Part shown: positions 1 through 64,000 of the stretch, in pieces
Layout of the letters: each line of letters opens with the position of its first letter
Position numbering within the stretch: the first letter of the stretch is position 1
Source: Heyndrickxia coagulans 36D1
GTDB taxonomy: Bacteria; Bacillota; Bacilli; Bacillales; Bacillaceae_C
Direction of reading: 5' to 3'
Length of the DNA stretch: 64,000 nucleotides
Assembly: GCF_000169195.2 (NCBI RefSeq)
Contig: NC_016023.1
Coordinates: 1,860,001 to 1,924,000 of the forward strand
Translations under genes and position numbers: made by a program
The notes under the pieces: generated by a model
What the model saw: the letters and a program-made list of their open reading frames with translations, nothing else
The model's database searches: none
What the model was told of the DNA's origin: nothing

Positions 1-1
1 T

Positions 2-175
2 GCGTGGGTTTCTTTTGCCCGTAACGGGAACCCCGCTCATCCCGCGATTCCTGCCTGGCCGGCCTATGATCCGGATCACCGTTCCGTGATGCAAATCGAT
101 GAGAACTGGCGCTGCATCCGCGGCCACGTGCCGGAGATCCTGCGAACAAAGAAAAGTACACAGAAAGTCGAATGA
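2..175 (+). CDS. C-terminal end of a type B carboxylesterase (partial)
   Basis: The frame is open from the left edge to TGA at 173-175, giving 57 residues. The run AWVSFARNGNP, followed by WPAYDP, is typical of the last helices of type B carboxylesterases (pNB-esterase-like alpha/beta hydrolases). These hydrolyse carboxylic esters in the cytosol. The catalytic Ser, Glu and His all lie outside the window, so activity and substrate cannot be judged. No terminator-like hairpin follows directly. Confidence 0.6.
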   Translation, partial: AWVSFARNGNPAHPAIPAWPAYDPDHRSVMQIDENWRCIRGHVPEILRTKKSTQKVE

Positions 176-497
176 TTCTAAGGGATACATTGAACAGCAT
201 AAGTCATGAAAAAGGCCTGTTTATCAAAAGAATAAGGTTGATAGGACGTGTCATTTTGTATGCCAATTTCATAGAACGAGGTTTTCTGGGAAACGACCCC
301 CACTAAAAGAGCGTGTCCCGAGTAAATGAATCCTAAACAGAAAGTCGTGTGGAGATTTTACGCACGGTTATCCCCCTTTATTTACCAAACATATCTAGTT
401 TGGTTGTTAGGATGGGCTCTAACCTGCAAGAAGATTCTGCCTATATCCATTTGGAGGTGTGATAACTATTTGGTGTAAATTAAGTACCTACGAAATT
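176..497. other. Intergenic stretch without a gene
   Basis: I see no convincing coding frame, RNA gene or strong terminator here. The sequence is mixed in composition and may hold decayed coding DNA. Confidence 0.5.
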
Positions 498-527
498 TTG
501 AGAATGAGCTAGAAATCGAGAGATAAT
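498..527 (+). promoter_or_regulatory. Candidate sigma-A promoter for the DUF3237 gene
   Basis: TTGAGA at 498-503 and GATAAT at 522-527 are separated by 18 bases. They lie about 25 bases upstream of the DUF3237 start, whose Shine-Dalgarno sequence is at 540-546. Consensus match only. Confidence 0.4.
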
Positions 528-550
528 TGAACTTTATTGAAGGAGGAATA

Positions 551-1156
551 ATGGGAATGACCATTGGATTAGAATTTGCATTTCAAGCGTATGTGTCGAT
601 TGATGAAGATTTGACGATCGGACCTGTCCCCGGCGGAATCCGCAATATTACGCCGATCACAGGAGGCGTGTTCGAAGGCCCCGGCATAAAAGGAACGGTC
701 ATACCGGGCGGGGCGGACTGGTCATTGACAAGAGAAAACGGTGTCATTGATATTTGTGCCCGGTACACATTAAAAACGGATGATGATGTGCTGATCTATG
801 TCATCAATAAAGGGTTGTATATTGAAAAACCCGGAGGCTTGCAGGAAAGGCCGGCTTCAAGAGAAGGAGTGGAGCCGATGCCGGAATATTTCAGAACGAC
901 CCCCGTCTTCGAAGTCTTGAATGAAAAGTATGACTGGTTAAACCGCAACATTTTCGTTTGCGATCCACTTTGTGATCATGCCGGTAAAAGGATTGGGACA
1001 AATCTGGGGATACTTATGCCTGAAATTAAAAACAGATGTAATGGACACGTACACTTCTTTTATCATGGAGCACGCCGTTCTTGCCATTTCACAAATCATG
1101 TTAAGAACGAAAACAATGGAAGAAAACAAGCGCGTTGCGGAAGAAGAGGTAGCTAG
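551..1156 (+). pseudogene. DUF3237-family protein, 3' end lost and fused into regulator DNA
   Basis: ATG at 551 follows AAGGAGG at 540-546; the frame can be read from 527 but the ribosome site picks 551. Residues 1 to about 135 resemble the DUF3237 (UPF0311) beta-barrel family of unknown function. They end in the characteristic segment YFRTTPVFEV...DWLNRNIFV. From about base 957 the frame becomes basic, Cys/His/Asn-rich nonsense and overlaps the PucR-like frame below. The simplest reading is a deletion that joined the gene, just before its natural end, to the middle of a regulator gene. The last few family residues are missing, so folding may survive. Function unknown. Confidence 0.6.
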
Positions 1157-1964
1157 GAAACTGCTTGCGGGCAAAGACTGTGAACAGGCCGAGATGAAAG
1201 CCGTTTTGCCCGGTTATTCTGCCAGTTTGCATTTCCGGGTCATTTTATTCAAAGTTACGAAGCCACAATCCGGCACCAAAGATTGGGAAGAAACGTTGCT
1301 GCAGCTTTCCGCCATGATGAAAAACAGGATAAAAAAGAAAGGCATGCTGTCCCTTATTTCAGCTGCCAAGGACGAAATTGCAGCGATTTGCTTTTTTAAA
1401 AAGGACGAGCAGGCCAATCATGATCTTGTAACTTTTTCTGATATCCACCAATCATTGGTGCAACTCAGCATAAAGGACCGCTACAACGGCAAGCACACGA
1501 TGACGGGGATCAGCAAAGCTTACAAAAATACGGCGGACGTTTGCCGGGCGTATGATGATGCGAAAAAAGTCATCTTTCTGCAACAGATCAATCTGCTTCA
1601 AGAAATTTTTTATGACAAAATCGGCATTTACCAGATCTTGCTATTAGGCGAGAAAAATGAATATGTGGAAACGTTTATCTATGACCAGCTTGGACCCGTA
1701 CTGGAATATGACGCAAAAATGAATGCCTCTTTATTAACAACACTTGAAGTTTACCTGAAAAACAGGGGGAGGAAAAAAGAAATGGCAAATGAACTGTTTA
1801 TCGTCAGGCAGACGCTTTACCACCGCCTTGAAAAAATAGAAGAACTGCTCGGCTATCAATTTATGGAGCCGGCCCGCAGGCTTGCGCTTGAAACGGCGAT
1901 TCTCGCTTATCATATTTATCAATCCGGCCATACGCACTTCAACCTGGAAGATTATCAATTGTAA
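972..1964 (+). pseudogene. PucR/CdaR-type transcriptional regulator lacking its N-terminal part
   Basis: The frame starts at GTG 972, but homology-like sequence begins slightly upstream (about 955), so this is a gene without its head rather than a native start. The first 65 residues (KGLGQIWGYL, then HAVLAISQIML) match the end of the PucR sensory domain. A GGDEF-like CdaR region spans about 90-260. The C-terminal PucR helix-turn-helix (HTH_30) is near 265-325 (YLKNRGRKKEMANELF, then RQTLYHRLEKIEELLG). Family members are usually about 500-550 residues, so roughly the first 200 are missing. No Shine-Dalgarno sequence precedes 972. It may be translated weakly as a DNA-binding fragment or be dead. 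Confidence 0.65.
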
Positions 1965-2079
1965 TGGGGGTGATGACCGCCTGTTCCTTCGCCAGACAGT
2001 GTGGCAGCAATCTGCTGGTCCCTTCCACCAGCCGCATTTTTTCAAGAATGCAGGGAACATTCACCTACACAACGGAATG

Positions 2080-2111
2080 CCTCCGCGCTGCCAAAGCGGG
2101 AGGATTTTTTG
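2080..2111 (+). terminator. Rho-independent terminator after the PucR-like gene
   Basis: CCTCCGC (2080-2086) pairs imperfectly with GCGGGAGG (2096-2103) and is followed by six T at 2105-2110. The rest of 1965-2335 holds no gene I can support. Confidence 0.55.
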
Positions 2112-2335
2112 TGGATTGAATACAATTGTGACCTTTTTCCTATATAAATTGGTTTTATCACAACTATATTCCTAAAATGGTAAATTTTCTATGAGATTAC
2201 AGTTGAATTACGTTTTCATAGAATGATTGAAAGTGGCAATATATTTTTTTAAAATAGGGTTTGTGAGTGAAACAAACCATGACCCTTAATATATAGCCAA
2301 TGAAAATTTTTTTAAACATCCAGGAGGTTTCAATC

Positions 2336-3757
2336 TTGACTCGAAAAAAAGTATTGTCTGTTACAGCCGGCATGACATTAGCGTCTTTAATTGTAGGTTC
2401 TGCATCAACGGAAGCAGCTACATACACGGTCAAAAAAGGAGATTCGTTGTGGAAAATATCCCAACAATATCACACAACGGTTTCCCAAATTAAAAATGAT
2501 AACCATCTGACAGGCGATATTATTTATCCGAATCAGAAATTTAAGGTGCCGTCTCAAACACCAAAAAAATATAAAATTGTATCAGGAGACACGCTTTCCG
2601 GCATTGCCAAAAAATACGGTGTCAAAGTATCTCAACTGAAAGAGTGGAACAACTTAAGCTCTGATTTAATTTATGCCGGAGATACCCTGAAAATTAACAG
2701 TTCTTCCGCTACGGTCAGCAGCACTGCCAATAGCACTGGAAATAGTACTTCAAATAGTACTTCAAACAGTATTGCAAATAGTAATTCCAATAGCGCTGCC
2801 AACAACAGCACTGCCAACAGCAGTACTGCAAACAACACCGCCAAAAGTGCTGCAACGCAAAAAAGCACTGCGCCAAACGGCACCTATCAAATTGTGAAAG
2901 GCGACACGCTTTCCGGCGTTGCGCAAAAATTCGGCGTGACCGTTTCTCAATTGAAAGAATGGAACCATTTAAGCTCTGATTGGATTGTTGCCGGCAGTGC
3001 TTTAAAAGTGGACGGCCCATCCAGTGCGGTCAGCAGCTCGAATGGAAGCAGCACGCAATCCAATCAATCGTCTGGCGCCGCAAGCAGCTCTTCTAACGCA
3101 GGAAGCGCAAGTTCACAGACAAGCGGCTCGTCCAGCACGCAAAGCAGTTCGTCCAACAATTCGGGCAGCACAACCAACAGTACGCAATCCAGTCAATCGT
3201 CCAATGCTCAAAGCAGTTCACAAGCAAGCGGCTCAACCAGCAGCTCACAATCCAGTCAGTCGTCCAGTGCTCAAAGCAATTCGTCTAACGCTGGAAGCAG
3301 CTCATCCAGCTCTGCAAGCACAAGCAGCTCACAAGCAAGCAGCTCAAGAGCAGTTTCTAAAAACACGGTATCATCAAGTTCAAATTCGGGCTCTTACAGC
3401 GGGTCCGCAGTGGCGCAAATTGCACAAAAATACATCGGCGCACCGTACCGTTTTGGCGGAACTACGCCATCCGGATTTGACTGCAGCGGCTTCGTATTCT
3501 ATGTATACAACCAGGCCGGCAAATCCATTGGCCGCCAGACTGCAGCAGGGTACTATGGCAGCTCTTACCAAGTAAGCAGCCCGCAGCCGGGAGATCTTAT
3601 CTTCTTCCAAGATACCTATAAAAGCGGCATCTCGGATGTCGGCATCTATCTCGGAAACAACCAGTTTATCTCTGATTCAGACAAGAGCGTCTCAATAAAA
3701 AGTTTAAGCAACCCTTATTGGAAATCTCATTTCAACAGCATCAGGAGATTCTATTAA
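2336..3757 (+). CDS. Secreted cell-wall protein: three LysM repeats, Ser-rich linker, NlpC/P60 domain with altered active site
   Basis: TTG at 2336 is the start: AGGAGG (2322-2327) sits 8 bases upstream and gives a clean signal peptide (MTRKKVLSVTAG..., cleavage near ASTEA-ATYTV). Order: LysM1 about 29-72, LysM2 about 78-121, a low-complexity Asn/Ser linker, LysM3 about 181-224, about 130 residues of Ser/Gln linker, then NlpC/P60 about 355-473. The architecture is that of B. subtilis LytE/LytF/CwlS DL-endopeptidases, which cut gamma-D-Glu-mesoDAP. The nucleophile motif FDCSGF is present. The usual catalytic His of the SHVGIY motif is Asp here (ISDVGIYLG), and the following polar/His position is Ser (QFISDS). 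It probably binds wall, but hydrolysis is doubtful. It is monocistronic, with a perfect terminator downstream. Confidence 0.85.
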   Translation: MTRKKVLSVTAGMTLASLIVGSASTEAATYTVKKGDSLWKISQQYHTTVSQIKNDNHLTGDIIYPNQKFKVPSQTPKKYKIVSGDTLSGIAKKYGVKVSQLKEWNNLSSDLIYAGDTLKINSSSATVSSTANSTGNSTSNSTSNSIANSNSNSAANNSTANSSTANNTAKSAATQKSTAPNGTYQIVKGDTLSGVAQKFGVTVSQLKEWNHLSSDWIVAGSALKVDGPSSAVSSSNGSSTQSNQSSGAASSSSNAGSASSQTSGSSSTQSSSSNNSGSTTNSTQSSQSSNAQSSSQASGSTSSSQSSQSSSAQSNSSNAGSSSSSSASTSSSQASSSRAVSKNTVSSSSNSGSYSGSAVAQIAQKYIGAPYRFGGTTPSGFDCSGFVFYVYNQAGKSIGRQTAAGYYGSSYQVSSPQPGDLIFFQDTYKSGISDVGIYLGNNQFISDSDKSVSIKSLSNPYWKSHFNSIRRFY

Positions 3758-3865
3758 GGTGAAAAAAGTCGGCGGTATGCTAAGCCGCTCCGTGTTGAGA
3801 TGTAAAACATCAATTAACACGGCAAAAAACAGAAATAGCAATACAATTCGTCAATAAAAAAGTCT

Positions 3866-3895
3866 AAAAGCGTGGCTAGTACTAGCCACGCTTTT
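3866..3895. terminator. Perfect 30-base palindrome, likely bidirectional terminator
   Basis: A 15-base arm (AAAAGCGTGGCTAGT, 3866-3880) is followed directly by its exact complement (3881-3895). It has A and T flanks, so it can terminate in both directions. It lies about 110 bases after the LysM gene. Confidence 0.75.
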
Positions 3896-3977
3896 AACAT
3901 TGGTTTCAGGTACAAATTCAGATTGAAGATTAGTATTGCATTACTGAACGACTACATAACCAAAAGAGAACATTCAA

Positions 3978-5640
3978 CCTGAAATATTCATAGCTACAAA
4001 TCCCATTTGATAAATTTTGTTAAATTAGTTGAAAATAACGGTATTTAATTAAGAGCAGTAGCCAATTCATAAAATAACTGAATTTTCAATAGAACAACTC
4101 TGGTATTTTGGGCATACTTGCCCCTTGACTGAAAAATTTATTTTTTTCAGTTATGAGAAGTATTCTATTGGTCATTCCAATTGTAGCTTTTGAATTCGAT
4201 TCAGTACATCCCAAAAGAAATTTTGATACACAAAACTCGGATGTGTTTGAAGTAAAGGGATCTGCCTGATTTCACGACTTTACTTGCCGCTTTAATTAAC
4301 CGAGTACGTATCGTATCAATTTGCATAGTTTTTTGACCTTCCGGAAAACAAAGAGTTCGTAACCAATTGGTCAAATTATATGCAAGAAGTGTTAACATCA
4401 TTTTTACTTCGTTCACTAGAAAAGCGTGGCTATTCATATGATCAAAGTAAAAGCCATTTTTTGCTTCTTTGATATAGTTTTCCATCGTCCCTCTTTTTTG
4501 ATAAGCTCGGACGATATCTTGAGGGAAAGCTAATTCAAAGTTAGTAACAAAAAAAGAATGGGTAAAGAACAGCTCACCTGCAGGACGTACCGATTGAATA
4601 ATCACCCTTCTTGGTTTTGACCATGATTTTGCTTGGTAAATCGTTTCTTCATAATAGGTTTCCGTCTTGGAAACATCTAAAGGTGCGGAAGAAGGATGGT
4701 ATTCTTTCGCTAAACTTTGTAGTTGTGAATTCGATTTCAACCGAATAATATACAAAACAGATTCTTCTTCACACAGATCGTATAATCCCGGAACAGCAAA
4801 CCCGCTATCTCCACGAAGAAACAGGGGAGTTTCCGGAAACATTTCGTTATAATGTTTAATGAGAGGCCGAATAAATTCCACCACACCATTTGATGTATAA
4901 ACATTTCCGGGACGGAGTTGTGCTTTCAAAAAGTCACCAGTCGCACCATCAAAGGCGACTAATGGATGAAAACCCATCGTGCCATAATGAGTATTATATG
5001 ACGAAGATTCTTGGTCCCCATATGTATCCGAATGAGTCGAATCCAAGTCGATAAATAACTCTTTCGATTGTCGAAAACAATGAATCTTATCAAGCATTTC
5101 TTGGTTAGCCAGATTTAATTGTTCAATTGAATCTTTATCAAATCGTGTATAAAAGCGAGACAAACTGGGCTGGGAAGCAAGTGTTGGAGTTTCAATGATT
5201 TCCTTAAACACAGGATCATGAGTCAACTGATCAGCCGCATCATCTTCCGCATACCCGGCAATGATTTGATAGACTTTTTGACGTAACAAGTTTTCATTTG
5301 AATGAAGATAATATTTCCTTGAATCGTTAAGTCTCAAGTACTTAACTAAAATCTTTGAAAAACCAATTTTTTCATCGAATTCTCTAAAAAGAAACTCACC
5401 TGTATCGGAGGAAAGAGAACCTCCATCATTTGACAATTTAATTTTATGATTGAAATCAAGTGTTTTTTGCGTTAAAGTAACCATATAAAGAGTCCTTTCT
5501 GTTTGGTTTTTGTTTTGGTTACTTTAACTTTAACAGAAATGGATTCTTTTTTCATTTTTTTAATGAATTACAATAAAGCCGAAAAGGCTTGGTAATCCAT
5601 AAGTTATAATAAGTTTCTGAATTTCTGTGAATAATTCAGG
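3978..5640 (-). mobile_element. IS1380-family insertion sequence, 1,663 bp, intact ends
   Basis: The terminal inverted repeats are CCTGAAATATTCATAG (left, 3978-3993) and the complement of CTGTGAATAATTCAGG (right, 5625-5640), 14 of 16 matching. The element is bounded by a perfect 5-bp target duplication TTCAA at 3973-3977 and 5641-5645. One transposase gene lies on the minus strand. Intact repeats and target duplication argue for a fairly recent insertion. Confidence 0.88.
4201..5484 (-). CDS. IS1380-family transposase, probably frameshifted near its C-terminus
   Basis: 427 residues from ATG at 5484 with a Shine-Dalgarno-like AAAGGACT upstream. It is a DDE transposase: first Asp in FIDLDSTHSD (about 146), second in LRGDSGF, and Glu in the ENYIKEAK helix. 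The last 18 residues read as unfamiliar sequence. A neighbouring frame over about 4205-4250 encodes the family-like ending FVYQNFFWDVLNRIQ. A 1-base deletion near 4245-4250 would explain this, so the encoded enzyme may be defective. Confidence 0.85.
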   Translation of the reverse strand: MVTLTQKTLDFNHKIKLSNDGGSLSSDTGEFLFREFDEKIGFSKILVKYLRLNDSRKYYLHSNENLLRQKVYQIIAGYAEDDAADQLTHDPVFKEIIETPTLASQPSLSRFYTRFDKDSIEQLNLANQEMLDKIHCFRQSKELFIDLDSTHSDTYGDQESSSYNTHYGTMGFHPLVAFDGATGDFLKAQLRPGNVYTSNGVVEFIRPLIKHYNEMFPETPLFLRGDSGFAVPGLYDLCEEESVLYIIRLKSNSQLQSLAKEYHPSSAPLDVSKTETYYEETIYQAKSWSKPRRVIIQSVRPAGELFFTHSFFVTNFELAFPQDIVRAYQKRGTMENYIKEAKNGFYFDHMNSHAFLVNEVKMMLTLLAYNLTNWLRTLCFPEGQKTMQIDTIRTRLIKAASKVVKSGRSLYFKHIRVLCIKISFGMY

Positions 5641-5775
5641 TTCAAAAAAGAAATTCAATATAGTGTCGGCATCTATGCTGTAATGGATATCCTTCAGTCA
5701 TTTTATTTGGTTTTGAAACCTTGATAAAATGAGTTGAAGCATTTATGTTAAAATATACATAAAAGGGTGATTTAA

Positions 5776-6354
5776 TTGAACATTTTATGGGACTTCGATG
5801 GAACATTATTTGATACTTATCCTGTATATACCAACATTTTCTCTCAAGTATTGGGAGAAACAGTAGATAAACGGGAAATCTATGGGAAACTGAAAATTTC
5901 CTACTCACACGCAATTCATTTTTATGACATTTCAAGTGAACAAGAAGAGGAGATAAAAAAGTTAAAGAAAAATATATCTCCAGAAGATATGAAACCATTT
6001 AATGGTGTAGAAGGAATTTTAAATTTCGCAAATAAAAATGTTATTGTCACACACAAGTCTAGGGAAGGTGTTGTCGGCATCCTAAAATATTATGGATGGG
6101 ATAAATACTTTGTAGATATGGTTACGATTGACGATGGGTTCCCTCGTAAACCTAACCCATCAGCTTACAAACATCTGCACGAAAAATATAGAATCGACCT
6201 AGCGATTGGGGATAGAGAATTGGATTTATTACCCGCCAAAGAACTGGGAATTTCAACGTGTATCTTTCAAAATCAAACGGATATTGCAGATTACCAATTA
6301 CAGGACTACACTGAATTTTTCAATACAAATATTCCTGAAAAATTGAACATGTGA
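5776..6354 (+). CDS. HAD-superfamily phosphatase, phosphoglycolate-phosphatase-like
   Basis: 192 residues. TTG at 5776 follows AAAGGGTGA at 5761-5769. HAD motifs in order: I, DFDGTLFDT (nucleophile and acid Asp, residues 6 and 8); II, VTHKS; III, Lys in RKPNP; IV, GDRELD. An alpha-helical cap lies between I and II, as in subfamily IA enzymes. It should hydrolyse a small phosphomonoester in the cytosol; the substrate cannot be read from sequence. It starts about 130 bases beyond the IS1380 right end, so the insertion may have cut it off from an original promoter. Low GC compared with the exporter genes that follow. Confidence 0.8.
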   Translation: MNILWDFDGTLFDTYPVYTNIFSQVLGETVDKREIYGKLKISYSHAIHFYDISSEQEEEIKKLKKNISPEDMKPFNGVEGILNFANKNVIVTHKSREGVVGILKYYGWDKYFVDMVTIDDGFPRKPNPSAYKHLHEKYRIDLAIGDRELDLLPAKELGISTCIFQNQTDIADYQLQDYTEFFNTNIPEKLNM

Positions 6355-6466
6355 CTGATAATGGTAAGTTGAAGTGGTGTTCGGATGAGGTAAACAAGTT
6401 GCGTTCTTCATAACGATCCATTCGGCAGCGAAAACCCAAGCTCATTTTATATTAGATATTATAGAG

Positions 6467-6491
6467 GAACCGAATCTTGGTTCTTTTTTTT
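6467..6491 (+). terminator. Rho-independent terminator after the HAD gene
   Basis: GAACC (6467-6471) and GGTTC (6479-6483) form a short stem followed by eight T. The stem is short but the T tract is strong. Confidence 0.55.
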
Positions 6492-6691
6492 AAGCAGGGG
6501 ATCAGGCCGGAATATCTTAAAATAGATGCCGAGAAAGTGATCAAAGCAGCAAAAGAGACAACTTTGACGGTTGTATCAAAGTAATTTTAATTATGTTCAC
6601 ACGAAAAAGGGCTGTCTACCCGGTAATTCCTGGAATTGGGAAACAACTGGAATGCTTATCTTTTTCTTGATGCAGGCTTTACAATCTCCCA

Positions 6692-6719
6692 ATTACTTTA
6701 GTAAACTAAATAAAGTAAT
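6692..6719. promoter_or_regulatory. Inverted repeat upstream of the MarR gene, likely MarR operator
   Basis: ATTACTTTA (6692-6700) and TAAAGTAAT (6711-6719) are perfect 9-base arms. Nested inside is TTTAGT-AA-ACTAAA (6697-6710). The repeat ends 22 bases before the repressor start, where MarR-family proteins usually bind for autoregulation. Confidence 0.6.
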
Positions 6720-6741
6720 AGCTTTCAGGAGGCGTTCCATT

Positions 6742-7200
6742 ATGGAAGATAGCAAAATGGACCAGTTCCTTACGCATTGGCGGTATATTAACCGGCATCT
6801 GCGGGAAGGGCGGCTGGCAAATGAAGATAAGAAGATTACACGTTTACAGTGGATATTGTTGCGGCATGTTGGCAGGTCCGGGCAGTGTACGATGGGAAGC
6901 CTTGCCGAACATTTCAATGTCAGCATGAGCACGGTCTCGCAAATGATCGACCGGCTTGAAAAATGGGGATATGCCCGGCGCGTGACGTCAGCCCGTGATG
7001 GCCGCGTGAAAATGGTGTCCTTGACAGAAAAAGGAGAAGCAATCATCAACGAAGCAAAAACCGCTTATCTCCAGCAGCTGAGCAATGGATTAAGCAAATT
7101 TTCAGAAGAGGAGCAGGAACTGTTTATTGGATTTCTGCAGCGGCTGGCTGAGAATTTAAAAGTGTCAAAAGGCGATCCCCAGACGGATAAAAAAGCGTAA
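6742..7200 (+). CDS. MarR-family transcriptional repressor of the downstream ABC exporter
   Basis: 152 residues from ATG 6742, chosen because AGGAGG at 6728-6733 precedes it; an upstream in-frame extension to 6571 has no ribosome site. The winged helix-turn-helix spans about 35-110: the recognition helix is in HFNVSMSTVSQMIDRLEKWG and the wing is Asp/Arg-rich (TSARDGRVKMVSLTEKG). It ends 41 bases before the first exporter subunit. Family knowledge plus the palindrome upstream suggest a ligand-releasable repressor of the exporter operon; the ligand is unknown. Confidence 0.88.
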   Translation: MEDSKMDQFLTHWRYINRHLREGRLANEDKKITRLQWILLRHVGRSGQCTMGSLAEHFNVSMSTVSQMIDRLEKWGYARRVTSARDGRVKMVSLTEKGEAIINEAKTAYLQQLSNGLSKFSEEEQELFIGFLQRLAENLKVSKGDPQTDKKA

Positions 7201-7241
7201 GCAGAAATGATTTCCGCAATGTTAAAAGGTGGAATGGTCCG

Positions 7242-8996
7242 ATGCATTTTTTAAACAAGTATACCAAAAAGTACTGGAAACTTTTTAGTACGGCTGTTTT
7301 CTTTTTAATGTGTGAAGCGCTCTGCGATTTGATGCAGCCTGCGATCCTGTCAAAAATTATTGATGTCGGCGTGACATCCAGGAATATGCCATATGTGTTA
7401 AAGATGGGCGGCGTGATGTTATTCATCACAGCGTGCGGGGCGGTTGCCGCCTCATTAAGGAGCACGCTCGCAAGCATCGTGTCGCAAAACTTTGGGGCGG
7501 AATTGCGGTCGGATTTGTTCCGAAAAATCCAGGCACTTTCTTTCCAAAACATCAATCGATTTGACCGGGCCTCACTCATTACAAGGCTGACCAATGATGT
7601 CACCCAGGTACAGAGCTTTATCAATGGTTTAATGCGCATGTTTGTCAAAGCGCCACTACTTGCAATCGGCGCTTTGATCATGGCAGTCCGGCTTGACCCG
7701 CAGCTTTCTGTGGTGCTGGCAGTTGTTGTGCCAATTGTCATCATTTTTATTATAGCGAACATGCGATTGGGCTTTCCGCTGTTTATGAAAGTGCAAAAAG
7801 CGCTCGACCGCGTGAACGGCATCATGAGGGAATATTTATCCGGTGTCCGTGTCGTGAAGGCTTTTAACCAGTTTCAATTTGAAGTGGAGAAATTCAGCGT
7901 GGCAAACCGCCGTCTGCGAGAACGCTCGACTTCTTCAATCCGGATCATGTCCATTTTCAGCCCGGCGATCTTGCTTACAGTCAATTTCGGCATTGTCGCG
8001 ATTTTATGGATGGGCGGCTTCGGGGTGAACAATGGTACCATGAAAGTCGGCCATATTATTGCTTTTATCAATTATATGACGCAAATTTCAACCTCGTTGA
8101 TGATGATTTCCATGGTGTTTAACATGTTTGTCCGGGCAAGGGCCTCCACTTTTCGGATCGGTGAAGTATTTGCCGTTGAAGAAAAAACCTTCCCGAACAG
8201 ATTGAAGCATGAAGTAATGGCTGAAAGAGGGAGAATTGATTTTGAAAATGTCACTTTTTCCTATACCGGACGGGGAGAAGATGCAGTTTTGAAAAATATC
8301 ACGTTTACCATTTATCCGGGTGAAACTGTCGGCATTATTGGCTCAACCGGATCGGGAAAAAGCACCCTGGTGAATCTCATTCCGCGCTTTTACGATGTAA
8401 CAGGCGGGTCCCTTAAAGTGGATGGGATGGATGTCCGGGATTTTCACCCGCACGATCTGCGTGAAAAAATTGCGCTCGTTCCGCAGAAAAACATTCTTTT
8501 TACCGGCAGCGTCCGTGAAAATATTCAATGGGGAAATGACCGGGCAGGAATGGATGAGATCGAACGGGCTGCGAGACTGGCAGAGGCACATGACTTCATT
8601 GCGGCCGCGCCTGAAGGCTATGATACGATGATTGGCCAGAGCGGCGTCAATTTTTCCGGTGGGCAGAAGCAGCGCATTTCGATTGCCCGTGCATTGGTGA
8701 GACATCCGGAAATCCTCATTCTTGACGATAGTACAAGTGCGGTGGATGTTGCAACTGAAATGCGGATCAAGGCAGCGTTAAAAAGATATGCAAAGGGGAT
8801 GACTTGCCTTTTGATTGCCCAGCGCATTACTTCTGTGATGGACACGGATAAAATAATCGTGTTGGAGAAAGGAGAAGTTGCCGGCCTGGGCACGCATGAG
8901 GAGCTTCTCAGAGCCTCTCACGTTTATCAGGAAATTTATCAATCGCAAATGGGTAAGGAAGTGTTGCAGGATGGCCGGACAAACGAACAGATATAA
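7242..8996 (+). CDS. ABC multidrug-type exporter half-transporter, subunit with degenerate ATP site
   Basis: 584 residues with six membrane helices in about 1-300 and a nucleotide-binding domain in about 340-575. Walker A is GSTGSGKS and the signature is FSGGQ. Two key residues depart from consensus: the catalytic Glu after Walker B is Asp (LILDDSTSAVD), and the H-loop His is Gln (IAQR). That is the usual pattern for the non-hydrolysing subunit of heterodimeric exporters such as LmrC/BmrC and YfiB types. The reading frame overlaps the next gene by 26 bases, implying translational coupling and a fixed heterodimer. The neighbouring MarR gene suggests drug- or toxicant-induced expression. Confidence 0.9.
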   Translation: MHFLNKYTKKYWKLFSTAVFFLMCEALCDLMQPAILSKIIDVGVTSRNMPYVLKMGGVMLFITACGAVAASLRSTLASIVSQNFGAELRSDLFRKIQALSFQNINRFDRASLITRLTNDVTQVQSFINGLMRMFVKAPLLAIGALIMAVRLDPQLSVVLAVVVPIVIIFIIANMRLGFPLFMKVQKALDRVNGIMREYLSGVRVVKAFNQFQFEVEKFSVANRRLRERSTSSIRIMSIFSPAILLTVNFGIVAILWMGGFGVNNGTMKVGHIIAFINYMTQISTSLMMISMVFNMFVRARASTFRIGEVFAVEEKTFPNRLKHEVMAERGRIDFENVTFSYTGRGEDAVLKNITFTIYPGETVGIIGSTGSGKSTLVNLIPRFYDVTGGSLKVDGMDVRDFHPHDLREKIALVPQKNILFTGSVRENIQWGNDRAGMDEIERAARLAEAHDFIAAAPEGYDTMIGQSGVNFSGGQKQRISIARALVRHPEILILDDSTSAVDVATEMRIKAALKRYAKGMTCLLIAQRITSVMDTDKIIVLEKGEVAGLGTHEELLRASHVYQEIYQSQMGKEVLQDGRTNEQI

Positions 8997-10833
8997 GGGA
9001 AATCAGGCACCGGGGCCTTTTTTGCGGATGGTCCGTCCGGGCGGGGGAGGCGCGGCACGGTTCAGAGGCCCGGTCGAGAAACCAAAGCAGTTTAAAGGGA
9101 CGTTAAAAAGGCTTTGGGCTTATTTTGGCAGGGAAAGAAACGGGCTGTCCGTCATTCTTGCATTGATTGTGGCCGACTCTGTCCTTACATTGTGCATCCC
9201 CTATTTTATCGGCAGGGCCGTTGATGCCATGCCACCGGGCAGAAAGGTCCATTTTAACCTGCTTGAAATCATGATTTTTGTGCTTACAGCGGCTTATATT
9301 GCAGATGCTGTCTTAACCTTTTTACAAGGTTGGCTTGTGGCCGGTGTTTCGCAACGGATTGTGCAGCGTTTGCGCAGCCATCTGTTTCAAAAGCTGCAAA
9401 AACTCCCGGTTTCTTTTTTTGACGCGAGAACCCACGGTGAACTGATGAGCCGGCTGTCGAATGACATAGACAACGTGAGCAATACCATTTCCCAATCGAC
9501 AACGCAGCTCATGTCGGGGGTCATTGCCCTTCTCGGTACACTCATGATGATGATCATTTTAAGTCCGGTTTTAACGGTTGCAAGCCTGTGTACGGTTCCA
9601 CTCGTGTTTTTGCTGACGCGGACAATTGCTAAGCGAACTTCAGTGCTGTTTAAAAATAACCAGGCGGAACTCGGCCGGTTAAACGGGCATATTGAAGAAA
9701 CGATTTCGGGGATTGAGGTGGTCAAAGCTTTTAACCATGAAGAAAAGGCAATCAAGAAGTTTGAAGAGGTGAACCAGTCCTTGCTTAAGGTCGGGCTGAG
9801 GGCGCAAATTTGGTCTGGGTTTCTCATGCCACTTATGAACGTGATTAACAACTTTGGGTTTGCAATGGTTGCGGTTGTCGGCGGGGTGCTGGCTTTAAAA
9901 GGCATGATTACCGTGGGCGTAATCGCAAGTTTTCTGACATATTCCCGGCAGTTTGTGCGGCCGCTCAATAATTTGGCGAATATTTTTAACGTCCTGCAGT
10001 CAGGGGTTGCCGGAGCTGAGCGGGTTTTTGACATACTGGATGAAAAAGAAGAGGCGGAAGATGCAAGAGAGGCGATCGTGCTCCAGGATCCAAAAGGCCA
10101 TGTTGTGTTTGAAAATGTCAGCTTCGGGTATCGCGAGGACGTTCCGATTATAAAAAATATCAGCTTTGAGGCAAAGCCGGGCACACGTACAGCGCTGGTC
10201 GGGCCTACCGGAGCCGGAAAAACGACGATTGTAAACCTTTTGACCCGGTTTTACGATGTCACGGAAGGCCGGATTTCAATTGATGGCACGGATATCCGGA
10301 AGTATACACGAGACAGCCTGAGAAGAAGTTTTGGCTTTGTCCTTCAGGATACGTATTTATTTGCAGGTACCATTAAGGAAAATATCAAATACGGAAATCC
10401 TAAAGCGACGGATGAAGAAGTTGAAGAAGCGGCCCGGCTTGCCCATGCCGATATTTTTATCAACCGGATGCCCGATAAATATGAAACCATTTTGTCGGAA
10501 AACGGGGGCAACTTGAGCCAGGGGCAGCGCCAGCTTTTGGCCATCGCAAGGGTTTTTCTGGCAAAGCCAGCATTGCTGATATTGGATGAGGCAACAAGCA
10601 GCATCGATACACGGACAGAACGTTTTATCCAGGATGCGCTCCTTTCGATGATGGAGGGACGCACGAGTTTCATCATCGCCCACCGCCTGAATACAATCCG
10701 CGATGCCGATCATATCATGGTCATCGACCACGGGCAAATCATCGAGCAAGGCAGCCATGACGAACTAATGGCACACCGCGGCCGGTATTATCATATGTTT
10801 TATAACCAATTTAAAAATGTGGGAGAGGGGTAG
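8971..10833 (+). CDS. ABC multidrug-type exporter half-transporter, catalytically canonical subunit
   Basis: 620 residues from ATG 8971 inside the end of the previous gene. The N-terminal 50 residues are a hydrophilic Gly/Pro/Arg-rich extension, followed by six membrane helices and a nucleotide-binding domain. Walker A is GPTGAGKT, Walker B ends LLILDEATSSID with the catalytic Glu, and the H-loop is IIAHR. The signature is LSQGQ. This subunit should hydrolyse ATP at the composite site and complement the partner's degenerate residues. A terminator hairpin follows within 15 bases of the stop, closing a three-gene operon (repressor plus two subunits). Confidence 0.9.
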   Translation: MAGQTNRYKGNQAPGPFLRMVRPGGGGAARFRGPVEKPKQFKGTLKRLWAYFGRERNGLSVILALIVADSVLTLCIPYFIGRAVDAMPPGRKVHFNLLEIMIFVLTAAYIADAVLTFLQGWLVAGVSQRIVQRLRSHLFQKLQKLPVSFFDARTHGELMSRLSNDIDNVSNTISQSTTQLMSGVIALLGTLMMMIILSPVLTVASLCTVPLVFLLTRTIAKRTSVLFKNNQAELGRLNGHIEETISGIEVVKAFNHEEKAIKKFEEVNQSLLKVGLRAQIWSGFLMPLMNVINNFGFAMVAVVGGVLALKGMITVGVIASFLTYSRQFVRPLNNLANIFNVLQSGVAGAERVFDILDEKEEAEDAREAIVLQDPKGHVVFENVSFGYREDVPIIKNISFEAKPGTRTALVGPTGAGKTTIVNLLTRFYDVTEGRISIDGTDIRKYTRDSLRRSFGFVLQDTYLFAGTIKENIKYGNPKATDEEVEEAARLAHADIFINRMPDKYETILSENGGNLSQGQRQLLAIARVFLAKPALLILDEATSSIDTRTERFIQDALLSMMEGRTSFIIAHRLNTIRDADHIMVIDHGQIIEQGSHDELMAHRGRYYHMFYNQFKNVGEG

Positions 10834-10847
10834 GGGGAATGGCTGTT

Positions 10848-10888
10848 AGCGCCAAATCGTCTACTGAAGTATTTGGCGCTTTGATTTA
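10848..10888. terminator. Convergent terminator between the exporter operon and the small gene pair
   Basis: AGCGCCAAAT (10848-10857) pairs perfectly with ATTTGGCGCT (10871-10880). It lies between two converging units and overlaps the stop of the minus-strand gene. Confidence 0.65.
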
Positions 10889-11299
10889 TCCATCGTTTTC
10901 TTCCTCCCAATGATCTGGCGACTCTTCTAACCTTATTCTTGCGGTATAATATATGCTGTCTCCTTGCTTCCCTTTAGCATTTCTTAAGCCAACTGCAAGT
11001 TTAAAAACATCATAGAAATCAGCATCGTATCGATATATAAATCGATCATCACGGGTGAATTTTCTTGGGGGTTTTTTCATGGAGAAAAAATCTATCCGGC
11101 TCCAATCCTGAAGCTGATACATTAATCTAGTGTTGGGCAGATATGGATTCTTCATTGCGATTTGGATAGCTTTATCATATTGTGTTAAGAATTCATCAAA
11201 CTGGTCTTCTGTCATTTCCTGTGCAATTTTCACTAAATCAATTGAAATGATTTCCGGATGAAACAATATACGCCGGATTGGAAAGTCTTCATTTTTCAT
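10886..11299 (-). CDS. Uncharacterised 137-residue protein, second gene of a two-gene unit
   Basis: I do not recognise the family. The protein is soluble and rich in aromatic and charged residues, with no signal peptide or membrane helix. The segment RFIYRYDADFYDVFKLAVGLR and the basic MKKPPRKFTRDDR stretch could fit a small alpha/beta toxin or binding domain, but that is a guess. It starts 26 bases after the upstream partner's stop on the same strand, so the two are co-transcribed. Arrangement and sizes resemble a toxin-antitoxin pair with the putative antitoxin first. Confidence 0.5.
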   Translation of the reverse strand: MKNEDFPIRRILFHPEIISIDLVKIAQEMTEDQFDEFLTQYDKAIQIAMKNPYLPNTRLMYQLQDWSRIDFFSMKKPPRKFTRDDRFIYRYDADFYDVFKLAVGLRNAKGKQGDSIYYTARIRLEESPDHWEEENDG

Positions 11300-11325
11300 C
11301 TTTGAATTTCCAACCTTTCTCTGCC

Positions 11326-11652
11326 TTATCTTTTAACCACAAGATCCTTTAGTTGCTCAATTCCTTTATATTCAATAAATTTTGATGGGTCGGTTTTCGA
11401 ACGTTTTCCATACTTTTTGTTAATTTCGTGCATTTCATCAGGGGATATGTTATTCTGCTCGTTTAAATGGCTGGATTCCTCAATGCGTAGACGTTCTATT
11501 TCTTTTAATACATTTCGATACCATCTAATTGATTTAGACAAGGATTCTAGTTCTTCCGGATTTAGGCCCTCAACAAATTGAAGCAGTTCCGCTTTATTCT
11601 CTTGCTCGATCTTGTCAAAAAGCTGATCCACTTTCTGTGCAGATTCAGACAT
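11326..11652 (-). CDS. Uncharacterised acidic, coiled-coil-like 108-residue protein, first gene of the pair
   Basis: The start is ATG at 11652 (MSESAQKVDQLFDKIEQ), preceded by GGGAGGTG; a longer frame to 11745 has no ribosome site. It is strongly helical, Glu/Lys-rich and heptad-like through about residue 80, with a basic tail ending VVKR. No recognised domain. As the small first gene of a two-gene minus-strand unit it could be an antitoxin-like partner or adaptor of the downstream product; no helix-turn-helix is evident. Confidence 0.5.
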   Translation of the reverse strand: MSESAQKVDQLFDKIEQENKAELLQFVEGLNPEELESLSKSIRWYRNVLKEIERLRIEESSHLNEQNNISPDEMHEINKKYGKRSKTDPSKFIEYKGIEQLKDLVVKR

Positions 11653-11836
11653 GCTGAACACCTCCCATGATACATTCCCTCCATTCATATTATATCCTAA
11701 TCCAGACTTGGAATGAAATAGCACCTGTCCTCTCCAATTTTTCAATTTGAAAAATTACGGGAGGAGATAGGAAGCAGACGCCATTTTATAGCGAAAATGG
11801 AGTTTTCCTCATTTACTGGGGGCATCAAACGTGGGT

Positions 11837-11877
11837 TAAAAACGCCTCCAAACCTTCGAGCAGGCTTGGGGGCGTTG
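11837..11877 (-). terminator. Terminator of the nagZ-amiE-namZ operon
   Basis: Read on the minus strand, AACGCC(C)CCAA pairs with TTTGGAGGCGTT and is followed by a T run. It sits just past the namZ stop. Confidence 0.7.
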
Positions 11878-11879
11878 TT

Positions 11880-13142
11880 TCATTTATACATCAAATATTT
11901 TTCCCGTTTTTTCTTCCAGGTCCCCAAGTCCCTTTGCCATTTTCGGGCAATGGTTTTAAGGGAGGCGCCACGGTTGATATCCTGCCTGACCCAGCCGTTT
12001 CCAATCAGCTGATCAAAATAGGAAATGCCGTTTTTGTCTTCTGCCCGGAAAGTAAATTGGCCGGGATACAGGTCATGGATTGTTTTGACGATTGCAATGC
12101 CGGTTTCAACAGACTGGTAAACATTACGGTCCGTGACATGAATTTGGATCCCGTTTGCGAGCTTGCCGGCCCATTTTGAGGTTGTTGGTGTGAAAGATGC
12201 GCTTCGGAAGCGGACGCCCGGCAAACCGAGGGCATTCAATTTCTCCGCCAGCAAGTCCCCGTCAATGAACGGTGCCCCGATTAACTCAAACGGGCGGGTC
12301 GTCCCCCTGCCTTCCGAAATATTTGTCCCTTCAATGAGTGCCGCACCAGGATAGACGATCGCCGTGTCCAACGTCGGCATGTTCGGGGATGGCATCACCC
12401 ACTGGAGCGGGGTGTCATCCGCGTACATATCCCTGTGCCAGCCTTTCATCGGCACAACTGTAAGATCCGCTCCGATTCCGCATTCTTTGTTAAAATATTT
12501 AGTAAGCTCTCCCGCTGTCATCCCGTGGCGGAGCGCGATCGAATACATTCCGACAAAAGAGGAGTAGGCTGGATTAAGCACCGGCCCCTCGACTTTCGTG
12601 CCGCCAATCGGGTTCGGGCGGTCGAGCACGATGAACGGAATGCCTTTTTCCTTCGCTGCTTCCATCGCATAAGCCATTGTGTAAATATAAGTGTAAAATC
12701 TTGCGCCAACATCCTGAATATCAAAGACAAGCACATCGACATCCTTCAGCATTTCAGGTGTCGGCTTTTTCGTTTCACCGTACAAACTGTAAACCGGAAG
12801 CCCTGTTTTCGAATCGGTATAAAACGGTACATAGGCACCGGCGCCCGCACTGCCGCGCACCCCGTGTTCCGGGCCGAAAAGAGCGGTTAGATGAATATCC
12901 GGATTTCTGGCAAATCTGTCCACGATACTGTTTAACGACTGGTCGACACCGGTCGGATTTGTGATCAGCCCGACCCGTTTCCCTTTCAGCAAATGGACCT
13001 TCTCTTTTAAAAAAACATCGACACCGAGCTGAAAAGAAGGGTGTTTTTGTTTTTCGCGTGGCTGGTTGCTCCGGGCCGCATGCACCACGGCCAGGCAGCT
13101 GAAAGCGATCATAAGTGCCAATACGCTAGCGAGCCTTTTCAT
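11880..13142 (-). CDS. namZ: Exo-beta-N-acetylmuramidase NamZ (DUF1343), secreted
   Basis: 420 residues. ATG at 13142 follows AAAAGGAGGAACC. The N-terminus is a signal peptide (MKRLASVLALMIAFSCLAVVHA). The DUF1343 body carries family landmarks KRVGLITNPTGVD, FGPEHGVRG, VFDIQDVGARFYTYI, DRPNP and EGTNISEGRGTTRPFE. In B. subtilis, NamZ (YbbC) releases terminal MurNAc from peptidoglycan fragments outside the cell and works with NagZ and AmiE. It is the last gene of the operon, 14 bases after amiE. Compared with B. subtilis, murQ, murR and murP are not adjacent here. Confidence 0.92.
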   Translation of the reverse strand: MKRLASVLALMIAFSCLAVVHAARSNQPREKQKHPSFQLGVDVFLKEKVHLLKGKRVGLITNPTGVDQSLNSIVDRFARNPDIHLTALFGPEHGVRGSAGAGAYVPFYTDSKTGLPVYSLYGETKKPTPEMLKDVDVLVFDIQDVGARFYTYIYTMAYAMEAAKEKGIPFIVLDRPNPIGGTKVEGPVLNPAYSSFVGMYSIALRHGMTAGELTKYFNKECGIGADLTVVPMKGWHRDMYADDTPLQWVMPSPNMPTLDTAIVYPGAALIEGTNISEGRGTTRPFELIGAPFIDGDLLAEKLNALGLPGVRFRSASFTPTTSKWAGKLANGIQIHVTDRNVYQSVETGIAIVKTIHDLYPGQFTFRAEDKNGISYFDQLIGNGWVRQDINRGASLKTIARKWQRDLGTWKKKREKYLMYK

Positions 13143-13156
13143 TCCGGTTCCTCCTT

Positions 13157-14812
13157 TTAACGGTTCCGCAAAGCCCAGTCATGGCTTGTAAAAGATACTT
13201 TCGCAGTTTTACCGTGTGATACGACGGACGGATGGAGCACATACCAGCCGCGGCCGTTCACTGATCCGTCGGTTTCATACACAAAGCGGATATGTTTCGT
13301 GCCGGCAGGGAGTGGGATGGACATCTGCCGCCAGTTGCCGCTTGATCCTGTTAAAGCATTGCCGGCTTTCGTCCAGTTTTTCCCGTCCGTTGAAACCTCC
13401 ACTTTCCCAAAGTCTGCGTTTTGTTCCATTCGGTACCAGGTCCGGAAATGGAGAAACGCCGGCCTTTTCAAGTCAACATCTGCCTCCAGCACAGCTTTTC
13501 TATTATCGCCGTAACCGGCAAACCATGCGCCGTGTTTATCCGGAACGGCAACCGGGATGGCGTCCGCCGCAAGCCGGGCAACAGATCGCCTGATTCCGTT
13601 TGTCGAGACAGTGTTCCGGGTCGGATGGACGCGGTTGGTCAATAAAATGACCGTTGTTTGGTTTTTCGGGCTGATCACCATTGATGTGCCAGTGTAGCCG
13701 GTATGCCCCATTGTATTTGTATCGGAGAGTGCATCCATGTACCATCCCTGATTTAATTCAAAGCCGAGCCCGTGATCATCGCCGGGAAAAGCGCTGTTCA
13801 TATTCTGTTCCATCAGCCGGACCGTTTCCGGTTTTAAAATCCGGGCGCCCGCATATTTGCCGTTTTGTAAAATCGTTTGTGCAAGTATAGCAAGGTCATG
13901 TGCGGTGGAAAACACGCCCGCATGCCCGGCAACGCCATCCAGCGCCCACGCGTTTTCGTCATGCACCTGCCCCCGGATCATTCCTCTTTCAGTCCACGGC
14001 TGAAATTCCGTTGCGGCAATGCGCGTTTTTAACGAAGCGGGCGGATTATACATCGTATCGCGCATGCCGAGGGGGATGGTAATATGCGTTTTTACATAAG
14101 CATCCAGCCGCTGCCCGCTCAAAACTTCAACCAAAACGCCAAGTGTAATCATGTTTAAATCGCTGTACGTATACGTCGTTCCCGGGGGATTTTGCAGTCC
14201 GTGTTTCAGAACAATTTCGAGTCGGTCTTTGCGGGAAGTTCCCATTTTATAAACCGGGATTCCCGCCTCAAACCCGGAAGTGTGTGTCATCAGCTGGCGG
14301 ATGGTCACGTTCTCCTTTCCGTTTTCCGCGAATGCAGGAATATACTTTGCGACAGGGTCATCAAGCGCAAATTTCCGCTTTTCAAACAGCTGCATGGCTG
14401 CAATGGATGTAAACAATTTGCTGATCGAAGCAATGTCGTAAATGGTGTTTGTTTTTGCAAGGACCGGGACGGATGCTTCTGTAAACTGGTCGTCTGTATA
14501 ACGGTATGCATAGCCGTATGCCTGTTCTTTTACAATCGTGCCTTTCCTTGCGACAAGCACAACGGCGCCCGGCATGACTTTTTGCGCAATCGCGTCATTT
14601 ACCGCTTTGTCAATGTCTGTGAGCGGGTCTTGGGCCATTCCGGCAGATGCGGGTGTTCCTTTATGCAGTACTGCTGAACTTTTGCCGGGCGCATCCCAAG
14701 AAAATGGGTGGCCATGATATCCGGATGCAAAGGCAAGAGACGGGATGGACCCGACTGCCAGCAAAAGAATGCATCCAACCCATAAAACGAATTTTATCCC
14801 TTTGTTCTTCAA
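13157..14812 (-). CDS. amiE: N-acetylmuramyl-L-alanine amidase AmiE (serine beta-lactamase fold) with extra C-terminal domain
   Basis: 551 residues. TTG at 14812 follows AAAGGGGGG. An N-terminal signal peptide precedes a class C beta-lactamase/esterase fold: SxxK motif SISKLF (nucleophile Ser), YSD (the Tyr-x-Asn-like element) and GHTGYTG late in the domain. In the B. subtilis pathway this amidase removes the stem peptide from MurNAc-peptides released by NagZ. The protein is about 110 residues longer than B. subtilis AmiE. The extension (about 430-551) looks like a secreted beta-sandwich (FRTWYRMEQNADFGKVEVS, DGKNWTK, RFVYETD) and may bind sugar or wall. The gene lies between nagZ and namZ with 14-base gaps on each side. 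Confidence 0.88.
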   Translation of the reverse strand: MKNKGIKFVLWVGCILLLAVGSIPSLAFASGYHGHPFSWDAPGKSSAVLHKGTPASAGMAQDPLTDIDKAVNDAIAQKVMPGAVVLVARKGTIVKEQAYGYAYRYTDDQFTEASVPVLAKTNTIYDIASISKLFTSIAAMQLFEKRKFALDDPVAKYIPAFAENGKENVTIRQLMTHTSGFEAGIPVYKMGTSRKDRLEIVLKHGLQNPPGTTYTYSDLNMITLGVLVEVLSGQRLDAYVKTHITIPLGMRDTMYNPPASLKTRIAATEFQPWTERGMIRGQVHDENAWALDGVAGHAGVFSTAHDLAILAQTILQNGKYAGARILKPETVRLMEQNMNSAFPGDDHGLGFELNQGWYMDALSDTNTMGHTGYTGTSMVISPKNQTTVILLTNRVHPTRNTVSTNGIRRSVARLAADAIPVAVPDKHGAWFAGYGDNRKAVLEADVDLKRPAFLHFRTWYRMEQNADFGKVEVSTDGKNWTKAGNALTGSSGNWRQMSIPLPAGTKHIRFVYETDGSVNGRGWYVLHPSVVSHGKTAKVSFTSHDWALRNR

Positions 14813-14826
14813 CCAAGTTCCCCCCT

Positions 14827-16587
14827 TTAGTAATGAAGACCGTGGCCGAACGGTTCGTACCCCGGAATGGTGACGGGCAATTTGCCGCCAGGGTTGATTT
14901 CGCCTGTGAGCGCTTTTGCAGCAGATTGCACAGAAACGCTGCGGTTTCCGTAAGTCAGAAGATTTGCGTCCACATCAGGTGCACTCATAATGTCATAAGG
15001 ATTGCCCGTTGAAACCATTACGACCGGTTTGCCTGTTTTTTTCAGCGCTTTTAAAAATGCCTGTTGCGCGGTGTTGGTATTTGCATTGTAAGCGGCGGCG
15101 ACAATCACGTCGGCATTTTGTGCTTTTTCTACTGCCACAGCGGTTTCCTCCTGTGTTGGCGAGGCCGTTGTGCTCGTATTGCCGGTTATAAACCCTTTTT
15201 CTTTCAGAAGGTCGGCAAGGCGGCTGCTGTTTGCAACAGATGGGCCGGTTACGAATATTTTTTTCGTTTTATTGAGCGGCAATATTTTATTTTCGTTTTT
15301 AACCAGTGTAATGCTTTCGTCCGCCATTTTTTGGGCGGCTTTCAAATGTTCGGGGGTACCAAAATTTCTTAACGCTTTTTCAGATGTAAATGGGTTCCGG
15401 ACAATGCCGCGTTCATATTTCACCCGTAAAATTCTCGCGACAGATTCATCCAAGCGTTTTCGGCTGATTTCACCGGTTTTCACTGCATTTCGCACAGCAT
15501 TCCAGGCAACTTCCACATCGGGCGGGTTGAGTAAAATGTCTGCGCCTGCATTGAATGCTGCTACCGGCACTTTGTCGGGGGCAAGGACGTTTGCACCTGA
15601 CATATCGAGGCTATCGGTCACAATCAGCCCGTCGTAACCCAGTTTTTCACGGAGGAGGCCGGTCATGATCTTTTTCGAAAGCGTCGCCGGCAGGCCGGAA
15701 TCATCGAGTGCCGGTACAACAATGTGTGCGGTCATGATTGCATCCACGCCGGATGCGATCGCGGCCTTAAACGGTTTTAAATCTACGTCATTTAATGTTT
15801 TCAAGTCGTGATGGATGATAGGCAGGCCGTAATGGGAATCGACATTCGTATCCCCGTGGCCCGGAAAGTGTTTGCCGGTAGCGGCCACATTTTGGCTTTG
15901 AAATCCTGCGATTTGGGCAGTGCCAAGTGATGCGACAAGGTCCGGATTTTCTGAATAGGAACGGACGCCGATCACCGGGTTGGCCGGATTTACATTGACA
16001 TCGAGATCCGGGGCAAAGTCCATATTGATGCCGAGACTTTTCAGTTCTACCGCCATGATCTCTGCAGCCTTTTTCGCGTTGGCTGCAGACCTGGTTGCTG
16101 CGAGTGCCATATTCCCCGGGAAAACGGCTCCCGGTTCGAGTACACGGGCAACCGCGCCGCCTTCCTGGTCCGTAGAAATAAAGAGCGGAATGCGGGGCTT
16201 TTGTTTTAACGCAATTTTCTGTAGCCCGTTGGATAACTGCTGCACTTGTCTGGCATCAACAGGGGTGCTGATATTATCCGACCAGTTGAAATAGATGACG
16301 CCGCCAATATGGTATTTTTCGATGATTTCTTTGAAGTTTGTGCCGCCACGCCCTTTTTCGATATTCGTTTCGGCGTAGGCGGGGTCCTCCGGTGTTTTTC
16401 CGTAAGCATGAACAATGAACAGCTGCCCGACTTTTTCCTCGACCGTCATCTTTCTCAATTCATGGGACACCCAGCGTTCTTCTGCCCTTGTTCTCCAATG
16501 CCCATCCTGTTTCGCTTGTACACGGAAGCCGGGCATAAGCGAAAACAACAACGCAAAACATACGACAAACAATCCGGATCTTTTCAA
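14827..16587 (-). CDS. nagZ: beta-N-acetylglucosaminidase NagZ (GH3), secreted
   Basis: TTG at 16587 is preferred: AGGGAGG lies 10 bases before it, while the in-frame GTG at 16596 is too close. The mature protein follows a signal peptide (KRSGLFVVCFALLFSLM). The GH3 barrel spans about 45-370: KHFPGHGDTNVDSHYG holds the His/Asp acid-base dyad on the flexible loop, and VTDSLDMSG holds the nucleophile Asp. A C-terminal alpha/beta domain extends to 586. It cleaves GlcNAc from GlcNAc-MurNAc(-peptide). It is first gene of a three-gene extracellular muropeptide salvage operon. Confidence 0.92.
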   Translation of the reverse strand: MKRSGLFVVCFALLFSLMPGFRVQAKQDGHWRTRAEERWVSHELRKMTVEEKVGQLFIVHAYGKTPEDPAYAETNIEKGRGGTNFKEIIEKYHIGGVIYFNWSDNISTPVDARQVQQLSNGLQKIALKQKPRIPLFISTDQEGGAVARVLEPGAVFPGNMALAATRSAANAKKAAEIMAVELKSLGINMDFAPDLDVNVNPANPVIGVRSYSENPDLVASLGTAQIAGFQSQNVAATGKHFPGHGDTNVDSHYGLPIIHHDLKTLNDVDLKPFKAAIASGVDAIMTAHIVVPALDDSGLPATLSKKIMTGLLREKLGYDGLIVTDSLDMSGANVLAPDKVPVAAFNAGADILLNPPDVEVAWNAVRNAVKTGEISRKRLDESVARILRVKYERGIVRNPFTSEKALRNFGTPEHLKAAQKMADESITLVKNENKILPLNKTKKIFVTGPSVANSSRLADLLKEKGFITGNTSTTASPTQEETAVAVEKAQNADVIVAAAYNANTNTAQQAFLKALKKTGKPVVMVSTGNPYDIMSAPDVDANLLTYGNRSVSVQSAAKALTGEINPGGKLPVTIPGYEPFGHGLHY

Positions 16588-16624
16588 AAACGCCACCCCT
16601 CCCTTTTGTAATCCCTTTCATTTT

Positions 16625-17218
16625 TAGTCTAACAGGCCAAAGAAGCCTGTCCATCCGTCTTTTTGCTTATGTTTTCCAGGCCGGGACGGTTTTAATATAG
16701 ATGTTCATGTATCCGGATAAACCGCACCGCCGGAAAAATTGAAAACCAGCCGGAAATTTTCTGGATGTGCATGCCTGTCATATCGGGAACGGCGAGTGCA
16801 GCAAATGGGGGAGCGGGCACAGGGATGATGGAAATGGAGAAAGTAGAGTAGCAGCTAAAGTGAAAAAATGCCCGGACCTCTGATATAATTAGGTTTGTTC
16901 AGAAAAACCAACCAAAAAGGTGGGGGGATTTTTTCTTTTCCAAAATACGAGTAAATGTTACCAAGTGTCTCCTGTTTTTCTGTTGCCGAGGAATGGGGTT
17001 TGCTTGAACAATTGCATCCTTTAAGCAAAATATTTATGTATCTGAGACAGAGTTGGTAAATTGCTCCTGATTGTTCTGTTTCGGGGGGCTTTAGATGTTT
17101 TTCCGGGCCACAATACACTTTTTTAAATAGGGGCCTGGGAGCAATGCGATTGAACCTGAATTTATCGGTGCTCAGGAAGGGCCCGGGCAAAACGATTCGT
17201 TTGAAAAAGGAGGGCGCC
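16625..17218. other. 594-base gap between the divergent nagZ and ydcZ-like genes
   Basis: There is no supported gene. A short hairpin, ACAGGC/GCCTGT (16632-16637 with 16645-16650), lies in the likely nagZ leader. TATAAT occurs near 16882 without a good -35. The rest appears featureless. Confidence 0.4.
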
Positions 17219-18157
17219 ATGTTCGCCGTTTTTGCAGGCATTGCAACTGGATTCGGTTTGGCTGTACAAACAGCTATCAATTCCCAGTTAAGAAAGTTTG
17301 TTGTATCTCCCTTTCTGGCTTCTATGATTTCATTCCTGGTTGGAACTGTCTTTTTGGCCGCTGCAACAGCTGTAAGCCGGACACCTTTAGGGGTTCCCGC
17401 CGGTCTTTTCTTGAACCAGCCTGTTTGGATCTGGTTTGGCGGTATTTGCGGTGTGATCGGGCTGACTTCCAATATCCTCCTTTTCCCCAAACTGGGAAGT
17501 GTACAAACGACGGTCATGCCGATTTTAGGCATGATTCTCATGGGCATGCTCATCGACCAATTCGGCTGGTTTCACTCCATTAGACAATCTTTCGGAATAA
17601 ACAGGGCGATTGGCGTATTTCTTGTCCTTGCAGGGGTAGTTTTTGCAGTCGTTGTCCCGGAAGCCATTGCAAAACGCCATTCTGCCATAGAAGAGCAAAA
17701 GGGAGAAAATATATGGATTTGGCGGCTGTTGGGAATCGCGGCCGGTATGATTATGGCTGTCCAGGCAGCAATAAACGGAAAGCTGGGCACAGTGCTCCAT
17801 TCTCCGGTTCACGCTGCCTTCATTTCATTTTTTGTCGGCTCTGTGGTGCTCGTCCTTATCGTTGGCATAAAAGACCGCAGTTTCACGAATATCAAGGAGC
17901 CGGTTAAGCAATCTGCTCCATGGTGGGTATGGCTTGGCGGCATCATCGGCGGGCTGTACATTTTGATTAACGTGTTCCTTGTCGATCATATTGGCACAGG
18001 GCAAACCGTGATTCTGGCACTGTTCGGCCAGATTGCCGGAAGCCTTGTAGTGGAACGATTCGGCCTGTTTAAATCTTTAAAAAGAAGAATTGTGCCAGTC
18101 CAAATATTGGGCCTCGCCATCATGCTTTCCGGTGTAATTTTAATCAAGATGTTTTAG
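17219..18157 (+). CDS. DMT-superfamily transporter with two YdcZ (DUF606) halves
   Basis: 312 residues. ATG 17219 follows AAAAAGGAGGG; the frame extends upstream to 17144 without a ribosome site. About ten membrane helices form two homologous five-helix halves, marked by the repeats GLAVQTAINSQLR (about 14) and IMAVQAAINGKLG (about 180), the YdcZ/DUF606 signature. Most YdcZ proteins are single-half and pair up; this is the fused form. Substrate unknown, possibly an amine or metabolite efflux system. It has no operon partner. Confidence 0.8.
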   Translation: MFAVFAGIATGFGLAVQTAINSQLRKFVVSPFLASMISFLVGTVFLAAATAVSRTPLGVPAGLFLNQPVWIWFGGICGVIGLTSNILLFPKLGSVQTTVMPILGMILMGMLIDQFGWFHSIRQSFGINRAIGVFLVLAGVVFAVVVPEAIAKRHSAIEEQKGENIWIWRLLGIAAGMIMAVQAAINGKLGTVLHSPVHAAFISFFVGSVVLVLIVGIKDRSFTNIKEPVKQSAPWWVWLGGIIGGLYILINVFLVDHIGTGQTVILALFGQIAGSLVVERFGLFKSLKRRIVPVQILGLAIMLSGVILIKMF

Positions 18158-18582
18158 TTCATATTGGTTCTTCTTGTTTTTCCAATTCCGCAATCCCCGG
18201 CAGGAAAAACGGTTCAAAATGTGCATAATTTCTTCTAACCAATACGGCATTTTCCCAGTCCTTGCTCCGTCTGCCTGAAGTGCAGGTAATCTGCCTGTAT
18301 GTTCGCGCAGTTTTCCGGCTTTTTTCGCCAGTTTTCCTGCTTTTGCGGTGTGCTGATTCCTTTGGCGCCTAAGAGAAACAGGCTGATGATTCAGATGGGG
18401 TGTGTAAAGTCGCGTTCAAAAGCGATCGCAACAGCCTGGAACATGTATTTTGCCATGCCGATTCCTTTGGGCGGTGCTGTAAAGGCGCGCTTTTGAGACA
18501 GTTGATCTGCAAATTCCGCGCCTTTATAACCGGCTGTACAGGCTGGGCTTGAGAACCCGTTGTTTCAAGTGCATCATGTAAC
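18158..18582. other. Gap with probable decayed coding fragments
   Basis: On the minus strand from about 18300 to a stop at 18159, one frame reads like a protein end (DWENAVLVRRNYAHFEPFF). Another near 18395-18490 reads KGIGMAKYMFQAVAIAFERD. Neither has a start or ribosome site, and I do not recognise the families. They look like gene remnants. Confidence 0.3.
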
Positions 18583-18837
18583 ATGGAAACAAAAATTTCA
18601 AATGAAGGTTCCGAAAAGTTTATCATGTTCCAGGCAAGTCTATTCTTCTCCTTTAACAGCAATATAGATACAAGAAAATTATTCAAGGAATGTTTAAACT
18701 CCGGCGTATTGATAAATCCTGGATTTATTTATCATGATCATCACCATACGGTTCGGTTGTCCTTCGCGTATCCGAGTTTTGAGGAAATGGAAGAGGGAAT
18801 CCTGACAATGAAGGCATTACTAGCTGATAATGGTTGA
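18583..18837 (+). pseudogene. C-terminal remnant of a fold-type I PLP aminotransferase (MocR-like)
   Basis: 84 codons. The segment LFKECLNSGVLINPGFIY followed by RLSFAYPSFEEMEEGI is the canonical C-terminal end of class I/II aminotransferases, including MocR/GntR fusions. The PLP lysine and most of the enzyme are absent, and no ribosome site precedes the ATG. It is a relic. Confidence 0.6.
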
Positions 18838-18955
18838 CCAAATATATAATCCTGGTTGCAGCAACGGATTTTCACTATTTGTCGACTGGCATGGCGCCTG
18901 TTTGTTTCAATTTCCTGCTACATAAGTGAGCGTGTTTTGGTTTTTGAAGAAATAA

Positions 18956-18989
18956 AAAAACAGGCCCTCTTTATAAAGAGCCTGTTTTT
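18956..18989 (-). terminator. Terminator of the cold-shock gene
   Basis: The stem AAAACAGGC...GCCTGTTTT encloses CTCTTTATAAAGAG and has A/T runs on both sides. It lies 16 bases past the csp stop. Confidence 0.75.
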
Positions 18990-19004
18990 ATCATTTTCTC
19001 TACA

Positions 19005-19205
19005 TTAAGCTTTTTCAACGTTTGCTGCTTGTGGCCCGCGGGATCCTTGTTCAACATCAAAAGTTACTTTTTGACCTTCGTCTAAAGTTTTGAAGCCCTC
19101 ACCTTGGATAGCAGAGAAGTGAACGAATACATCGTCTCCACCATTTCGTTCGATAAAGCCGAAGCCTTTTTCTCCGTTAAACCATTTCACTGTACCTTGT
19201 TCCAT
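19005..19205 (-). CDS. Cold-shock protein, CspA/CspB family
   Basis: 66 residues from ATG 19205, with AGGAGG upstream. It is a single OB-fold cold-shock domain: RNP1 KGFGFIE (14-20) and RNP2 DVFVHFSAI (25-33). It acts as a cytosolic RNA/ssDNA-binding chaperone. The leader is about 115 bases, which is typical of cold-inducible csp mRNAs. Paralogues cannot be told apart from sequence alone, so no symbol is given. Confidence 0.95.
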
Positions 19206-19327
19206 TTATATTGCCTCCTGGTGTGCAACTGCACACAATGTGTTACTATCCTTGTCCAAGGTGGTCATCAAGATGAAAAGTCTTATACTATGCCATTCTT
19301 TACACCGAACAAAAATAATTCTTCTTA

Positions 19328-19356
19328 AGTATAGCGCAGAAGAAAGAAGTTTACAA
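19328..19356 (-). promoter_or_regulatory. csp promoter
   Basis: On the minus strand, TTGTAA (19356-19351), a 17-base spacer and TATACT (19333-19328). The ISLre2 element ends 17 bases upstream of the -35, so the core promoter survived the insertion. Confidence 0.6.
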
Positions 19357-19519
19357 CCATTTTGTTTTGTTGGTATGTGTCAAGTTTTTCTCGACAAGGT
19401 TTAAATATCGGGTATTCCAAGACACTCTTTTTGTACACTTTCGGCTACCGTGCTTTACTTGCTCGGTGTAATTTTCGGAAAAGATGTAATATTTCCGTAT
19501 AAAGATGGATAACGGGGAT

Positions 19520-19646
19520 GTTGAGGCGCGCGAAATTCACTCGCTTTCCGCGGGCGGCCGGCGAGCCTCCTCGCTCGTACCTCGCTGCGGGGTCTCTCCT
19601 GGCTCGCTTTTCCCGCAGGAGTCTCGTAAATTTCGCGCGCCTCAAC
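19520..19646. repeat. GC-rich 127-base palindrome-bounded repeat inside ISLre2 copy 1
   Basis: The 18-base perfect outer arms are 19520-19537 and 19629-19646 (core GAGGCGCGCGAAATT). The interior contains GGCGAGCCTCCTCGCTCG and CTGCGGGGTCTCTCC. From memory it resembles a dispersed Bacillaceae REP/bcr-like repeat. The same segment is present in copy 2. Confidence 0.7.
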
Positions 19647-19669
19647 GATCAGTCCCCACTGAGCCAGGC

Positions 19670-21085
19670 TTAAAACGAAAGCTCTAATATTTTGCTTAAA
19701 TGTCCCATTGCCGATGAACTGCTTGAATGCAGGGCAACTGATCCGTGCTTTACGCCCACTGACGGGCGTACAGGCTGCTTGAGTAGTTGAGACATCCTGA
19801 TGGATTGTTTCAAGTTCCGTTGCTTTCTCTCGCTTCTTGAACGGTGTTTCAGATAGGCTTCTCTCAATGTCCCATTGAGTATGCCTTGTTTGATTTTCAC
19901 CATGGCTTCTGCGCCAAGTTCACTCCAATGCATGCCCCTTTTTTTCATCCTGAAGGAGATATGCCTTTGATTCGATTCCATCGCTCCTAGGCCTCTCGCA
20001 CCTTCCGGCACGTTTTTCACCCTGTCTCTCCAGTCAAAAATGCGGTCCCAGTTTTTCAAGATATACGAACGGAATTCCTTGATTTTCTTGAGGGCCTTTT
20101 TATCCGTCAAGGTGCTTTCGTGCGTATCCAAATATAACGTGATTTGGTCCAGGTCATGCGTTCTAATCGCTTTTCTAATTTGCTCCTTGATCTCGCTCTT
20201 TCCGCCCCCAAATGTCCTTATGATGGCTTGTGCAACGTGGTAGGTATCCAGCTGGTTGAGCACCGGAAATTCCGACTGTGAGAATGCTGTTTGAAACCGT
20301 TCAGCTGTGTACCCAGCACCTCCATCACTGTTTGTAATGACTTGCGCTTTTTCGAGGGAATAGGTGTTGGCAGCTGTGGCTTGGACTTCATCCCAAAATG
20401 TCTGAATGTCTTCCGTCGTCATGATGACTGTGGGCTGACGCAGGGAGACCCTTTTTCCATTGGTTTCCCAACCTTCATAGAGAATGGCATGGCGGACTTC
20501 CATACCCTGTTTCTTTTCCAGTCCCCGGATGAATACGCCATCTGCTTCGGAAAACAGGTAGTCTACCTTCTTCCCATCAGGCAGTGAAGCAGCTATTTCC
20601 ATCTCTTCTACAAGGGCCTTGTCGGCTTCCACCTGCGTTTTTCCTACGCGTTTCACCATTTCCCCTACAGTTGTATGACTAAGACTCACGGCTGTCCATT
20701 CTTTTAAAATATTCGCCACCTCCCGATAGGTGTTCTCACTTGCCAACTCTGCCACCTTTAATTCCACTAACGGGCTATATCTCCGGTGGGGTACCAGCCC
20801 CAAGCATTCATCCAAGGGATAATGTGAGTTCCCTCTCTTATCACGCATTAATGAACGTTTAAAAGTCACACTTCCAAATAGAAACTGAACGCTTCTGTTA
20901 TCACTACGGCAGTACTCCCAGCCTTCCTCCAACTTCTTTTGTTTAATTGTTTTATCTAACTCCTCAAATACATCCCCAACCCATTGTGTAAAAACCTTCT
21001 GCATCAGAATTTTAATTTGTTCTTCAAATTCCATAAGACTTTTTGTATCCTTTAATAATCCAGCAATTATTGATATAATATCCAT
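19670..21085 (-). CDS. ISLre2-family transposase (UPF0236), copy 1
   Basis: 471 residues from ATG 21085, downstream of a leader conserved in both copies. It matches the ISLre2/UPF0236 family: an N-terminal helical region, FLFGSVTFKRSLMRDKRGN, YLFSEADGVFIRG, TNSDGGAGYTAERF and LDTYHVAQAI. The acidic residues in SEADG and NSDGG are candidate catalytic positions. The frame is intact, so the copy could be active. Confidence 0.9.
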   Translation of the reverse strand: MDIISIIAGLLKDTKSLMEFEEQIKILMQKVFTQWVGDVFEELDKTIKQKKLEEGWEYCRSDNRSVQFLFGSVTFKRSLMRDKRGNSHYPLDECLGLVPHRRYSPLVELKVAELASENTYREVANILKEWTAVSLSHTTVGEMVKRVGKTQVEADKALVEEMEIAASLPDGKKVDYLFSEADGVFIRGLEKKQGMEVRHAILYEGWETNGKRVSLRQPTVIMTTEDIQTFWDEVQATAANTYSLEKAQVITNSDGGAGYTAERFQTAFSQSEFPVLNQLDTYHVAQAIIRTFGGGKSEIKEQIRKAIRTHDLDQITLYLDTHESTLTDKKALKKIKEFRSYILKNWDRIFDWRDRVKNVPEGARGLGAMESNQRHISFRMKKRGMHWSELGAEAMVKIKQGILNGTLREAYLKHRSRSERKQRNLKQSIRMSQLLKQPVRPSVGVKHGSVALHSSSSSAMGHLSKILELSF

Positions 21086-21204
21086 GGGAAGACCTCTCTC
21101 TCTAGATGTTCATCTTGAAGTGTACAATTAGATGATAGAGCGTCTTCCCATTTTTTTCCACTCATCTGCCCCTTCGAGTAAAATTTTACACATACGTTTT
21201 GTTG

Positions 21205-21792
21205 TTGGGAAGTTTTATCTAGGAGAACAGCAAAATCAGAAATAAAGTAAGAAGGCGCCCGGAATTAAACGCATATTTGATTTTAGAAACAGAGGTGATA
21301 TAATTCACCTTAAAGGTACTATCTCTCTTTCAGGTTGATGTTTTTCTACAAACTTAATTTTAATCTTGGGTACAATTGTATTTAAACTACTTACTATTCT
21401 GCTTCCACAATAACTTTTAGAATGCTTCTTTTTTATAATTATAAAGAAGAATACTTAGTATATTTCATACTAATGACTTCACTCAAGGTTGTTATCGATA
21501 GTATTTTTGAAAGAATATATATATGCATAAATCGGTTTTATCATTTCGCTTATGTTTATATGGTGGTATCTGATGTAAAATTTTAATTTTAAAGATACAA
21601 ATAAAATATAATTTGAAAAGGCATACAGGTATACCAACAACTTTTTCAGGGGTATATTCCAAGTTTTACTGCGGATTGATCATCACCGGATATACATTTG
21701 GATTACAAGTAGTATATATTTTTCTAATATTTCTAAAATATGATGGTAGTACATCGACTTCCTAAAAGTCTATTTAAGGATGTGAGAAAACA
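21205..21792 (+). promoter_or_regulatory. AT-rich leader of the larB unit with a candidate distant promoter
   Basis: No gene is visible. The best promoter-like site is TTGATT (21277-21282), a 16-base spacer and TATAAT (21299-21304), which would give a leader of about 480 bases. A hairpin, CTTCTTT...AAAGAAG, lies near 21425-21450. I recognise no known riboswitch, but a nickel- or cofactor-sensing leader is possible. larB itself has only a weak ribosome site (GGATGTGAG). Confidence 0.35.
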
Positions 21793-22548
21793 ATGTTAGA
21801 AGAAATATTGCAACAGGTGCGAAACGGAGAATTGACGGTTTCCGAAGCAGTAAAAGGATTAGCAACATATGAAGATTTAGGGTTTGCAAAGGTAGACCAT
21901 CACCGGAAGAAGCGCCAGGGGTTCCCGGAAGTAATTTATGGGGAAGGAAAAACAAAGGAGCAAATTCTTTCTATTATCAAAGTGATCCGCTCAAAGAATG
22001 ATGATATATTGGTCACTAGAATTACAAATGAAAAAGCGGAGTATATTCTTCGTGAATTTCCTGAGCTTGTATATCATGAAATGGCACAAATTCTATATGA
22101 GAAAAAGAATATAAACAATAAAGGAGATTACGAGGGGTATATTGCCGTTGTATGTGCAGGTACATCAGATTTAAAAATAGCTGAAGAAGCAGCGATAACA
22201 GCTGAGGCTTTAGGAAGTAAAGTACGCCGTTTTTATGATGTTGGCGTTGCAGGGATTCATCGATTACTTGACAATATTGATGAAATTAGAAAAGCCACCG
22301 TCTCCATTGTAGTGGCAGGTATGGAGGGAGCGCTTCCGAGTGTAGTCGGTGGGCTCGTTTTTCATCCGGTGATTGCTGTGCCGACAAGTGTCGGATATGG
22401 AGCCAATTTTAACGGCCTGTCAGCATTATTAACTATGTTAAATTCATGTGCATCCGGCATTAGTGTTGTAAATATCGACAACGGATTTGGAGCCGCATAC
22501 AATGCTGTGCTAATTGATAATATCGCAAAAAGGAGCAGAGAAAAATGA
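21793..22548 (+). CDS. larB: LarB, pyridinium-3,5-biscarboxylic acid mononucleotide synthase
   Basis: 251 residues. The C-terminal half (about 115-250) is the AIR-carboxylase (PurE)-like domain, with VVCAGTSDLKIAEEAA, YDVGVAGIHR, VAGMEGALPSVVGGL and SVGYGANFNG. LarB carboxylates and hydrolyses nicotinic acid adenine dinucleotide, giving the first intermediate of the nickel-pincer nucleotide (NPN) cofactor of lactate racemase. Its stop overlaps the larC1 start (ATGA at 22545), so the genes are translationally coupled. The low GC, shared with the rest of this island, contrasts with the ribose and exporter operons. Confidence 0.93.
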   Translation: MLEEILQQVRNGELTVSEAVKGLATYEDLGFAKVDHHRKKRQGFPEVIYGEGKTKEQILSIIKVIRSKNDDILVTRITNEKAEYILREFPELVYHEMAQILYEKKNINNKGDYEGYIAVVCAGTSDLKIAEEAAITAEALGSKVRRFYDVGVAGIHRLLDNIDEIRKATVSIVVAGMEGALPSVVGGLVFHPVIAVPTSVGYGANFNGLSALLTMLNSCASGISVVNIDNGFGAAYNAVLIDNIAKRSREK

Positions 22549-23369
22549 AAACACTTTATATTGATTGCTACTCTGGAATTAGCGGTGATATGTTCATCGG
22601 AGCCCTTCTGGATGCAGGAGCAGATCCGGAAATATTAGAGGCAGAATTAAAAAAACTTAATTTTGATGATGAATATAAGCTGGCATTGAGTAAGGTTGTC
22701 AAAAATGGGATTAAGAGTACTAAGTTTGATGTCTTATTAACATCAGAAAGAGACAGCCAATTGTATGAAAAAAGTGATAAAAAAAGACATGAGCACATCC
22801 ATGGACATAATCATGACCATAATGAAAATCTTGAGCATAGTTGCGACCACCATCATCGACCTCACAGAGCATATAGCGATATTGTAAAAATGATTCAGTC
22901 ATCTGAACTTGCGGAAGAAGTAAAAAAAATAGTTTTAAATATTTTCCGGAAAATTGGCGAAGCCGAGGGGCATATTCATGGTGTGCCGTTAGAGAAAGTT
23001 CATTTCCATGAAGTGGGAGCTGTTGATTCGATTATCGATATTACAGGAGCAGCAATTTTGATTCATCAGTTAGGTATAGAAAAGATAAAATCTTCCGCTG
23101 TTCCTGTAGGCTGTGGGAGAATTCATATCGACCATGGCATTTATCCTGTTCCTGCTCCGGCAACTTTAGAGATTCTTAAAGGTATTCCAATTGAACAAAG
23201 CGATGTTAGATCTGAGCTCACCACCCCGACAGGAGCTGCAATTGTTGCAGTCTTAGCAGAAGAATTTGGTACGTTACCATCTATAAAAATACAGGCGATA
23301 GGCTATGGAGCGGGGACTCAAACTTTTAAGGACCGCCCAAATGTCCTTCGCGTAGTTGTAGGGGAGTAA
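22545..23369 (+). CDS. larC: LarC1, N-terminal part of the NPN nickel insertase
   Basis: 274 residues. It begins with the family motif DCYSGISGDMFIGALLDAG. Between about 82 and 107 lies a His-rich segment (HEHIHGHNHDH...CDHHHRPH) suited to nickel binding. LarC inserts Ni into the pincer nucleotide in a CTP-dependent step. The frame ends at TAA 23367-23369, and the remaining C-terminal portion is encoded 4 bases later in another frame (larC2). A run of four G (23361-23364) two codons before the stop allows exact +1 re-pairing of a GGG-decoding tRNA. That would fuse the two parts into a protein of normal LarC length (about 430). Confidence 0.92.
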   Translation: MKTLYIDCYSGISGDMFIGALLDAGADPEILEAELKKLNFDDEYKLALSKVVKNGIKSTKFDVLLTSERDSQLYEKSDKKRHEHIHGHNHDHNENLEHSCDHHHRPHRAYSDIVKMIQSSELAEEVKKIVLNIFRKIGEAEGHIHGVPLEKVHFHEVGAVDSIIDITGAAILIHQLGIEKIKSSAVPVGCGRIHIDHGIYPVPAPATLEILKGIPIEQSDVRSELTTPTGAAIVAVLAEEFGTLPSIKIQAIGYGAGTQTFKDRPNVLRVVVGE

Positions 23370-23373
23370 AGAA

Positions 23374-23844
23374 ATGGTTCTGCACCCTCCCAATAACGAA
23401 CATATAGATGATGACATGGTTAAGATGGAGGCAAATCTTGATGATATTCCGGGTGAATGGCTTGGTTATGTTATGGATTTACTTTTTGAAGCCGGGGCAA
23501 ATGATGTGTTCTATACGCCTATTTATATGAAAAAGAATCGGCCTGGCATACTTGTCCAGCTGTTGACTTCCCGAAGTAAAATAGATAGGATGAAAAGAAT
23601 TTTATTTAAAGAAACAACAACACTGGGGATAAGATATTATCCAATTACTGTTCACAGACTCCAGAGGAAGTTTGAAAAAGTGGAGACGATTTGGGGATCT
23701 ATTACAGTAAAAGTGGGATATTATCAAGGAAAACCTGTTCAAAAAGCTCCTGAGTATGAAGAGTGCAAATTAATAGCGCAGCAACACAAAGTTTCTTTAA
23801 AGCAAGTGTATGAGAAAGTATGGGAGAAAATAAATGATGTTTAG
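23374..23844 (+). CDS. larC: LarC2, C-terminal part of the NPN nickel insertase
   Basis: 156 residues. Family landmarks: ANLDDIPGEWLGYVMDLLFEAGANDVFYTPIYMKKNRPG and TLGIRYYPITVHRLQRKFE. ATG 23374 follows GGGGAG at 23361-23366, so independent translation is also possible. The upstream in-frame codons from 23362 (GGG AGT AAA GAA ATG) are open, which is what a +1 shift out of larC1 would read. LarC1/LarC2 splitting with programmed frameshifting has been reported for lactobacilli. Here it could equally be two polypeptides that assemble. A strong terminator follows. Confidence 0.9.
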   Translation: MVLHPPNNEHIDDDMVKMEANLDDIPGEWLGYVMDLLFEAGANDVFYTPIYMKKNRPGILVQLLTSRSKIDRMKRILFKETTTLGIRYYPITVHRLQRKFEKVETIWGSITVKVGYYQGKPVQKAPEYEECKLIAQQHKVSLKQVYEKVWEKINDV

Positions 23845-23857
23845 AACAAAGATTAGG

Positions 23858-23894
23858 AAAAGCGGATAAAGAGTTCGAACTTTATCCGCTTTTT
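23858..23894 (+). terminator. Strong terminator after larC2
   Basis: The 14-base perfect stem AAAAGCGGATAAAG (23858-23871) pairs with CTTTATCCGCTTTT, has an 8-base loop and ends in T5. It separates larBC from the permease unit. Confidence 0.85.
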
Positions 23895-24568
23895 GTGTGT
23901 TTGTATGCCAAATACTAGTGGCTGAAAGCCCATATCAGGGGATATAGCGTTCATCTATAATTACTATGAAGGGCTAAAATTAAATATGAATTTCATTTAA
24001 ACTCAGTTTTTTTCCTTTTATACTCTTGTTACCTTTGATTGCTCCAGTACTTCCTGCTCGTTCGCCACCCACTCCTCAAGTTCCCAAAAAATATCCGTGT
24101 CCACTCTTTTTCGGTAATCTGCAGCAAAAAGTATCATCAGCTATGAATGTTGCTGCTGGAAGTTTCGCTTTCATCTTTGACATGAACTTTGTCAAATCAA
24201 ATGTGTGAAACTTCTATATTTGGGATTCAGCTGAAATGTTTATTGGATTCCTCGAGTTGAAAAAACAAGTCGGTTTTGTGCGGAAAGAGCGGGTAAATCA
24301 AGATGGAAATCATGATCGCAGGGACAAGCTCTGTATAATTTTGTCCAGACTCCAACAGGCAAGAGAAGAGTTTTTCCCAATAATAAAGTACCCGTTCCAG
24401 CATATTGTGCTTATTCTTTCGTAGTTGAATGTATAAACGAGGACATCTCAAGCAGGATGCTTTGCCGTCCAGATTAAACTTTGTTTTGGGTGGCCGAAAA
24501 GGTCAAGGTAGGGTATGACCAATTAAACGCGTTGTTGAAAAAATAAACACAAATTTATAGATGCGGGG
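23895..24568. other. Gap containing decayed coding DNA
   Basis: No intact gene. It holds the Rpn-family remnant listed separately. Around 24040-24180 the minus strand reads protein-like (IFWELEEWVANEQEVLEQ) but is interrupted by stops; this may be more of the same decayed gene. Confidence 0.4.
24227..24451 (-). pseudogene. Remnant of an Rpn-family PD-(D/E)XK nuclease/transposase gene
   Basis: The minus-strand reading contains RVLYYWEKLFSCLLESGQNY and ILIYPLFPHKTD, which match the middle of Rpn/PDDEXK_2 proteins (tyrosine-rich segment, then INILDFxLF). Start, catalytic core and tail are missing. It is a different lineage from the Rpn pair at 48-51 kb. Confidence 0.5.
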
Positions 24569-24611
24569 TTGACAACAATACAGCAAACAGTTTAAAATGA
24601 TAGCGTTAACA
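24569..24611 (+). promoter_or_regulatory. Sigma-A promoter overlapped by a cre site, upstream of the GntP permease
   Basis: TTGACA at 24569-24574, an 18-base spacer and TAAAAT at 24593-24598. TGATAGCGTTAACA at 24598-24611 fits the CcpA cre consensus TGWAARCGYTWNCW at 13 of 14 positions. The operator starts at the last base of the -10, a position suited to catabolite repression. Confidence 0.65.
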
Positions 24612-24614
24612 CTC

Positions 24615-24630
24615 TGATGCAAATAACAAC
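24615..24630 (+). promoter_or_regulatory. Motif A upstream of the permease (shared with the kinase operon)
   Basis: TGATGCAAATAACAAC occurs here and, identically, at 29531-29546, each followed by an ATTAATA-like run. A TTGCAA half-site follows at 24680-24685. It is likely a binding site for the PrpR-like regulator encoded in the island. Confidence 0.5.
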
Positions 24631-24995
24631 ATTAATAAGCTTTAATATCCTAAACTATACGATGCCTGAATAAAATATGTTGCAATATAGATTTGGGGAT
24701 TATGATGGTTTTGAGGGATTATATATAAAATTAACTAATTATTACGACCCAATTATTAAGTCGTAATAACCAAGGCAGTTTTGACTACTGATGAATTAAA
24801 TTTGAAATTGTAAAAAGTAAAGTTAAATTGTAAAAAGCAAAGTAAATGTAATGCAGGTTGTTACTTTTGCTATGTTTTGTAAGCATTTACATTTATATAA
24901 GTAATAAACTGTAATCGTATCCATCATAAAAATCCTCAAATCCCTTTATAAAGCAGCATTTTTAATAAAACTAATATAAAAAAAGGAGGGGCATT

Positions 24996-26342
24996 ATGCC
25001 TTTAGTAATTATCGCAGTTGGAGTACTGTTATTAATCATTTTAATTATGCGCTTCAAATTAAACACTTTTGCATCATTGATTATTGTATCATTTATCATT
25101 GCCTTATTGTTAGGAATTCCAATCAAAAATGTTATCACCTCAATTGAAAATGGTTTAGGAGGGACGCTTGGCCATATTGGGATTATTTTTGGCCTGGGCG
25201 CTATGCTTGGGCGCATTATCGCAGATGCTGGCGGAGCTCAGCGTATTGCCGATACGTTAATCAGTAAATTTGGCCAAAAAAGAATCCAATGGGCTATCTT
25301 AATTGCATCGTTTATATGTGGAATCGCACTTTTCCTTGAAGTGACCATTGTATTATTGATACCAATTATTTTTTCAATAGCAAAAGAATTAAGAGTCTCC
25401 ATTGTTAAATTGGGTCTACCAATGGTTACTGCTGCTTTATCAGCTCATGCTTTTTTGCCTCCTCATCCTGGCCCGATCGCTGTGGCTTCTGAGTACCACG
25501 CCAATGTTGGGATGATGCTTTTATATGGAATTATTATTGCAATCCCCACCTGCTTGATAGCAGGCATTTGGTACCCAAAGATTGCCCAAAAAATTGTTCC
25601 GACTGCGTTCACACGTGAAGGAAGTGAGGCATTCGGAGTGCAAAAAACTTTTAAATTAGAAGAAACGCCTGGATTTGGGATTAGCGTATTTACAGCCTTA
25701 TTTCCTGTCATATTAATGGCTGCCGGGGCTGTTATGGACATGATCCAGCCTGCTGTAGGATTTAAAGATAACTGGCTTGTCCAGACAATCCGGTTAATTA
25801 CAAACTCTGATACTGCTATGATCATTTCCGTGTTGTTTGCAGTCTATACAATGGGACTCAGAAGGAATATCCCAATGAAACAAGTAATGGATTCTTGTTC
25901 TTCAGCTGTAAATAATTTAGGAATGTTGATATTAATTATCGGAGGTGGCGGTGCACTTAAACAAGTAATTGTGGATGGGGGAGTAGGGGATTATGTTGCT
26001 AAGCTATTTGAAGGTACTCATATGTCTCCAATTCTTTTTGCGTGGATAGTTGCAGCATTATTGCGTGTTTGCCTTGGATCTGGAACTGTTGCGACTTTAA
26101 CAACTCCAGCCTTAGTGCTTCCTCTTTTGGCGACTATTCCAAATGTAAACATTGAATTGGTCGCACTTGCTACGGGAGCAGGCAGCGCCATTGCATCGCA
26201 TGTTAATGATGCCGGATTCTGGATGGTTAAAGAATCTTTGGGGATGAATATGAAAGAAGCATTTGGCACGTATACTGTTCTTTCAACAATAGTCGGAATT
26301 TCCGGGTTGGTATGTACTTTACTACTAGATATCATTCTATAA
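24996..26342 (+). CDS. GntP-family acid sugar:H+ symporter
   Basis: 448 residues from ATG 24996, after AAAGGAGGGG. About 12 membrane helices. GntP features: LGALGRI-like GLGAMLGRIIADAGGAQRIA (about 66-85), HAFLPPHPGP (about 150) and GGGGALKQVIVDGGVG. Members import gluconate and related aldonates. Neighbouring four-carbon acid sugar enzymes point to threonate, erythronate or a relative as substrate. It has its own promoter with cre site and its own terminator, so it is a single-gene unit between the two lar segments. Confidence 0.9.
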   Translation: MPLVIIAVGVLLLIILIMRFKLNTFASLIIVSFIIALLLGIPIKNVITSIENGLGGTLGHIGIIFGLGAMLGRIIADAGGAQRIADTLISKFGQKRIQWAILIASFICGIALFLEVTIVLLIPIIFSIAKELRVSIVKLGLPMVTAALSAHAFLPPHPGPIAVASEYHANVGMMLLYGIIIAIPTCLIAGIWYPKIAQKIVPTAFTREGSEAFGVQKTFKLEETPGFGISVFTALFPVILMAAGAVMDMIQPAVGFKDNWLVQTIRLITNSDTAMIISVLFAVYTMGLRRNIPMKQVMDSCSSAVNNLGMLILIIGGGGALKQVIVDGGVGDYVAKLFEGTHMSPILFAWIVAALLRVCLGSGTVATLTTPALVLPLLATIPNVNIELVALATGAGSAIASHVNDAGFWMVKESLGMNMKEAFGTYTVLSTIVGISGLVCTLLLDIIL

Positions 26343-26351
26343 TGTTAGCAG

Positions 26352-26382
26352 AAGGGGTCATTTTAAAATGGTCCCTTTTTTT
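26352..26382 (+). terminator. Terminator after the GntP permease
   Basis: AAGGGGTCATTTT pairs (two wobble positions) with AAAATGGTCCCTT and is followed by seven T. Confidence 0.75.
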
Positions 26383-26742
26383 ATATAAATCTATAAATAC
26401 TCTTTTTAAAAAGGCAGAGACTTACAGTATTAAAAATTCACAGTTTAAAAAACATAATTGCCTATGTAATTTGTTGCTCTTTGTTTAACGTTCAGCCAGT
26501 TTTGTAAGCTTATATTATCCAGATTGAGGCTAAAATAATAGCACTTATAACAATGGAGAGGATCAATATATTTCTGAATACAAAAACTCATTTGTCGAAA
26601 TCACAGGGAGTGTCCCTCCAGTCTTTCTTTGGGTGTCTTATTAATACTATTATTCAAGACTGGGGAAGTTCTAGAACCTTAGGTGCAAAGGACTATGAAA
26701 TCTATTTACATTGTATTATTTAAAATTTTATGAGGTCAAGGG
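26383..26742. other. AT-rich intergenic stretch upstream of larE
   Basis: No coding frame or clear RNA is visible in these 360 bases. Confidence 0.4.
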
Positions 26743-26802
26743 AGTAAACGCTTTAATTTTTATGGATATTCACCTATAATAAATATGTGTTGCAAAATGC
26801 AA
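26743..26802 (+). promoter_or_regulatory. larE promoter region: cre-like site, -10 box and TTGCA palindrome
   Basis: A cre-like sequence AGTAAACGCTTTAA (26743-26756, two mismatches) overlaps a weak -35 (TTTAAT, 26752-26757), which is 17 bases from TATAAT (26775-26780). The palindrome TTGCA-AAA-TGCAA lies at 26790-26802, near the expected transcription start. The same 13-mer recurs at 29581-29593. Confidence 0.5.
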
Positions 26803-26883
26803 AGATTTTTTAAATGGAAATTGAAGATCAATGCCATAGCGATAGTTGGAACTAGATAATAAATCATAATGGGGGGAATTACC

Positions 26884-27693
26884 ATGTATGAAAAGTATGA
26901 TCGGCTGAAACAAATCCTTAAGGAAATGGATAGTGTAGTGGTAGCATTTTCCGGAGGGGTAGACAGCACCTTTTTATTGAAGGTAGCAGTAGATGTTTTA
27001 GGGGCTGATAAGGTTTTGGCTGTTACTGCTGATTCAGAAACCTATCCTTCAACTGAATTGGAGGAGGCAAAAAAGCTGGCTGCACTTATTGGAGCAAGGC
27101 ATCAGGTTATTAAGACATCGGAATTGAGTATACCAGGTTATGCCAAAAATGACTGGAATCGCTGTTACTTTTGCAAAAATGGATTATTTGAAGAAATTTT
27201 GCCAATCATGAACCAAAAAGGATTTCGAAATGTAGTGTATGGTCTAATTGCTGATGACATGGGGGAACACCGTCCGGGAATACGTGCGGCTAAAGAACAT
27301 GGAGTACGTGGCCCACTCCAGGAAGCCAATCTTTATAAAGAAGAAATTCGTAAATTGTCCAAAGAACTAGGCCTGCCTACCTGGGAAAAACCATCTTTCG
27401 CCTGTTTATCTTCACGTATTGCTTATGGTGAGAGAATTACAAAAGAAAAACTCACAAAAGTTGAAAAATCAGAAGCATATCTTAAACTATTAGGAGTCCG
27501 ACAGGTACGGGTTCGCACGCATGAAAATATTGCTAGAATTGAGGTGGAACCAAAGGACATGCCAATTGTCTTGGATCACCACCAAGAAATTTTGGAAAAT
27601 CTCCAGAAATATGGGTATAAATTTGTTACACTGGATCTGCAAGGCTATAAAAGCGGAAGTATGAATAAGATGATAGAAACGAAGCAGAAATAA
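26884..27693 (+). CDS. larE: LarE, ATP-dependent sulfur transferase of NPN cofactor synthesis
   Basis: 269 residues from ATG 26884, after GGGGGAATT. The PP-loop FSGGVDSTFLLK is at 22-33. LarE adenylates the pincer precursor's carboxylates and converts them to thiocarboxylates. Some LarE proteins sacrifice one cysteine; others carry three and use a [4Fe-4S] cluster for sulfur transfer. This one has Cys94 and Cys97 (RCYFCK) plus Cys174 (FACLSSRIAYGERI), the three-cysteine pattern. It is first gene of a unit with the regulator, separated from larBC by the permease. Confidence 0.92.
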   Translation: MYEKYDRLKQILKEMDSVVVAFSGGVDSTFLLKVAVDVLGADKVLAVTADSETYPSTELEEAKKLAALIGARHQVIKTSELSIPGYAKNDWNRCYFCKNGLFEEILPIMNQKGFRNVVYGLIADDMGEHRPGIRAAKEHGVRGPLQEANLYKEEIRKLSKELGLPTWEKPSFACLSSRIAYGERITKEKLTKVEKSEAYLKLLGVRQVRVRTHENIARIEVEPKDMPIVLDHHQEILENLQKYGYKFVTLDLQGYKSGSMNKMIETKQK

Positions 27694-27720
27694 TTCATAA
27701 AGGGATGAAAGGATTGGAAT

Positions 27721-29502
27721 ATGAAGGAAAAAAAGATTAAGGCATTGGTTATTGTTCCTTACGAGGGACTATATGAAATGATGAAAGAAGTTCAGAGAGA
27801 GGTAGGAGATTTTCATTTCGATATTGAATTAGGAAACTTATTTGAAGGGGTAGCTTTAGCGAAAGAAGCAGAAAATAAGGGTTATCATGTCATTATTAGC
27901 CGGGGCGGTACAGCCTCTATGATTCAGGAAGCAGTATCCATCCCGGTGATCGATATCCGGGTGTCCGGTTATGATATTTTGCGAATTATAACACTTGTAA
28001 AAGGATTTTCCCGTAAAGCTGCAATTGTAGGATTCTCAAATATTACACAAGGAGCCTCCACAGTTTCCCAGCTTCTTGATTTGGATATTGAAACTATGAC
28101 GATTACAAAGGGTACTGAGGTTAATGAAAAATTACTCTACTTAAAAAGTCGTGGTTATGAAGTTGTAATCGGGGACGTAGTTACATTTCAGGCAGCAAAG
28201 AAATTAGGGATGACAGGAGTCCTGATTACATCTGGAAAAGAAGCGATTATGGAAGCATTGGAAGAGGCAAGAAGATCTTATCGCATCTTCTCAAAGCTCC
28301 AGCAGCAAGTTTCTTTATTCCAATTTGTTCTTGACTGCAACCGCGAGGCGATCGGGATCTTTAATAAAGAAAAGAAAATTGTTTATGCGAATCAACGTTT
28401 TAATAAAGAGTTTCATTGGATGACAGTGGAGAGTTCTGAAGAAATTAAGAAGCTGATTCAGGAAACTGTTGTTGCAGGGGAAAGTCAAATGAGGACAGTT
28501 CACCTTAACAAGTCGTTATGGAATATTACAGCATGCCCACAAGAAGATACTATCGTACTACTTTTTGAATTAGGTAAAGCAATTCAAACATCTAAGGAAG
28601 AAGGCAACATCGGCCGAAATGCAATAGAATTCCATACATCCATATCGTATATTCCTATTGCGGGAAAGAGTGCCGGAATTCAAGAGGTCCAGCAGCAAGT
28701 CGCTGAATATTCCAAGAGCGAGCAGCCTGTATGGATTTGCGGAGAAAAAGGGGTTGGAAAGGATACAGCAGCACGTTTACTTTATACGAAAAGAAGAGCC
28801 GGGACTGAACCCTTTATTGTTATTAACTGCGATACAATAAAGGCTGAACAGCTTAAGGGGCTTAAGGTTGAAGAATTTTTCGATAAATATACCAATGGAA
28901 CCATCTATTTAAAAAACATTGAAAGATTGGATAAAAGCCTGCAAAGGGAGTTCTGTCAAATCTTTAAAAATAAAAATAATAAGCTGAAGTGGCTGGCATC
29001 TTATGAAGGCAAGATAGAAGATAAAATTAAGAAAGGTTTATTTGACCGGGATCTATATCAATTACTTGGGCAATTAAAAATTTGCATCCCACCGCTTAGG
29101 GAGCGCAAAGAAGATATTGAAGATTTGGTGCAAATATTTATTTCTGAGCTGCACCCCAAACATGGAAATCAGGTTGTTGGGGTTAGGCCGGATGGATTAA
29201 AGGAGCTTATCGCTTACGATTGGCCTGGAAATGTAAAACAGCTTAAGCAAGTAATAGAGCAATTGTTTATCCAGGCCAAATCTTTCTATATTGAAAAAGA
29301 TGAAGTAGTAACAGTATTAAAACGATTAAGGGAGTCCGAACAAACGGATAAGACGCTTATTCCAATTGACCTCAGCGGAACTTTAGAGGATATTGAAAAG
29401 CGGATTATCAAAAAAGTTCTTGAGGAAGAAGAATTAAACCAATCGAAGGCGGCCAAACGATTAGGGATAAACCGTTCTACACTGTGGCGCAAGTTAAAAT
29501 AA
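27721..29502 (+). CDS. PrpR-N/PAS/AAA+/Fis-type regulator with a degenerate, probably sigma54-independent, AAA+ domain
   Basis: 593 residues, starting 27 bases after larE. Domains: PrpR_N periplasmic-binding-like sensor about 8-185 (IISRGGTASMIQEAVSIPVIDIRVSGYD); PAS about 195-285; AAA+ about 310-520; Fis-type helix-turn-helix about 550-593 (NQSKAAKRLGINRSTLWRKLK). Walker A is acceptable (GEKGVGKD, 341-348). The GAFTGA loop that contacts sigma54 is missing, and Walker B acidic residues are replaced (IYLKNIE where LFLDEIG is expected). The genes nearby have sigma-A-like promoters, consistent with a sigma54-independent regulator like TyrR. It likely senses an acid sugar or phosphate ester through PrpR_N and binds the TTGCA/TGATGCAAATAACAAC motifs. 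Confidence 0.85.
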   Translation: MKEKKIKALVIVPYEGLYEMMKEVQREVGDFHFDIELGNLFEGVALAKEAENKGYHVIISRGGTASMIQEAVSIPVIDIRVSGYDILRIITLVKGFSRKAAIVGFSNITQGASTVSQLLDLDIETMTITKGTEVNEKLLYLKSRGYEVVIGDVVTFQAAKKLGMTGVLITSGKEAIMEALEEARRSYRIFSKLQQQVSLFQFVLDCNREAIGIFNKEKKIVYANQRFNKEFHWMTVESSEEIKKLIQETVVAGESQMRTVHLNKSLWNITACPQEDTIVLLFELGKAIQTSKEEGNIGRNAIEFHTSISYIPIAGKSAGIQEVQQQVAEYSKSEQPVWICGEKGVGKDTAARLLYTKRRAGTEPFIVINCDTIKAEQLKGLKVEEFFDKYTNGTIYLKNIERLDKSLQREFCQIFKNKNNKLKWLASYEGKIEDKIKKGLFDRDLYQLLGQLKICIPPLRERKEDIEDLVQIFISELHPKHGNQVVGVRPDGLKELIAYDWPGNVKQLKQVIEQLFIQAKSFYIEKDEVVTVLKRLRESEQTDKTLIPIDLSGTLEDIEKRIIKKVLEEEELNQSKAAKRLGINRSTLWRKLK

Positions 29503-29530
29503 TGCTTGCGCTTTTTTTAAACTGTATTCA

Positions 29531-29593
29531 TGATGCAAATAACAACAATTAATACATTTATATTATTTTTAAAAAATGTATTGCAAAATGCAA
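29531..29593 (+). promoter_or_regulatory. Upstream control region of the kinase operon: motif A plus TTGCA palindrome
   Basis: Motif A TGATGCAAATAACAAC (29531-29546) is identical to the one before the permease. Thirty-four bases later lies TTGCA-AAA-TGCAA (29581-29593), identical to the one before larE. A weak cre-like sequence follows (29619-29632, two mismatches) near TATATT. Confidence 0.5.
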
Positions 29594-29732
29594 CTTTTTG
29601 TTTTAATATTGATGTTGTTGGAAGCGTTTTATATTAATAAAATTATATAGGGAGCAGGATAGAAACGGTTTGAATAATTGGATGGATTGCACACCCGCTA
29701 ATCAGTTGATAAAAGATAGGGGAGGGTTGCAA

Positions 29733-31058
29733 GTGAAACTGGCGGTTATAGCAGATGATTTAACAGGTGCCAATGATACGGGCGTGCAATTTGCGAAACA
29801 AGGATTTCGTACGGTCGTATTATTTGCCGGAACGCAATTACAGCCTCTCCATTTAAATGAAGATGTTGTTGTGATGAATTCAGATAGCCGTGGTTTAGAG
29901 CAGGAAGAAGCATATGAAGCCGTTTTTAAAATTGCCATGCACTCAAGAAAACTCGGCGTTTCTAAGATCTTTAAGAAAATTGATTCAACAATGCGGGGAA
30001 ATATTGGATTGGAAATTGATGCTGTAATGGACGCTTTCCAATTTGAGACGGCTTTTATCGTACCGGCTTTTCCGAAAAGCGACAGGATAACAATAGGTGG
30101 GTATCATTTTGTTAATGGTGTTCTAATTGAAAATACGGAACTTGCCCAGGATCCTGTTTGCCCTGTGAATGAAAGCTATCTTCCAACTTTGCTTCAATCT
30201 CAGAGCAAACGGAAGGTTGAATTGCTTTCAATTTCTGATGTAAGAAAAGGAAAAAAACATTTATCAGAATTAATGAATAAGTTAGCGTCGGAAAAAATAC
30301 CGAAATTGATTGTTGTGGATGCTACAACAGATTCAGAATTAAAGATGATTGTAGAAGCTACCAGAAATTTAGAAAATGATTTTCTTTGGGCTGGGTCTGC
30401 AGGAATTGCATATCATCTTTTTGATACCGGCCAGGCGGAAGAGGAATTAGGGAAGGCGGAGATTAAGGACCGTCCGCCGGTACTGGCAGTGGCTGGCAGT
30501 GTTAATTCTATTATTGATCATCAAATCCGAAATTTAAAAGAAAAACATCATGTTGAAGAAATAGTACTTTCTCCTGAAGAGTTTTTTTACGAAGATAGAA
30601 AAAAAAGGGAAATAGAAAACGTTGTAACAATTGGGCAGGATCTTTTGAAAAAGGGTGATTTAGTCGTAACGACCAATCGCGAACGGGAAGCGATCTGTAG
30701 AGTGAAGGAATTGCAGCGGCGGTTCGGATTATCAAATTTTGATGTTGGCCAGACTATTGCCAAATCTATAGGCATGATTGCAGCCCGATTAATAGGAAGC
30801 GTGCCAGTTTGTGGAGTAATCCTTACAGGGGGGGATATTGCCGGGGCGACATGTAAAGTTTTAAAAGGTGACGGTATACGAGTAATTGGCGAAGTAGAAG
30901 CCGGTATTCCTTATGGGAAATTGTTTGGAGGCCCTTATGACGGAATGCCAATTGTCACAAAAGCCGGTGCGTTTGGAACTGCACAGGCGCTTTCCAAATC
31001 CTTGCAGACTATTACTCAAGTTTACGCACTTGATGACAAAAACAAATTGACTCAATAA
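29733..31058 (+). CDS. DUF1537 four-carbon acid sugar kinase (threonate/erythronate kinase)
   Basis: GTG 29733 is the start (AGGGGAGGG 10 bases upstream); 441 residues. The N-terminal substrate domain opens with LAVIADDLTGANDTG and contains KKIDSTMRGN. The C-terminal nucleotide domain has LWAGSAGIAYHL, ILTGGDIAGATC and GGPYDGMPIVTKAGAFG. DUF1537 enzymes phosphorylate D-threonate, D-erythronate or 3-oxo-tetronates at O4. The adjoining pdxA2-type gene favours the branch in which a 4-phospho-acid is oxidised directly. Exact substrate unproven. Confidence 0.9.
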   Translation: MKLAVIADDLTGANDTGVQFAKQGFRTVVLFAGTQLQPLHLNEDVVVMNSDSRGLEQEEAYEAVFKIAMHSRKLGVSKIFKKIDSTMRGNIGLEIDAVMDAFQFETAFIVPAFPKSDRITIGGYHFVNGVLIENTELAQDPVCPVNESYLPTLLQSQSKRKVELLSISDVRKGKKHLSELMNKLASEKIPKLIVVDATTDSELKMIVEATRNLENDFLWAGSAGIAYHLFDTGQAEEELGKAEIKDRPPVLAVAGSVNSIIDHQIRNLKEKHHVEEIVLSPEEFFYEDRKKREIENVVTIGQDLLKKGDLVVTTNREREAICRVKELQRRFGLSNFDVGQTIAKSIGMIAARLIGSVPVCGVILTGGDIAGATCKVLKGDGIRVIGEVEAGIPYGKLFGGPYDGMPIVTKAGAFGTAQALSKSLQTITQVYALDDKNKLTQ

Positions 31059-31127
31059 TTTTCATTTTTTAAAGTATGTAACAAGTATGGCTGAAATCAA
31101 TAAATGATAAAGTGGGAGGAATTAAAA

Positions 31128-32132
31128 ATGGCAGCAAATAAACCAGTTATCGCAATTACAATGGGAGATCCTTCAGGTGTAGGGCCTGAAATTATTGCAA
31201 AATCATTAAGCGATGAGGAAATTTACGAAAGATGCCAACCATTTGTAGTTGGCGATTTAAAAATTTTAAAAAGAGCGCTAGCGGTAACGGGGTGTAATCT
31301 CCATTTAAATAGTATTTCCAGTCCGGAAGAGGGTAAGTATCAATCAGGTACTATCGATATTATTGACTTGGACTTAGTATCTGAAAACTTGCCGTGGGGG
31401 CAGGTTTCCCCTGAGGCTGGCAATGCTGCATTCCATTATTTGGAAAAAGCAATAACATATGCCAATGAAGGAAGAATCCAAGGAATTTGTACAGCACCAT
31501 TAAATAAAGAAGCAATCCATAAAGCAGGTCATATATATCCAGGACATACGGAAATTCTTGCAGAATTAACTAATACAAAAGATTTTGCCATGATGCTGAC
31601 GGCTCCAGGTTTAAGGGTTATTCATGTCACAACCCATATTGGTTTGATTGATGCGATTCAAAGTATTACTGTAGATCGGGAATACACAGTTATTAGGCTT
31701 GCCCATGAAACCTTGAAAAAAGCGGGAATTGAATCTCCTAAAATAGCAGTTTGCGGTATTAACCCTCATGCCGGAGAAAATGGGTTGTTTGGCCATGGAG
31801 AGGAAGAAGAGAAAATTATACCTGCTGTTGAAAAAGCAAGATCGGAGGGGATCAATGTTGAAGGACCGCTTCCAGCTGATACACTATTCTTTAGGGCAAG
31901 ACGAGGAGACTTTGATATTGTTGTAGCCCAATATCACGATCAGGGGCATGGGCCAATTAAAGTACTGGGCCTGGAAGCTGGAGTTAATATTACGGTAGGG
32001 CTTCCAATCATTCGTACAAGTGTGGATCATGGAACAGCTTTTGATATCGCCGGAAAAAATATAGCCGACGAGTTGTCCTTAAAGGAAGCAATTCGTATGG
32101 CGATTGAATTGGCGCCTAAAACTTTGGAATAA
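31128..32132 (+). CDS. pdxA2: PdxA2-type 4-phospho-D-threonate/erythronate 3-dehydrogenase
   Basis: 334 residues from ATG 31128, with GGGAGGAATT. PdxA fold: ITMGDPSGVGPEI (15-27), GHTEILAELT, HVTTHIGLIDAI, NPHAGENGLFG and YHDQGHGPIK supply the metal- and substrate-binding His/Asp residues. Outside vitamin B6 synthesis, PdxA2 paralogues sit next to DUF1537 kinases. They oxidise the 4-phosphorylated acid sugar, whose 3-keto product loses CO2 to give dihydroxyacetone phosphate. Genomic position argues for this role rather than pyridoxal synthesis. Confidence 0.9.
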   Translation: MAANKPVIAITMGDPSGVGPEIIAKSLSDEEIYERCQPFVVGDLKILKRALAVTGCNLHLNSISSPEEGKYQSGTIDIIDLDLVSENLPWGQVSPEAGNAAFHYLEKAITYANEGRIQGICTAPLNKEAIHKAGHIYPGHTEILAELTNTKDFAMMLTAPGLRVIHVTTHIGLIDAIQSITVDREYTVIRLAHETLKKAGIESPKIAVCGINPHAGENGLFGHGEEEEKIIPAVEKARSEGINVEGPLPADTLFFRARRGDFDIVVAQYHDQGHGPIKVLGLEAGVNITVGLPIIRTSVDHGTAFDIAGKNIADELSLKEAIRMAIELAPKTLE

Positions 32133-32239
32133 ATAAATCAATATAAAAAGAAAAGGGCCATAATAAAGCAGTCTTTTTGTGATTTCTATTGCTGGTCGAG
32201 AGAAACTAACCATAAAAGGTATTGGGAGGGAATAGCATA

Positions 32240-33490
32240 ATGTCATTTCCTAAATTAGCAAAGATAAAGCAGACGTTTCAAGCAGAGAGCTTAAAGGATA
32301 TTCCCGGCACAATTAAAGATGAGTTCATACGCGTAAATGCAGATAAAAAAATAAAACCTGGTATGGAAATTGCCATTACTGCAGGAAGCCGAGGAATTGC
32401 TAATATTCCTTTAATCGTTAAAAGTGTCGCGGATGAAATTAAAAAAAGGGGGGCAAAGCCTTTCGTCATCCCAGCTATGGGAAGCCACGGGGGAGCTACG
32501 GCTGATGGACAAGTTGAGGTATTGAAGGGTTTAGGGATAACCGAGGAATTCACCGGCTGTGAAATCCGCTCTTCTATGGATGCTGTGGAGGTTGGAGTAA
32601 CATCAGCCGGAATTCCTGTCTATGTTGATAAAAATGCTTATAATGCTGATGGAATTATCGTAATGGGCCGTGTGAAGCCACATACTGATTTTAAAAATAA
32701 AATTGAAAGCGGTATTTTAAAAATGGCTTCAATAGGTATGGGCAAGCATAAACAGGCCTTAGCTTTACACACGTATGGAATAAAGGGAATCAGTGAAATG
32801 ATGCCCGAAGTCGGTAAAATTGCCATCCGTAAATCCAATGTACTGTTCGGAATAGCCATTGTGGAAAATGCTTATGATGAAACAGCTATTATTGAAGCTT
32901 TGGAGCCCACACGGATTGAAGAAAGAGAAAAGGAATTATTGCAAAAAGCATTTTCTTTAATGCCAAGCCTCCCAGTCAATGATATTGATATTTTGGTAGT
33001 TGATGAAATAGGAAAAAATTATAGCGGCACAGGCATGGATACCAATATTATCGGCAGGATACGAGTACTAGGAGTAAAAGAGCCCGAAAAACCGAATATC
33101 AAATACATTATCGCTTCTGATTTGAGTGAGGAGAGCCATGGAAATGCCTTGGGAATCGGACTTGCAGATTTAACGACAAAGCGTTTAGTAGAAAAAATTG
33201 ATTATCAAGCAATGAATGAAAATGTAATTACGAGTACTTTTTTAGACCGGGCAAAAATCCCAATTATCCTTGATAATGACCGGGAAGCATTAAAAGCAGC
33301 TCTACGTGCAAACTGGGGCATAGCTTGGGAAGGGGCAAGAATTGTAAGAATTCCCAATACGCTACATATTGGAGAACTATATGTATCTGAGACTATTTTT
33401 AATGAGCTGAAAAATAAGGAAAATATTGAAGTCTTGGAGCCTTTAAAGGAGATAGATTTTGACGAAGAGGGTTATTTCCGGCCTATGTAA
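32240..33490 (+). CDS. LarA-superfamily nickel-pincer racemase/epimerase (not canonical lactate racemase)
   Basis: 416 residues from ATG 32240, after TTGGGAGGGAATA. The DUF2088 N-terminal domain holds candidate LarA-type functional residues: Arg51 (GSRGIAN), His83 (GSHGGA), His148 (RVKPHTDF), Lys161 in IESGILKM (candidate NPN-linked lysine) and His170 (GMGKHK). Spacing between these differs from L. plantarum LarA, placing it in another branch of the superfamily. Related enzymes racemise or epimerise the C2 hydroxyl of other 2-hydroxyacids. Beside a tetronate kinase and PdxA2 it probably inverts C2 of a four-carbon acid sugar, for example D-erythronate to D-threonate. Confidence 0.82.
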   Translation: MSFPKLAKIKQTFQAESLKDIPGTIKDEFIRVNADKKIKPGMEIAITAGSRGIANIPLIVKSVADEIKKRGAKPFVIPAMGSHGGATADGQVEVLKGLGITEEFTGCEIRSSMDAVEVGVTSAGIPVYVDKNAYNADGIIVMGRVKPHTDFKNKIESGILKMASIGMGKHKQALALHTYGIKGISEMMPEVGKIAIRKSNVLFGIAIVENAYDETAIIEALEPTRIEEREKELLQKAFSLMPSLPVNDIDILVVDEIGKNYSGTGMDTNIIGRIRVLGVKEPEKPNIKYIIASDLSEESHGNALGIGLADLTTKRLVEKIDYQAMNENVITSTFLDRAKIPIILDNDREALKAALRANWGIAWEGARIVRIPNTLHIGELYVSETIFNELKNKENIEVLEPLKEIDFDEEGYFRPM

Positions 33491-33559
33491 AATTTCAACA
33501 TGGGACTGGCAATCTATATACAAGGTTCCCGGTTAGCAGGATGAAAGGAGTGGCATTAA

Positions 33560-34231
33560 ATGGATGTAAGTTTTATATCTGTCCTTGCATTAGGATTTGT
33601 ATTGGGAATTAAACATGCGATTGAACCGGATCATATTATTGCTGTATCTACAATTGCCAGTCGGAGCAAGAAATTGTCTCAGTCATCCCTTGCAGGCGTT
33701 TTTTGGGGGATCGGACATACGGCAACCTTATTTATTGTTGGAATTTGCCTTTTAATTATAAAGGGGGAAATTCCGGAAAAATGGGCTATGTCACTTGAAT
33801 TTCTTGTTGGAATTATGCTGGTTTATCTTGGCATTACAACGTTGACTGCATTTAAAAGGGTACGTATACATCATCATTATCACGAACCGGGTCATAAACA
33901 CCCATCCGAAAACTATTCTTACATCAAATCAGTGTGTATCGGGCTTGTACATGGACTTGCCGGGAGCGGGGCAATGGTACTGCTTACAATGAGTACCGTT
34001 AAAAGCGTTTTCGAATCAGCTATTTATATTTTGATATTTGGAATTGGAACTATATTCGGCATGCTTTTCTTTACAACTATTCTAGGTATCCCGTTTATCA
34101 TAAGCGCTAAAAGAGTAGAGGCAAATAAGACGCTTACGCAAATCACTGGAGCCATCAGTACGGTATTTGGTATCTATTATATGTACAACTTAGGGATAGG
34201 AGAAGGATTGTTTAAGATGTGGCTGCAATAA
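33560..34231 (+). CDS. Nickel permease, NicO/UreH-like family
   Basis: 223 residues with about six membrane helices. The metal-recognition signature HAIEPDH is at 19-25 in helix 1, followed by WGIGHTATLF, a His-rich cytosolic loop (HHHYHEPGHKH, about 95-105) and LVHGLAGSGAM. Related UreH/NicO/HupE proteins carry Ni2+ (or Co2+) across the membrane. As the last gene after the LarA homologue it most simply supplies nickel for the cofactor. ATG 33560 follows GAAAGGAGTGG. Confidence 0.82.
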   Translation: MDVSFISVLALGFVLGIKHAIEPDHIIAVSTIASRSKKLSQSSLAGVFWGIGHTATLFIVGICLLIIKGEIPEKWAMSLEFLVGIMLVYLGITTLTAFKRVRIHHHYHEPGHKHPSENYSYIKSVCIGLVHGLAGSGAMVLLTMSTVKSVFESAIYILIFGIGTIFGMLFFTTILGIPFIISAKRVEANKTLTQITGAISTVFGIYYMYNLGIGEGLFKMWLQ

Positions 34232-34249
34232 TTGTATTAGTGAATAGTT

Positions 34250-34287
34250 TGAAGCCAGGGTAAAGAATATATGCCCTGGCTTTTTTA
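34250..34287 (+). terminator. Terminator closing the acid sugar operon
   Basis: GCCAGGG (34254-34260) and CCCTGGC (34274-34280) are followed by six T. Confidence 0.8.
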
Positions 34288-34785
34288 CAGTTTTATCCAA
34301 TTTAACTCTTGAGAACATGAATAAATAGGACTTGCTAAATAAAATTCATATAAAAAGTTTGATTCGTTCAGCAAGCTCTATAGGGACGGGACAAATAGTC
34401 TCAATGCTTCAGGCTGTAGAGTCCGGTAATGATTGAAAATCCATGCTGAGGTAAGTACGATTTTACATACTTCTGGTAGCGCAAAGGCTTAAGGAAATGA
34501 AAGGATATCTTCAAAAAGAATTGATGGATAAAAAATCCATCCAAATGAAACAAAAATAAGTGAAGATACACAATCAGGGAGTTAAAATGGTTTTAGCCAA
34601 AACATGCTAATGCAATTCAGATAATAAGGAATGGTTTGAACTCCAGGTGAATGCAAGAAAAGCAACCAAATCTTTTTGAGAAAGCTGGGAAAATAGTGGG
34701 GGCATGGGTTATGAGAAGGAAACGCAGCACGATTTGCAAAACCATTGTATTTTTTCAAAACAATAAATCAAAATGGGCGTGTTTT
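34288..34785. other. 498-base gap without a recognisable gene
   Basis: No supported coding frame. This is roughly where the AT-rich island gives way to higher-GC DNA. Confidence 0.4.
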
Positions 34786-34794
34786 TGCTATAAT
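34786..34794 (+). promoter_or_regulatory. Extended -10 promoter of the ketosynthase-like gene
   Basis: TGC-TATAAT, an extended -10 with a perfect hexamer at 34789-34794, lies 34 bases upstream of the ATG. The -35 region is poor. Confidence 0.5.
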
Positions 34795-34827
34795 AGACAA
34801 GTAAAATACTCGATAGGTGGGGCCGTT

Positions 34828-36027
34828 ATGAAAATAGTATGTACCGGATACGGGATATTTGCGCCAAATACGAGGAACATTGATCAGTATTTGTTTAATT
34901 TGAAAAACGGCGTTTGCACATTACAAGTGGCGGAGGGCATGGGGCCAAAAGGAGAATCAACCATTGCCGGGCTTATCCAGGATGAAGAATTGAAACAAAT
35001 AGAAGCAGATGATAAACTAAAGCGCCTCCCAAAAGTAACAAAAATGGGGACCGCTGCAGTGAAAGAAGCAATCGCGTCTTCCAGGCTGGATGTCCGGCAT
35101 AAAAAAGTAGGCTTGTTTTTCGGATTATCCCTTGGTGCTACGGGAGAGAAACTGTACCAGGATTCCATTCACTACGCTAATCATGAACTGTATCGAAAAG
35201 TATCGCTCATATTCTCCCACTATGCGAATTACCATAGTATTACGGCTGCCATTGGCCATTATATTGGGGCCAGGGGCGTCGAAAAAACGATTACAACAGG
35301 TTGCACTTCCAGTTTGGAAGCAGTAGAAGATGCAATCCTTTACTTGAAAAGCGGAAAAGTGGATGCGGCCATTGTCGGCGGAACGGACAGCCCGATATGC
35401 AATGCGACAACTTATGCGTTTGCCAAAACAAAAACGATACCGCTTAACCAAACGCTTGAAGAAGGCGCTGTGCCGTTTCAAAAAGGAAGTAAAGGGTTTG
35501 CAATGTCGGAAGCGGCAGGGGCAATCGTGCTGGAGAGGGAAGAAGATGCCGTTCAACGAAAAGCGGATATAAAAGGCGAAATCGTTGATGTCGTTTCCAA
35601 TAATGATGGGATCAACATTTTTTCATTGGACGGATCCGGGGACCAAATGTTAAACGCGTTAAAAGAAGTCACAATGGGAAGAAAACCGGATTACATCAAC
35701 AGCCAGGCACTTGGCATTGAACTGAACGACCAAATCGAGCAGCACTGTTCCAAACAGTTGTTTAACCATGAAGTTCCCTATACTTCAATCAAAAGCATGT
35801 ATGGGAACCCTTTTGGCGCCATTGGTATTTTGCAAGTCATTTCATCGCTTTTAAGCATGCAATATGGCTTTATCCCGCCAACGATTCGGACAACGAGGCG
35901 CGGGTATGAAGAAATGAATATTGTAACAGAGACCCTCTATCGGGAGATTCATGAAGTGGCCATCACCAACCATGGATTTGGCGGCAATAACGCATGTGCC
36001 TATATGAAGAAATACACCAAGAGTTAG
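34828..36027 (+). CDS. Beta-ketoacyl synthase-like protein with Cys-Gln-Asn in place of Cys-His-His
   Basis: 399 residues from ATG 34828 (GGTGGGG upstream; the frame runs further up without a ribosome site). It has a FabF-type thiolase fold: MKIVCTGYGIFAPNT at the start, the nucleophile elbow TTGCTSS with Cys159, and NHGFGGNNA near the end. Both catalytic histidines are substituted: the His of the NAHGT-type motif is Gln293 (YINSQALGIELND), and the His of the KSMxGH motif is Asn327 (IKSMYGNPFG). It may therefore not decarboxylate malonyl units and could act as an acyltransferase or priming-type enzyme. It lies 23 bases before an orphan histidine kinase, with no acyl carrier protein or other synthase genes nearby. 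Confidence 0.8.
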   Translation: MKIVCTGYGIFAPNTRNIDQYLFNLKNGVCTLQVAEGMGPKGESTIAGLIQDEELKQIEADDKLKRLPKVTKMGTAAVKEAIASSRLDVRHKKVGLFFGLSLGATGEKLYQDSIHYANHELYRKVSLIFSHYANYHSITAAIGHYIGARGVEKTITTGCTSSLEAVEDAILYLKSGKVDAAIVGGTDSPICNATTYAFAKTKTIPLNQTLEEGAVPFQKGSKGFAMSEAAGAIVLEREEDAVQRKADIKGEIVDVVSNNDGINIFSLDGSGDQMLNALKEVTMGRKPDYINSQALGIELNDQIEQHCSKQLFNHEVPYTSIKSMYGNPFGAIGILQVISSLLSMQYGFIPPTIRTTRRGYEEMNIVTETLYREIHEVAITNHGFGGNNACAYMKKYTKS

Positions 36028-36050
36028 AAAGGGGATGAGGTACTATCGTT

Positions 36051-37481
36051 ATGGGGGTATTGATTTTTACGATAGGATTCATTCCGATTGTCCTGGCCGT
36101 GAGTATGCAATCACTTTATAAAGAGTCAAAGCTGTCTCTGATATTGGGATTCTATATGCTTTTGATCACGGCCTGGCAATTCGATATAGGCGTCCTTTTT
36201 CTCGGAAAAGTATTAAGCAAGGAAACGATCCTTGTTCTTTTCAAATTTCTTCGGGGCGGGACGACTTTTTCCATACCGGTTGTCTATTACATTGCTTTTT
36301 CTATCATAAAAGGCCAGCCGGCACTTCTGGCAGGACGGAAATGGCTGGACAAACTATCGAATGTTTTACTCAATAAAAAGGTTTTATATTTTTTGATTTT
36401 CTGGAGTACGGTTATTTATTTTATAAACTGGACAAGTTTAGGTACAAAAGGCTTGTATATGGCGAATAAAAATGGGGCAAATACCCTCTTTTTATTTCCT
36501 GAATACGGGCCGCTGATCTGGCTATATATTTTACATATGGGCAGCTTCTTACTGTTTTTAATCCTTATATTCATGATGACCAAAGGAATGGTAAACCAAA
36601 ATATCAAAAGATTCCTGGCCAGGTTTAGCCTGTATTCCCTGCTTTTATACATATTCGGTTTTTTAAACTTTTCTCCTGGAACCGGTGGTATTTCCAGCAG
36701 TATCGGGGTTATCATTTTCTCAACCTTGATCGTCATGGAGTTCATAAAATTAGGCGCAAATATAAAGGCAAACTATTATGAAATAATGGAAAGGCAGATG
36801 AAATTGGACTACACCGGCAACTTAGCCGGAAGTCTGATTCATGAAGTGAAAAATGCGAATCAAATCATTAAGGGCTTTTCCCAAATGTTAAATGCAAGCG
36901 CTGGTATGGATAAAAAAGATAAAGCTTATTTAAATATGATAGAAAAAACTTCTGAGCATTTAGATGACTTAGTAGATAACTACAAGACCTATTTGAAATC
37001 ATCTTCCACCACTTTTAAGAAAGAAAATCTGGAATCGATCATCAGGGAGTCTCTTGCGTTTTCCCAAGCCATTTTAACAGAACATCATATCGAAGTTGAA
37101 CTGCTGAATTGTTATCATTCCCTTGATGCGTACGTAAATAAAGCAAATTTGAAACAAGTTTTTATCAATCTTATTAAGAATAGCATAGAGGCGATTCCCG
37201 AAGATAGAAAGGACAAAAGGATTGCGATCCGGATTGAAGTGGACCAGGAAATGATTATGATCCATTTTAAAGATACTGGCACAGGGATTGGGCGGGAACA
37301 CTGGGAAAGTGTTTTTAACCCTTTTTTGTCATTGAAACCTGAAGGAATGGGATTAGGCTTGCCTTATGTGAAAAAGATTATCATTGAGCATCTCGGCAAT
37401 ATCCGGATCGTTGAAAGTTCAGCGGAAGGAACCCATTTCCAAATTGAGATTCCACAAAACGGGATATTAAACATGGACTAG
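36051..37481 (+). CDS. Membrane sensor histidine kinase without a nearby response regulator
   Basis: 476 residues. About seven hydrophobic helices (residues 1-240) precede a short linker and a kinase core. H-box LIHEVKN with phospho-acceptor His264; N-box INLIKNSIEAI; G1 DTGTGIG; G2 GMGLGLP. The sensor resembles multi-helix membrane sensors (general 7TM layout as in ComP/AgrC-like kinases), though I cannot assign it to a named sensor family. No receiver gene is adjacent. Tight coupling to the ketosynthase-like gene suggests that protein's product, or its activity, is linked to the sensed signal. Confidence 0.85.
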   Translation: MGVLIFTIGFIPIVLAVSMQSLYKESKLSLILGFYMLLITAWQFDIGVLFLGKVLSKETILVLFKFLRGGTTFSIPVVYYIAFSIIKGQPALLAGRKWLDKLSNVLLNKKVLYFLIFWSTVIYFINWTSLGTKGLYMANKNGANTLFLFPEYGPLIWLYILHMGSFLLFLILIFMMTKGMVNQNIKRFLARFSLYSLLLYIFGFLNFSPGTGGISSSIGVIIFSTLIVMEFIKLGANIKANYYEIMERQMKLDYTGNLAGSLIHEVKNANQIIKGFSQMLNASAGMDKKDKAYLNMIEKTSEHLDDLVDNYKTYLKSSSTTFKKENLESIIRESLAFSQAILTEHHIEVELLNCYHSLDAYVNKANLKQVFINLIKNSIEAIPEDRKDKRIAIRIEVDQEMIMIHFKDTGTGIGREHWESVFNPFLSLKPEGMGLGLPYVKKIIIEHLGNIRIVESSAEGTHFQIEIPQNGILNMD

Positions 37482-37566
37482 CACTTCGCTTTTGGAAAAC
37501 GGGCCGGAGCCTGAAATGCGCGGCAACCGCCAAATCTGGCGGGGGATTTCCATCGTATTGCCATCC

Positions 37567-37602
37567 AAAACGGCGGGCAACATAAAGTGTCCCGCCGTTT
37601 TT
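37567..37602 (+). terminator. Terminator after the kinase
   Basis: AAAACGGCGGG pairs with CCCGCCGTTTTT across a 13-base loop. Confidence 0.8.
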
Positions 37603-37923
37603 GCACATCGATTTTTTTCCTGCTTTTGCGCCCAGCAATGCTTATTGGCTGATCTGCTATTCAACAAAACCGTTCCTTTCTAACCGTGCTTTCCGGATGG
37701 TTTCAGCGCACGGAACAACAGCGCTCTCCCGCTGTTGCGGAAGACCTGATTGACTCAGGAATCGTAACGGCCATTCCAATTCCTTCCAAACCATCTTTTT
37801 TACTCATTATACTATACCGGCTGCGACAATTTTCCTATGAAAATACATATTACACTAAAAATATAGAAAAATCCCTGGCCGGCTTGGTAAAATAGTATCA
37901 GGGACAATTTTTGAAGAAAGTCA
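37603..37923. other. 321-base gap, nothing recognised
   Basis: No gene, terminator or repeat can be supported here. Confidence 0.35.
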
Positions 37924-38268
37924 TTGCTTAGAGGGTTTTTGGAAAAATGGCTTAAAAGGCGGGATAAGGAGCAAATCAGCCAGGAAAAAATAGAAGCACT
38001 TGTCGATGCCAAATTAAAAGCGCTTTTGGCTGAAATGGGCAAAACAAAAGCCGGGCAGACTGCCAGTGCGGAAGATTATTCACTGACACCGAAACAAACG
38101 GAATATGCGCTGTCACTCGTATATCAGTTGCGGGGCGAATACGAACTCGCCATCCCGCCTTCTGCATTAACCGTAAAAGATCTGAACCGGCTGATCGCAT
38201 ACCCGAAGTTTAAAAACAAGGGAATATTGGTGAATCTTGTAAAAAAGGGGGTGCTGCTATGGATATAG
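37924..38268 (+). CDS. Conserved-looking 114-residue protein of unknown function
   Basis: The likely start is TTG 37924, with GAAGAAAG nearby. The N-terminal 45 residues form a charged helix (KWLKRRDKEQISQEKIEALVD). A more globular C-terminal half contains LTPKQTEYALSL and LTVKDLNRLIAYPKFKNKGILVNLVKKG. The regular codon use and amphipathic pattern suggest a real gene. I cannot assign a family; it has no signal or membrane segment. Confidence 0.5.
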   Translation: MLRGFLEKWLKRRDKEQISQEKIEALVDAKLKALLAEMGKTKAGQTASAEDYSLTPKQTEYALSLVYQLRGEYELAIPPSALTVKDLNRLIAYPKFKNKGILVNLVKKGVLLWI

Positions 38269-38468
38269 GAAAATAAGCCCTGCCGCTTCGAAACGCAAGC
38301 CGGCGGCAGGGGCGGTGAAGCGCTTTGCTGATGGGAGAGAACGCACGGACGGGAGATGGATGAAATCCCCAGTGAACGATGCCCAAGCCGTGAAACAAAG
38401 ACGGTAAATTGTCAGCGTGCAAATATTTGTCTGCCGTTTGGGAAATTGATGAAGAGCCGCCCATAGCT

Positions 38469-38504
38469 AAAAAAGCCCTGAAAACCTCTTTCCGTTTTCA
38501 GGGC
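38469..38504 (-). terminator. Terminator of the EIIC gene
   Basis: On the minus strand, GCCCTGAAAAC (38494-38504) and GTTTTCAGGGC (38475-38485) form an 11-base perfect stem, followed by six T. Confidence 0.85.
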
Positions 38505-38516
38505 GGTATTTCTCAA

Positions 38517-39974
38517 TTATTCCGCTTTAAGCACTTTTTTTACACTGGAACTTTGGTTTTGGGCGGATTGTGCTTGGATCGTCTCGTCAATGGCTGCGTT
38601 TCTTTTCCGCATTTGTTTATGGTACCAGGCAAACAGCAGGATGTATCCGGCCAGTGCCAGAATGGAAAAAGCAATAAGCTTCAAATCCAGCGTATCAGCC
38701 GCTTTCCCAAACAAGATGGCGAGCATTTTCTCAATCGGGTCCGAGTCAACAGATGAGAAGAGTGCGCCTTTTGAAAGCCCTGCCGGAAAACTATGCATGG
38801 CAATCGATGCGGACGTTAAGAATTTGGCAATGAGTGTTGCCCCCCAAAGGAACAATGGGATCATCACGGTTCCAATAATGGTCATCCGGATCACTTTTCC
38901 GCGGGTAACAATCAAGAGTGCCGGCGTCAGCACCGTCAGCAAAATCCCTCCAAGCGGCAAGACGTGGTTTCCTGGTAAAATCATGGCTTCCACTAACAGA
39001 ATTGGCGCAAGAATGTTGGCCACCGCCCAAACTTCTGCTCTTGGGGCAAGGATTGGCCAGTCAATGGCGATTAAAAGTTTTCTTCCGCGCAATCGCTTGC
39101 TCATGATTTGGGTAATCCCGTCTGATAGCGGGTCAATCGCCGGGGCAAACCATCCGCCGACAAAAGCAAACAATTCAAGCGAAACCCCAGCGGTAAATGC
39201 AAGCGCAAAAGTATCTTTAAGAGATTGCTGCCCCAATAAACCGATGAAAATCCCGAGATATGCGCCAATCGCAAATTTGCTTCCCCAGAAACCGATTTTT
39301 TTATTGAGCGTATCGGCATTAAAGTCAAATTTATCAATAAACGGGAGAAATTTATCAATCACCTTGTTAAACACCATCGCGACCGGAGCGACTAACAATG
39401 ACGGGTGTGCCGTTGTTGTAATATTGGTTTGGTCATAATCAAGGAGCTCATTGATGGTCGGTTTCATGACATCCGAATTGATCAGCATCAGCGCGTAAAC
39501 AAATGCGACAAATAATGTTGTAACGATCATATTGTTTCCGGAGTAATGCAAAATCAGCAATCCAAGAACGGAAATGTTCCAAATATTAAACAAGTCAACA
39601 TTTAATGTGCTGGTTGCCTTCGCAATCAAAAGAATAAAGTTTGTGATGAGGCAAATAAAAGCAAAATAAAGTGTGTAAATCGATCCCCAGGTGATCACCG
39701 CTAGCGGCGCCCATCCCAGGTCGGTAATGCCAAGTGATACGCCGGTTGCCTTCACAAAGTTTTGAAGGGCCGGGCCGAACGCACTTGTCAATAATGAGAT
39801 AACGGCACTCATACCTGTGAGCGCCAATGCCATCCGAATCCCGCCTTCAATAGAACGCGAGATAGATACGCCTACACACAAAGATAAAATGGTAATGATA
39901 AAAAACATCATGGCTGGTGCGCCTAAGTCAATAAAAAAGCGGAAACCTTCGTTCAATTTATCGACAAACATCAT
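38517..39974 (-). CDS. PTS galactitol-type permease EIIC (GatC-like), orphan
   Basis: 485 residues. ATG at 39974 is favoured by AAAAGGAGGG 9 bases before it; the frame opens earlier without a site. It has about 11-12 membrane helices of the EIIC-GAT family (SISRSIEGGIRMALALTGM near the N-terminus, NNMIVTTLFVAF, FAPAIDPLSDGITQIM). No EIIA or EIIB gene is present. The C-terminal 25 residues are a Gln/Ser/Lys tail. The divergent LacI regulator, with a kinase and an epimerase, shares its operator, so it probably imports the same sugar or polyol. It would use EIIA/EIIB from elsewhere or work uncoupled. Confidence 0.85.
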   Translation of the reverse strand: MMFVDKLNEGFRFFIDLGAPAMMFFIITILSLCVGVSISRSIEGGIRMALALTGMSAVISLLTSAFGPALQNFVKATGVSLGITDLGWAPLAVITWGSIYTLYFAFICLITNFILLIAKATSTLNVDLFNIWNISVLGLLILHYSGNNMIVTTLFVAFVYALMLINSDVMKPTINELLDYDQTNITTTAHPSLLVAPVAMVFNKVIDKFLPFIDKFDFNADTLNKKIGFWGSKFAIGAYLGIFIGLLGQQSLKDTFALAFTAGVSLELFAFVGGWFAPAIDPLSDGITQIMSKRLRGRKLLIAIDWPILAPRAEVWAVANILAPILLVEAMILPGNHVLPLGGILLTVLTPALLIVTRGKVIRMTIIGTVMIPLFLWGATLIAKFLTSASIAMHSFPAGLSKGALFSSVDSDPIEKMLAILFGKAADTLDLKLIAFSILALAGYILLFAWYHKQMRKRNAAIDETIQAQSAQNQSSSVKKVLKAE

Positions 39975-39996
39975 GGTTGTGTCCCTCCTTTTGCCT

Positions 39997-40065
39997 CGTA
40001 ACCGGTTACGTAAACGAAACAAAAAGGATTATCTATAATATAGCAAACTCCCAAAATAAATTCAA
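39997..40065 (-). promoter_or_regulatory. EIIC promoter and LacI-type operator
   Basis: On the minus strand, TTGAAT (40065-40060), a 17-base spacer and TATATT (40042-40037). The perfect palindrome CGTAACCGGTTACG lies downstream at 39997-40010, a road-block position between promoter and start codon. Confidence 0.75.
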
Positions 40066-40395
40066 CCGTTTTCATAAAAGAAAATATATCCAAATTTCCT
40101 GAAGCATTTTGATCCCTTTTCTAAAAGGCAGCCTGCTTTGCGGAAAAATAAAACGGATTTCACCGGTCCAGCCAGCGTTGAACAGGCAAAAGCCCTGGTC
40201 TTGCCAACAATTCCGGCAGCTTTGGCCAAAATTTAGATGTATAGGGCGTTGTACGCAAAAACAGATTTAACATATAGAGATGGGAAATCAAACGTTTTTG
40301 CAGCTATCCTGATTATTGCTGGCAAATTGGATAAGTTCTATATATAGAAGAAACCGGGGAATATACGAAAAAAATGATTTTACAAAAAGAAACCG
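40066..40395. other. 330-base divergent intergenic region
   Basis: It separates the EIIC promoter from the LacI promoter. A short plus-strand reading around 40150-40235 (FTGPASVEQAKALVLP) looks like a protein end but has no start; possibly a relic. Confidence 0.3.
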
Positions 40396-40443
40396 TTGAC
40401 AAAATAAAGAAAAAGGCTTACATTAGTAACGTAATCGGTTACG
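40396..40443 (+). promoter_or_regulatory. LacI-gene promoter with operator
   Basis: TTGACA (40396-40401), a 17-base spacer and TACATT (40419-40424), then the operator CGTAATCGGTTACG (40430-40443) at about the transcription start. It fits autorepression. Confidence 0.75.
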
Positions 40444-40467
40444 TAAGACGAAAAGGAGTTTATGCTC

Positions 40468-41463
40468 ATGGTAACAATACGCGATGTGGCAAAAGCAGCC
40501 GGTGTTTCAACTGCAACGGTATCCAGAATTTTGAACAATAAAGGCGAAGCCAGCCCGGAAACGATTGAACGCGTACGTAAAATAGCAGAAGAAATGAACT
40601 ATAAGCCTAATACATTGGCAAAAAGTTTATCAAAAGGAAATACAAACTTAATTGCTTTGCTGATTCCTTCGTTGGAAAATCCTTTTTTTCCGGAATTGGT
40701 GAAGGCGATTGAGGAAGCTGCCAATGCTTATGGTTACCATGTGTATTTATGCAACAGCGATGATGAACGTTCAAAAGTAAAATACTACTTGGATTCCGTT
40801 CTAAGCAGCTATGTAACAGGTGCGATTATTAATTCACTGTACGTGAAAACAAAAGATCTCGATTTCCTTGAAAGCCGGGGAGTCCGTACCATTACCATCG
40901 ACAGGTCGCAGTCGGACCACCCTTATTCTTCCATTACGGTGGATCATAAAAAAGGAGCAAGGCTTGCGGTACGGCATCTTATAAAAGAAGGCGGATGCCG
41001 TAAAATTGTCCATCTGTCGGGCCCGAAAGATGAAAAAAGTGCAAATGACCGTTTAACCGGCTACCTGGAAGTTTTAAAAGAGGATGGGCATGGGCAAGTG
41101 CCACAGGTCGTTTACGGGAATTTCAGCATGGAAAGCGGATATGAAGCGGTGAAAGGCCTGATAAAAAGCGGAGCGTCCTTTGACGGCATTTTCAGTTCGA
41201 ACGATGCCATGGCGTTAGGGGCCATCCGCGCTTGTACGGAAGCCGGGTTAAAAGTGCCTTCCGATATTAAAATCGTTGGCTATGATAATATCCAGTTTTC
41301 GCGATTCTCTACGCCGCAGTTATCGACGGTTGACCAGCAAAAACATAAGGCAGGCCGGCTGGCGATTGAGGAATTGATCCGGTTAATCCGGAACGAAAAC
41401 GAAAAACCGAGGAAATATGAAGTAAAACCTGAACTTGTTGTACGGGAGTCATCGGTTGATTGA
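40468..41463 (+). CDS. LacI-family repressor of the EIIC/epimerase/kinase locus
   Basis: 331 residues. ATG 40468 is 9 bases after AAGGAG; the in-frame ATG at 40462 is too close. The helix-turn-helix MVTIRDVAKAAGVSTATVSRIL is at 1-22 and the hinge KPNTLAKSLS at about 49. A ribose/galactose-binding-like effector domain follows (LIPSLENPFFPELVKAIEEAA, SNDAMALGAIRA, VVRESSVD at the end). It closely resembles RbsR-type repressors. Its operators precede itself and the divergent EIIC gene, and an exact copy lies in the epimerase gene. Confidence 0.92.
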   Translation: MVTIRDVAKAAGVSTATVSRILNNKGEASPETIERVRKIAEEMNYKPNTLAKSLSKGNTNLIALLIPSLENPFFPELVKAIEEAANAYGYHVYLCNSDDERSKVKYYLDSVLSSYVTGAIINSLYVKTKDLDFLESRGVRTITIDRSQSDHPYSSITVDHKKGARLAVRHLIKEGGCRKIVHLSGPKDEKSANDRLTGYLEVLKEDGHGQVPQVVYGNFSMESGYEAVKGLIKSGASFDGIFSSNDAMALGAIRACTEAGLKVPSDIKIVGYDNIQFSRFSTPQLSTVDQQKHKAGRLAIEELIRLIRNENEKPRKYEVKPELVVRESSVD

Positions 41464-41681
41464 TAGCCGGCAGGTTCCGGGGGATGGAGGGCTGAAAAAC
41501 GCACCTTGATTCTTTGGAAGAAGGTATTTCCGTCCCCATTTGTTAAGCAAAAAAGGAAATGATGAGTCCGGGGCAAGGTTTTCAATTTTAGCTTCATGTA
41601 AGTGGGCGTTGCCCCTGTTTCGGTTTCCGTTTTAAAAAGAAAAACCCCCCATGGTGCGGGGTTATACGAGGAGTGAAAAAG

Positions 41682-42401
41682 ATGAATAAAATAGGACCGT
41701 CTTTGATGTGTGCAGATTTGGGACGTTTAGCAGAAAACATAAAAGAGATGGATGAAGCCGGTGTTGATTTTTACCATCTTGATGTAATGGACGGCTTATT
41801 TGTGCCGAATTTCACACTTGGACCCGATTTTATCCGGACCGTCCGAAAGCTGACTGATAAACCATTGGATACACATTTAATGATTAAACAGCCTGAAAGA
41901 TTCATTGATTTATTCGCTGACTGCGGATCAGATATGATCTCCATTCATGCAGAAGCAACCGATAATTTGCAGGGAGCACTTGCCAGGATCAAGAACAAGG
42001 GTTTAAAAGCCGGTGTTGCCATTAATCCAGCAACGCCGCTTGATGTGCTGGATTATGTCTATGACGTAACCGATTACGTTGTTGTAATGACGGTGAATCC
42101 GGGATTTGCCGGCCAGAAATTTATTCCGGCTGTGTATGATAAAATTGCCCGTCTCCATGAAACTATCACACGCAACAAATTTAATATTGAGATAGAGGTA
42201 GACGGGAATATCGGTGCATCTACGATTCCGGCCTGCAAAGAAAACGGCGCCACAATGTATGTGTGCGGAACAAGCGCCGTGTTTAAAAAGGAAGGCACGC
42301 TGCGGGAAAATGTGGAGCGTACGAGAAACTTATTAGACGCCCATGCTGCAGTGAACACGGCACCATCAGAAAAACGAAAATCAGCCGGCATATATGGATG
42401 A
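41682..42401 (+). CDS. Ribulose-/allulose-phosphate 3-epimerase family protein
   Basis: 239 residues. ATG 41682 is 9 bases after GAGGAG; a GTG at 41673 is in frame but too close. TIM barrel with GPSLMCADLGRLAENI, FYHLDVMDGLFVPN, THLMIKQPERFI, HAEAT, MTVNPGFAGQKFI and EVDGNIG. The His/Asp metal ligands and the two catalytic Asp are visible. Linkage to a sugar kinase and LacI repressor, rather than pentose phosphate genes, favours an AlsE-like D-allulose-6-phosphate or related pentulose/hexulose-phosphate 3-epimerase. It carries an operator copy inside the coding region (42064-42080). Confidence 0.88.
   Translation: MNKIGPSLMCADLGRLAENIKEMDEAGVDFYHLDVMDGLFVPNFTLGPDFIRTVRKLTDKPLDTHLMIKQPERFIDLFADCGSDMISIHAEATDNLQGALARIKNKGLKAGVAINPATPLDVLDYVYDVTDYVVVMTVNPGFAGQKFIPAVYDKIARLHETITRNKFNIEIEVDGNIGASTIPACKENGATMYVCGTSAVFKKEGTLRENVERTRNLLDAHAAVNTAPSEKRKSAGIYG
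42064..42080. promoter_or_regulatory. Intragenic operator inside the epimerase gene
   Basis: The 17-mer ACGTAACCGATTACGTT is the exact reverse complement of the operator region at 40428-40444 and lies about 1.6 kb downstream. It encodes part of the DVTDYVV segment, so coding constraint does not obviously demand it. Confidence 0.6.
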
Positions 42402-42454
42402 GGCATTGTGGCAATTGCATCATTAATAACGGACATACAGAGGAGGAACCGACA

Positions 42455-43378
42455 ATGGAATTCGATGTTGTGGTGGTAGGAAGCATTAACATGGACGTTG
42501 TGGTAAACTGTGAAACTTATCCGAAATACGGGAATACGGAATTTTGCCAATCGATTAAAATGCTGCCGGGGGGCAAAGGTGCCAACCAGGCAGCCAGCGC
42601 AGCAACACTTGGCAAAAAGGTTGCAATGGTTGGTTCGGTCGGCAATGACAGCGCAGGCAACCAGATGCTTGAAAATTTGCGCAGCCGGGGTGTGGATGTC
42701 ACCGGCGTTATGAAGACAGATAAAGCCGGAACCGGGACGTTTATTGCACTTGTGGACCAGTCAGGGGAAAACACGATGGTTGGCACAATCGGCGCCAATG
42801 AAGCATTAACCGGGCAAGATATTGAAAAAGCTTTCGCGAATTTGAAAGCGAAAATTTTATTGATACAAATGGAAACAAGCAAAGAGTCGATTTTAGCAGC
42901 CATGAAGCTGGCAAAACAACGCGGCATGTATGTTATTCTCGATCCGGCACCGGCTGGCGGCATTACACCGGAGGCTTTCCGATATGCTGATCTTGTACTG
43001 CCAAACAGCCAGGAAACGGAAGCGATCACGGGTATTAAAGTGACGGATAAAGAAAGTGCGCTGCTTGCGGCTCAAAAGATTCATGAACTCGGAGTCCCGA
43101 ATGCCATTGTTAAAATGGGAAGCAAAGGCAGCCTTGTTTCTCAGCAGGGTAAAATCACTTTTGTCGATTCTATTCAAGTGCAGGCTGTTGATACGGTTGG
43201 GGCAGGCGACTGCTATGCCGGTGCCATTGCCGATGCGCTAATCGATACGGACGATCTTGTGGCGGCGGCCCGGTTTGCATCGGTTGCGGCCGGTATCAAA
43301 GTCTCACGTGCCGGCGGACAAGACGCGATTCCAACATTGGAAGAAATAAAAAAATATCAAGGCTTGACAATCGGTTGA
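42455..43378 (+). CDS. PfkB-family sugar kinase, ribokinase-like
   Basis: 307 residues from ATG 42455, after AGAGGAGG. Motifs: VVVGSINMDVVV (N-terminal strand), PGGKGANQA (substrate Gly-Gly), DPAPAGGITPEAF, and DTVGAGDCYAGAIA with the catalytic Asp and anion hole. Related to ribokinase but distinct from rbsK at 53.5 kb. With the epimerase it probably phosphorylates a keto- or aldo-sugar to feed the pentose phosphate pathway. A kinase downstream of a PTS-type permease is unusual, because PTS delivers already phosphorylated sugars. Confidence 0.88.
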   Translation: MEFDVVVVGSINMDVVVNCETYPKYGNTEFCQSIKMLPGGKGANQAASAATLGKKVAMVGSVGNDSAGNQMLENLRSRGVDVTGVMKTDKAGTGTFIALVDQSGENTMVGTIGANEALTGQDIEKAFANLKAKILLIQMETSKESILAAMKLAKQRGMYVILDPAPAGGITPEAFRYADLVLPNSQETEAITGIKVTDKESALLAAQKIHELGVPNAIVKMGSKGSLVSQQGKITFVDSIQVQAVDTVGAGDCYAGAIADALIDTDDLVAAARFASVAAGIKVSRAGGQDAIPTLEEIKKYQGLTIG

Positions 43379-43419
43379 GATCAAATCACCACAGGCATTG
43401 ACAAATGATCCATAAAGGC

Positions 43420-43458
43420 AAGACCTGGTTTTCATGTGAAGGGAACCAGGTCTTTTGT
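43420..43458 (+). terminator. Terminator after the PfkB kinase
   Basis: AAGACCTGGTT pairs with AACCAGGTCTT, followed by TTGTTTT. Confidence 0.8.
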
Positions 43459-43746
43459 TTTAAATTCTATCGCTTTTGATGAGTATAAAGCATAAGAACT
43501 GAAATGTGGAAAACGAACCCAGAAAAGGAACGCATTTACCGTTACAGTACCCGTCACCTGTAAAGCGCCAAATGATGTTTGGCAGATTGCGGGGGTGGCA
43601 AGTACTTCCTTTTTCACAAACACTTGTTGAAAATCCGTATGTGTAAAATTTTACTCGACGGGGCATATGAGTGGAAAAAAATGGGAAGACGCTCTATCAT
43701 CTAATTGTACACTTCAAGATGAACATCTAGAGAGAGAGGTCTTCCC

Positions 43747-45162
43747 ATGGATATTATATCAATAATTGCTGGATTATTAAAGGATACAAAGAGTCTTATC
43801 GAATTTGAAGAACAGCTTAAACTTCTGATGCAGAAGGCTTTTACACAATGGGTTGGGGAAATATTTGAAGAGTTAGATAAAATAATTAAACAGGAGAAGT
43901 TAGAGGAGGGCTGGGTGTACTGCCGGAGTGATAACAGAAACATTCAGTTTCTATTTGGAAGTGTGACCTTTAAACGTTCATTAATGCATGACAAGAGAGG
44001 AAATTCCCATTATCCTCTGGATGAATGGTTAGGGCTGGTACCACACCAACGATACAGCCCGTTAGTGGAATTAAAGGTGGCAGAGTTGGCAAGTGAGAAC
44101 ACCTATCGGGAAGTAGCTGATATTTTAAAAGAGTGGACAGCAGTGAGTCTTAGTCACACAACTGTAGGGAACATGGTAAAACACGTAGGGAAAACTCAGG
44201 CGGAAGCCGATAAGGCACTTGTAGAAGAGCTAGAAATAGCTGTTTCCCTGCCTGAGGGGAAGAAGGTAGACTACCTGTTTTCTGAAGCAGATGGTGTATT
44301 CGTTCGGGGACTAAAAAAGAAACAGAGTATGGAAGTCCACCACGCCATTCTCTATGAGGGATGGCAAACCAATGGTAAAAGGGTCTCCCTGCGTCAGCCC
44401 ACAGTCATCATGACAACGGAAGCCATCCAGACATTTTGGGATGAAGTCCAAGCCACAGCTGCCAACACCTACTCCCTCGAAAAAACGCATGTCATTACAA
44501 ACAGTGATGGAGGTGCGGGATACACAGCTGAACGGTTTCAAACAGCTTTCTCACAGTCGGAATTTCCGGTGCTCAACCAGCTGGATACCTACCACGTTGC
44601 ACAAGCCATCATAAGGACATTTGGGGGCGGAAAGAGCGAGATCAAGGAGCAAATTAGAAAAGCGATTAGAACGCATGACCTGGACCAACTCACGTTATAT
44701 TTGGATACGCACGAAAGCACCTTGACGGATAAAAAGGCTCTCAAGAAAATCAAGGAATTCCGTTCGTATATCTTGAAAAACTGGGACCGCATTTTTGACT
44801 GGAGAGACAGGGTGAAAAACGTGCCGGAAGGTGCGAGAGGCCTAGGAGCGATGGAATCGAATCAAAGGCATATCTCCTTCAGGATGAAAAAAAGGGGCAT
44901 GCATTGGAGTGAACTTGGCGCAGAAGCCATGGTGAAAATCAAACAAGGCATACTCAATGGGACATTGAGAGAAGTCTATCTGAAACACCGTTCAAGAAGC
45001 GAGAGAAAGCAACGGAACTTGAAACAATTCATCAGGATGTCTCAACTGCTCAAGCAGCCTGTACGCCCGTCAGTGGGCGTAAAGCACGGATCAGTTGCCC
45101 TGCATTCAAGCAGTTCATCGGCAATGGGACATTTAAGCAAAATATTAGAGCTTTCGTTTTAA
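43747..45162 (+). CDS. ISLre2-family transposase (UPF0236), copy 2
   Basis: 471 residues, the same length as the copy-1 product and differing at a few dozen positions, almost all in the N-terminal 240 residues. The last about 230 residues are nearly identical. Candidate acidic residues in SEADG and NSDGG are preserved. The uneven divergence suggests partial gene conversion between copies. Confidence 0.9.
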   Translation: MDIISIIAGLLKDTKSLIEFEEQLKLLMQKAFTQWVGEIFEELDKIIKQEKLEEGWVYCRSDNRNIQFLFGSVTFKRSLMHDKRGNSHYPLDEWLGLVPHQRYSPLVELKVAELASENTYREVADILKEWTAVSLSHTTVGNMVKHVGKTQAEADKALVEELEIAVSLPEGKKVDYLFSEADGVFVRGLKKKQSMEVHHAILYEGWQTNGKRVSLRQPTVIMTTEAIQTFWDEVQATAANTYSLEKTHVITNSDGGAGYTAERFQTAFSQSEFPVLNQLDTYHVAQAIIRTFGGGKSEIKEQIRKAIRTHDLDQLTLYLDTHESTLTDKKALKKIKEFRSYILKNWDRIFDWRDRVKNVPEGARGLGAMESNQRHISFRMKKRGMHWSELGAEAMVKIKQGILNGTLREVYLKHRSRSERKQRNLKQFIRMSQLLKQPVRPSVGVKHGSVALHSSSSSAMGHLSKILELSF

Positions 45163-45185
45163 GCCTGGCTCAGTGGGGACTGATC

Positions 45186-45312
45186 GTTGAGGCGCGCGAA
45201 ATTTACGAGACTCCTGCGGGAAAAGCGAGCCAGGAGAGACCCCGCAGCGAGGTACGAGCGAGGAGGCTCGCCGGCCGACCGCGGAAAGCGAGTGAATTTC
45301 GCGCGCCTCAAC
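45186..45312. repeat. GC-rich palindrome-bounded repeat inside ISLre2 copy 2
   Basis: The outer 18-base arms are 45186-45203 and 45295-45312. It is the same element as at 19520-19646. Confidence 0.7.
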
Positions 45313-45620
45313 ATCCCCGTTATCCATCTTTATACGGAAATATTACATCTTTTCCGAAAATTACACCGAGCAAGTAAAGCACGGTAGCCGAAAGTGTACA
45401 AAAAGAGTGTCTTGGAATACCCGATATTTAAACCTTGTCGAGAAAAACTTGACACATACGAAAATCCTTCTCATTTGTAAATCGTGAAATCATGTATTAA
45501 GCTAATAGTGTCTTTCCTCGGGGAGCGGTCCTCTGGTATCTATTGCATTTTTCTAAGTATACGATGGATTTGATCGCGGGAAAATTGCGCGTATCTCATT
45601 TTGAAAGGAGGGAGGTTCAT

Positions 45621-47267
45621 TTGAAGACTAGAAAGTATTTTTTATTTGCCGTTTTGCTCTTGTTTGGGGTGCTGATTTTACCTTCCATGGCGTCTGCGCA
45701 TGCGTACATCGTAAAATCCAGCCCTTCTGAAAATGAAGTATGGAAAGCACCGCCGAAAAAGGTGACCATCCAATTTGATGAAAAAATCCAGCCCGTCAAT
45801 TATTCCATTCAAGTATTTGATGAGGATGGGAAGCGGGTTGACCGGAAAGACGGAAGGATCAACTCCCGCAATGGGGCTGTTTTGGAATGCGGCTTGCGCA
45901 CAAATTTGCCAAAAGGTACATATCAAATTCAATGGAAAGCGGTTTCCGGTGACGGGCACCCTGTCCAAGGCGTTATCCCTTTTCAAGTTGGATCCGGACA
46001 TGAGGCGAAGCAACCATCCACTCCCGGAACGGAAACAGGGTATACGCCCAAAATCGACTTGATTTTGATCCGCTGGCTGCAATATGCCAGTTTTGCGTGT
46101 ATTGCCGGCATGTTTTTCTTTTCCCTGTTCATTGTTCCGCGGGAGGCCGGCCACAATCCATATATAAAGAAAGCGTCCGGCAAGATGCTGCAAATGGGTA
46201 TTTTGTTCCTGGCTGTGGGCACTTTATTGAGCTTGCCTTTAACGGCGTCCATTGAACTCACGACTTCATGGCGCCATGTGCTTCATGCCGGCGTATTAAA
46301 AAGCTTCACGACAAGTACGGCTTTTGGGCATATATGGCTGGTACAGATGGCCCTGTTGCTGTGCTTGGCTGCTTCGGTATTTTTCCATTCAAAGACGAAA
46401 AATCCCGCTTTGTTTTTTGCAGCACTCGTTCCCGCGCTTGGATGGGTGCTCACCAAAGCGTTGATTGGCCATGCTGCATCAGCCCCGCATCCTGTATGGC
46501 AGGTGACGCTGGATTTTCTCCATTTGCTTTCGGCAGAAATTTGGATTGGCAGCCTGGCTATGTTCTCCGTCTTTATGCCATTGGCAAGGCATGAGAATAC
46601 AAAGCCGCATTATTTTCAGATGATCAGAGCATTTTCAAAATGGGGTATTGCCCTTGTCGTTGTTCTTGCTGTGACAGGCGTTTTGGGCAGCATCACCTAT
46701 GTGCCAAACTTGCGATCACTCGTAACGACCTTTTATGGGAAAGTGCTGTTTGCTAAAATCCTGTTGCTTCTCGTGATGGTCATGCTTGCCGCGTTGAATT
46801 TTTGGAACGGAAGGCGAAGCAGAAAAAAAGGACTTTTTGCATCCGTATCGGGTGAACTGGCAACAGGGATTGCCGTACTTGTCCTCTCTGTCATTTTGAC
46901 AAACTTACCGACTGCGACGGCGGCACCCGGACCGTTCAAAGAAACGAAAACTGTCCACCAACAAGAAGTGACGTTCTCGGCTACTCCGAATGTGATAGGG
47001 GAAAATACATTTACATTGTCGTTGAAAGACCGCAATGGACGGCCGATAGAGCATATCGAGCAAGTGACATTAACTTTTACTTCGCTTGAAATGGAAATGG
47101 GCAGCGAGTCGAAAGTATTGAAAAAAGTCAAAGACGGTTACTACCGCGCAAAAGGAATGGATTTCAATATGGCAGGCCATTGGAACGTGCATGTCCACGT
47201 TTTGAAAAAAGACTTGAATACCATCGACACGGATTTCTCTGTTCATGTTGGCAGCCAGCCTGATTGA
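45621..47267 (+). CDS. ycnJ: YcnJ, CopC-CopD fusion copper-uptake protein
   Basis: 548 residues. TTG 45621 follows AAAGGAGGGAGG. A signal peptide ends ...MASA, leaving His as mature residue 1 (HAYIVKSSP), the amino-terminal copper ligand of CopC domains. CopC spans about 26-125, with a second His in SGDGHPVQG. About eight membrane helices follow (CopD, about 150-435), then an extracytoplasmic beta domain (about 450-548) with MEMGSES and a His-rich HWNVHVHVL strand. YcnJ of B. subtilis supports copper acquisition. The order ycnJ-ycnI is kept; the repressor gene ycnK is not adjacent, possibly because ISLre2 copy 2 lies just upstream. Confidence 0.9.
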   Translation: MKTRKYFLFAVLLLFGVLILPSMASAHAYIVKSSPSENEVWKAPPKKVTIQFDEKIQPVNYSIQVFDEDGKRVDRKDGRINSRNGAVLECGLRTNLPKGTYQIQWKAVSGDGHPVQGVIPFQVGSGHEAKQPSTPGTETGYTPKIDLILIRWLQYASFACIAGMFFFSLFIVPREAGHNPYIKKASGKMLQMGILFLAVGTLLSLPLTASIELTTSWRHVLHAGVLKSFTTSTAFGHIWLVQMALLLCLAASVFFHSKTKNPALFFAALVPALGWVLTKALIGHAASAPHPVWQVTLDFLHLLSAEIWIGSLAMFSVFMPLARHENTKPHYFQMIRAFSKWGIALVVVLAVTGVLGSITYVPNLRSLVTTFYGKVLFAKILLLLVMVMLAALNFWNGRRSRKKGLFASVSGELATGIAVLVLSVILTNLPTATAAPGPFKETKTVHQQEVTFSATPNVIGENTFTLSLKDRNGRPIEHIEQVTLTFTSLEMEMGSESKVLKKVKDGYYRAKGMDFNMAGHWNVHVHVLKKDLNTIDTDFSVHVGSQPD

Positions 47268-47298
47268 GGGAAAAAAGATCAGTTTCTCTGTATTAGGC

Positions 47299-47383
47299 TG
47301 GAACGTGCATGCCTAAGTTTTGGAAAGACTTGAACACGATTGACTTGGATTTTTCCATTCGTGTCGCAAGCCAGCCTGACTGA
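47299..47383 (+). pseudogene. Decayed second copy of the ycnJ 3' end
   Basis: TGGAACGTGCAT (47299-47310) through AGCCAGCCTGACTGA (to 47383) parallels the ycnJ end at 47182-47267. It carries substitutions, a small deletion and in-frame stops. It is a relic of a duplication lying between ycnJ and ycnI. Confidence 0.7.
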
Positions 47384-47435
47384 GAGGGAAAGACGGCGTT
47401 CAAAAAGTGGTTCCAATGAAAGGAGAAAAGGAAAA

Positions 47436-48050
47436 ATGTTGAAGAAGTTTGCCAGAGTCGTGCTGCCGGCATTTTTCGGTTTATTTCTGTTTGCAGGTGT
47501 AGCAAGTGCCCACGTAACCGTGAGCCCGGCCACATCTACAACCGGCGCGTGGGAAACCTATACGATTAAAGTGCCGACAGAAAAAAATATTCCAACGACC
47601 AAAGTCACAATTAAAACACCAAAGGGCGTCGAAATTGAATCATATGAACCGGTGCCGGGTTGGACCTATTCAGCTGAAAAAGGTTCAGACGGAAAAACCA
47701 AGACCTTTACTTTCAAGGCTGATGGAAAAGGCATTTTACCGGGACAGTTCCAGCAGTTTACAATTGTTGCTACAAACCCGAATCGTGAGACCGAAATCGC
47801 CTGGGATGCGTACCAATATTACAAAGACGGCAGTATTGTCGAGTGGACGCAGGACAAAAACGGCGACAACCCCCATTCAATTACAAAAATAGTAAAAGGT
47901 TCGGACACCGGTCAAGCCCAAACCCATGATACAACAACCAACGACGACAAAACATCCGGCTCTTCATCCAACACCCTGCCGCTCATCTTGTCAATCGTAT
48001 CGGTTGTGCTATCACTGGTTGCCTTGATCATGGCCTTTCGGAAAAAGTAA
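47436..48050 (+). CDS. ycnI: YcnI, DUF1775 copper-binding membrane-anchored protein
   Basis: 204 residues from ATG 47436, after GAAAGGAGAAAAGG. The signal peptide ends GVASA, so mature YcnI starts with His (HVTVSPATS), the single-His copper brace of the family. A conserved Trp occurs in VPGWTYSAE. The beta-sandwich spans about 27-150; a Thr/Asp/Ser linker and C-terminal helix (LPLILSIVSVVLSLVALIMAF) anchor it. It probably hands copper to YcnJ outside the membrane. Confidence 0.92.
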   Translation: MLKKFARVVLPAFFGLFLFAGVASAHVTVSPATSTTGAWETYTIKVPTEKNIPTTKVTIKTPKGVEIESYEPVPGWTYSAEKGSDGKTKTFTFKADGKGILPGQFQQFTIVATNPNRETEIAWDAYQYYKDGSIVEWTQDKNGDNPHSITKIVKGSDTGQAQTHDTTTNDDKTSGSSSNTLPLILSIVSVVLSLVALIMAFRKK

Positions 48051-48148
48051 TAATGTGCGCCGGTCATCGCTCAGGGTGGCAGGCGCTGTTTTCTTCCATG
48101 GATTGTAAATGGCAGAAAAGCGGTAAAGCAAAAGTTTCCCGCTATATA

Positions 48149-48241
48149 TCACATATTTAAGTCCCGTTTTCGGTAAAACAAATAAGTGCAGGCGGAAAAG
48201 GTGGTAATCAGCAGCAGTACAAGGATCGCGTGAAAGGCTTA
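48149..48241 (-). pseudogene. C-terminal relic of an ABC-2-type permease
   Basis: The minus strand reads AFHAILVLLLITTFSACTY, then YRKRDLNM-stop, a typical last helix plus tail of ABC-2 permeases. The segment just upstream (QDIVNGDRLS) is in another frame, so the gene is both truncated and frameshifted. The rest of 48051-48368 holds no gene. Confidence 0.55.
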
Positions 48242-48368
48242 GGCGGTCCCCGTTTACAATATCCTGGATTGGCTACCCACTTCCTTAACAGAAACGGCTA
48301 ATCGGGCAGATTCTGTTTATGTACGTGAGTCGTTCTAAAAAATTGGGAGATAAACGCAAAAATGAGTA

Positions 48369-48397
48369 TTGAAAAACGAACGTTTGTCCTTTATAAT
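48369..48397 (+). promoter_or_regulatory. Promoter of the first Rpn gene
   Basis: TTGAAA (48369-48374), a 17-base spacer, TATAAT (48392-48397). Confidence 0.7.
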
Positions 48398-48429
48398 AAA
48401 ACTGAAAAATAAGAAAAGGAGTGCTGCCA

Positions 48430-49419
48430 TTGGAACTTGTAATGGAAAAACATGCCGGTTATCACGTGCATGACCGTTTGTTTAAGGAGCTGATCCAAAA
48501 CTTTTTTCAGGAGTTTATGGATGCCTTTTTCCCGGATCTTTCAGCGGATCTCGACTACCGCCGGGTGCGGTTTTTGTCGCAGGAACAGTTTACGGACTTT
48601 CCGGGCGGTGAGCAAAAACGGGTTGACATCCTCGCCGAAACGAAGGTAAAAGGGAAAGACACCGTGATTCTCATCCATGTTGAGCCGCAGTCGTATTACG
48701 AAAAGCCTTTTCCTGAACGCATGTTTCGTTATTACATGATGATCAGTCTCCGGCACCGGAAACCGGTATTGCCGATTGCCGTTTTCAGTTATGAGGAGAA
48801 AACAGAGACCCCTGATACGTACACCTTTGCGTTCCACAACATTGAAATTCTTCGTTTTCACTATTTATCCATTCATCTGATGAAACAAAATTGGAGAAAT
48901 TATATCCGGAGCAACAACCCTGTTGCCGCGGCATTATTAAGCAAAATGGGGTATACAGAAACAGAACGGGTGCAGGTCAAACTGGAGTTTCTGCGGATGC
49001 TGGCCCGGATGGAACTCGACCCTGCAAAAATGAGGCTGTTACACGGTTTCTTTGATTATTATTTAAAATTGAACGAAAAAGAGGAGGCGGAAGTAATGGA
49101 AAACATTAAAATGCTGGATCCGGACGAAGCAGAGCAAGTATTGAAATTGCCGAATTCCTATTTTGACCGCGGGTATAAGAAGGGGAAAGAGGAAGGCAGA
49201 GAAGAAGGAATTGAAATAGGAGTAGAGAAGGGAAGAGAAGAAGGAATTGAAATAGGAGTAGAGAAGGGGAGAGAAGAAGAGAGAAAAGAAATGTTACAAA
49301 CGATCCCAATTGCCATCAAAATGTTGCAGGAGGGTAGGGAGCTTCAATTAATTGTGGAAAAAACTGGCCTGAGCCAGAGAGAAGTGGAAAAAATAAAACA
49401 ACAATTGGAGCATTCATAA
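48430..49419 (+). CDS. Rpn-family PD-(D/E)XK nuclease, copy 1
   Basis: 329 residues. TTG 48430 lies 8 bases after AAAAGGAG, whose last G is base 48421, so the GTG there cannot be the start. The nuclease core has Asp66 (RVDILAE), Glu85 and Gln87 (HVEPQS), the D-ExQ arrangement of Rpn/PDDEXK_2 proteins. From about 240 the chain becomes a Lys/Glu/Gly-rich repeat tail (REEGIEIGVEKG twice), ending in a small helical domain (LIVEKTGLSQREVEKIKQQL). E. coli Rpn nucleases are toxic antiphage proteins inhibited by a short form translated from an internal start. Here AGGAGG (49082-49087) and ATG 49096 provide exactly such a site. Confidence 0.85.
   Translation: MELVMEKHAGYHVHDRLFKELIQNFFQEFMDAFFPDLSADLDYRRVRFLSQEQFTDFPGGEQKRVDILAETKVKGKDTVILIHVEPQSYYEKPFPERMFRYYMMISLRHRKPVLPIAVFSYEEKTETPDTYTFAFHNIEILRFHYLSIHLMKQNWRNYIRSNNPVAAALLSKMGYTETERVQVKLEFLRMLARMELDPAKMRLLHGFFDYYLKLNEKEEAEVMENIKMLDPDEAEQVLKLPNSYFDRGYKKGKEEGREEGIEIGVEKGREEGIEIGVEKGREEERKEMLQTIPIAIKMLQEGRELQLIVEKTGLSQREVEKIKQQLEHS
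49096..49419 (+). CDS. Internal short form of Rpn copy 1 (candidate intragenic antitoxin)
   Basis: In-frame ATG 49096 is 8 bases after GAGGAGGCGG, a stronger ribosome site than that of the full gene. The product would be 107 residues: MENIKMLDPDEAEQVLKLPN, the repeat tail and the C-terminal helical domain, without the nuclease core. The layout matches the RpnS short proteins known from E. coli. Inference from site strength and family precedent. Confidence 0.55.
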   Translation: MENIKMLDPDEAEQVLKLPNSYFDRGYKKGKEEGREEGIEIGVEKGREEGIEIGVEKGREEERKEMLQTIPIAIKMLQEGRELQLIVEKTGLSQREVEKIKQQLEHS

Positions 49420-49420
49420 G

Positions 49421-49684
49421 ATGGAAGTCAGGCTGCCTGGTGTGGATGGAAAAGAAGTTGTTTTAGACTTGCCGAACTATTATTATGACCTCGGGTATGA
49501 AAAGGGATTTAAAGAGGGATTTAAAGAAGGATTTAAAGAAGGATTTAAAGAAGGAGTAAAGGAGGGAAGAGAAGAAGAAAGAACACGATTGATTATCAAC
49601 TTTCTAAAAAATCAAGTGGATGTGAAGGTCATTGCCCAAGCATCCGGCTTGAGTGAAGACGAGATCATGAAAATCAAAAGGTAG
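49421..49684 (+). CDS. Free-standing Rpn C-terminal tail protein
   Basis: 87 residues starting 1 base after the Rpn stop. It opens MEVRLPGVDGKEVVLDLPNY, continues with four GFKE repeats and ends in the tail domain LIINFLKNQVDVKVIAQASG...DEIMKIKR, nearly the same as the end of Rpn copy 2. It has no nuclease core. It could be a remnant of a deleted Rpn gene or a separate antitoxin-like short form. Confidence 0.6.
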   Translation: MEVRLPGVDGKEVVLDLPNYYYDLGYEKGFKEGFKEGFKEGFKEGVKEGREEERTRLIINFLKNQVDVKVIAQASGLSEDEIMKIKR

Positions 49685-49829
49685 ATAGAGGGGTAGGAGC
49701 AATAGCCCCTTCTTATCACCTGTTTGATTGTAAACCCATAAAAATAAAAACAGATTGGAAAGTGAAGAAATTCGTCTTCTCTGATAGACCCCTGTTACTC
49801 AAACTCATTTAAAAAGACCATGGTTTGCG

Positions 49830-49854
49830 GTTTTTTCAAAGTTCCTAAGGGAAT
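49830..49854 (+). promoter_or_regulatory. Candidate sigma-B promoter
   Basis: GTTTTT (49830-49835), 13 bases, GGGAAT (49849-49854), against the consensus GTTTAA-N13/14-GGGTAT. It lies 29 bases before a general-stress-type gene. Confidence 0.55.
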
Positions 49855-49882
49855 AATTTAAGTAAAAGAATGAGGTGATGAC

Positions 49883-50371
49883 ATGGGAAATGCTGAACAA
49901 AATAGGGAAGCAGTCTCCAAGCTACGGGAATTAATAAAAGATATTGACACAGCCATGCTGACTACAATGTCGGACAAAGGCCTTGTCGCACGCCCAATGA
50001 AGACGCAAGATGTTGAGTTTGATGGAGATTTGTGGTTTTTCACAAAAAAAGATACGGATAAGTTTCATGAAATTTTACACAACCGTGAAGTAAATGTTAC
50101 CTACGCTGGAAAGTCTTATGTGTCCGTCCGCGGCACTGCCGAGATTGTCGAAGACCCCGCAAAGAAGAAAGAATATTGGAGCGCCGGTTATGAGAAACTC
50201 TTGAAAACGAGTTACGATGATCCAAACGTAATATTGCTAAAAGTGAATGTGAAATCTGCCGAGTACTGGGATTCCGGAAACTTCGCGAAGATGGTCATTC
50301 ATTTCTTTAACAGAGTGGTTGGCAATGAGACCGATGATGACCATTTAAACGAAACTTTGAAATTTAAATAA
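49883..50371 (+). CDS. General stress protein 26-like, pyridoxamine 5'-phosphate oxidase fold
   Basis: 162 residues from ATG 49883, after GAATGAGGTGATG. It is a split-barrel flavin-binding fold of the GSP26/YdaG type: AMLTTMSDKGLVARPM, DGDLWFFTKKDTDKFHEI, VNVTYAGKSYVSVRGTAEI. Such proteins bind FMN/FAD and belong to the sigma-B regulon in B. subtilis; the enzymatic reaction is unsettled. It sits between the two Rpn copies, apparently unrelated to them. A stem-loop (GAGCCGG/CCGGCTTC, 50378-50398) follows without a T tract. Confidence 0.85.
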   Translation: MGNAEQNREAVSKLRELIKDIDTAMLTTMSDKGLVARPMKTQDVEFDGDLWFFTKKDTDKFHEILHNREVNVTYAGKSYVSVRGTAEIVEDPAKKKEYWSAGYEKLLKTSYDDPNVILLKVNVKSAEYWDSGNFAKMVIHFFNRVVGNETDDDHLNETLKFK

Positions 50372-50439
50372 TACAGAAGAGCCGGTTAGTCCGGCTTCCC
50401 TGTATCTCTGCTATATAAAATGAACTTAAGTTTTTCGTG

Positions 50440-50477
50440 CCAAAATCAATGGCGATCACGATTGACATTGATTTTGG
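50440..50477. repeat. Perfect 12-bp inverted repeat upstream of Rpn copy 2
   Basis: CCAAAATCAATG (50440-50451) and CATTGATTTTGG (50466-50477) have a 14-base spacer. It is about 50 bases upstream of the Rpn2 promoter; possibly an operator or hairpin. Confidence 0.5.
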
Positions 50478-50526
50478 TAACATATAGAGAAGTAGTAAAT
50501 GTTTAGTTCAACTTATATAGTCGGTA

Positions 50527-50555
50527 TTGAAATAGGGACAATCGTCCTCTAAAAT
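50527..50555 (+). promoter_or_regulatory. Promoter of the second Rpn gene
   Basis: TTGAAA (50527-50532), 17 bases, TAAAAT (50550-50555). It is positioned exactly as in copy 1, with the same leader downstream. Confidence 0.65.
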
Positions 50556-50587
50556 AAAACTGAAAAATAAGAAAAGGAGTGCTGCCA

Positions 50588-51481
50588 TTGGAACTTGTAA
50601 TGGAAAAACATGCCGGTTATCACGTGCATGATCGTTTTTTTAAAGAGCTGATCCAAAACTTTTTTCAGGAGTTTATGGAGGCGTTTTTTCCGGATGTGTC
50701 AACGGATCTTGACTACCGCCGGGTGAGGTTTTTGTCGCAGGAACAGTTTACGGACTTTCCGGGCGGTGAGCAAAAACGGGTTGACATCCTTGCCGAAACG
50801 AAGGTAAAAGGGAAAGACACGGTGATTCTCATCCATGTAGAGCCGCAGTCGTATTACGAGAAACCTTTTCCTGAACGCATGTTTCGTTATTACATGATGA
50901 TCAGTCTGCGGCACCGGAAACCGGTATTGCCGATTGCCGTTTTTAGTTACGAGGAGAAAACAGAGACCCCTGATACGTACACCTTTGCGTTCCACAACAT
51001 TGAAATTCTTCGTTTTCACTATTTATCCATTCATCTGATGAAGCAAAATTGGAGAAATTATATCCGGAGCAACAACCCTGTTGCTGCGGCATTATTAAGC
51101 AAAATGGGGTATACAGAAACAGAACGGGTGCAGGTCAAACTGGAGTTTCTGCGGATGCTGGCGCGGATGGAACTCGACCCTGCAAAAATGAGGCTGCTAT
51201 ACGGTTTCTTTGATTATTATTTAAAATTGAACGAAAAAGAGGAGGCGGAAGTAATGGAAAACATTAAAATGCTGGATCCGGACGAAGCAGAGCAAGTATT
51301 GAAATTACCGAATTCCTATTTTGATCGCGGGTATAAGAAGGGAAGAGAAGAAGAAAGAGAACGATTGATTATCAATTTACTAAAAAATCGAGTGGATGTA
51401 AAAGTCATTGCCCAAGCATCCGGCTTGAGTGAAGACGAGATCATGAAGATCAAAAGGCAGATAGAAGGGGAAAAGCCTTGA
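50588..51481 (+). CDS. Rpn-family PD-(D/E)XK nuclease, copy 2
   Basis: 297 residues from TTG 50588, with the same leader and ribosome site as copy 1. The first about 260 residues are nearly identical to copy 1, including the Asp66, Glu85 and Gln87 positions. The repeat tail is replaced by a shorter one (KKGREEERERLIINLLKN) ending in the DEIMKIKRQIEG domain. The body is conserved while the C-terminus is exchanged. An internal ATG at 51254 with AGGAGG (51240-51245) is preserved. Confidence 0.85.
   Translation: MELVMEKHAGYHVHDRFFKELIQNFFQEFMEAFFPDVSTDLDYRRVRFLSQEQFTDFPGGEQKRVDILAETKVKGKDTVILIHVEPQSYYEKPFPERMFRYYMMISLRHRKPVLPIAVFSYEEKTETPDTYTFAFHNIEILRFHYLSIHLMKQNWRNYIRSNNPVAAALLSKMGYTETERVQVKLEFLRMLARMELDPAKMRLLYGFFDYYLKLNEKEEAEVMENIKMLDPDEAEQVLKLPNSYFDRGYKKGREEERERLIINLLKNRVDVKVIAQASGLSEDEIMKIKRQIEGEKP
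51254..51481 (+). CDS. Internal short form of Rpn copy 2 (candidate intragenic antitoxin)
   Basis: In-frame ATG 51254 is 8 bases after AGGAGG. The 75-residue product comprises the KMLDPDEAEQVLKLPN linker, a short charged repeat and the tail domain. It parallels 49096-49419 but with the other tail type. Confidence 0.55.
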   Translation: MENIKMLDPDEAEQVLKLPNSYFDRGYKKGREEERERLIINLLKNRVDVKVIAQASGLSEDEIMKIKRQIEGEKP

Positions 51482-51761
51482 ATCAGAGTTATGATGAGGC
51501 GGAGCAAGTATTGAAATTGCCGAATTCTTACTTTGACCGCGGGTATAAGAAGGGGAAAGAGGAAGGAATTGAAATAGGAGTAGAGAAGGGGAGAGAAGAA
51601 GAAAGAGAAGAAGAAAGAGAAGAAGGAAAAAAGGTTAAGAAGATTTATTGTTAACTTGCTAAAAAATCAAGTGGATGTGAAGGTCATTGTCCAGGCATCT
51701 GGCTTGAGTGAAGACGAGATCATGAAAATCAAAAGGCAGATAGAAGGGGGAAAGCCTTGAA
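51478..51761 (+). pseudogene. Detached Rpn tail 1, frameshifted
   Basis: TTG 51478 overlaps the Rpn2 stop. It reads NQSYDEAEQVLKLPNSYFD, then a (EEERE)n repeat, and stops at 51652-51654. In another frame the expected tail (FIVNLLKNQVDVK...MKIKRQIEGG) continues to about 51760. A single frameshift explains the break. Confidence 0.6.
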
Positions 51762-51985
51762 CCCGAGTTATGACGAAGCAGAGCAAGTATTGAAGCTGCC
51801 GAATCCCTATTTTGACCGCGGCATAAGAAGGGGGAGAGAAGAAAAAAGAAAAGAATTTTTTGCAAACGATCCCAATTGCCATCAAAATGTTGCAGGAGGG
51901 TATGGAGCTTCAATTAATTGTGGAAAAAACTGGCCTGAGCCAGAGAGAAGTGGAAAAAATAAAACAACAATTGGAGCATTCATAA
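51757..51985 (+). pseudogene. Detached Rpn tail 2, frameshifted
   Basis: It repeats the NPSYDEAEQVLKLPNPYFDRG opening, then loses frame near 51820 (GGCATAAG for GGGTATAAG). It continues as the copy-1 type tail (TIPIAIKMLQEG, LIVEKTGLSQREVEKIKQQLEHS). Confidence 0.6.
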
Positions 51986-51986
51986 G

Positions 51987-52139
51987 ATGGAAGTCAGGCT
52001 GCCTGGTGTGGATGGAAAAGAAGTTGTTTTAGACTTGCCGAACTATTATTATGACCTCGGGTATGAAAAGGGATTTAAAGATGGGTTTAAAGAGGGATTT
52101 AAGGAGGGATTTAAAGAATTATTTGAAAAAGGAGTATAA
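51987..52139 (+). CDS. Free-standing Rpn tail opening, copy of 49421-49684, truncated
   Basis: 50 residues, MEVRLPGVDGKEVVLDLPNY followed by four GFK(E/D) repeats, ending early (LFEKGV). Beyond it a third tail type is readable with a frameshift: LQTIVTGMLKNGVEPQLIVDMNELSHTEVE, to about 52278. Probably decayed. Confidence 0.45.
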   Translation: MEVRLPGVDGKEVVLDLPNYYYDLGYEKGFKDGFKEGFKEGFKELFEKGV

Positions 52140-52462
52140 GGAAGGGCAGAAAGGCATTCTTACAAACCATTGTGACCGGGATGCTCAAGAATGGCGTGGA
52201 GCCACAATTGATTGTTGACATGAACGAGCTCAGCCACACAGAAGTAGAAAAAAATAAAACAGCGATTGGAACATGCATAAGCTGGAAGTCAGGTATCCGT
52301 TAAAAACGGGCTGTTTCTTGCGGGAGGCAGTCCGTTACCTTGCCATGACCGGAGCTTAAGTCCCTAGCACTTTTTCAAATCTGGGCACGCGCTTATAAGC
52401 AATCTTTTAAACAAAGAAAATTCCATTGCTGTTTGGAGCTCATTAAAATCACCGTGTATGGA
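52140..52462. other. Tail relic and gap before the ribose operon
   Basis: 52140-52278 is the frameshifted third tail type. The remainder shows no gene. Confidence 0.45.
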
Positions 52463-52508
52463 TTGAATTTTTTCGCGAGATATATTATACTGTCTGTAAC
52501 CGGTTACA
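52463..52508 (+). promoter_or_regulatory. rbs operon promoter and RbsR operator
   Basis: TTGAAT (52463-52468), 17 bases, TATACT (52486-52491), then the perfect palindrome TGTAACCGGTTACA (52495-52508) at the transcription start. It shares the 12-mer GTAACCGGTTAC with the EIIC operator at 39998-40009. Confidence 0.8.
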
Positions 52509-52525
52509 CAGGAAAGGTGAGGCAT

Positions 52526-53503
52526 TTGGCAACGATCAGAGATGTGGCAAGTGAAGCGGGTGTGTCGGTGGCGACGGTATCCCGCGTGCTGAACGGAAAG
52601 GGATATGTCAATGAAAATACCCGGAAGGCAGTTGAGGCTGCCATCCGGAAATTAGCGTACAAACCAAACGAAGTGGCCCGTTCACTTTATCACCATCAAT
52701 CGAAGCTGATCGGTCTTGTTATCCCGGATATTACAAACCCTTTTTTCCCCGAGATTGCCAGGGGCGTGGAGGATTTCTTCCAGGAAGAAGGGTACCATGT
52801 CATGATTGGCAATAGTGATGAAAGCCGTGAGAAGGAAGTGAATTATATAGAAGCCTTTTCACAGCATAATGTGATGGGGATTATCAGTACATCAAGCGAT
52901 GACATCTCACAGTGGGCCGGTTTGGACATTCCTGTTGTATTGCTAGACCGAATTCAGGATGACTTTCCTTCCGTTTGCGCGGATCAGGAAGCTGGGGGAA
53001 AATTGGCTGCGCAAATTTTGCTCGAACGGGGAAGCCGCAATATCACACTGATGAGAGGACCGCATCATTTGCGCACTGCCCAGGAAAGGTTTTTGGCGGC
53101 GTTAACTGAACTTGGCCGGTCCAGTGCAAGGTTTCAAGTATTGAACACCGCGTTTTCGTATCATCATGCCCTTGAAACAGCAAAGCAGCTGTTTGACTGT
53201 TACCCGGATACAGATGGAATCATTGCAGCCAATGATATGGTGGCTGCAGCTGTCTTGCGGGAGGCATTGGCAAGAGGGAAAAAAATTCCCGATGGACTGC
53301 AAATCATCGGCTTTGACGATATTCCCATCAGCCAGCTTGTATACCCTGCGCTTTCTACCATTCATCAGCCGGCTTATGAGATGGGAATGGAAGCTGCCAA
53401 ACTTTTGCTGGAATGCATGCATCAACAGACAAATTTGAAAAAGAAGATCAAACTCTCGATTGCATTTAAAGACAGGGAAACAACAAGAAAGGAAGGCGGA
53501 TAG
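52526..53503 (+). CDS. rbsR: RbsR, LacI-family repressor of the ribose operon
   Basis: 325 residues. TTG 52526 is just after AAAGGTGAGG. Helix-turn-helix ATIRDVASEAGVSVATVSRVL at 2-22; hinge KPNEVARSLY; effector domain with LVIPDITNPFFPEIARGVEDF and AANDMVAAAVLREAL. It is the first gene of rbsRKDACB, and the operator in its own promoter implies autoregulation. Ribose or a phosphorylated derivative is the likely inducer. Confidence 0.92.
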   Translation: MATIRDVASEAGVSVATVSRVLNGKGYVNENTRKAVEAAIRKLAYKPNEVARSLYHHQSKLIGLVIPDITNPFFPEIARGVEDFFQEEGYHVMIGNSDESREKEVNYIEAFSQHNVMGIISTSSDDISQWAGLDIPVVLLDRIQDDFPSVCADQEAGGKLAAQILLERGSRNITLMRGPHHLRTAQERFLAALTELGRSSARFQVLNTAFSYHHALETAKQLFDCYPDTDGIIAANDMVAAAVLREALARGKKIPDGLQIIGFDDIPISQLVYPALSTIHQPAYEMGMEAAKLLLECMHQQTNLKKKIKLSIAFKDRETTRKEGG

Positions 53504-53505
53504 AA

Positions 53506-54387
53506 ATGGTGCAAATTACAGTGGTCGGAAGCATCTCAATGGATCTCGTCGTGACAGCTGACAGAAGGCCACAGGCAGGAGAAACCATTTTAGGGCACTC
53601 ATTTAAGACGGTGCCGGGCGGAAAGGGAGCAAATCAGGCCGTTGCTGCGGCAAGGCTTGGGGCAAAGGTAAACATGGTTGGCTGTGTTGGGGATGATGTG
53701 TATGGTCCGGCCTTAATTGAAAATTTGCGTCAAAATCATGTCTCTACACAATATGTGGAACCGGTTACACATTGCAGTTCCGGTACCGCGCATATTACGT
53801 TGGCGGAAGGGGACAACAGTATTATTTTTATCAAGGGAGCAAACGATTTTGTTACACCGGATTATGTGGAAAAGGCAAAAGAAGCATTTGAAGGCTCTTC
53901 TATTGTCTTAATCCAGCAAGAAATTCCATATGAAACGGTTGAATATGTCGCGAAACTTTGTGAAAAAAAACAGATTCCGCTCTTGTTAAACCCTGCACCG
54001 GCACGAAAAATTTCCCCAGCCATTCTTGAAAAAACAGCATACTTGACGCCAAATGAGCATGAGTGCAATTTCCTTTTCAACGGGATAGACAGGTCCGAAG
54101 CATTAAAACGGCATCCAAACCAGTTAATCATTACAGAAGGGAAAAACGGGGCAAGATTTTATGACGGAAGAGAAGAGATTGTCGTGCCAAGTTTTCCAGT
54201 TGAAACAGTGGATACCACTGGAGCCGGTGATACTTTTAATGCCGCATTTGCAGTAGCCGTTGCAGAAGGGAAAGAAATAAAAGAAGCGCTCCTGTTTGCA
54301 AACCGTGCTGCCTCGTTGTCGGTGACAAAATTCGGGGCACAAGGCGGCATGCCCACCCGCGAAGAAGTAGACGGGAGGAAAAGATGA
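53506..54387 (+). CDS. rbsK: Ribokinase
   Basis: 293 residues. ATG 53506 is 2 bases past rbsR. PfkB family: [29 protein letters not shown] and [16 protein letters not shown] with the catalytic Asp. It phosphorylates ribose at O5. The stop overlaps the rbsD start region. A near-perfect operator (TGGAACCGGTTACA) lies inside it at 53756-53769. Confidence 0.95.
53756..53769. promoter_or_regulatory. Operator-like site inside rbsK
   Basis: TGGAACCGGTTACA matches the rbs operator TGTAACCGGTTACA at 13 of 14 positions, 1.26 kb downstream of it. The right flank (ACA) also continues to match. Confidence 0.5.
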
Positions 54388-54779
54388 TGAAAAAGCACGG
54401 AATGTTGAACAGCTCGATTACAAAAGTCTTGGCGGACCTGGGACATACAGATTGGCTTGTGATTGCCGATGCCGGACTGCCGGTTCCTAAAGGCGTTCCG
54501 AAAATTGACCTTGCATTAACTCCGGGAACCCCTTCGTTTAAAAGTGTGGTCAAGGCTGTCTGTGATGACATGGTGATAGAAAAAGTCATTGCGGCAGAAG
54601 AAGTGAAAGACGGAAACCCGGACCAGCTGGCGTTTTTAAATGAACAGTTTCCGAATTTGATAGCATTCGTTCCACATGAGGATTTTAAAAAAATGATAGA
54701 AAAAGCAAAAGCGGTGATCCGTACCGGGGAAATGACGGCTTATTCAAATTGTATTTTACAGGCGGGTGTTTTTTTCTAA
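54387..54779 (+). CDS. rbsD: D-ribose pyranase RbsD
   Basis: 130 residues from ATG 54387 (GGGAGG 7 bases upstream; ATG 54384 also possible). It starts [22 protein letters not shown], with catalytic His at position 20 and IADAGLPVP. The C-terminus [13 protein letters not shown] is typical. It interconverts beta-pyran and beta-furan forms of ribose, helping the kinase. It overlaps the rbsK stop. Confidence 0.95.
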
Positions 54780-54825
54780 GCATGCGACAAAGTAAGGGAT
54801 GCCAAAAATAAAGGGAGGGAACCCG

Positions 54826-56325
54826 ATGCAAATTGAAATGCATGACATCTATAAATCTTTTGGTGCCAATAAGGTGCTTGAAGGTGTAAATTTTTCGCTG
54901 TTGCCCGGCGAGGTCCATGCATTAATGGGGGAAAATGGTGCTGGAAAATCAACTTTAATGAATATTTTAACTGGCCTCCATCAAAAAGATAAAGGCAAAA
55001 TTATTATTGATGGCAAAGAAACACTTTTTCAAAATCCAAAAGAGGCGGAACAGGCCGGCATTGCATTCATTCATCAGGAATTAAATATTTGGCCGGAAAT
55101 GACTGTCCTTGAAAATTTATTTATCGGAAGAGAAATAACACGTCCCTTTGGCGTTTTAAAAACGAAGGAAATGAAAGCGCTAGCAAAGGGTGTGTTCGAT
55201 CGTTTAAACATTTCCTTGCCATTTGACCGGCTGGCCGGTGCCTGTTCGGTGGGGGAACAACAAATGATTGAAATTGCGAAAGCCTTGCTTACAGATGCTG
55301 AAGTCATGATTATGGATGAACCAACGGCTGCTTTAACCGACCGTGAGATTCAATCTTTATTCTCTGTCATCGAATCACTGAAAAAGAATCATGTTTCGAT
55401 CGTCTATATTTCTCACAGAATGGATGAAATTTTTCAAATCAGCGACAGAATTACAGTGATGCGGGATGGTAAAACAGTCGATACAAAACGGACGAAAGAT
55501 ACCGGTTATCAGGAAGTCGTTAAAAAAATGGTGGGCCGTGATTTAGAAGAACAATTTCCACAAAGAACAGCCCGTCAAGGAAATACGATTTTAGAAGTCC
55601 GCCATTTTTCCAGCCGGCAAAAATTCAAGGATATCCATTTTTCGGTCCGGTCCGGGGAAATCCTTGGAGTTGCAGGGTTAATGGGGGCAGGCAGAACAGA
55701 GATTATGCGCGCATTGTTTGGCATTGATCCCTACGATGCCGGCGAAATTTTTATTGAAGGGAAAAAGGTCCGGATCAAAAATCCAAGTGATGCGGTACAA
55801 AAAGGCATTGCTTTTATCACAGAAAACCGGAAAGATGAGGGGCTGATTCTTGACTTTACCATTCGCGACAATATTGCGCTGTCAAACTTGGAAAGCTTTG
55901 CTCCAAATGGCGTGATAAAAGCGGCTGACGAAAAATCATTTGTTGACATGATGATTCAGAGGCTGCAAATTAAAACCTCCTCTTCAGAAACAGTTGCCGG
56001 AGATCTATCGGGTGGTAACCAACAAAAGGTGGTTCTTGCAAAGTGGGTTGGAACAGCTCCAAAAGTATTGATTCTTGATGAACCGACAAGAGGAATTGAT
56101 GTAGGCGCAAAACGTGAAATCTACTATTTGATGAATGAATTAACGGAAAGGGGTATGGCCATCATCATGATTTCCTCTGAATTACCGGAAATCCTTGGGA
56201 TGAGTGACCGGGTTCTTGTTATTCATGAAGGAGAAATTGCCGGCGAATTGGACAAAGCGGAAGCTACACAAGAGAATATCATGTTCTTAGCGACGGGAGG
56301 AAAAAAACATGGAACAAGCAACTAA
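54826..56325 (+). CDS. rbsA: RbsA, ribose ABC importer ATPase (two nucleotide-binding domains)
   Basis: 499 residues from ATG 54826, after AAGGGAGGG. The first domain has Walker A GENGAGKST, the signature-like CSVGEQQ and Walker B VMIMDEPTAAL. The second has a degenerate P-loop GLMGAGRTE, signature LSGGNQQK and LILDEPTRGID. This asymmetry is normal for the family. It energises RbsC with RbsB as binding protein. Confidence 0.95.
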   Translation: MQIEMHDIYKSFGANKVLEGVNFSLLPGEVHALMGENGAGKSTLMNILTGLHQKDKGKIIIDGKETLFQNPKEAEQAGIAFIHQELNIWPEMTVLENLFIGREITRPFGVLKTKEMKALAKGVFDRLNISLPFDRLAGACSVGEQQMIEIAKALLTDAEVMIMDEPTAALTDREIQSLFSVIESLKKNHVSIVYISHRMDEIFQISDRITVMRDGKTVDTKRTKDTGYQEVVKKMVGRDLEEQFPQRTARQGNTILEVRHFSSRQKFKDIHFSVRSGEILGVAGLMGAGRTEIMRALFGIDPYDAGEIFIEGKKVRIKNPSDAVQKGIAFITENRKDEGLILDFTIRDNIALSNLESFAPNGVIKAADEKSFVDMMIQRLQIKTSSSETVAGDLSGGNQQKVVLAKWVGTAPKVLILDEPTRGIDVGAKREIYYLMNELTERGMAIIMISSELPEILGMSDRVLVIHEGEIAGELDKAEATQENIMFLATGGKKHGTSN

Positions 56326-57253
56326 AAGAAGCACGGTTGTTCTGCAAAAACTCGGTCCATTACTTGCTTTTATCTTGTTATTTATTGTTGTTGCCATTTT
56401 GAATCCTTCATTTATTGCTCCTTTGAATTTGCTTAATTTATTGCGGCAAGTATCGATTAACGCATTGATCGCATTTGGCATGACTTTTGTGATCTTAACC
56501 GGCGGAATCGATTTATCTGTTGGTTCAACACTGGCATTATCCAGTGCCCTCATGGCAGGAATGATTGTTGCAGGCCTGAATCCCATTCTGGCGATCGTTC
56601 TTTCAGCCCTCATCGGTGCGCTGTTGGGCGCTGTGAACGGTTTGTTTATTACAAAAGGAAAAGTCGCCCCGTTTATTGCAACATTGGCAACCATGACGAT
56701 ATACCGCGGTTTGACAATGGTATATACAAACGGAAATCCGATTACCGGACTTGGCGATAACTTAGCATTCCAGTTGTTTGGCCGCGGCTATTTCTTAGGC
56801 ATTCCGGTTCCTGCCATTACGATGGTTATCACATTTTTCATTTTATGGTTTATTTTGCACAAAACTTCTTTTGGCAGAAAAACATATGCAGTGGGCGGAA
56901 ATGAAAAAGCTGCTCTTGTTTCCGGAATTAAAGTAGACCGGGTGAAGTGGTTAATTTACAGTCTGGCGGGGTTATTGGCAGCACTTGCCGGATCCATCTT
57001 AACTTCGCGTCTCAATTCGGCCCAGCCGACAGCAGGCACTTCTTATGAAATGGATGCGATTGCAGCGGTTGTTTTGGGCGGGACAAGCCTGTCAGGCGGC
57101 AAAGGAAGAATTTTCGGCACACTGGTCGGTGCACTTATTATTGGTACATTAAACAATGGATTAAACATTCTGGGAGTCTCTTCTTTTTACCAACAGGTCG
57201 TAAAAGGGGTCGTCATTTTAATTGCCGTCTTAATTGACCGGAAAAAATCGTAA
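56309..57253 (+). CDS. rbsC: RbsC, ribose ABC importer permease
   Basis: 314 residues, overlapping rbsA by 17 bases. About ten membrane helices. The BPD_transp_2 signature includes GGIDLSVGSTLALSSALMAG, ATLATMTIYRGLTMVYTNG and AVVLGGTSLSGGKGRIFGTLVG. Confidence 0.95.
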   Translation: MEQATKRSTVVLQKLGPLLAFILLFIVVAILNPSFIAPLNLLNLLRQVSINALIAFGMTFVILTGGIDLSVGSTLALSSALMAGMIVAGLNPILAIVLSALIGALLGAVNGLFITKGKVAPFIATLATMTIYRGLTMVYTNGNPITGLGDNLAFQLFGRGYFLGIPVPAITMVITFFILWFILHKTSFGRKTYAVGGNEKAALVSGIKVDRVKWLIYSLAGLLAALAGSILTSRLNSAQPTAGTSYEMDAIAAVVLGGTSLSGGKGRIFGTLVGALIIGTLNNGLNILGVSSFYQQVVKGVVILIAVLIDRKKS

Positions 57254-57268
57254 AGCGGGGTGCAGATA

Positions 57269-58189
57269 ATGAAAAAAATGATGAAAATGATGACTGTATG
57301 TTTGCTTATATTATCTTTAGCTGCCTGTTCCATGGAACCGCCGTCATGGGCAAAACCGGGCCATCATAAAGAATTAAAGGATATGAAAATCGGCTTAAGT
57401 GTTTCTACTTTGGATAATCCTTTCTTTGTTTCATTGAAAAACGGCGTGCTCCAGGAAGCGAAGGAAAAGGGAATGAAAGTGATTACGGCAGATGCCCAAA
57501 ATGATTCCGCTAAGCAAATTAATGATATAGAAGATCTTATCCAGCAGGGTGTGGATATTTTACTCATCAATCCAGTAGACTCTGCGGCTGTCTCATCCGC
57601 AGTTGAAAGCGCGAACCACATCGGCATTCCGGTGATTACGCTTGACCGGTCTGCAGATAAGGGGAAAGTGGAAACTTTAGTTGCTTCAGATAATGTGAAA
57701 GGCGGAAAGATGGCAGCAAACTATATCATAAGCAAGGTTGGGGAAAATGCAAAAGTTGCAGAGTTGCAGGGAACACCCGGTGCATCTGCTTCACGTGAAC
57801 GGGGACAGGGATTTGACTCCATTGCAGATAAAGAATTAAATATTGTTACGAAACAAACAGCTAATTTTGACCGTACGCAGGGCATGAACGTAATGGAAAA
57901 TATTTTGCAAGGGCACAAAGACATCCAGGCTGTTTTTGCCCAAAATGATGAAATGGCTTTAGGGGCCATCCAAGCGATTAAAAGTTCAGGAAAAAATATA
58001 ATTGTGGTGGGATTTGACGGAACGGATGATGGATTAAAAGCTGTTAAACAAGGACAGTTGAGTGCGACAGTTGCCCAACAGCCTGTGCTAATCGGAAAAG
58101 AAGCCGTTCAGGCTGCGTCCAAAATATTAAAAGGGAAAAAAGTCAAAAGCCGTATTGCTGTGCCGTTAAAATTGGTAAAGGAAAAATAA
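57269..58189 (+). CDS. rbsB: RbsB, ribose-binding lipoprotein
   Basis: 306 residues. ATG 57269 rather than the GTG nine bases earlier. The lipobox LSLAAC at about 15-20 gives a membrane-anchored lipoprotein. A type I periplasmic-binding fold follows: IGLSVSTLDNPFFVSLKNG, DIEDLIQQGVDILLINPVD, TLDRSADKG, AQNDEMALGAIQAIK, VGFDGTDDG. It delivers ribose to RbsAC. Confidence 0.95.
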   Translation: MKKMMKMMTVCLLILSLAACSMEPPSWAKPGHHKELKDMKIGLSVSTLDNPFFVSLKNGVLQEAKEKGMKVITADAQNDSAKQINDIEDLIQQGVDILLINPVDSAAVSSAVESANHIGIPVITLDRSADKGKVETLVASDNVKGGKMAANYIISKVGENAKVAELQGTPGASASRERGQGFDSIADKELNIVTKQTANFDRTQGMNVMENILQGHKDIQAVFAQNDEMALGAIQAIKSSGKNIIVVGFDGTDDGLKAVKQGQLSATVAQQPVLIGKEAVQAASKILKGKKVKSRIAVPLKLVKEK

Positions 58190-58194
58190 GTTTG

Positions 58195-58250
58195 TCCTGC
58201 TGAACGGACTGGATCTCCTTGCGTATCTGGTTCGTTCAGCAGGATTATTT
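58195..58250 (+). terminator. Stem-loop at the end of the rbs operon
   Basis: TCCTGCTGAACG (58195-58206) and CGTTCAGCAGGA (58233-58244) form a 12-base perfect stem with a 26-base loop and a weak T tail. Confidence 0.55.
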
Positions 58251-58351
58251 AACGGCTTTCCGAAAGAAGTCTCCCATCCTCAAGGAATGTGAAGGTGCGA
58301 ATCGCACCAATGAGTAGGTGGAAGATGAATTTCGGTTGGCTTTAGCCAAAG

Positions 58352-58492
58352 TTATTTTTCCAATCCTTTTCTCAACAATTCTAAGATTGCGGCTGTTCTA
58401 GTTGGAATCCCATTTTCTTTTTGATATTGCTCCAATTTTTCTAATATCGTCTTAGGCATACGAATTTCTACACGTTCTTTCTCTTCTCTCAT
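58352..58492 (-). CDS. Small ribbon-helix-helix protein divergent from tnpB
   Basis: 46 residues from ATG 58492, after GAGGTGATAATC. The sequence MREEKERVEIRMPKTILEKL (1-20) plus a second helix pair is the CopG/Arc fold: beta strand RVEIRMP, then two helices. It probably binds the shared intergenic region with tnpB (88 bases). The second tnpB copy lacks this gene, because homology between the copies begins in its ribosome site. Confidence 0.65.
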   Translation of the reverse strand: MREEKERVEIRMPKTILEKLEQYQKENGIPTRTAAILELLRKGLEK

Positions 58493-58579
58493 GATTATCA
58501 CCTCATATTGATTGTACGGATTTTTTACGATATAATCAATATATACGAAATTTTTCCGCACAAAGTGAGGTGAATTGAT

Positions 58580-59698
58580 ATGGCCAAGCAAAACAAAGCT
58601 TTCAAGTTTCGTTTGTTACCAAACAAAGAACAATCCGCATTATTAGCTAAGACATTTGGTTGTGTTCGCTTTGTCTACAATAAGATGTTAGCTGAACGCA
58701 AAGAAACGTATGAAAAGTTCAAGGATGATAAAGAATTGCTTAAAAAGCAAAAGTTTCCGACTCCTGCAAAATATAAAAGTGAATTTCCATTCCTAAAAGA
58801 AGTGGATTCTTTAGCTTTGGCAAATGCACAAATGAACTTACAGACTGCTTATAAGAATTTCTTTGAAGGAAATGCGGATTTTCCAAAGTTCAAAAATCGT
58901 AAAGCAAAACAATCCTATACAACTAATATGGTCAACGGAAATATTAAGCTAGAAAATGGTCATATCAAACTGCCAAAAATCAAAAAGCCAATAAAAATGA
59001 AACAGCATAGAGAGATACCTGCTGATTATAAAATCAAATCTTGCACTATTTCTAAAACAAAGACAGGCAAGTACTACATTTCAATTTTGACAGAATATGA
59101 GAAAGATATTCGTCCAGTTAAAATACAGAAAGTTGTTGGTTTGGATTTTGCTATGGATGGTCTATATGTCGAGAGTGAACAGGGTAAGAAAGCCAATTAC
59201 CCACGTTACTATCGGCAAGCCTTAGATAAATTAGCAAAAGCACAACGAATTCTTTCTCGAAGAAAGAAAGGTTCTGCACGTTGGAACAAGCAACGACTAG
59301 TAGTGGCTAAGTTACATGAGAAAGTGGCGAACCAACGCATGAATTTTCTTCATCATAAGTCAAAAGAATTAGCTTCTAACTTTGATGCTGTCGTGATTGA
59401 GGACTTGAACATGAAAGGGATGTCTCAAGCCCTTCACTTTGGGAAAAGCGTTCACGACAACGGTTGGGGGATGTTCACTACTTTCTTAGCGTATAAGCTA
59501 AAAGAACAAGGGAAACAACTTGTGAAAATTGATAAGTGGTTTCCCTCCACTAAGAAGTGTTCATGTTGCGGCAAGGAAAAAGAAATGCCATTATCTGAAC
59601 GTGTATATAAATGTTCTTGCGGCTTTGTATTAGATCGCGATCACAATTCAGCAATCAATATCAAAAATGAGGGATTACGCTTATTAGCGTTATCATAA
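58580..59698 (+). CDS. tnpB: TnpB, RNA-guided nuclease, copy 1
   Basis: 372 residues. ATG 58580 follows AAAGTGAGGTG. The N-terminal helix-turn-helix/OB region is about 1-170. RuvC residues Asp189 (GLDFAMDG), Glu274 (VIEDLNM) and Asp354 (LDRDHNSA) are all present. The zinc finger has Cys327, Cys330, Cys345 and Cys347. It should be an active RNA-guided DNA nuclease using a guide from the element's right end. Residues 1-115 and 229-372 are almost identical to copy 2, while the middle differs strongly. Confidence 0.92.
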   Translation: MAKQNKAFKFRLLPNKEQSALLAKTFGCVRFVYNKMLAERKETYEKFKDDKELLKKQKFPTPAKYKSEFPFLKEVDSLALANAQMNLQTAYKNFFEGNADFPKFKNRKAKQSYTTNMVNGNIKLENGHIKLPKIKKPIKMKQHREIPADYKIKSCTISKTKTGKYYISILTEYEKDIRPVKIQKVVGLDFAMDGLYVESEQGKKANYPRYYRQALDKLAKAQRILSRRKKGSARWNKQRLVVAKLHEKVANQRMNFLHHKSKELASNFDAVVIEDLNMKGMSQALHFGKSVHDNGWGMFTTFLAYKLKEQGKQLVKIDKWFPSTKKCSCCGKEKEMPLSERVYKCSCGFVLDRDHNSAINIKNEGLRLLALS

Positions 59699-59824
59699 GT
59701 AACAAAACTCTTGGAACAAGAGGGTTAGCTCGGTCAGTTTTCGTTGGCTAGTAAAAGCAACGATAAGTCGAGAAGCCCCCACTTCAATCAAACCGTAAGG
59801 TTGATAAGTGGAGGGTAGTTCACT
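59690..59824 (+). ncRNA. Putative omega-RNA scaffold/right end, copy 1
   Basis: The segment from the tnpB stop to GGGTAGTTCACT is conserved in both copies despite being non-coding. It contains the hairpin CCACTTCAATC...GGTTGATAAGTGG. By TnpB family knowledge this is the 3' scaffold of the guide RNA. The guide would be the adjoining flank, beginning CTTTGTCAAAT. Confidence 0.55.
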
Positions 59825-60174
59825 CTTTGTCAAATATTCTGCTGTAAAATTTTTGATCTACATCCTTTGGCACTTGATTCTATTTTCCATTTACATAATT
59901 TACAAAGCCGCAGAGTCAGAGACAAATGAATATTTAGGTGATAGAGTCTGGCCTTTATATCGCACCTGGAATGAGATGGGCGATAGCCAGACTAAAACAG
60001 CATCCTAATAAGAGGGTACTGTTTTGATGTTTAGATAGTTTACCAATTGGGATGAAGGTTACTATTTTTTGAGTTTGGCCGGGAAATGTCTTTCATTAGG
60101 GTGATAAAAGACAAAATGTTTTGAATCCACGCGTGAAATGTCCTTCATCCGTGTAATGAAAGACAAAATGCTTT
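59825..60174. other. 350-base segment between the two TnpB units
   Basis: A plus-strand reading to a stop at about 60008 (ESETNEYLGDRVWPLYRTW) looks protein-like but has no credible start; it may be the end of a gene cut by insertion. The tandem repeat at 60083-60174 fills the remainder. Confidence 0.35.
60083..60174 (+). repeat. Two imperfect 40-base direct repeats
   Basis: The units are 60083-60122 and 60135-60174, both GAAATGTC(T/C)TTCAT...AAAGACAAAATG(T/C)TTT, with period 52. Each contains CTTTCAT/ATGAAAG-like complementarity. The second ends exactly where homology to tnpB copy 1 begins. Confidence 0.65.
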
Positions 60175-60253
60175 CCTCATATTGATTGTACGGATTTTTT
60201 ACGATATAATCAATATATACGAAATTTTTCCGCACAAAGTGAGGTGAATTGAT

Positions 60254-61366
60254 ATGGCCAAGCAAAACAAAGCTTTCAAGTTTCGTTTGTTACCAAACAA
60301 AGAACAATCCGCATTATTAGCTAAGACATTTGGTTGTGTTCGCTTTGTCTACAATAAGATGTTAGCTGAACGCAAAGAAACGTATGAAAAGTTCAAGGAT
60401 GATAAAGAATTGCTTAAAAAGCAAAAGTTTCCGACTCCTGCAAAATATAAAAGTGAATTTCCATTCCTAAAAGAAGTGGATTCTTTAGCTTTGGCAAATG
60501 CACAAATGAACTTACAGACTGCTTATAAGAATTTCTTTGAAGGAAATACGGATTTTCCAAAGTTCAAAAATCGTAAAGCAAAACAATCCTATACAACTAA
60601 CTTAGTCAATGGAAACATCGAATGGAAAGATGGTCATATCAAGTTGCCTAAACTAAAGCTTGTAAAAATCAAACAGCATAGAGAAATTCCTGCTGATTAT
60701 AAATTGAAATCCTGTACCATTTCCAGAACAAAGTCAGGAAAATACTATGTTTCCGTACTAACAGAATACGAAAAAGATATACAGCCTAAAACAATAGAAA
60801 ATGTCATTGGGCTAGATTTTGCTATGGCTGAATTATACGTGAGTAGCGAGAATGAGAAAGCCAATTATCCTCGTTATTATCGTGTGATGTCAGAAAAATT
60901 AGCAAAAGCCGGGCGCATTCTGTCCAAACGCAAGAAAGGTTCTGCACGTTGGAACAAGCAACGACTAGTAGTGGCTAAGTTACATGAGAAAGTGGCGAAC
61001 CAACGCATGAATTTTCTTCATCATAAGTCAAAAGAATTAGCTTCTAACTTTGATGCTGTCGTGATTGAGGACTTGAACATGAAAGGGATGTCTCAAGCGC
61101 TTCACTTTGGGAAAAGCGTTCACGACAACGGTTGGGGTATGTTCACTACTTTCTTAGCGTATAAGCTAAAAGAACAAGGGAAACAACTTGTGAAAATTGA
61201 TAAGTGGTTTCCCTCCACTAAGAAGTGTTCTTGTTGTGGCAAGGAAAAAGAAATGCCATTATCTGAACGTGTATATAAATGTTCTTGCGGCTTTGTATTA
61301 GATCGCGATCACAATTCAGCAATCAATATCAAAAATGAGGGATTACGCTTATTAGCGTTATCATAA
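60254..61366 (+). CDS. tnpB: TnpB, RNA-guided nuclease, copy 2 (mosaic)
   Basis: 370 residues. All three RuvC acidic positions (GLDFAMAE, VIEDLNM, LDRDHN) and the zinc-finger cysteines remain. Residues about 116-228 differ widely from copy 1 at protein and DNA level (for example NLVNGNIEWKDG, VIGLDFAMAELYVSSE). The flanking parts are essentially identical. That is the signature of recombination or gene conversion between diverged elements. Confidence 0.92.
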   Translation: MAKQNKAFKFRLLPNKEQSALLAKTFGCVRFVYNKMLAERKETYEKFKDDKELLKKQKFPTPAKYKSEFPFLKEVDSLALANAQMNLQTAYKNFFEGNTDFPKFKNRKAKQSYTTNLVNGNIEWKDGHIKLPKLKLVKIKQHREIPADYKLKSCTISRTKSGKYYVSVLTEYEKDIQPKTIENVIGLDFAMAELYVSSENEKANYPRYYRVMSEKLAKAGRILSKRKKGSARWNKQRLVVAKLHEKVANQRMNFLHHKSKELASNFDAVVIEDLNMKGMSQALHFGKSVHDNGWGMFTTFLAYKLKEQGKQLVKIDKWFPSTKKCSCCGKEKEMPLSERVYKCSCGFVLDRDHNSAINIKNEGLRLLALS

Positions 61367-61492
61367 GTAACAAAACTCTTGGAACAAGAGGGTTAGCTCG
61401 GTCAGTTTTCGTTGGCTAGTAAAAGCAACGATAAGTCGAGAAGCCCCCACTTCAATCAAACCGTAAGGTTGATAAGTGGTGGGTAGTTCACT
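61358..61492 (+). ncRNA. Putative omega-RNA scaffold/right end, copy 2
   Basis: Nearly identical to 59690-59824, with one visible substitution in the last stem (GTGGTGGG against GTGGAGGG). The adjoining flank, and hence the predicted guide, begins GGGGTGAAATGATG, the ribosome site and start of glycerate kinase. Confidence 0.5.
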
Positions 61493-61503
61493 GGGGTGAA
61501 ATG

Positions 61504-62649
61504 ATGAAAAATCCAGTCTTTTTATTAGCGCCGGATTCGTTTAAAGAGAGCATGACGGCAAAAGAGGTATGTGCCGCAATGGAAGCAGGGATTAAAAAAG
61601 CGATCCCGGATGCTGTTTGCATTCAGGTTCCAATGGCGGACGGCGGGGAAGGAACGGTTCAATCGCTGGTGGATGCAACAGGCGGAACGATTTACCAGCA
61701 AACCGTCACAGGGCCGCTCGGACATCCGGTCACAGCCTGTTACGGGATTCTCGGAGACGGGGAAACGGCAGTAATTGAAATGGCATCTGCAAGCGGCATC
61801 CATTTGGTCACAAAAGAAACGAAAAATCCGTTGGTTACCACAACCTATGGTACCGGAGAACTGATTAAAGCCTGTCTGGACAAAAAAGTAAAACAGATTC
61901 TGATCGGCATTGGCGGCAGTGCCACAAACGACGGGGGCGCCGGGATGGCACAGGCGCTCGGTGTAAAATTTTTAGATGAAAGGGGCGGGATGCTTCCTTT
62001 TGGCGGCGGTGCACTCGGGGATTTGGCGGAAATTGATTTGGCCGGCCTTGATCCGCGCTTGAAAGAGGTGCAAATTTTTGTCGCATCGGATGTTACCAAT
62101 CCTTTATGCGGGGAAAACGGCGCTTCTCATGTATTCGGGCCGCAAAAAGGCGCGACGAAAGAAATGGTTGCGCTCTTGGATACCAACCTTTCGCATTATG
62201 CCGCCATCATCAAAGAACAGCTTGGCAAAGATGTTGCTGAGGTCCCAGGGGCAGGGGCTGCAGGCGGCCTCGGTGCCGGTCTGATGGTGTTCACGGATGC
62301 CGTGTTAAAAAGCGGCATCGAGCTTGTCGTGGAATACACCGGATTGGAGCAAAAAGTAAAAGATGCTGATATCGTTTTGACCGGCGAAGGCAGCATCGAT
62401 TTCCAGACGCAGTTCGGGAAGACCCCTTATGGCGTGGCCAGGGCAGCAAAAAAACATGGGAAACCCGTAATTGCCGTTGCCGGTTATGTCGGGGAACAAA
62501 TTGATGTTTTATATGAAAAAGGCATTGATGCGATCTTTGGCATCCTGCCCCGCCCGATGGCGCTTGAAGACGCTTTGCAAACGGGTGCTGCCAATATTGA
62601 GAGAACATGCGAAAATATCGCGCGGCTTTTGGTGCTAGCGAAACAGTAG
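61504..62649 (+). CDS. glxK: Glycerate 2-kinase (GarK/GlxK type)
   Basis: 381 residues; ATG 61504 or the preceding ATG 61501, with GGGGTGA at 61493-61499. Motifs: APDSFKESMTAKEV, VPMADGGEGTVQSLVDATGG, GIGGSATNDGGAGMAQALG and GAGAAGGLGAGL, all typical of glycerate kinase family 1. It converts D-glycerate to 2-phosphoglycerate in the cytosol. The TnpB element ends directly before its ribosome site, so the native promoter is displaced. Expression may depend on read-through from tnpB copy 2. Confidence 0.92.
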   Translation: MKNPVFLLAPDSFKESMTAKEVCAAMEAGIKKAIPDAVCIQVPMADGGEGTVQSLVDATGGTIYQQTVTGPLGHPVTACYGILGDGETAVIEMASASGIHLVTKETKNPLVTTTYGTGELIKACLDKKVKQILIGIGGSATNDGGAGMAQALGVKFLDERGGMLPFGGGALGDLAEIDLAGLDPRLKEVQIFVASDVTNPLCGENGASHVFGPQKGATKEMVALLDTNLSHYAAIIKEQLGKDVAEVPGAGAAGGLGAGLMVFTDAVLKSGIELVVEYTGLEQKVKDADIVLTGEGSIDFQTQFGKTPYGVARAAKKHGKPVIAVAGYVGEQIDVLYEKGIDAIFGILPRPMALEDALQTGAANIERTCENIARLLVLAKQ

Positions 62650-62695
62650 AGGGCGTATCATATTTTCACGAAACGGCAGCAAGCCGTTAACTGTG

Positions 62696-62759
62696 ATTAG
62701 ATGCCCATGCCGCAGTGAATACGGCACCACCAGAAAAACGAAAATCAGCCGGCGTATAT
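62696..62759 (+). pseudogene. Relic of a second epimerase gene 3' end
   Basis: 64 bases match the end of the epimerase gene (42332-42395) with five substitutions. They encode LDAHAAVNTAPPEKRKSAG against LDAHAAVNTAPSEKRKSAG. No other part of the gene remains. Confidence 0.75.
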
Positions 62760-63169
62760 TTTCAGGATAGACGCCCTGGTGATGCAAACCAATGGATGCC
62801 GTTAAAAATTCCGGTACAGGACGTTAGCCATTTGCGCAAGCTAAACCGCCATACAAAGCCGCAAACGAGCGCAGACCGCAAAAAGGCTGCGCTTTTCACC
62901 TGCGTAGCAACCGGTATGCCAGTTCGAACAGATCAAACAGCTGAAATGGATTTTTTTCTATCAACTCTTTAAAATTTTTATGGAAGAATGTTTGTCTGAC
63001 TGGATTAAAATAAAAGTCCGCTTTTTATGGAATTTTATCTTATTTTAACGCGATATCCATGAGGTGTAAGCGTATTAATTGCTATTTATATATAACAATT
63101 TTACTATAAAAATAGGATATTTATGATAAACGATATTCAATTAAAAATTTGGCAAGGGGAGTGGAAAAA
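62760..63169. other. Gap before the butanediol dehydrogenase-like gene
   Basis: 410 bases with no supported gene. The last 150 bases are AT-rich and probably hold the promoter, but I cannot place -35/-10 boxes with confidence. Confidence 0.4.
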
Positions 63170-64000
63170 ATGAAAGCAGCAGTATGGCACGGAGAAAAAG
63201 ATATTCGTGTAGAAGATGTTGAATTGCGCCCGTTAAAAGAGAATGAAGTGAAAGTAAAAGTAGCATGGGCCGGGATTTGCGGCAGTGACTTGCATGAATA
63301 CCAGGAAGGGCCGGTATTTATTCCTGTTGGCGAAGAAAATGAATTTACCGGTGAAAAAGCGCCGCTCACGATGGGGCATGAATTTGCCGGTGTGATTGAA
63401 GAAGTCGGATCAAAAGTTACCAAGTATAAAGCAGGCGACAGGGTTGTTATTAACCCGACGATTACCCGCGGAATCAAACCGGATGAATTCGATCGTTATG
63501 ACGGCTACGCTTTTATTGGATTACATAGCAATGGCGGATTTGCGGCATACGCCAACATTCCAGAAAATAATATTTACCGCGTGCCGGATTCCTTGTCTTT
63601 GGAGGAAGCTGCATTAGTTGAGCCTAGCGCGGTTGCTGTACAGGCTGTGAAAGATAGTGGTTTAAGATTTGGCGATACGGTTGCGATTTTTGGTGCAGGC
63701 CCGATCGGATTATTGACCATTGTTGCAGCACGTGCGGCAGGTGCAAGCCGGATTGTCGTGGCGGATTTGTCGCAACCTCGTCTGAACCTGGCGAAAAAAG
63801 CAGGCGCGACCGACATTATTAATTCCGGGGAAAAAGATGCCGTCCAAACCATCCGTGATCTTGTTCCGGGCGGCGTAGATGTATCCTTTGAAGTGGCCGG
63901 CGTTGCTCCGACTTTCAAACAAGCACTTGATGCAACGAAAGCACGCGGGATTGTCGATGTCATTTCTATCTTTGCACGCCCGATAGAATGGAACCCGATG
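63170..64000 (+). CDS. Zinc-type medium-chain dehydrogenase, 2,3-butanediol dehydrogenase-like (partial)
   Basis: 277 residues to the window edge, from ATG 63170 (AAGGGGAGTGG). Catalytic zinc ligands: Cys in GICGSDLHEY (about 38) and His-Glu in GHEFAG (about 70). The NAD-binding GxGxxG is in FGAGPIGLLT. The sequence up to GLHSNGGFAAYA resembles BdhA-type 2,3-butanediol/sorbitol dehydrogenases. The four structural-zinc cysteines usual in this family are absent from the lobe between about 95 and 120 (ITRGIKPDEFDRYDGY). It interconverts acetoin and butanediol or a related polyol; exact substrate open. Confidence 0.8.
   Translation, partial: MKAAVWHGEKDIRVEDVELRPLKENEVKVKVAWAGICGSDLHEYQEGPVFIPVGEENEFTGEKAPLTMGHEFAGVIEEVGSKVTKYKAGDRVVINPTITRGIKPDEFDRYDGYAFIGLHSNGGFAAYANIPENNIYRVPDSLSLEEAALVEPSAVAVQAVKDSGLRFGDTVAIFGAGPIGLLTIVAARAAGASRIVVADLSQPRLNLAKKAGATDIINSGEKDAVQTIRDLVPGGVDVSFEVAGVAPTFKQALDATKARGIVDVISIFARPIEWNPM

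Follow-up and report, generated by a model that had tools for sequence, protein, structure and literature searches.

Why does a ketosynthase homologue with an altered active site lie directly in front of a membrane histidine kinase? The window, the 64,000-nucleotide stretch of Heyndrickxia coagulans 36D1 that we analysed (bases 1860001-1924000 of a 3.55-Mb genome that consists of one contig), raises this question at 34828..36027 (+). There, an ATG at 34828 opens a gene for a 399-aa FabF-like ketosynthase homologue (KS), whose stop codon ends at 36027; the mechanical ORF opens farther 5', at 34651. The second gene (36051..37481 (+)) follows after 23 bp and encodes a 476-aa membrane histidine kinase. 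A possible, weak extended -10 element, TGCTATAAT at 34786..34794 (+), was read by eye 5' of the KS gene. A promoter pattern scan gave no excess over shuffles, and the element was not among its matches. The KS is a stand-alone ORF, not surrounded by PKS genes, and no response regulator lies beside the kinase within the window.

Positions 21793-34231 of the window hold what looks like a lactate-racemase-type nickel-pincer cluster. Its genes resemble those for LarB, a split LarC (22545-23369, 23374-23844), a permease, LarE, a sigma-54-type activator, a sugar-acid kinase, and PdxA-like, LarA-like and nickel-transporter-like proteins. Two near-identical 471-aa transposase-like ORFs on opposite strands, 19670-21085 (-) and 43747-45162 (+), bracket the region holding the KS and the kinase. 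Further near-identical ORF pairs occur at 48421-49419 and 50579-51481, and at 58580-59698 and 60254-61366; the last pair resembles TnpB-type transposon proteins.

The KS matched Pfam families PF00109 (1.7e-28) and PF02801 (1.5e-15), and Pfam, NCBIfam and an alignment with B. subtilis FabF (4ls5) all placed it in the FabF superfamily. Assignment as FabF was rejected by score, as the KS reached 189 bits against TIGR03150 (FabF), whose cut-off is 493.75 bits, and the KS family formed its own clade, separate from FabF. Only one other protein of the same genome matched the KS at E up to 1e-3, a FabF with 28% identity. The nearest named relative found was Heyndrickxia camelliae, with a KS 75% identical, and a contig search with a single protein as query returned H. 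camelliae as the sole match.

We aligned 44 members of the KS family, 37 from the order and seven from the family of G631, named Paenibacillaceae here. The Cys, Gln, Lys, Asp and Glu positions were invariant (44/44): Cys159 (TGC, 35302-35304 (+)) aligns to the FabF nucleophile C163, Gln293 (CAG, 35704-35706 (+)) substitutes for H303, and Lys322 (35791-35793 (+)) corresponds to K335. At the H340 site, His was found in 37/44 members and Asn in 7/44, the latter being peculiar to the subclade of the window, where Asn327 is encoded by AAC at 35806-35808 (+). The Cys-His-His triad of FabF and other elongating ketosynthases is thus not present. A new histidine, His382 (CAT, 35971-35973 (+)), stands at the FabF gate residue Phe400 and is shared by 40/44 members, the other 4/44 having Gln. 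The KSs with Gln at this gate (L098, L099, L100, L150) belong to a PAS-kinase clade with frequent KS loss. None of the 44 aligned sequences keeps the threonines of the HGTxT motif found in FabF; one has S at the second place. In two plasmid-borne members, the Cys, Gln, Lys and gate His were, by eye, as in the family, and the second-His position was Asn in Virgibacillus and His in Rossellomorea. The first-pass annotation had read Cys159 as retained and Gln293 and Asn327 as replacing the catalytic histidines, which the alignments with B. subtilis FabF and with the FabF of the same genome confirmed; it had missed His382 and the restriction of Asn327 to one subclade.

Two other assignments were also rejected. 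The scores against the NCBIfam models for dialkylresorcinol ketosynthases were far below their cut-offs (DarB, 17.9 vs 550 bits; StlD/DarB, 20.7 vs 450 bits). In a chain length factor (KS-beta) the active-site Cys is replaced and the gene adjoins that of a KS-alpha partner; here the Cys is retained in every member, and just one of 13 loci with long flanks (L038) has a FabF-like gene immediately upstream.

In FabF, the acyl carbonyl is held by H303 and H340, the C163 and F400 backbone forms the oxyanion hole, and acyl probes still crosslink an F400A mutant (PMC7138838). From these facts, acylation of Cys159 is plausible and malonyl condensation is not. The nearest precedent, by analogy, is the KS0 domain, in which the Cys is kept and the first His replaced, as in the KS; transthiolation without condensation has been proposed for such domains (PMC8302727). 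KS0 domains belong to PKS assembly lines, whereas the KS stands alone. The replacement of the HGTxT threonines means that catalysis may be lost. In six close pairs, dN/dS was 0.07-0.17 for the KS and 0.03-0.10 for the sensor; together with the invariant Cys, Gln, Lys, Asp and Glu, these low values argue for a working active site.

Is the arrangement a unit or an accident of one genome? We retrieved the closest homologues among 60 relatives with up to 20 kb of flank. In 13/13 loci, the next gene after the KS gene (broken in L045), in the same orientation, encoded a homologue of the first 240 residues of the kinase, which form its seven-helix sensor domain (36051..36770 (+)). The other genes mostly varied among these loci, close relatives sharing their flanks, and no tailoring gene travelled with the pair. 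A KS profile applied to 397 sampled genomes of the order (E up to 1e-75) gave 32 loci in 30 genomes, all scoring at least 408 bits, and 30 of these 32 KS genes directly preceded a seven-helix sensor. The two that did not are on contig 5 of G087 and in G344, where the sensor is on another contig. With five extra relatives, the order yielded 37 intact KS genes, 35 of them directly before a sensor; measured from mechanical starts, the gaps were -53 to +198 bp, and the genes often overlap or nearly touch. In one further genome, G035, the kinase is intact but the KS ahead of it is broken, and its sensor was counted as solo. The first-pass annotation had named rare neighbourhood elsewhere as what would speak against its reading, and these counts do not refute it.

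Beyond the order, a phylum sample (299 genomes) gave matches at 1e-65 in 155 genomes, nearly all of them ordinary FabF-like proteins. No non-family score there exceeded 260 bits; only the window copy and the Paenibacillaceae member G631 lay higher. Family members score at least 408 bits, apart from a plasmid member, found later, that scored 350 bits with the family motifs present. The plasmid of Virgibacillus halodenitrificans Bac324 carries a KS, a 6-bp gap and a kinase; that of Rossellomorea sp. AcN35-11 carries a KS, a kinase and a receiver-only regulator. Viral contigs contained no relative. In the Rossellomorea plasmid (L246, 7389-8648), the first sensor helices are out of the kinase frame, owing to a frameshift or a late start. 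In H. camelliae (L032, 11213-11300), no in-frame ATG, GTG or TTG occurs where the kinase gene of the window begins.

The distances among KSs agreed closely with those among their sensors in the 35 pairs (Mantel r 0.867; 0/2000 permutations as high), and the agreement also held within each output type. The nearest neighbour of each KS belonged to the same output type in 35/35 cases. The pair is sporadic, being absent from four genomes of the same genus and present on two plasmids, as might be expected of functionally unconnected genes that became neighbours by chance or on one mobile element. Adjacency in 30/32 cases within one order with differing flanks, the congruent distances and the purifying selection on both genes refute chance adjacency, and we regard this explanation as extremely improbable. 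The pairing is almost certainly a real unit.

The dependence within the unit runs one way. The sensor family occurred in 64/397 genomes of the order, including all 30/30 with a KS, and 44 of 79 sensors had no intact adjacent KS. L148 and L149 retain only remnants of the KS 3' end ahead of their intact sensors, L226 likewise has a KS remnant before its sensor, and these remnants show recent loss of the KS; in G035 the KS is broken while the kinase behind it is intact. Repeated KS loss with the sensor kept would fit the pattern expected of a receptor outliving its synthase. A receptor without a synthase, PauR, is described in Photorhabdus (PMC4235431).

Relatives exchange the output of the sensor. 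Among the 79 sensors, 29 were kinases without PAS (10 with KS), 34 PAS-kinases (9 with KS) and 16 PAS-GGDEF-EAL proteins (16 with KS). These types were set by length and GGDEF motif, with representatives confirmed by Pfam, and the set omits the sensor of G072, which is split in two fragments. L098 is a PAS-kinase by length, yet Pfam found no PAS in it. On the sensor tree, output type needs 4 changes and KS presence at least 14.

Solo sensors are common and share their pocket residues with paired ones, which would be expected if a ligand existed without the KS. The sensor might then take a membrane lipid or a fatty acid as a cue on the cell envelope, and the KS, by modifying or removing this molecule, would tune a housekeeping sensor instead of making a message of its own. 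The strict co-inheritance and the pairing of like with like indicate a more dedicated relation, and a KS accompanies every GGDEF-EAL sensor examined (16/16, plus G851 of the Paenibacillaceae). We consider such tuning distinctly unlikely.

The kinase has a HATPase_c domain (residues 365-469, 37143..37457 (+); 65.2 bits vs the Pfam cut-off of 26.4, 9e-18). HisKA scored 18.8 bits, below its cut-off of 26.9; the His box HEVKN is nevertheless there, with His264 (36840..36842 (+)) as the predicted phospho-accepting histidine, and the protein is thus a sensor histidine kinase. A Pfam search gave no family for the sensor part, whose homologues adjoin a KS in 35 loci, and a comparison with solved structures gave no relative, the single match (E 1.7) being meaningless. 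An AlphaFold2 model of the kinase, computed from two sequences (window and H. camelliae), had a mean pLDDT of 44 and agrees only with the presence of about seven long sensor helices. Seven helices with the N-terminus outside also agree with the loop charges of 74 sequences, for which helix limits were set manually: inner loops held 9.7 K/R and 3.5 D/E per sequence, and outer loops 1.7 K/R and 5.0 D/E. The loop charges and the ORF coordinates bear out the earlier description of a seven-helix kinase 23 bases behind the KS.

In the same 74 sequences, which were left after five divergent or truncated rows had been dropped, conservation of the sensor was higher in the outward half than in the inward one (1.92 vs 1.36 bits, p 2.6e-5). 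The outward half, 119/242 positions, contained 21 of the 30 most conserved sensor columns. Conserved residues facing outward were W42, Q43, R68, Y123, P150, G153 and G203. These patterns bear on whether the KS could act from the cytosol, acylated on Cys159 or binding acyl-ACP according to fatty-acid status and setting the output of the seven-helix protein by contact with its inner face, with no diffusible signal. Such a co-sensor would account for an invariant Cys and FabF-like core although the condensing chemistry is lost, for the tight, often overlapping gene order, and for inner loops that are slightly better conserved when the sensor is paired than when it is solo (1.61 vs 1.42 bits). The inner loops are, however, the least conserved part of the sensor, and sensors often outlast KS loss. 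KS divergence tracks the inner and outer sensor halves about equally, so this comparison gives a ligand no preference. Overall, direct contact of this kind seems to us rather unlikely, also in view of the Paenibacillaceae, where a family KS lies beside an unrelated soluble regulator.

A KS was found in 7/148 genomes of the Paenibacillaceae. In G851 the KS is paired with a sensor as usual, and the output has the length of GGDEF-EAL (795 aa); the other six genomes contain no sensor of the seven-helix family. In five of these six (L224, L234-L237), the KS lies tail to tail with a fusion of an alpha/beta-hydrolase and a winged-helix/TPR regulator. Orthologues of this fusion at 66% identity or more occur in six sample genomes, five of them with a KS. 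In the sixth, G840 (L255), the KS is absent at the same place and a flavin-oxidoreductase-like gene lies directly behind the hydrolase-regulator. The link is confined to one genus and so probably represents about one event.

A receiver-only gene directly follows the kinase in L037, L081 and L246. Those of L037 and L081 scored 26.6 and 23.3 bits against a Pfam cut-off of 30.2, and that of L246 is named a response regulator in its record. The term 'orphan', applied earlier to the kinase, therefore fits the window copy but does not hold for the family at large. In its core the kinase is similar to KinB (3d36 in the PDB set, 3.8e-18) and KinD; identity as the sporulation kinase KinD was rejected (116.6 bits vs the NCBIfam cut-off of 775). 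Of the 24 receivers that the genome encodes, three stand alone, with 125-aa open frames, and the phosphate acceptor of the window kinase is plausibly a Spo0F-like, receiver-only protein encoded elsewhere.

We propose that the KS supplies a ligand that the sensor reads from outside or in the outer leaflet, a proposal that we hold to be evenly balanced between right and wrong. An acyl chain from acyl-ACP (or CoA) would be loaded onto Cys159. Normal malonyl condensation would be out of reach because the H303 equivalent is gone, and the KS would hand the chain to another acceptor or release it; His382 would perhaps serve as a base, which is our own inference. The result would be a small hydrophobic ligand that gets to the outer leaflet or the outside, where the outward pocket of the sensor would read it. 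The pocket would thereby set kinase activity, and the kinase would pass phosphate to its regulator.

The two genes are linked and co-inherited, as those of a synthase and its receptor are. The one-way dependence, the KS losses, the outward conservation, the output swapping and the purifying selection would all speak for a ligand, as may, by analogy, the unrelated regulator beside the KS in Paenibacillaceae and the transthiolation precedent. Points that may count against it are the absence of a tailoring gene from the flanks of the 13 loci, the replaced HGTxT threonines, the touching genes, which would also fit a protein complex, the slightly more conserved inner loops of paired sensors, and the regulator of G840 without a KS. 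The first-pass annotation had likewise proposed a ligand maker with its receptor; the one-way dependence, the repeated KS loss and the conserved outward pocket agree with that proposal and support it in part.

If the ligand reading is true, Bacillales possess a lipid-type signalling system that was overlooked because both genes carry dull annotations; the plasmid records of Virgibacillus and Rossellomorea, for instance, name them 'beta-ketoacyl synthase N-terminal-like domain-containing protein' and 'HAMP domain-containing sensor histidine kinase'. Should the KS be a co-sensor, a condensing enzyme would have come to report fatty-acid synthesis directly to a membrane receptor. In either case, the seven-helix domain is a sensor family lacking a Pfam entry, with exchangeable outputs, and the unit is small, two genes in a Bacillus-like genome. 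Its occurrence across many Bacillus-like bacteria with varied outputs suggests an undescribed chemical signalling unit. More tentatively, and with somewhat more doubt than belief, it might be a chemical language of Gram-positive bacteria, the third after peptides and AI-2: an acyl signal from a FabF-derived acyltransferase with a relocated histidine would be read by an undescribed seven-helix receptor domain. This domain would be coupled to histidine kinases (possibly of the sporulation phosphorelay) or to enzymes of c-di-GMP, and many eavesdroppers would have the receptor alone.

A search of the open-access literature by title and abstract start (subscription journals and preprints lie outside its coverage) found no paper on the KS-sensor pair, nor any on the KS family, the sensor domain or their combination. 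Ketosynthase-like synthases with receptors (PpyS/PluR) and a synthase with a membrane kinase (CqsA/CqsS) are already known. The KS shares with FabF (beta-ketoacyl-ACP synthase II) the fold family, the nucleophile Cys, Lys335 and the Asp and Glu positions, but differs in H303 to Gln, H340 to Asn (in the window) and F400 to His, and in its separate clade. It resembles the KS0 domains of trans-AT polyketide synthases in its Cys and replaced first His, the features of the proposed transthiolation (PMC8302727), but is a stand-alone protein beside a sensor. Like KinA-E of the Spo0F phosphorelay, the kinase is a membrane protein with no adjacent DNA-binding regulator and a core like that of KinB (3d36) and KinD; unlike them, it falls far below the KinD cut-off, has a sensor that matches no Pfam family and comes with a KS attached.

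PpyS is a FabH-type enzyme. The PpyS/PluR system of Photorhabdus, which uses photopyrones, likewise joins a ketosynthase-like synthase to a cognate receptor and has a synthase-less counterpart in PauR (PMC4235431). PluR is a soluble LuxR-type regulator, however, and the KS of the window is FabF-like and without the condensing histidines. CqsA, for its part, is a PLP-dependent enzyme, not a ketosynthase. CqsA/CqsS of Vibrio nevertheless offers the likeness of an acyl-thioester-using synthase with a cognate membrane histidine kinase, CqsS, whose transmembrane part reads the chain length of the ligand (PMC3285556). The pair of the window differs from it in a sensor domain without a Pfam family and in outputs that, among its relatives, also include GGDEF-EAL.

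Follow-up and report, generated by a model that had tools for sequence, protein, structure and literature searches.

The window analysed here, a stretch of 64,000 nucleotides, covers bases 1,860,001-1,924,000 of the single 3,552,226-base contig of Heyndrickxia coagulans 36D1. It contains two open reading frames for Rpn-type nucleases, which we call copies A and B. The features of both copies are given below in window coordinates.

48369-48397, + strand: promoter of copy A, sigma-70-type (TTGAAA-17-TATAAT), matching at 11 of 12 positions
48430-49419, + strand: rpn copy A, full-length RpnL of 329 aa, TTG start with Shine-Dalgarno (SD) sequence AAGGAG; the nuclease core is residues 1-222, with D66, E85 and Q87 as candidate catalytic residues
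49082-49087, + strand: internal SD AGGAGG of copy A, followed after 8 nt by an in-frame ATG at 49096
49096-49419, + strand: RpnS of copy A (107 aa), the predicted product of the internal start, with a tail of type C1 and a repeat helix of 40 aa
49421-49684, + strand: detached tail A2, 87 aa, with MEVRLPG cap, FKEG repeats and C2 end; intact
50527-50555, + strand: promoter of copy B (TTGAAA-17-TAAAAT)
50588-51481, + strand: rpn copy B, full-length RpnL of 297 aa, TTG start
51240-51245, + strand: internal SD AGGAGG of copy B, followed after 8 nt by an in-frame ATG at 51254
51254-51481, + strand: RpnS of copy B (75 aa), the predicted product of the internal start, with a tail of type C2 and a repeat helix of 9 aa
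51478-51760, + strand: detached tail B2, TTG start overlapping the stop of copy B, with NPSYDE cap and C2 end; frameshifted
51757-51985, + strand: detached tail B3, with NPSYDE cap and C1 end; frameshifted
51987-52280, + strand: detached tail B4, with MEVRLPG cap, FKEG repeats and C1-like end; frameshifted

After the internal start, a tail consists of a cap, a run of four-residue repeats and a C-terminal end of one of two distantly similar types, C1 (..IAIKMLQEGMELQLIVEKTGLSQTEVEKIKQQLEHS) or C2 (..IVNLLKNQVDVKVIAQASGLSEDEIMKIKRQIEGEKP). The initial annotation had described two rpn genes with a common promoter, leader and core but unlike tails, and the two copies bear this out, with copy A ending in C1, copy B in C2 and the repeat numbers unequal. 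The AGGAGG and in-frame ATG that it had placed just ahead of each tail are present with the same spacing, and all four detached tails that it had listed downstream (49421, 51478, 51757 and 51987) were found. Frameshifts, which it had reported for some of these tails, affect those at 51478 and 51757. Two others had been called intact. The tail at 49421 is indeed open over 87 aa, but the open frame of the tail at 51987 stops at 52139, short of the C-terminal domain, and this tail is frameshifted too. A2, which we count as intact, stops a few residues early. A 259-nt stretch (49294-49552) occurs again at 51860-52118 with 97% identity, and five further copies with the same layout are present in the genome, so the arrangement in the window exceeds what chance would produce.

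We confirmed the assignment to the Rpn family by profile-profile comparison. The Bacillales profile matched E. coli RpnA and RpnE in hhalign with probabilities of 96.5-98.2% and E-values of 1e-9 or better, and the match spans the core, the D..E.Q motif and the C-terminal tail. The window copies score 43.8 and 46.9 against TIGR01784 and 19.6-20.3 against PF04754, under the respective cut-offs of 52.1 (curated) and 21. A 60% identical copy in the same genome (copy H) passes TIGR01784 at 58.0, which indicates that the shortfall of the window copies marks the limit of the model's reach. The curated score alone was not taken as defining Rpn membership (COG5464/TIGR01784). The predicted order of elements (helix-strand-strand-strand-helix-strand), together with the conserved D66, E85 and Q87, fits a PD-(D/E)XK nuclease, in a structural model of low confidence (mean pLDDT 54). 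A fold search with this model gave no significant or meaningful match. The matches in a search of solved structures were mostly designed repeat proteins aligned over the helical part, and we discounted them. Four-residue repeats in varying number, a feature of RpnL and RpnS, are present in the tail helix of all seven copies in this genome. No relatives were found in the viral contigs and phage records searched, and a search of plasmids returned only distant Rpn proteins, mostly cyanobacterial.

Zhong et al. reported in 2023 that full-length Rpn proteins are toxic nucleases and that translation from an internal start yields the tail, which serves as a specific antitoxin; a C. difficile Rpn also makes an internal product (PMC10327210). 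The initial annotation had likened the internal starts in the window to the E. coli design, and their conservation upholds this. We ranked internal starts by SD pairing in 42 non-redundant Bacillales Rpn genes with identities as low as ~27%, and in 35 of them the ATG at the border of core and tail came first. Synonymous-codon resampling gave a combined Fisher P of 6e-10 for the 42 genes (2e-7 for an earlier set of 23), a value that is approximate because the rows are related by ancestry and the test used the best-scoring of a few ATGs. The site could in principle be an unused by-product of the conserved EEAEVM protein motif, whose Glu codons GAG GAG readily give an SD-like sequence, and synonymous-codon tests on individual genes gave p of 0.02-0.2 for many of them. 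We consider this very unlikely, since SD strength is maintained where the residues differ (EDELVM, WEGGTM, EVEQM, KEANHM), and the combined test, the top rank of the site and its retention in derivatives without the nuclease all argue against it. Copy A has stronger SD pairing at its internal site (-12.3 kcal/mol, ATG) than at its main start (-8.4 kcal/mol, TTG), as expected if an antitoxin were produced in excess. At the level of sequence, the internal AGGAGG-ATG matches the RpnL/RpnS design of E. coli and C. difficile, and its translation is predicted.

A whole-genome search identified five more copies with the same promoter, leader and layout, at 89-98% protein identity to copy A. The resulting family of seven near-identical copies (A-G), whose cores are 95-98% identical to each other, is dispersed. 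Except for the neighbours A and B, the copies are separated from each other among ordinary genes. Copy H, more distant Rpn genes and a distant remnant (M) that has kept its tail and internal start are found in the same genome. In the upstream alignment, the similarity among the seven copies starts approximately at the copy A promoter, with the -35 box as the boundary. Dispersal, an abrupt 5' limit of similarity at the -35 box and the family annotation 'putative transposase' would all fit a transposase-like mobile unit carrying the tails as passenger ends. We regard such a unit as highly improbable. The seven loci share no feature at their 3' ends and the region contains no inverted repeats, grounds on which we rejected an insertion sequence or transposase identity. 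Published work on Rpn genes likewise reported neither terminal repeats nor target duplications and argued against transposition (PMC10327210).

Six of the seven copies are followed by arrays of one to three detached modules, and copy G by a cap remnant only. The arrays, resolved by blastn, follow a nearly strict order. Wherever a further module exists, a C1 end is followed by an MEVRLPG cap with its ATG just past the stop, and a C2 end by an NPSYDE cap with its TTG overlapping the stop; the sole exception is one degenerate array end in copy F. This order implies that the moving unit comprises the repeats, the C-terminal end and the next cap, with joints in the cap/repeat region. Both types of end occur in both positions. 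C1 is the fused end of copies A, C and G and also occurs on detached modules of B, C, D and F. C2 is the fused end of B, D, E and F, with detached counterparts in A, B, C, D and E. The fused and detached C2 ends of copy D both carry GGCCATC, which is absent from the other copies. Ten of the 14 detached modules, A2 included, are intact from their own start to their end, and four are broken. The C-terminal ends show purifying selection (pN/pS 0.11-0.33), weaker in detached (0.28) than in fused (0.11) C2 ends; the low values of detached ends may come from a fused past.

One module of ~290 nt is joined to the nuclease in copy A and stands detached in copy B. The fused tail and trail of copy A align with detached modules 3-4 of copy B over 293 nt at 95.6% identity, and the fused C1 end of copy A differs from the detached C1 end of B3 at only 1 of 93 nt. 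We compared the copies with those of the sister species H. coagulans DSM 1, in which four common loci (A, C, E and F) have a readable tail. The tail type at the internal start differs at three of the four. Locus A carries C1 here and C2 in DSM 1, locus E carries C2 here and a C1-like tail in DSM 1, and locus F carries C2 here and C1 in DSM 1; the types agree at locus C. The module fused at locus F in DSM 1 differs at 3-4 of 93 positions from the C1 modules that are detached in copies D and F of the present genome. For the DSM 1 tail at locus E, the closest match, by a narrow lead, is the second module detached at that locus in the present genome. The cores group by genome and not by locus pair: the seven cores are 95-98% identical mutually, whereas the cores of A and F reach 91.6% and 94.3%, respectively, with their syntenic DSM 1 orthologues. 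This pattern points to concerted evolution, in which the copies would recombine with each other or be re-acquired at the same sites.

Nearly the whole core is missing at loci C, E and G of DSM 1, and the internal start is kept. Loci C and E retain the promoter, the leader start, the internal SD and ~40 codons from the end of the core, with deletions at nearly the same junction. The tail ORF is intact at locus C (87 aa, with the promoter retained) and damaged at loci E and G. We looked for a clean empty site and found none; locus C in a further genome (G003) is occupied by other genes. The differing tail types at three of four loci and the loss of the nuclease with retention of the internal start together make tail exchange by recombination well supported as history, as read from paralogues and a sister species with one genome per species and small module counts.

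Our explanation for the locus, which we consider probable as a whole, is an Rpn toxin with an intragenic antitoxin whose recombining tail modules swap between fused and detached positions. The full-length gene would encode RpnL, a nuclease toxin of the Rpn family and PD-(D/E)XK type, and the tail would also be produced alone from the strong internal start as RpnS, a small antitoxin, on the model of E. coli Rpn. The detached tails would have arisen by duplication of tail modules, and each begins at a start of its own that lies just past or overlaps the preceding stop. Because all modules have a common cap and in-frame 12-nt repeats, we propose that homologous recombination is possible within and between arrays. 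Such events, in an array or between dispersed copies, could delete, add or swap a module. A swap would alter the toxin tail and the intragenic antitoxin at once, so that each new form would come with its own matching antitoxin.

The role of the detached tails was assessed from the lengths of the repeat helix. The fused tails of the seven copies have helix lengths of 40, 20 and 16 (C1) and 28, 20, 16 and 9 (C2), all different within a type. None of the eight intact detached tails of copies A-F equals in helix length any resident fused tail of the same type among A-G (shuffled-label P 0.04), and the lengths differ in all same-type pairs of fused and detached tails measured. Repeat number determines specificity in E. 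coli, where one extra repeat abolished neutralisation (PMC10327210). If the same rule is valid here, each copy would be an orthogonal pair by itself, and none of the present residents would have an antitoxin in the detached tails. The initial annotation had read the trails as diversification of antitoxin or specificity tails by duplication and recombination. The module arrays and the DSM 1 comparison support the second half of that reading; the helix lengths and the E. coli repeat rule weaken an antitoxin or specificity role for the detached tails.

The detached tails might still act in trans, as a bank of immunity against sibling or incoming Rpn toxins like E. coli rpnES/ypaA. They have intact frames and their own starts, with SD pairing of -5.6 to -11.3 kcal/mol; detached RpnES is produced in E. 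coli (PMC10327210); and an intact RpnS gene with a promoter and no nuclease persists at DSM 1 locus C. A detached tail of copy J in the J/K family also has the helix length of K (16). Against these points stand the mismatched lengths in copies A-G and the sensitivity of neutralisation to a single added repeat, and we think a trans-acting role rather unlikely.

A third reading keeps the toxin and its intragenic antitoxin and treats the trails as neutral debris: the 12-nt repeats and common caps would destabilise the tail, duplications would appear and then decay, and the array would be functionless. We give this slightly less than an even chance. Four of the 14 modules are frameshifted, including all three of copy B, and G is reduced to its cap remnant. 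Trails are also far from universal in Rpn, an idea that we rejected: detached tails occur at ~9 of ~95 other Bacillales Rpn loci, about one in ten, usually with fewer repeats than the fused tail. In another family (G042), L119 has a detached tail whose type is the one fused at L116. Weaker constraint on detached C2 ends and the absence of a helix-length match with resident toxins are likewise what debris would show. On the other side, the remaining 10 modules are open, their start contexts are kept, and the pN/pS of detached ends is still well under 1, though this constraint may date from a time when they were fused. The four broken modules show that the trail is decaying at least in part, and debris is the best single guess for many detached tails. 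A history of exchange is likely, and a maintained store of tails is possible. The most far-reaching version of our explanation holds that the arrays are a working cassette store of antitoxin modules with which recombination re-tails dispersed nucleases, that every such event yields a new self-matched pair orthogonal to its siblings and that nuclease loss leaves stand-alone antitoxin genes; we offer it tentatively and consider it doubtful.

The RpnL/RpnS design is already known from Zhong et al. (PMC10327210), as are single detached tails (rpnE/ypaA and rpnC), their loss by deletion or fusion, and the protection against phages provided by one plasmid Rpn. The copies described here resemble E. 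coli RpnA-E in several respects: the core is related, an internal start precedes the variable tail, the tail helix contains hypervariable 4-aa repeats and the C-terminal end is similar. A detached downstream tail copy is known there too. Unlike RpnA-E, they form a set of seven dispersed near-identical copies, six of them with arrays of 1-3 detached modules; they have two tail types, their linkers follow a nearly strict grammar, and one module is fused or detached depending on the place. Multi-module arrays of two types with exchange between fused and detached positions go beyond the main text of that study and look new. The layout is like that of orphan cdiA-CT/cdiI and rhs-CT modules (PMC3150448), displaced C-terminal modules downstream of a full-length toxin gene with which they have the upstream part in common, an arrangement that points to a reserve for replacing tails. 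CDI and Rhs systems combine delivered toxin tails with separate immunity genes, whereas the tail here is a predicted antitoxin and part of the toxin. The likeness is one of layout and not of family membership. In-frame 12-nt helix repeats also alter protein specificity in EcoR124I/II, a restriction enzyme that differs from Rpn in protein and function (as discussed in PMC10327210).

Zhong et al. left open the origin of the repeats and of the downstream small-protein copies, and what drives their variation (PMC10327210). The family described here constitutes a natural experiment, in which seven nearly identical nucleases carry tails of varied type and repeat number together with arrays of spare tails. 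H. coagulans is a species sold as a probiotic. Its sister species adds swapped tails and lost nucleases at the same loci.

Two loci in H. coagulans DSM 1, L091 and L092 (loci C and E, respectively), carry derivatives that lack the nuclease. Their deletion junctions are nearly identical: the deletion runs from the leader to the last ~40 codons of the core, and what remains is a tail gene with its promoter. One of these two tail genes is intact and the other is frameshifted.

The 36D1 genome (G000) contains a second, only distantly related Rpn pair, L035 (G000:1680346) and L036 (G000:2518468). The two loci have ~160 bases of upstream DNA in common, and each has one detached tail, with the internal ribosome site repeated in each. 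A remnant without a nuclease is located at G000:764592.

Rpn genes were also found in other arrangements. Six complete, almost identical copies lie in tandem in G031, a relative from the same family (L099, G031:C6:3810000-3823000), with a repeat unit of ~1083 bases and truncated Rpn copies on the flanks of the array. One detached tail in genome G009 (L103, G009:C478) consists of two tails joined head to tail. Genome G045 holds several Rpn remnants interrupted by stops or frameshifts (L124, L125 and L126), and intact Rpn copies are present besides them.
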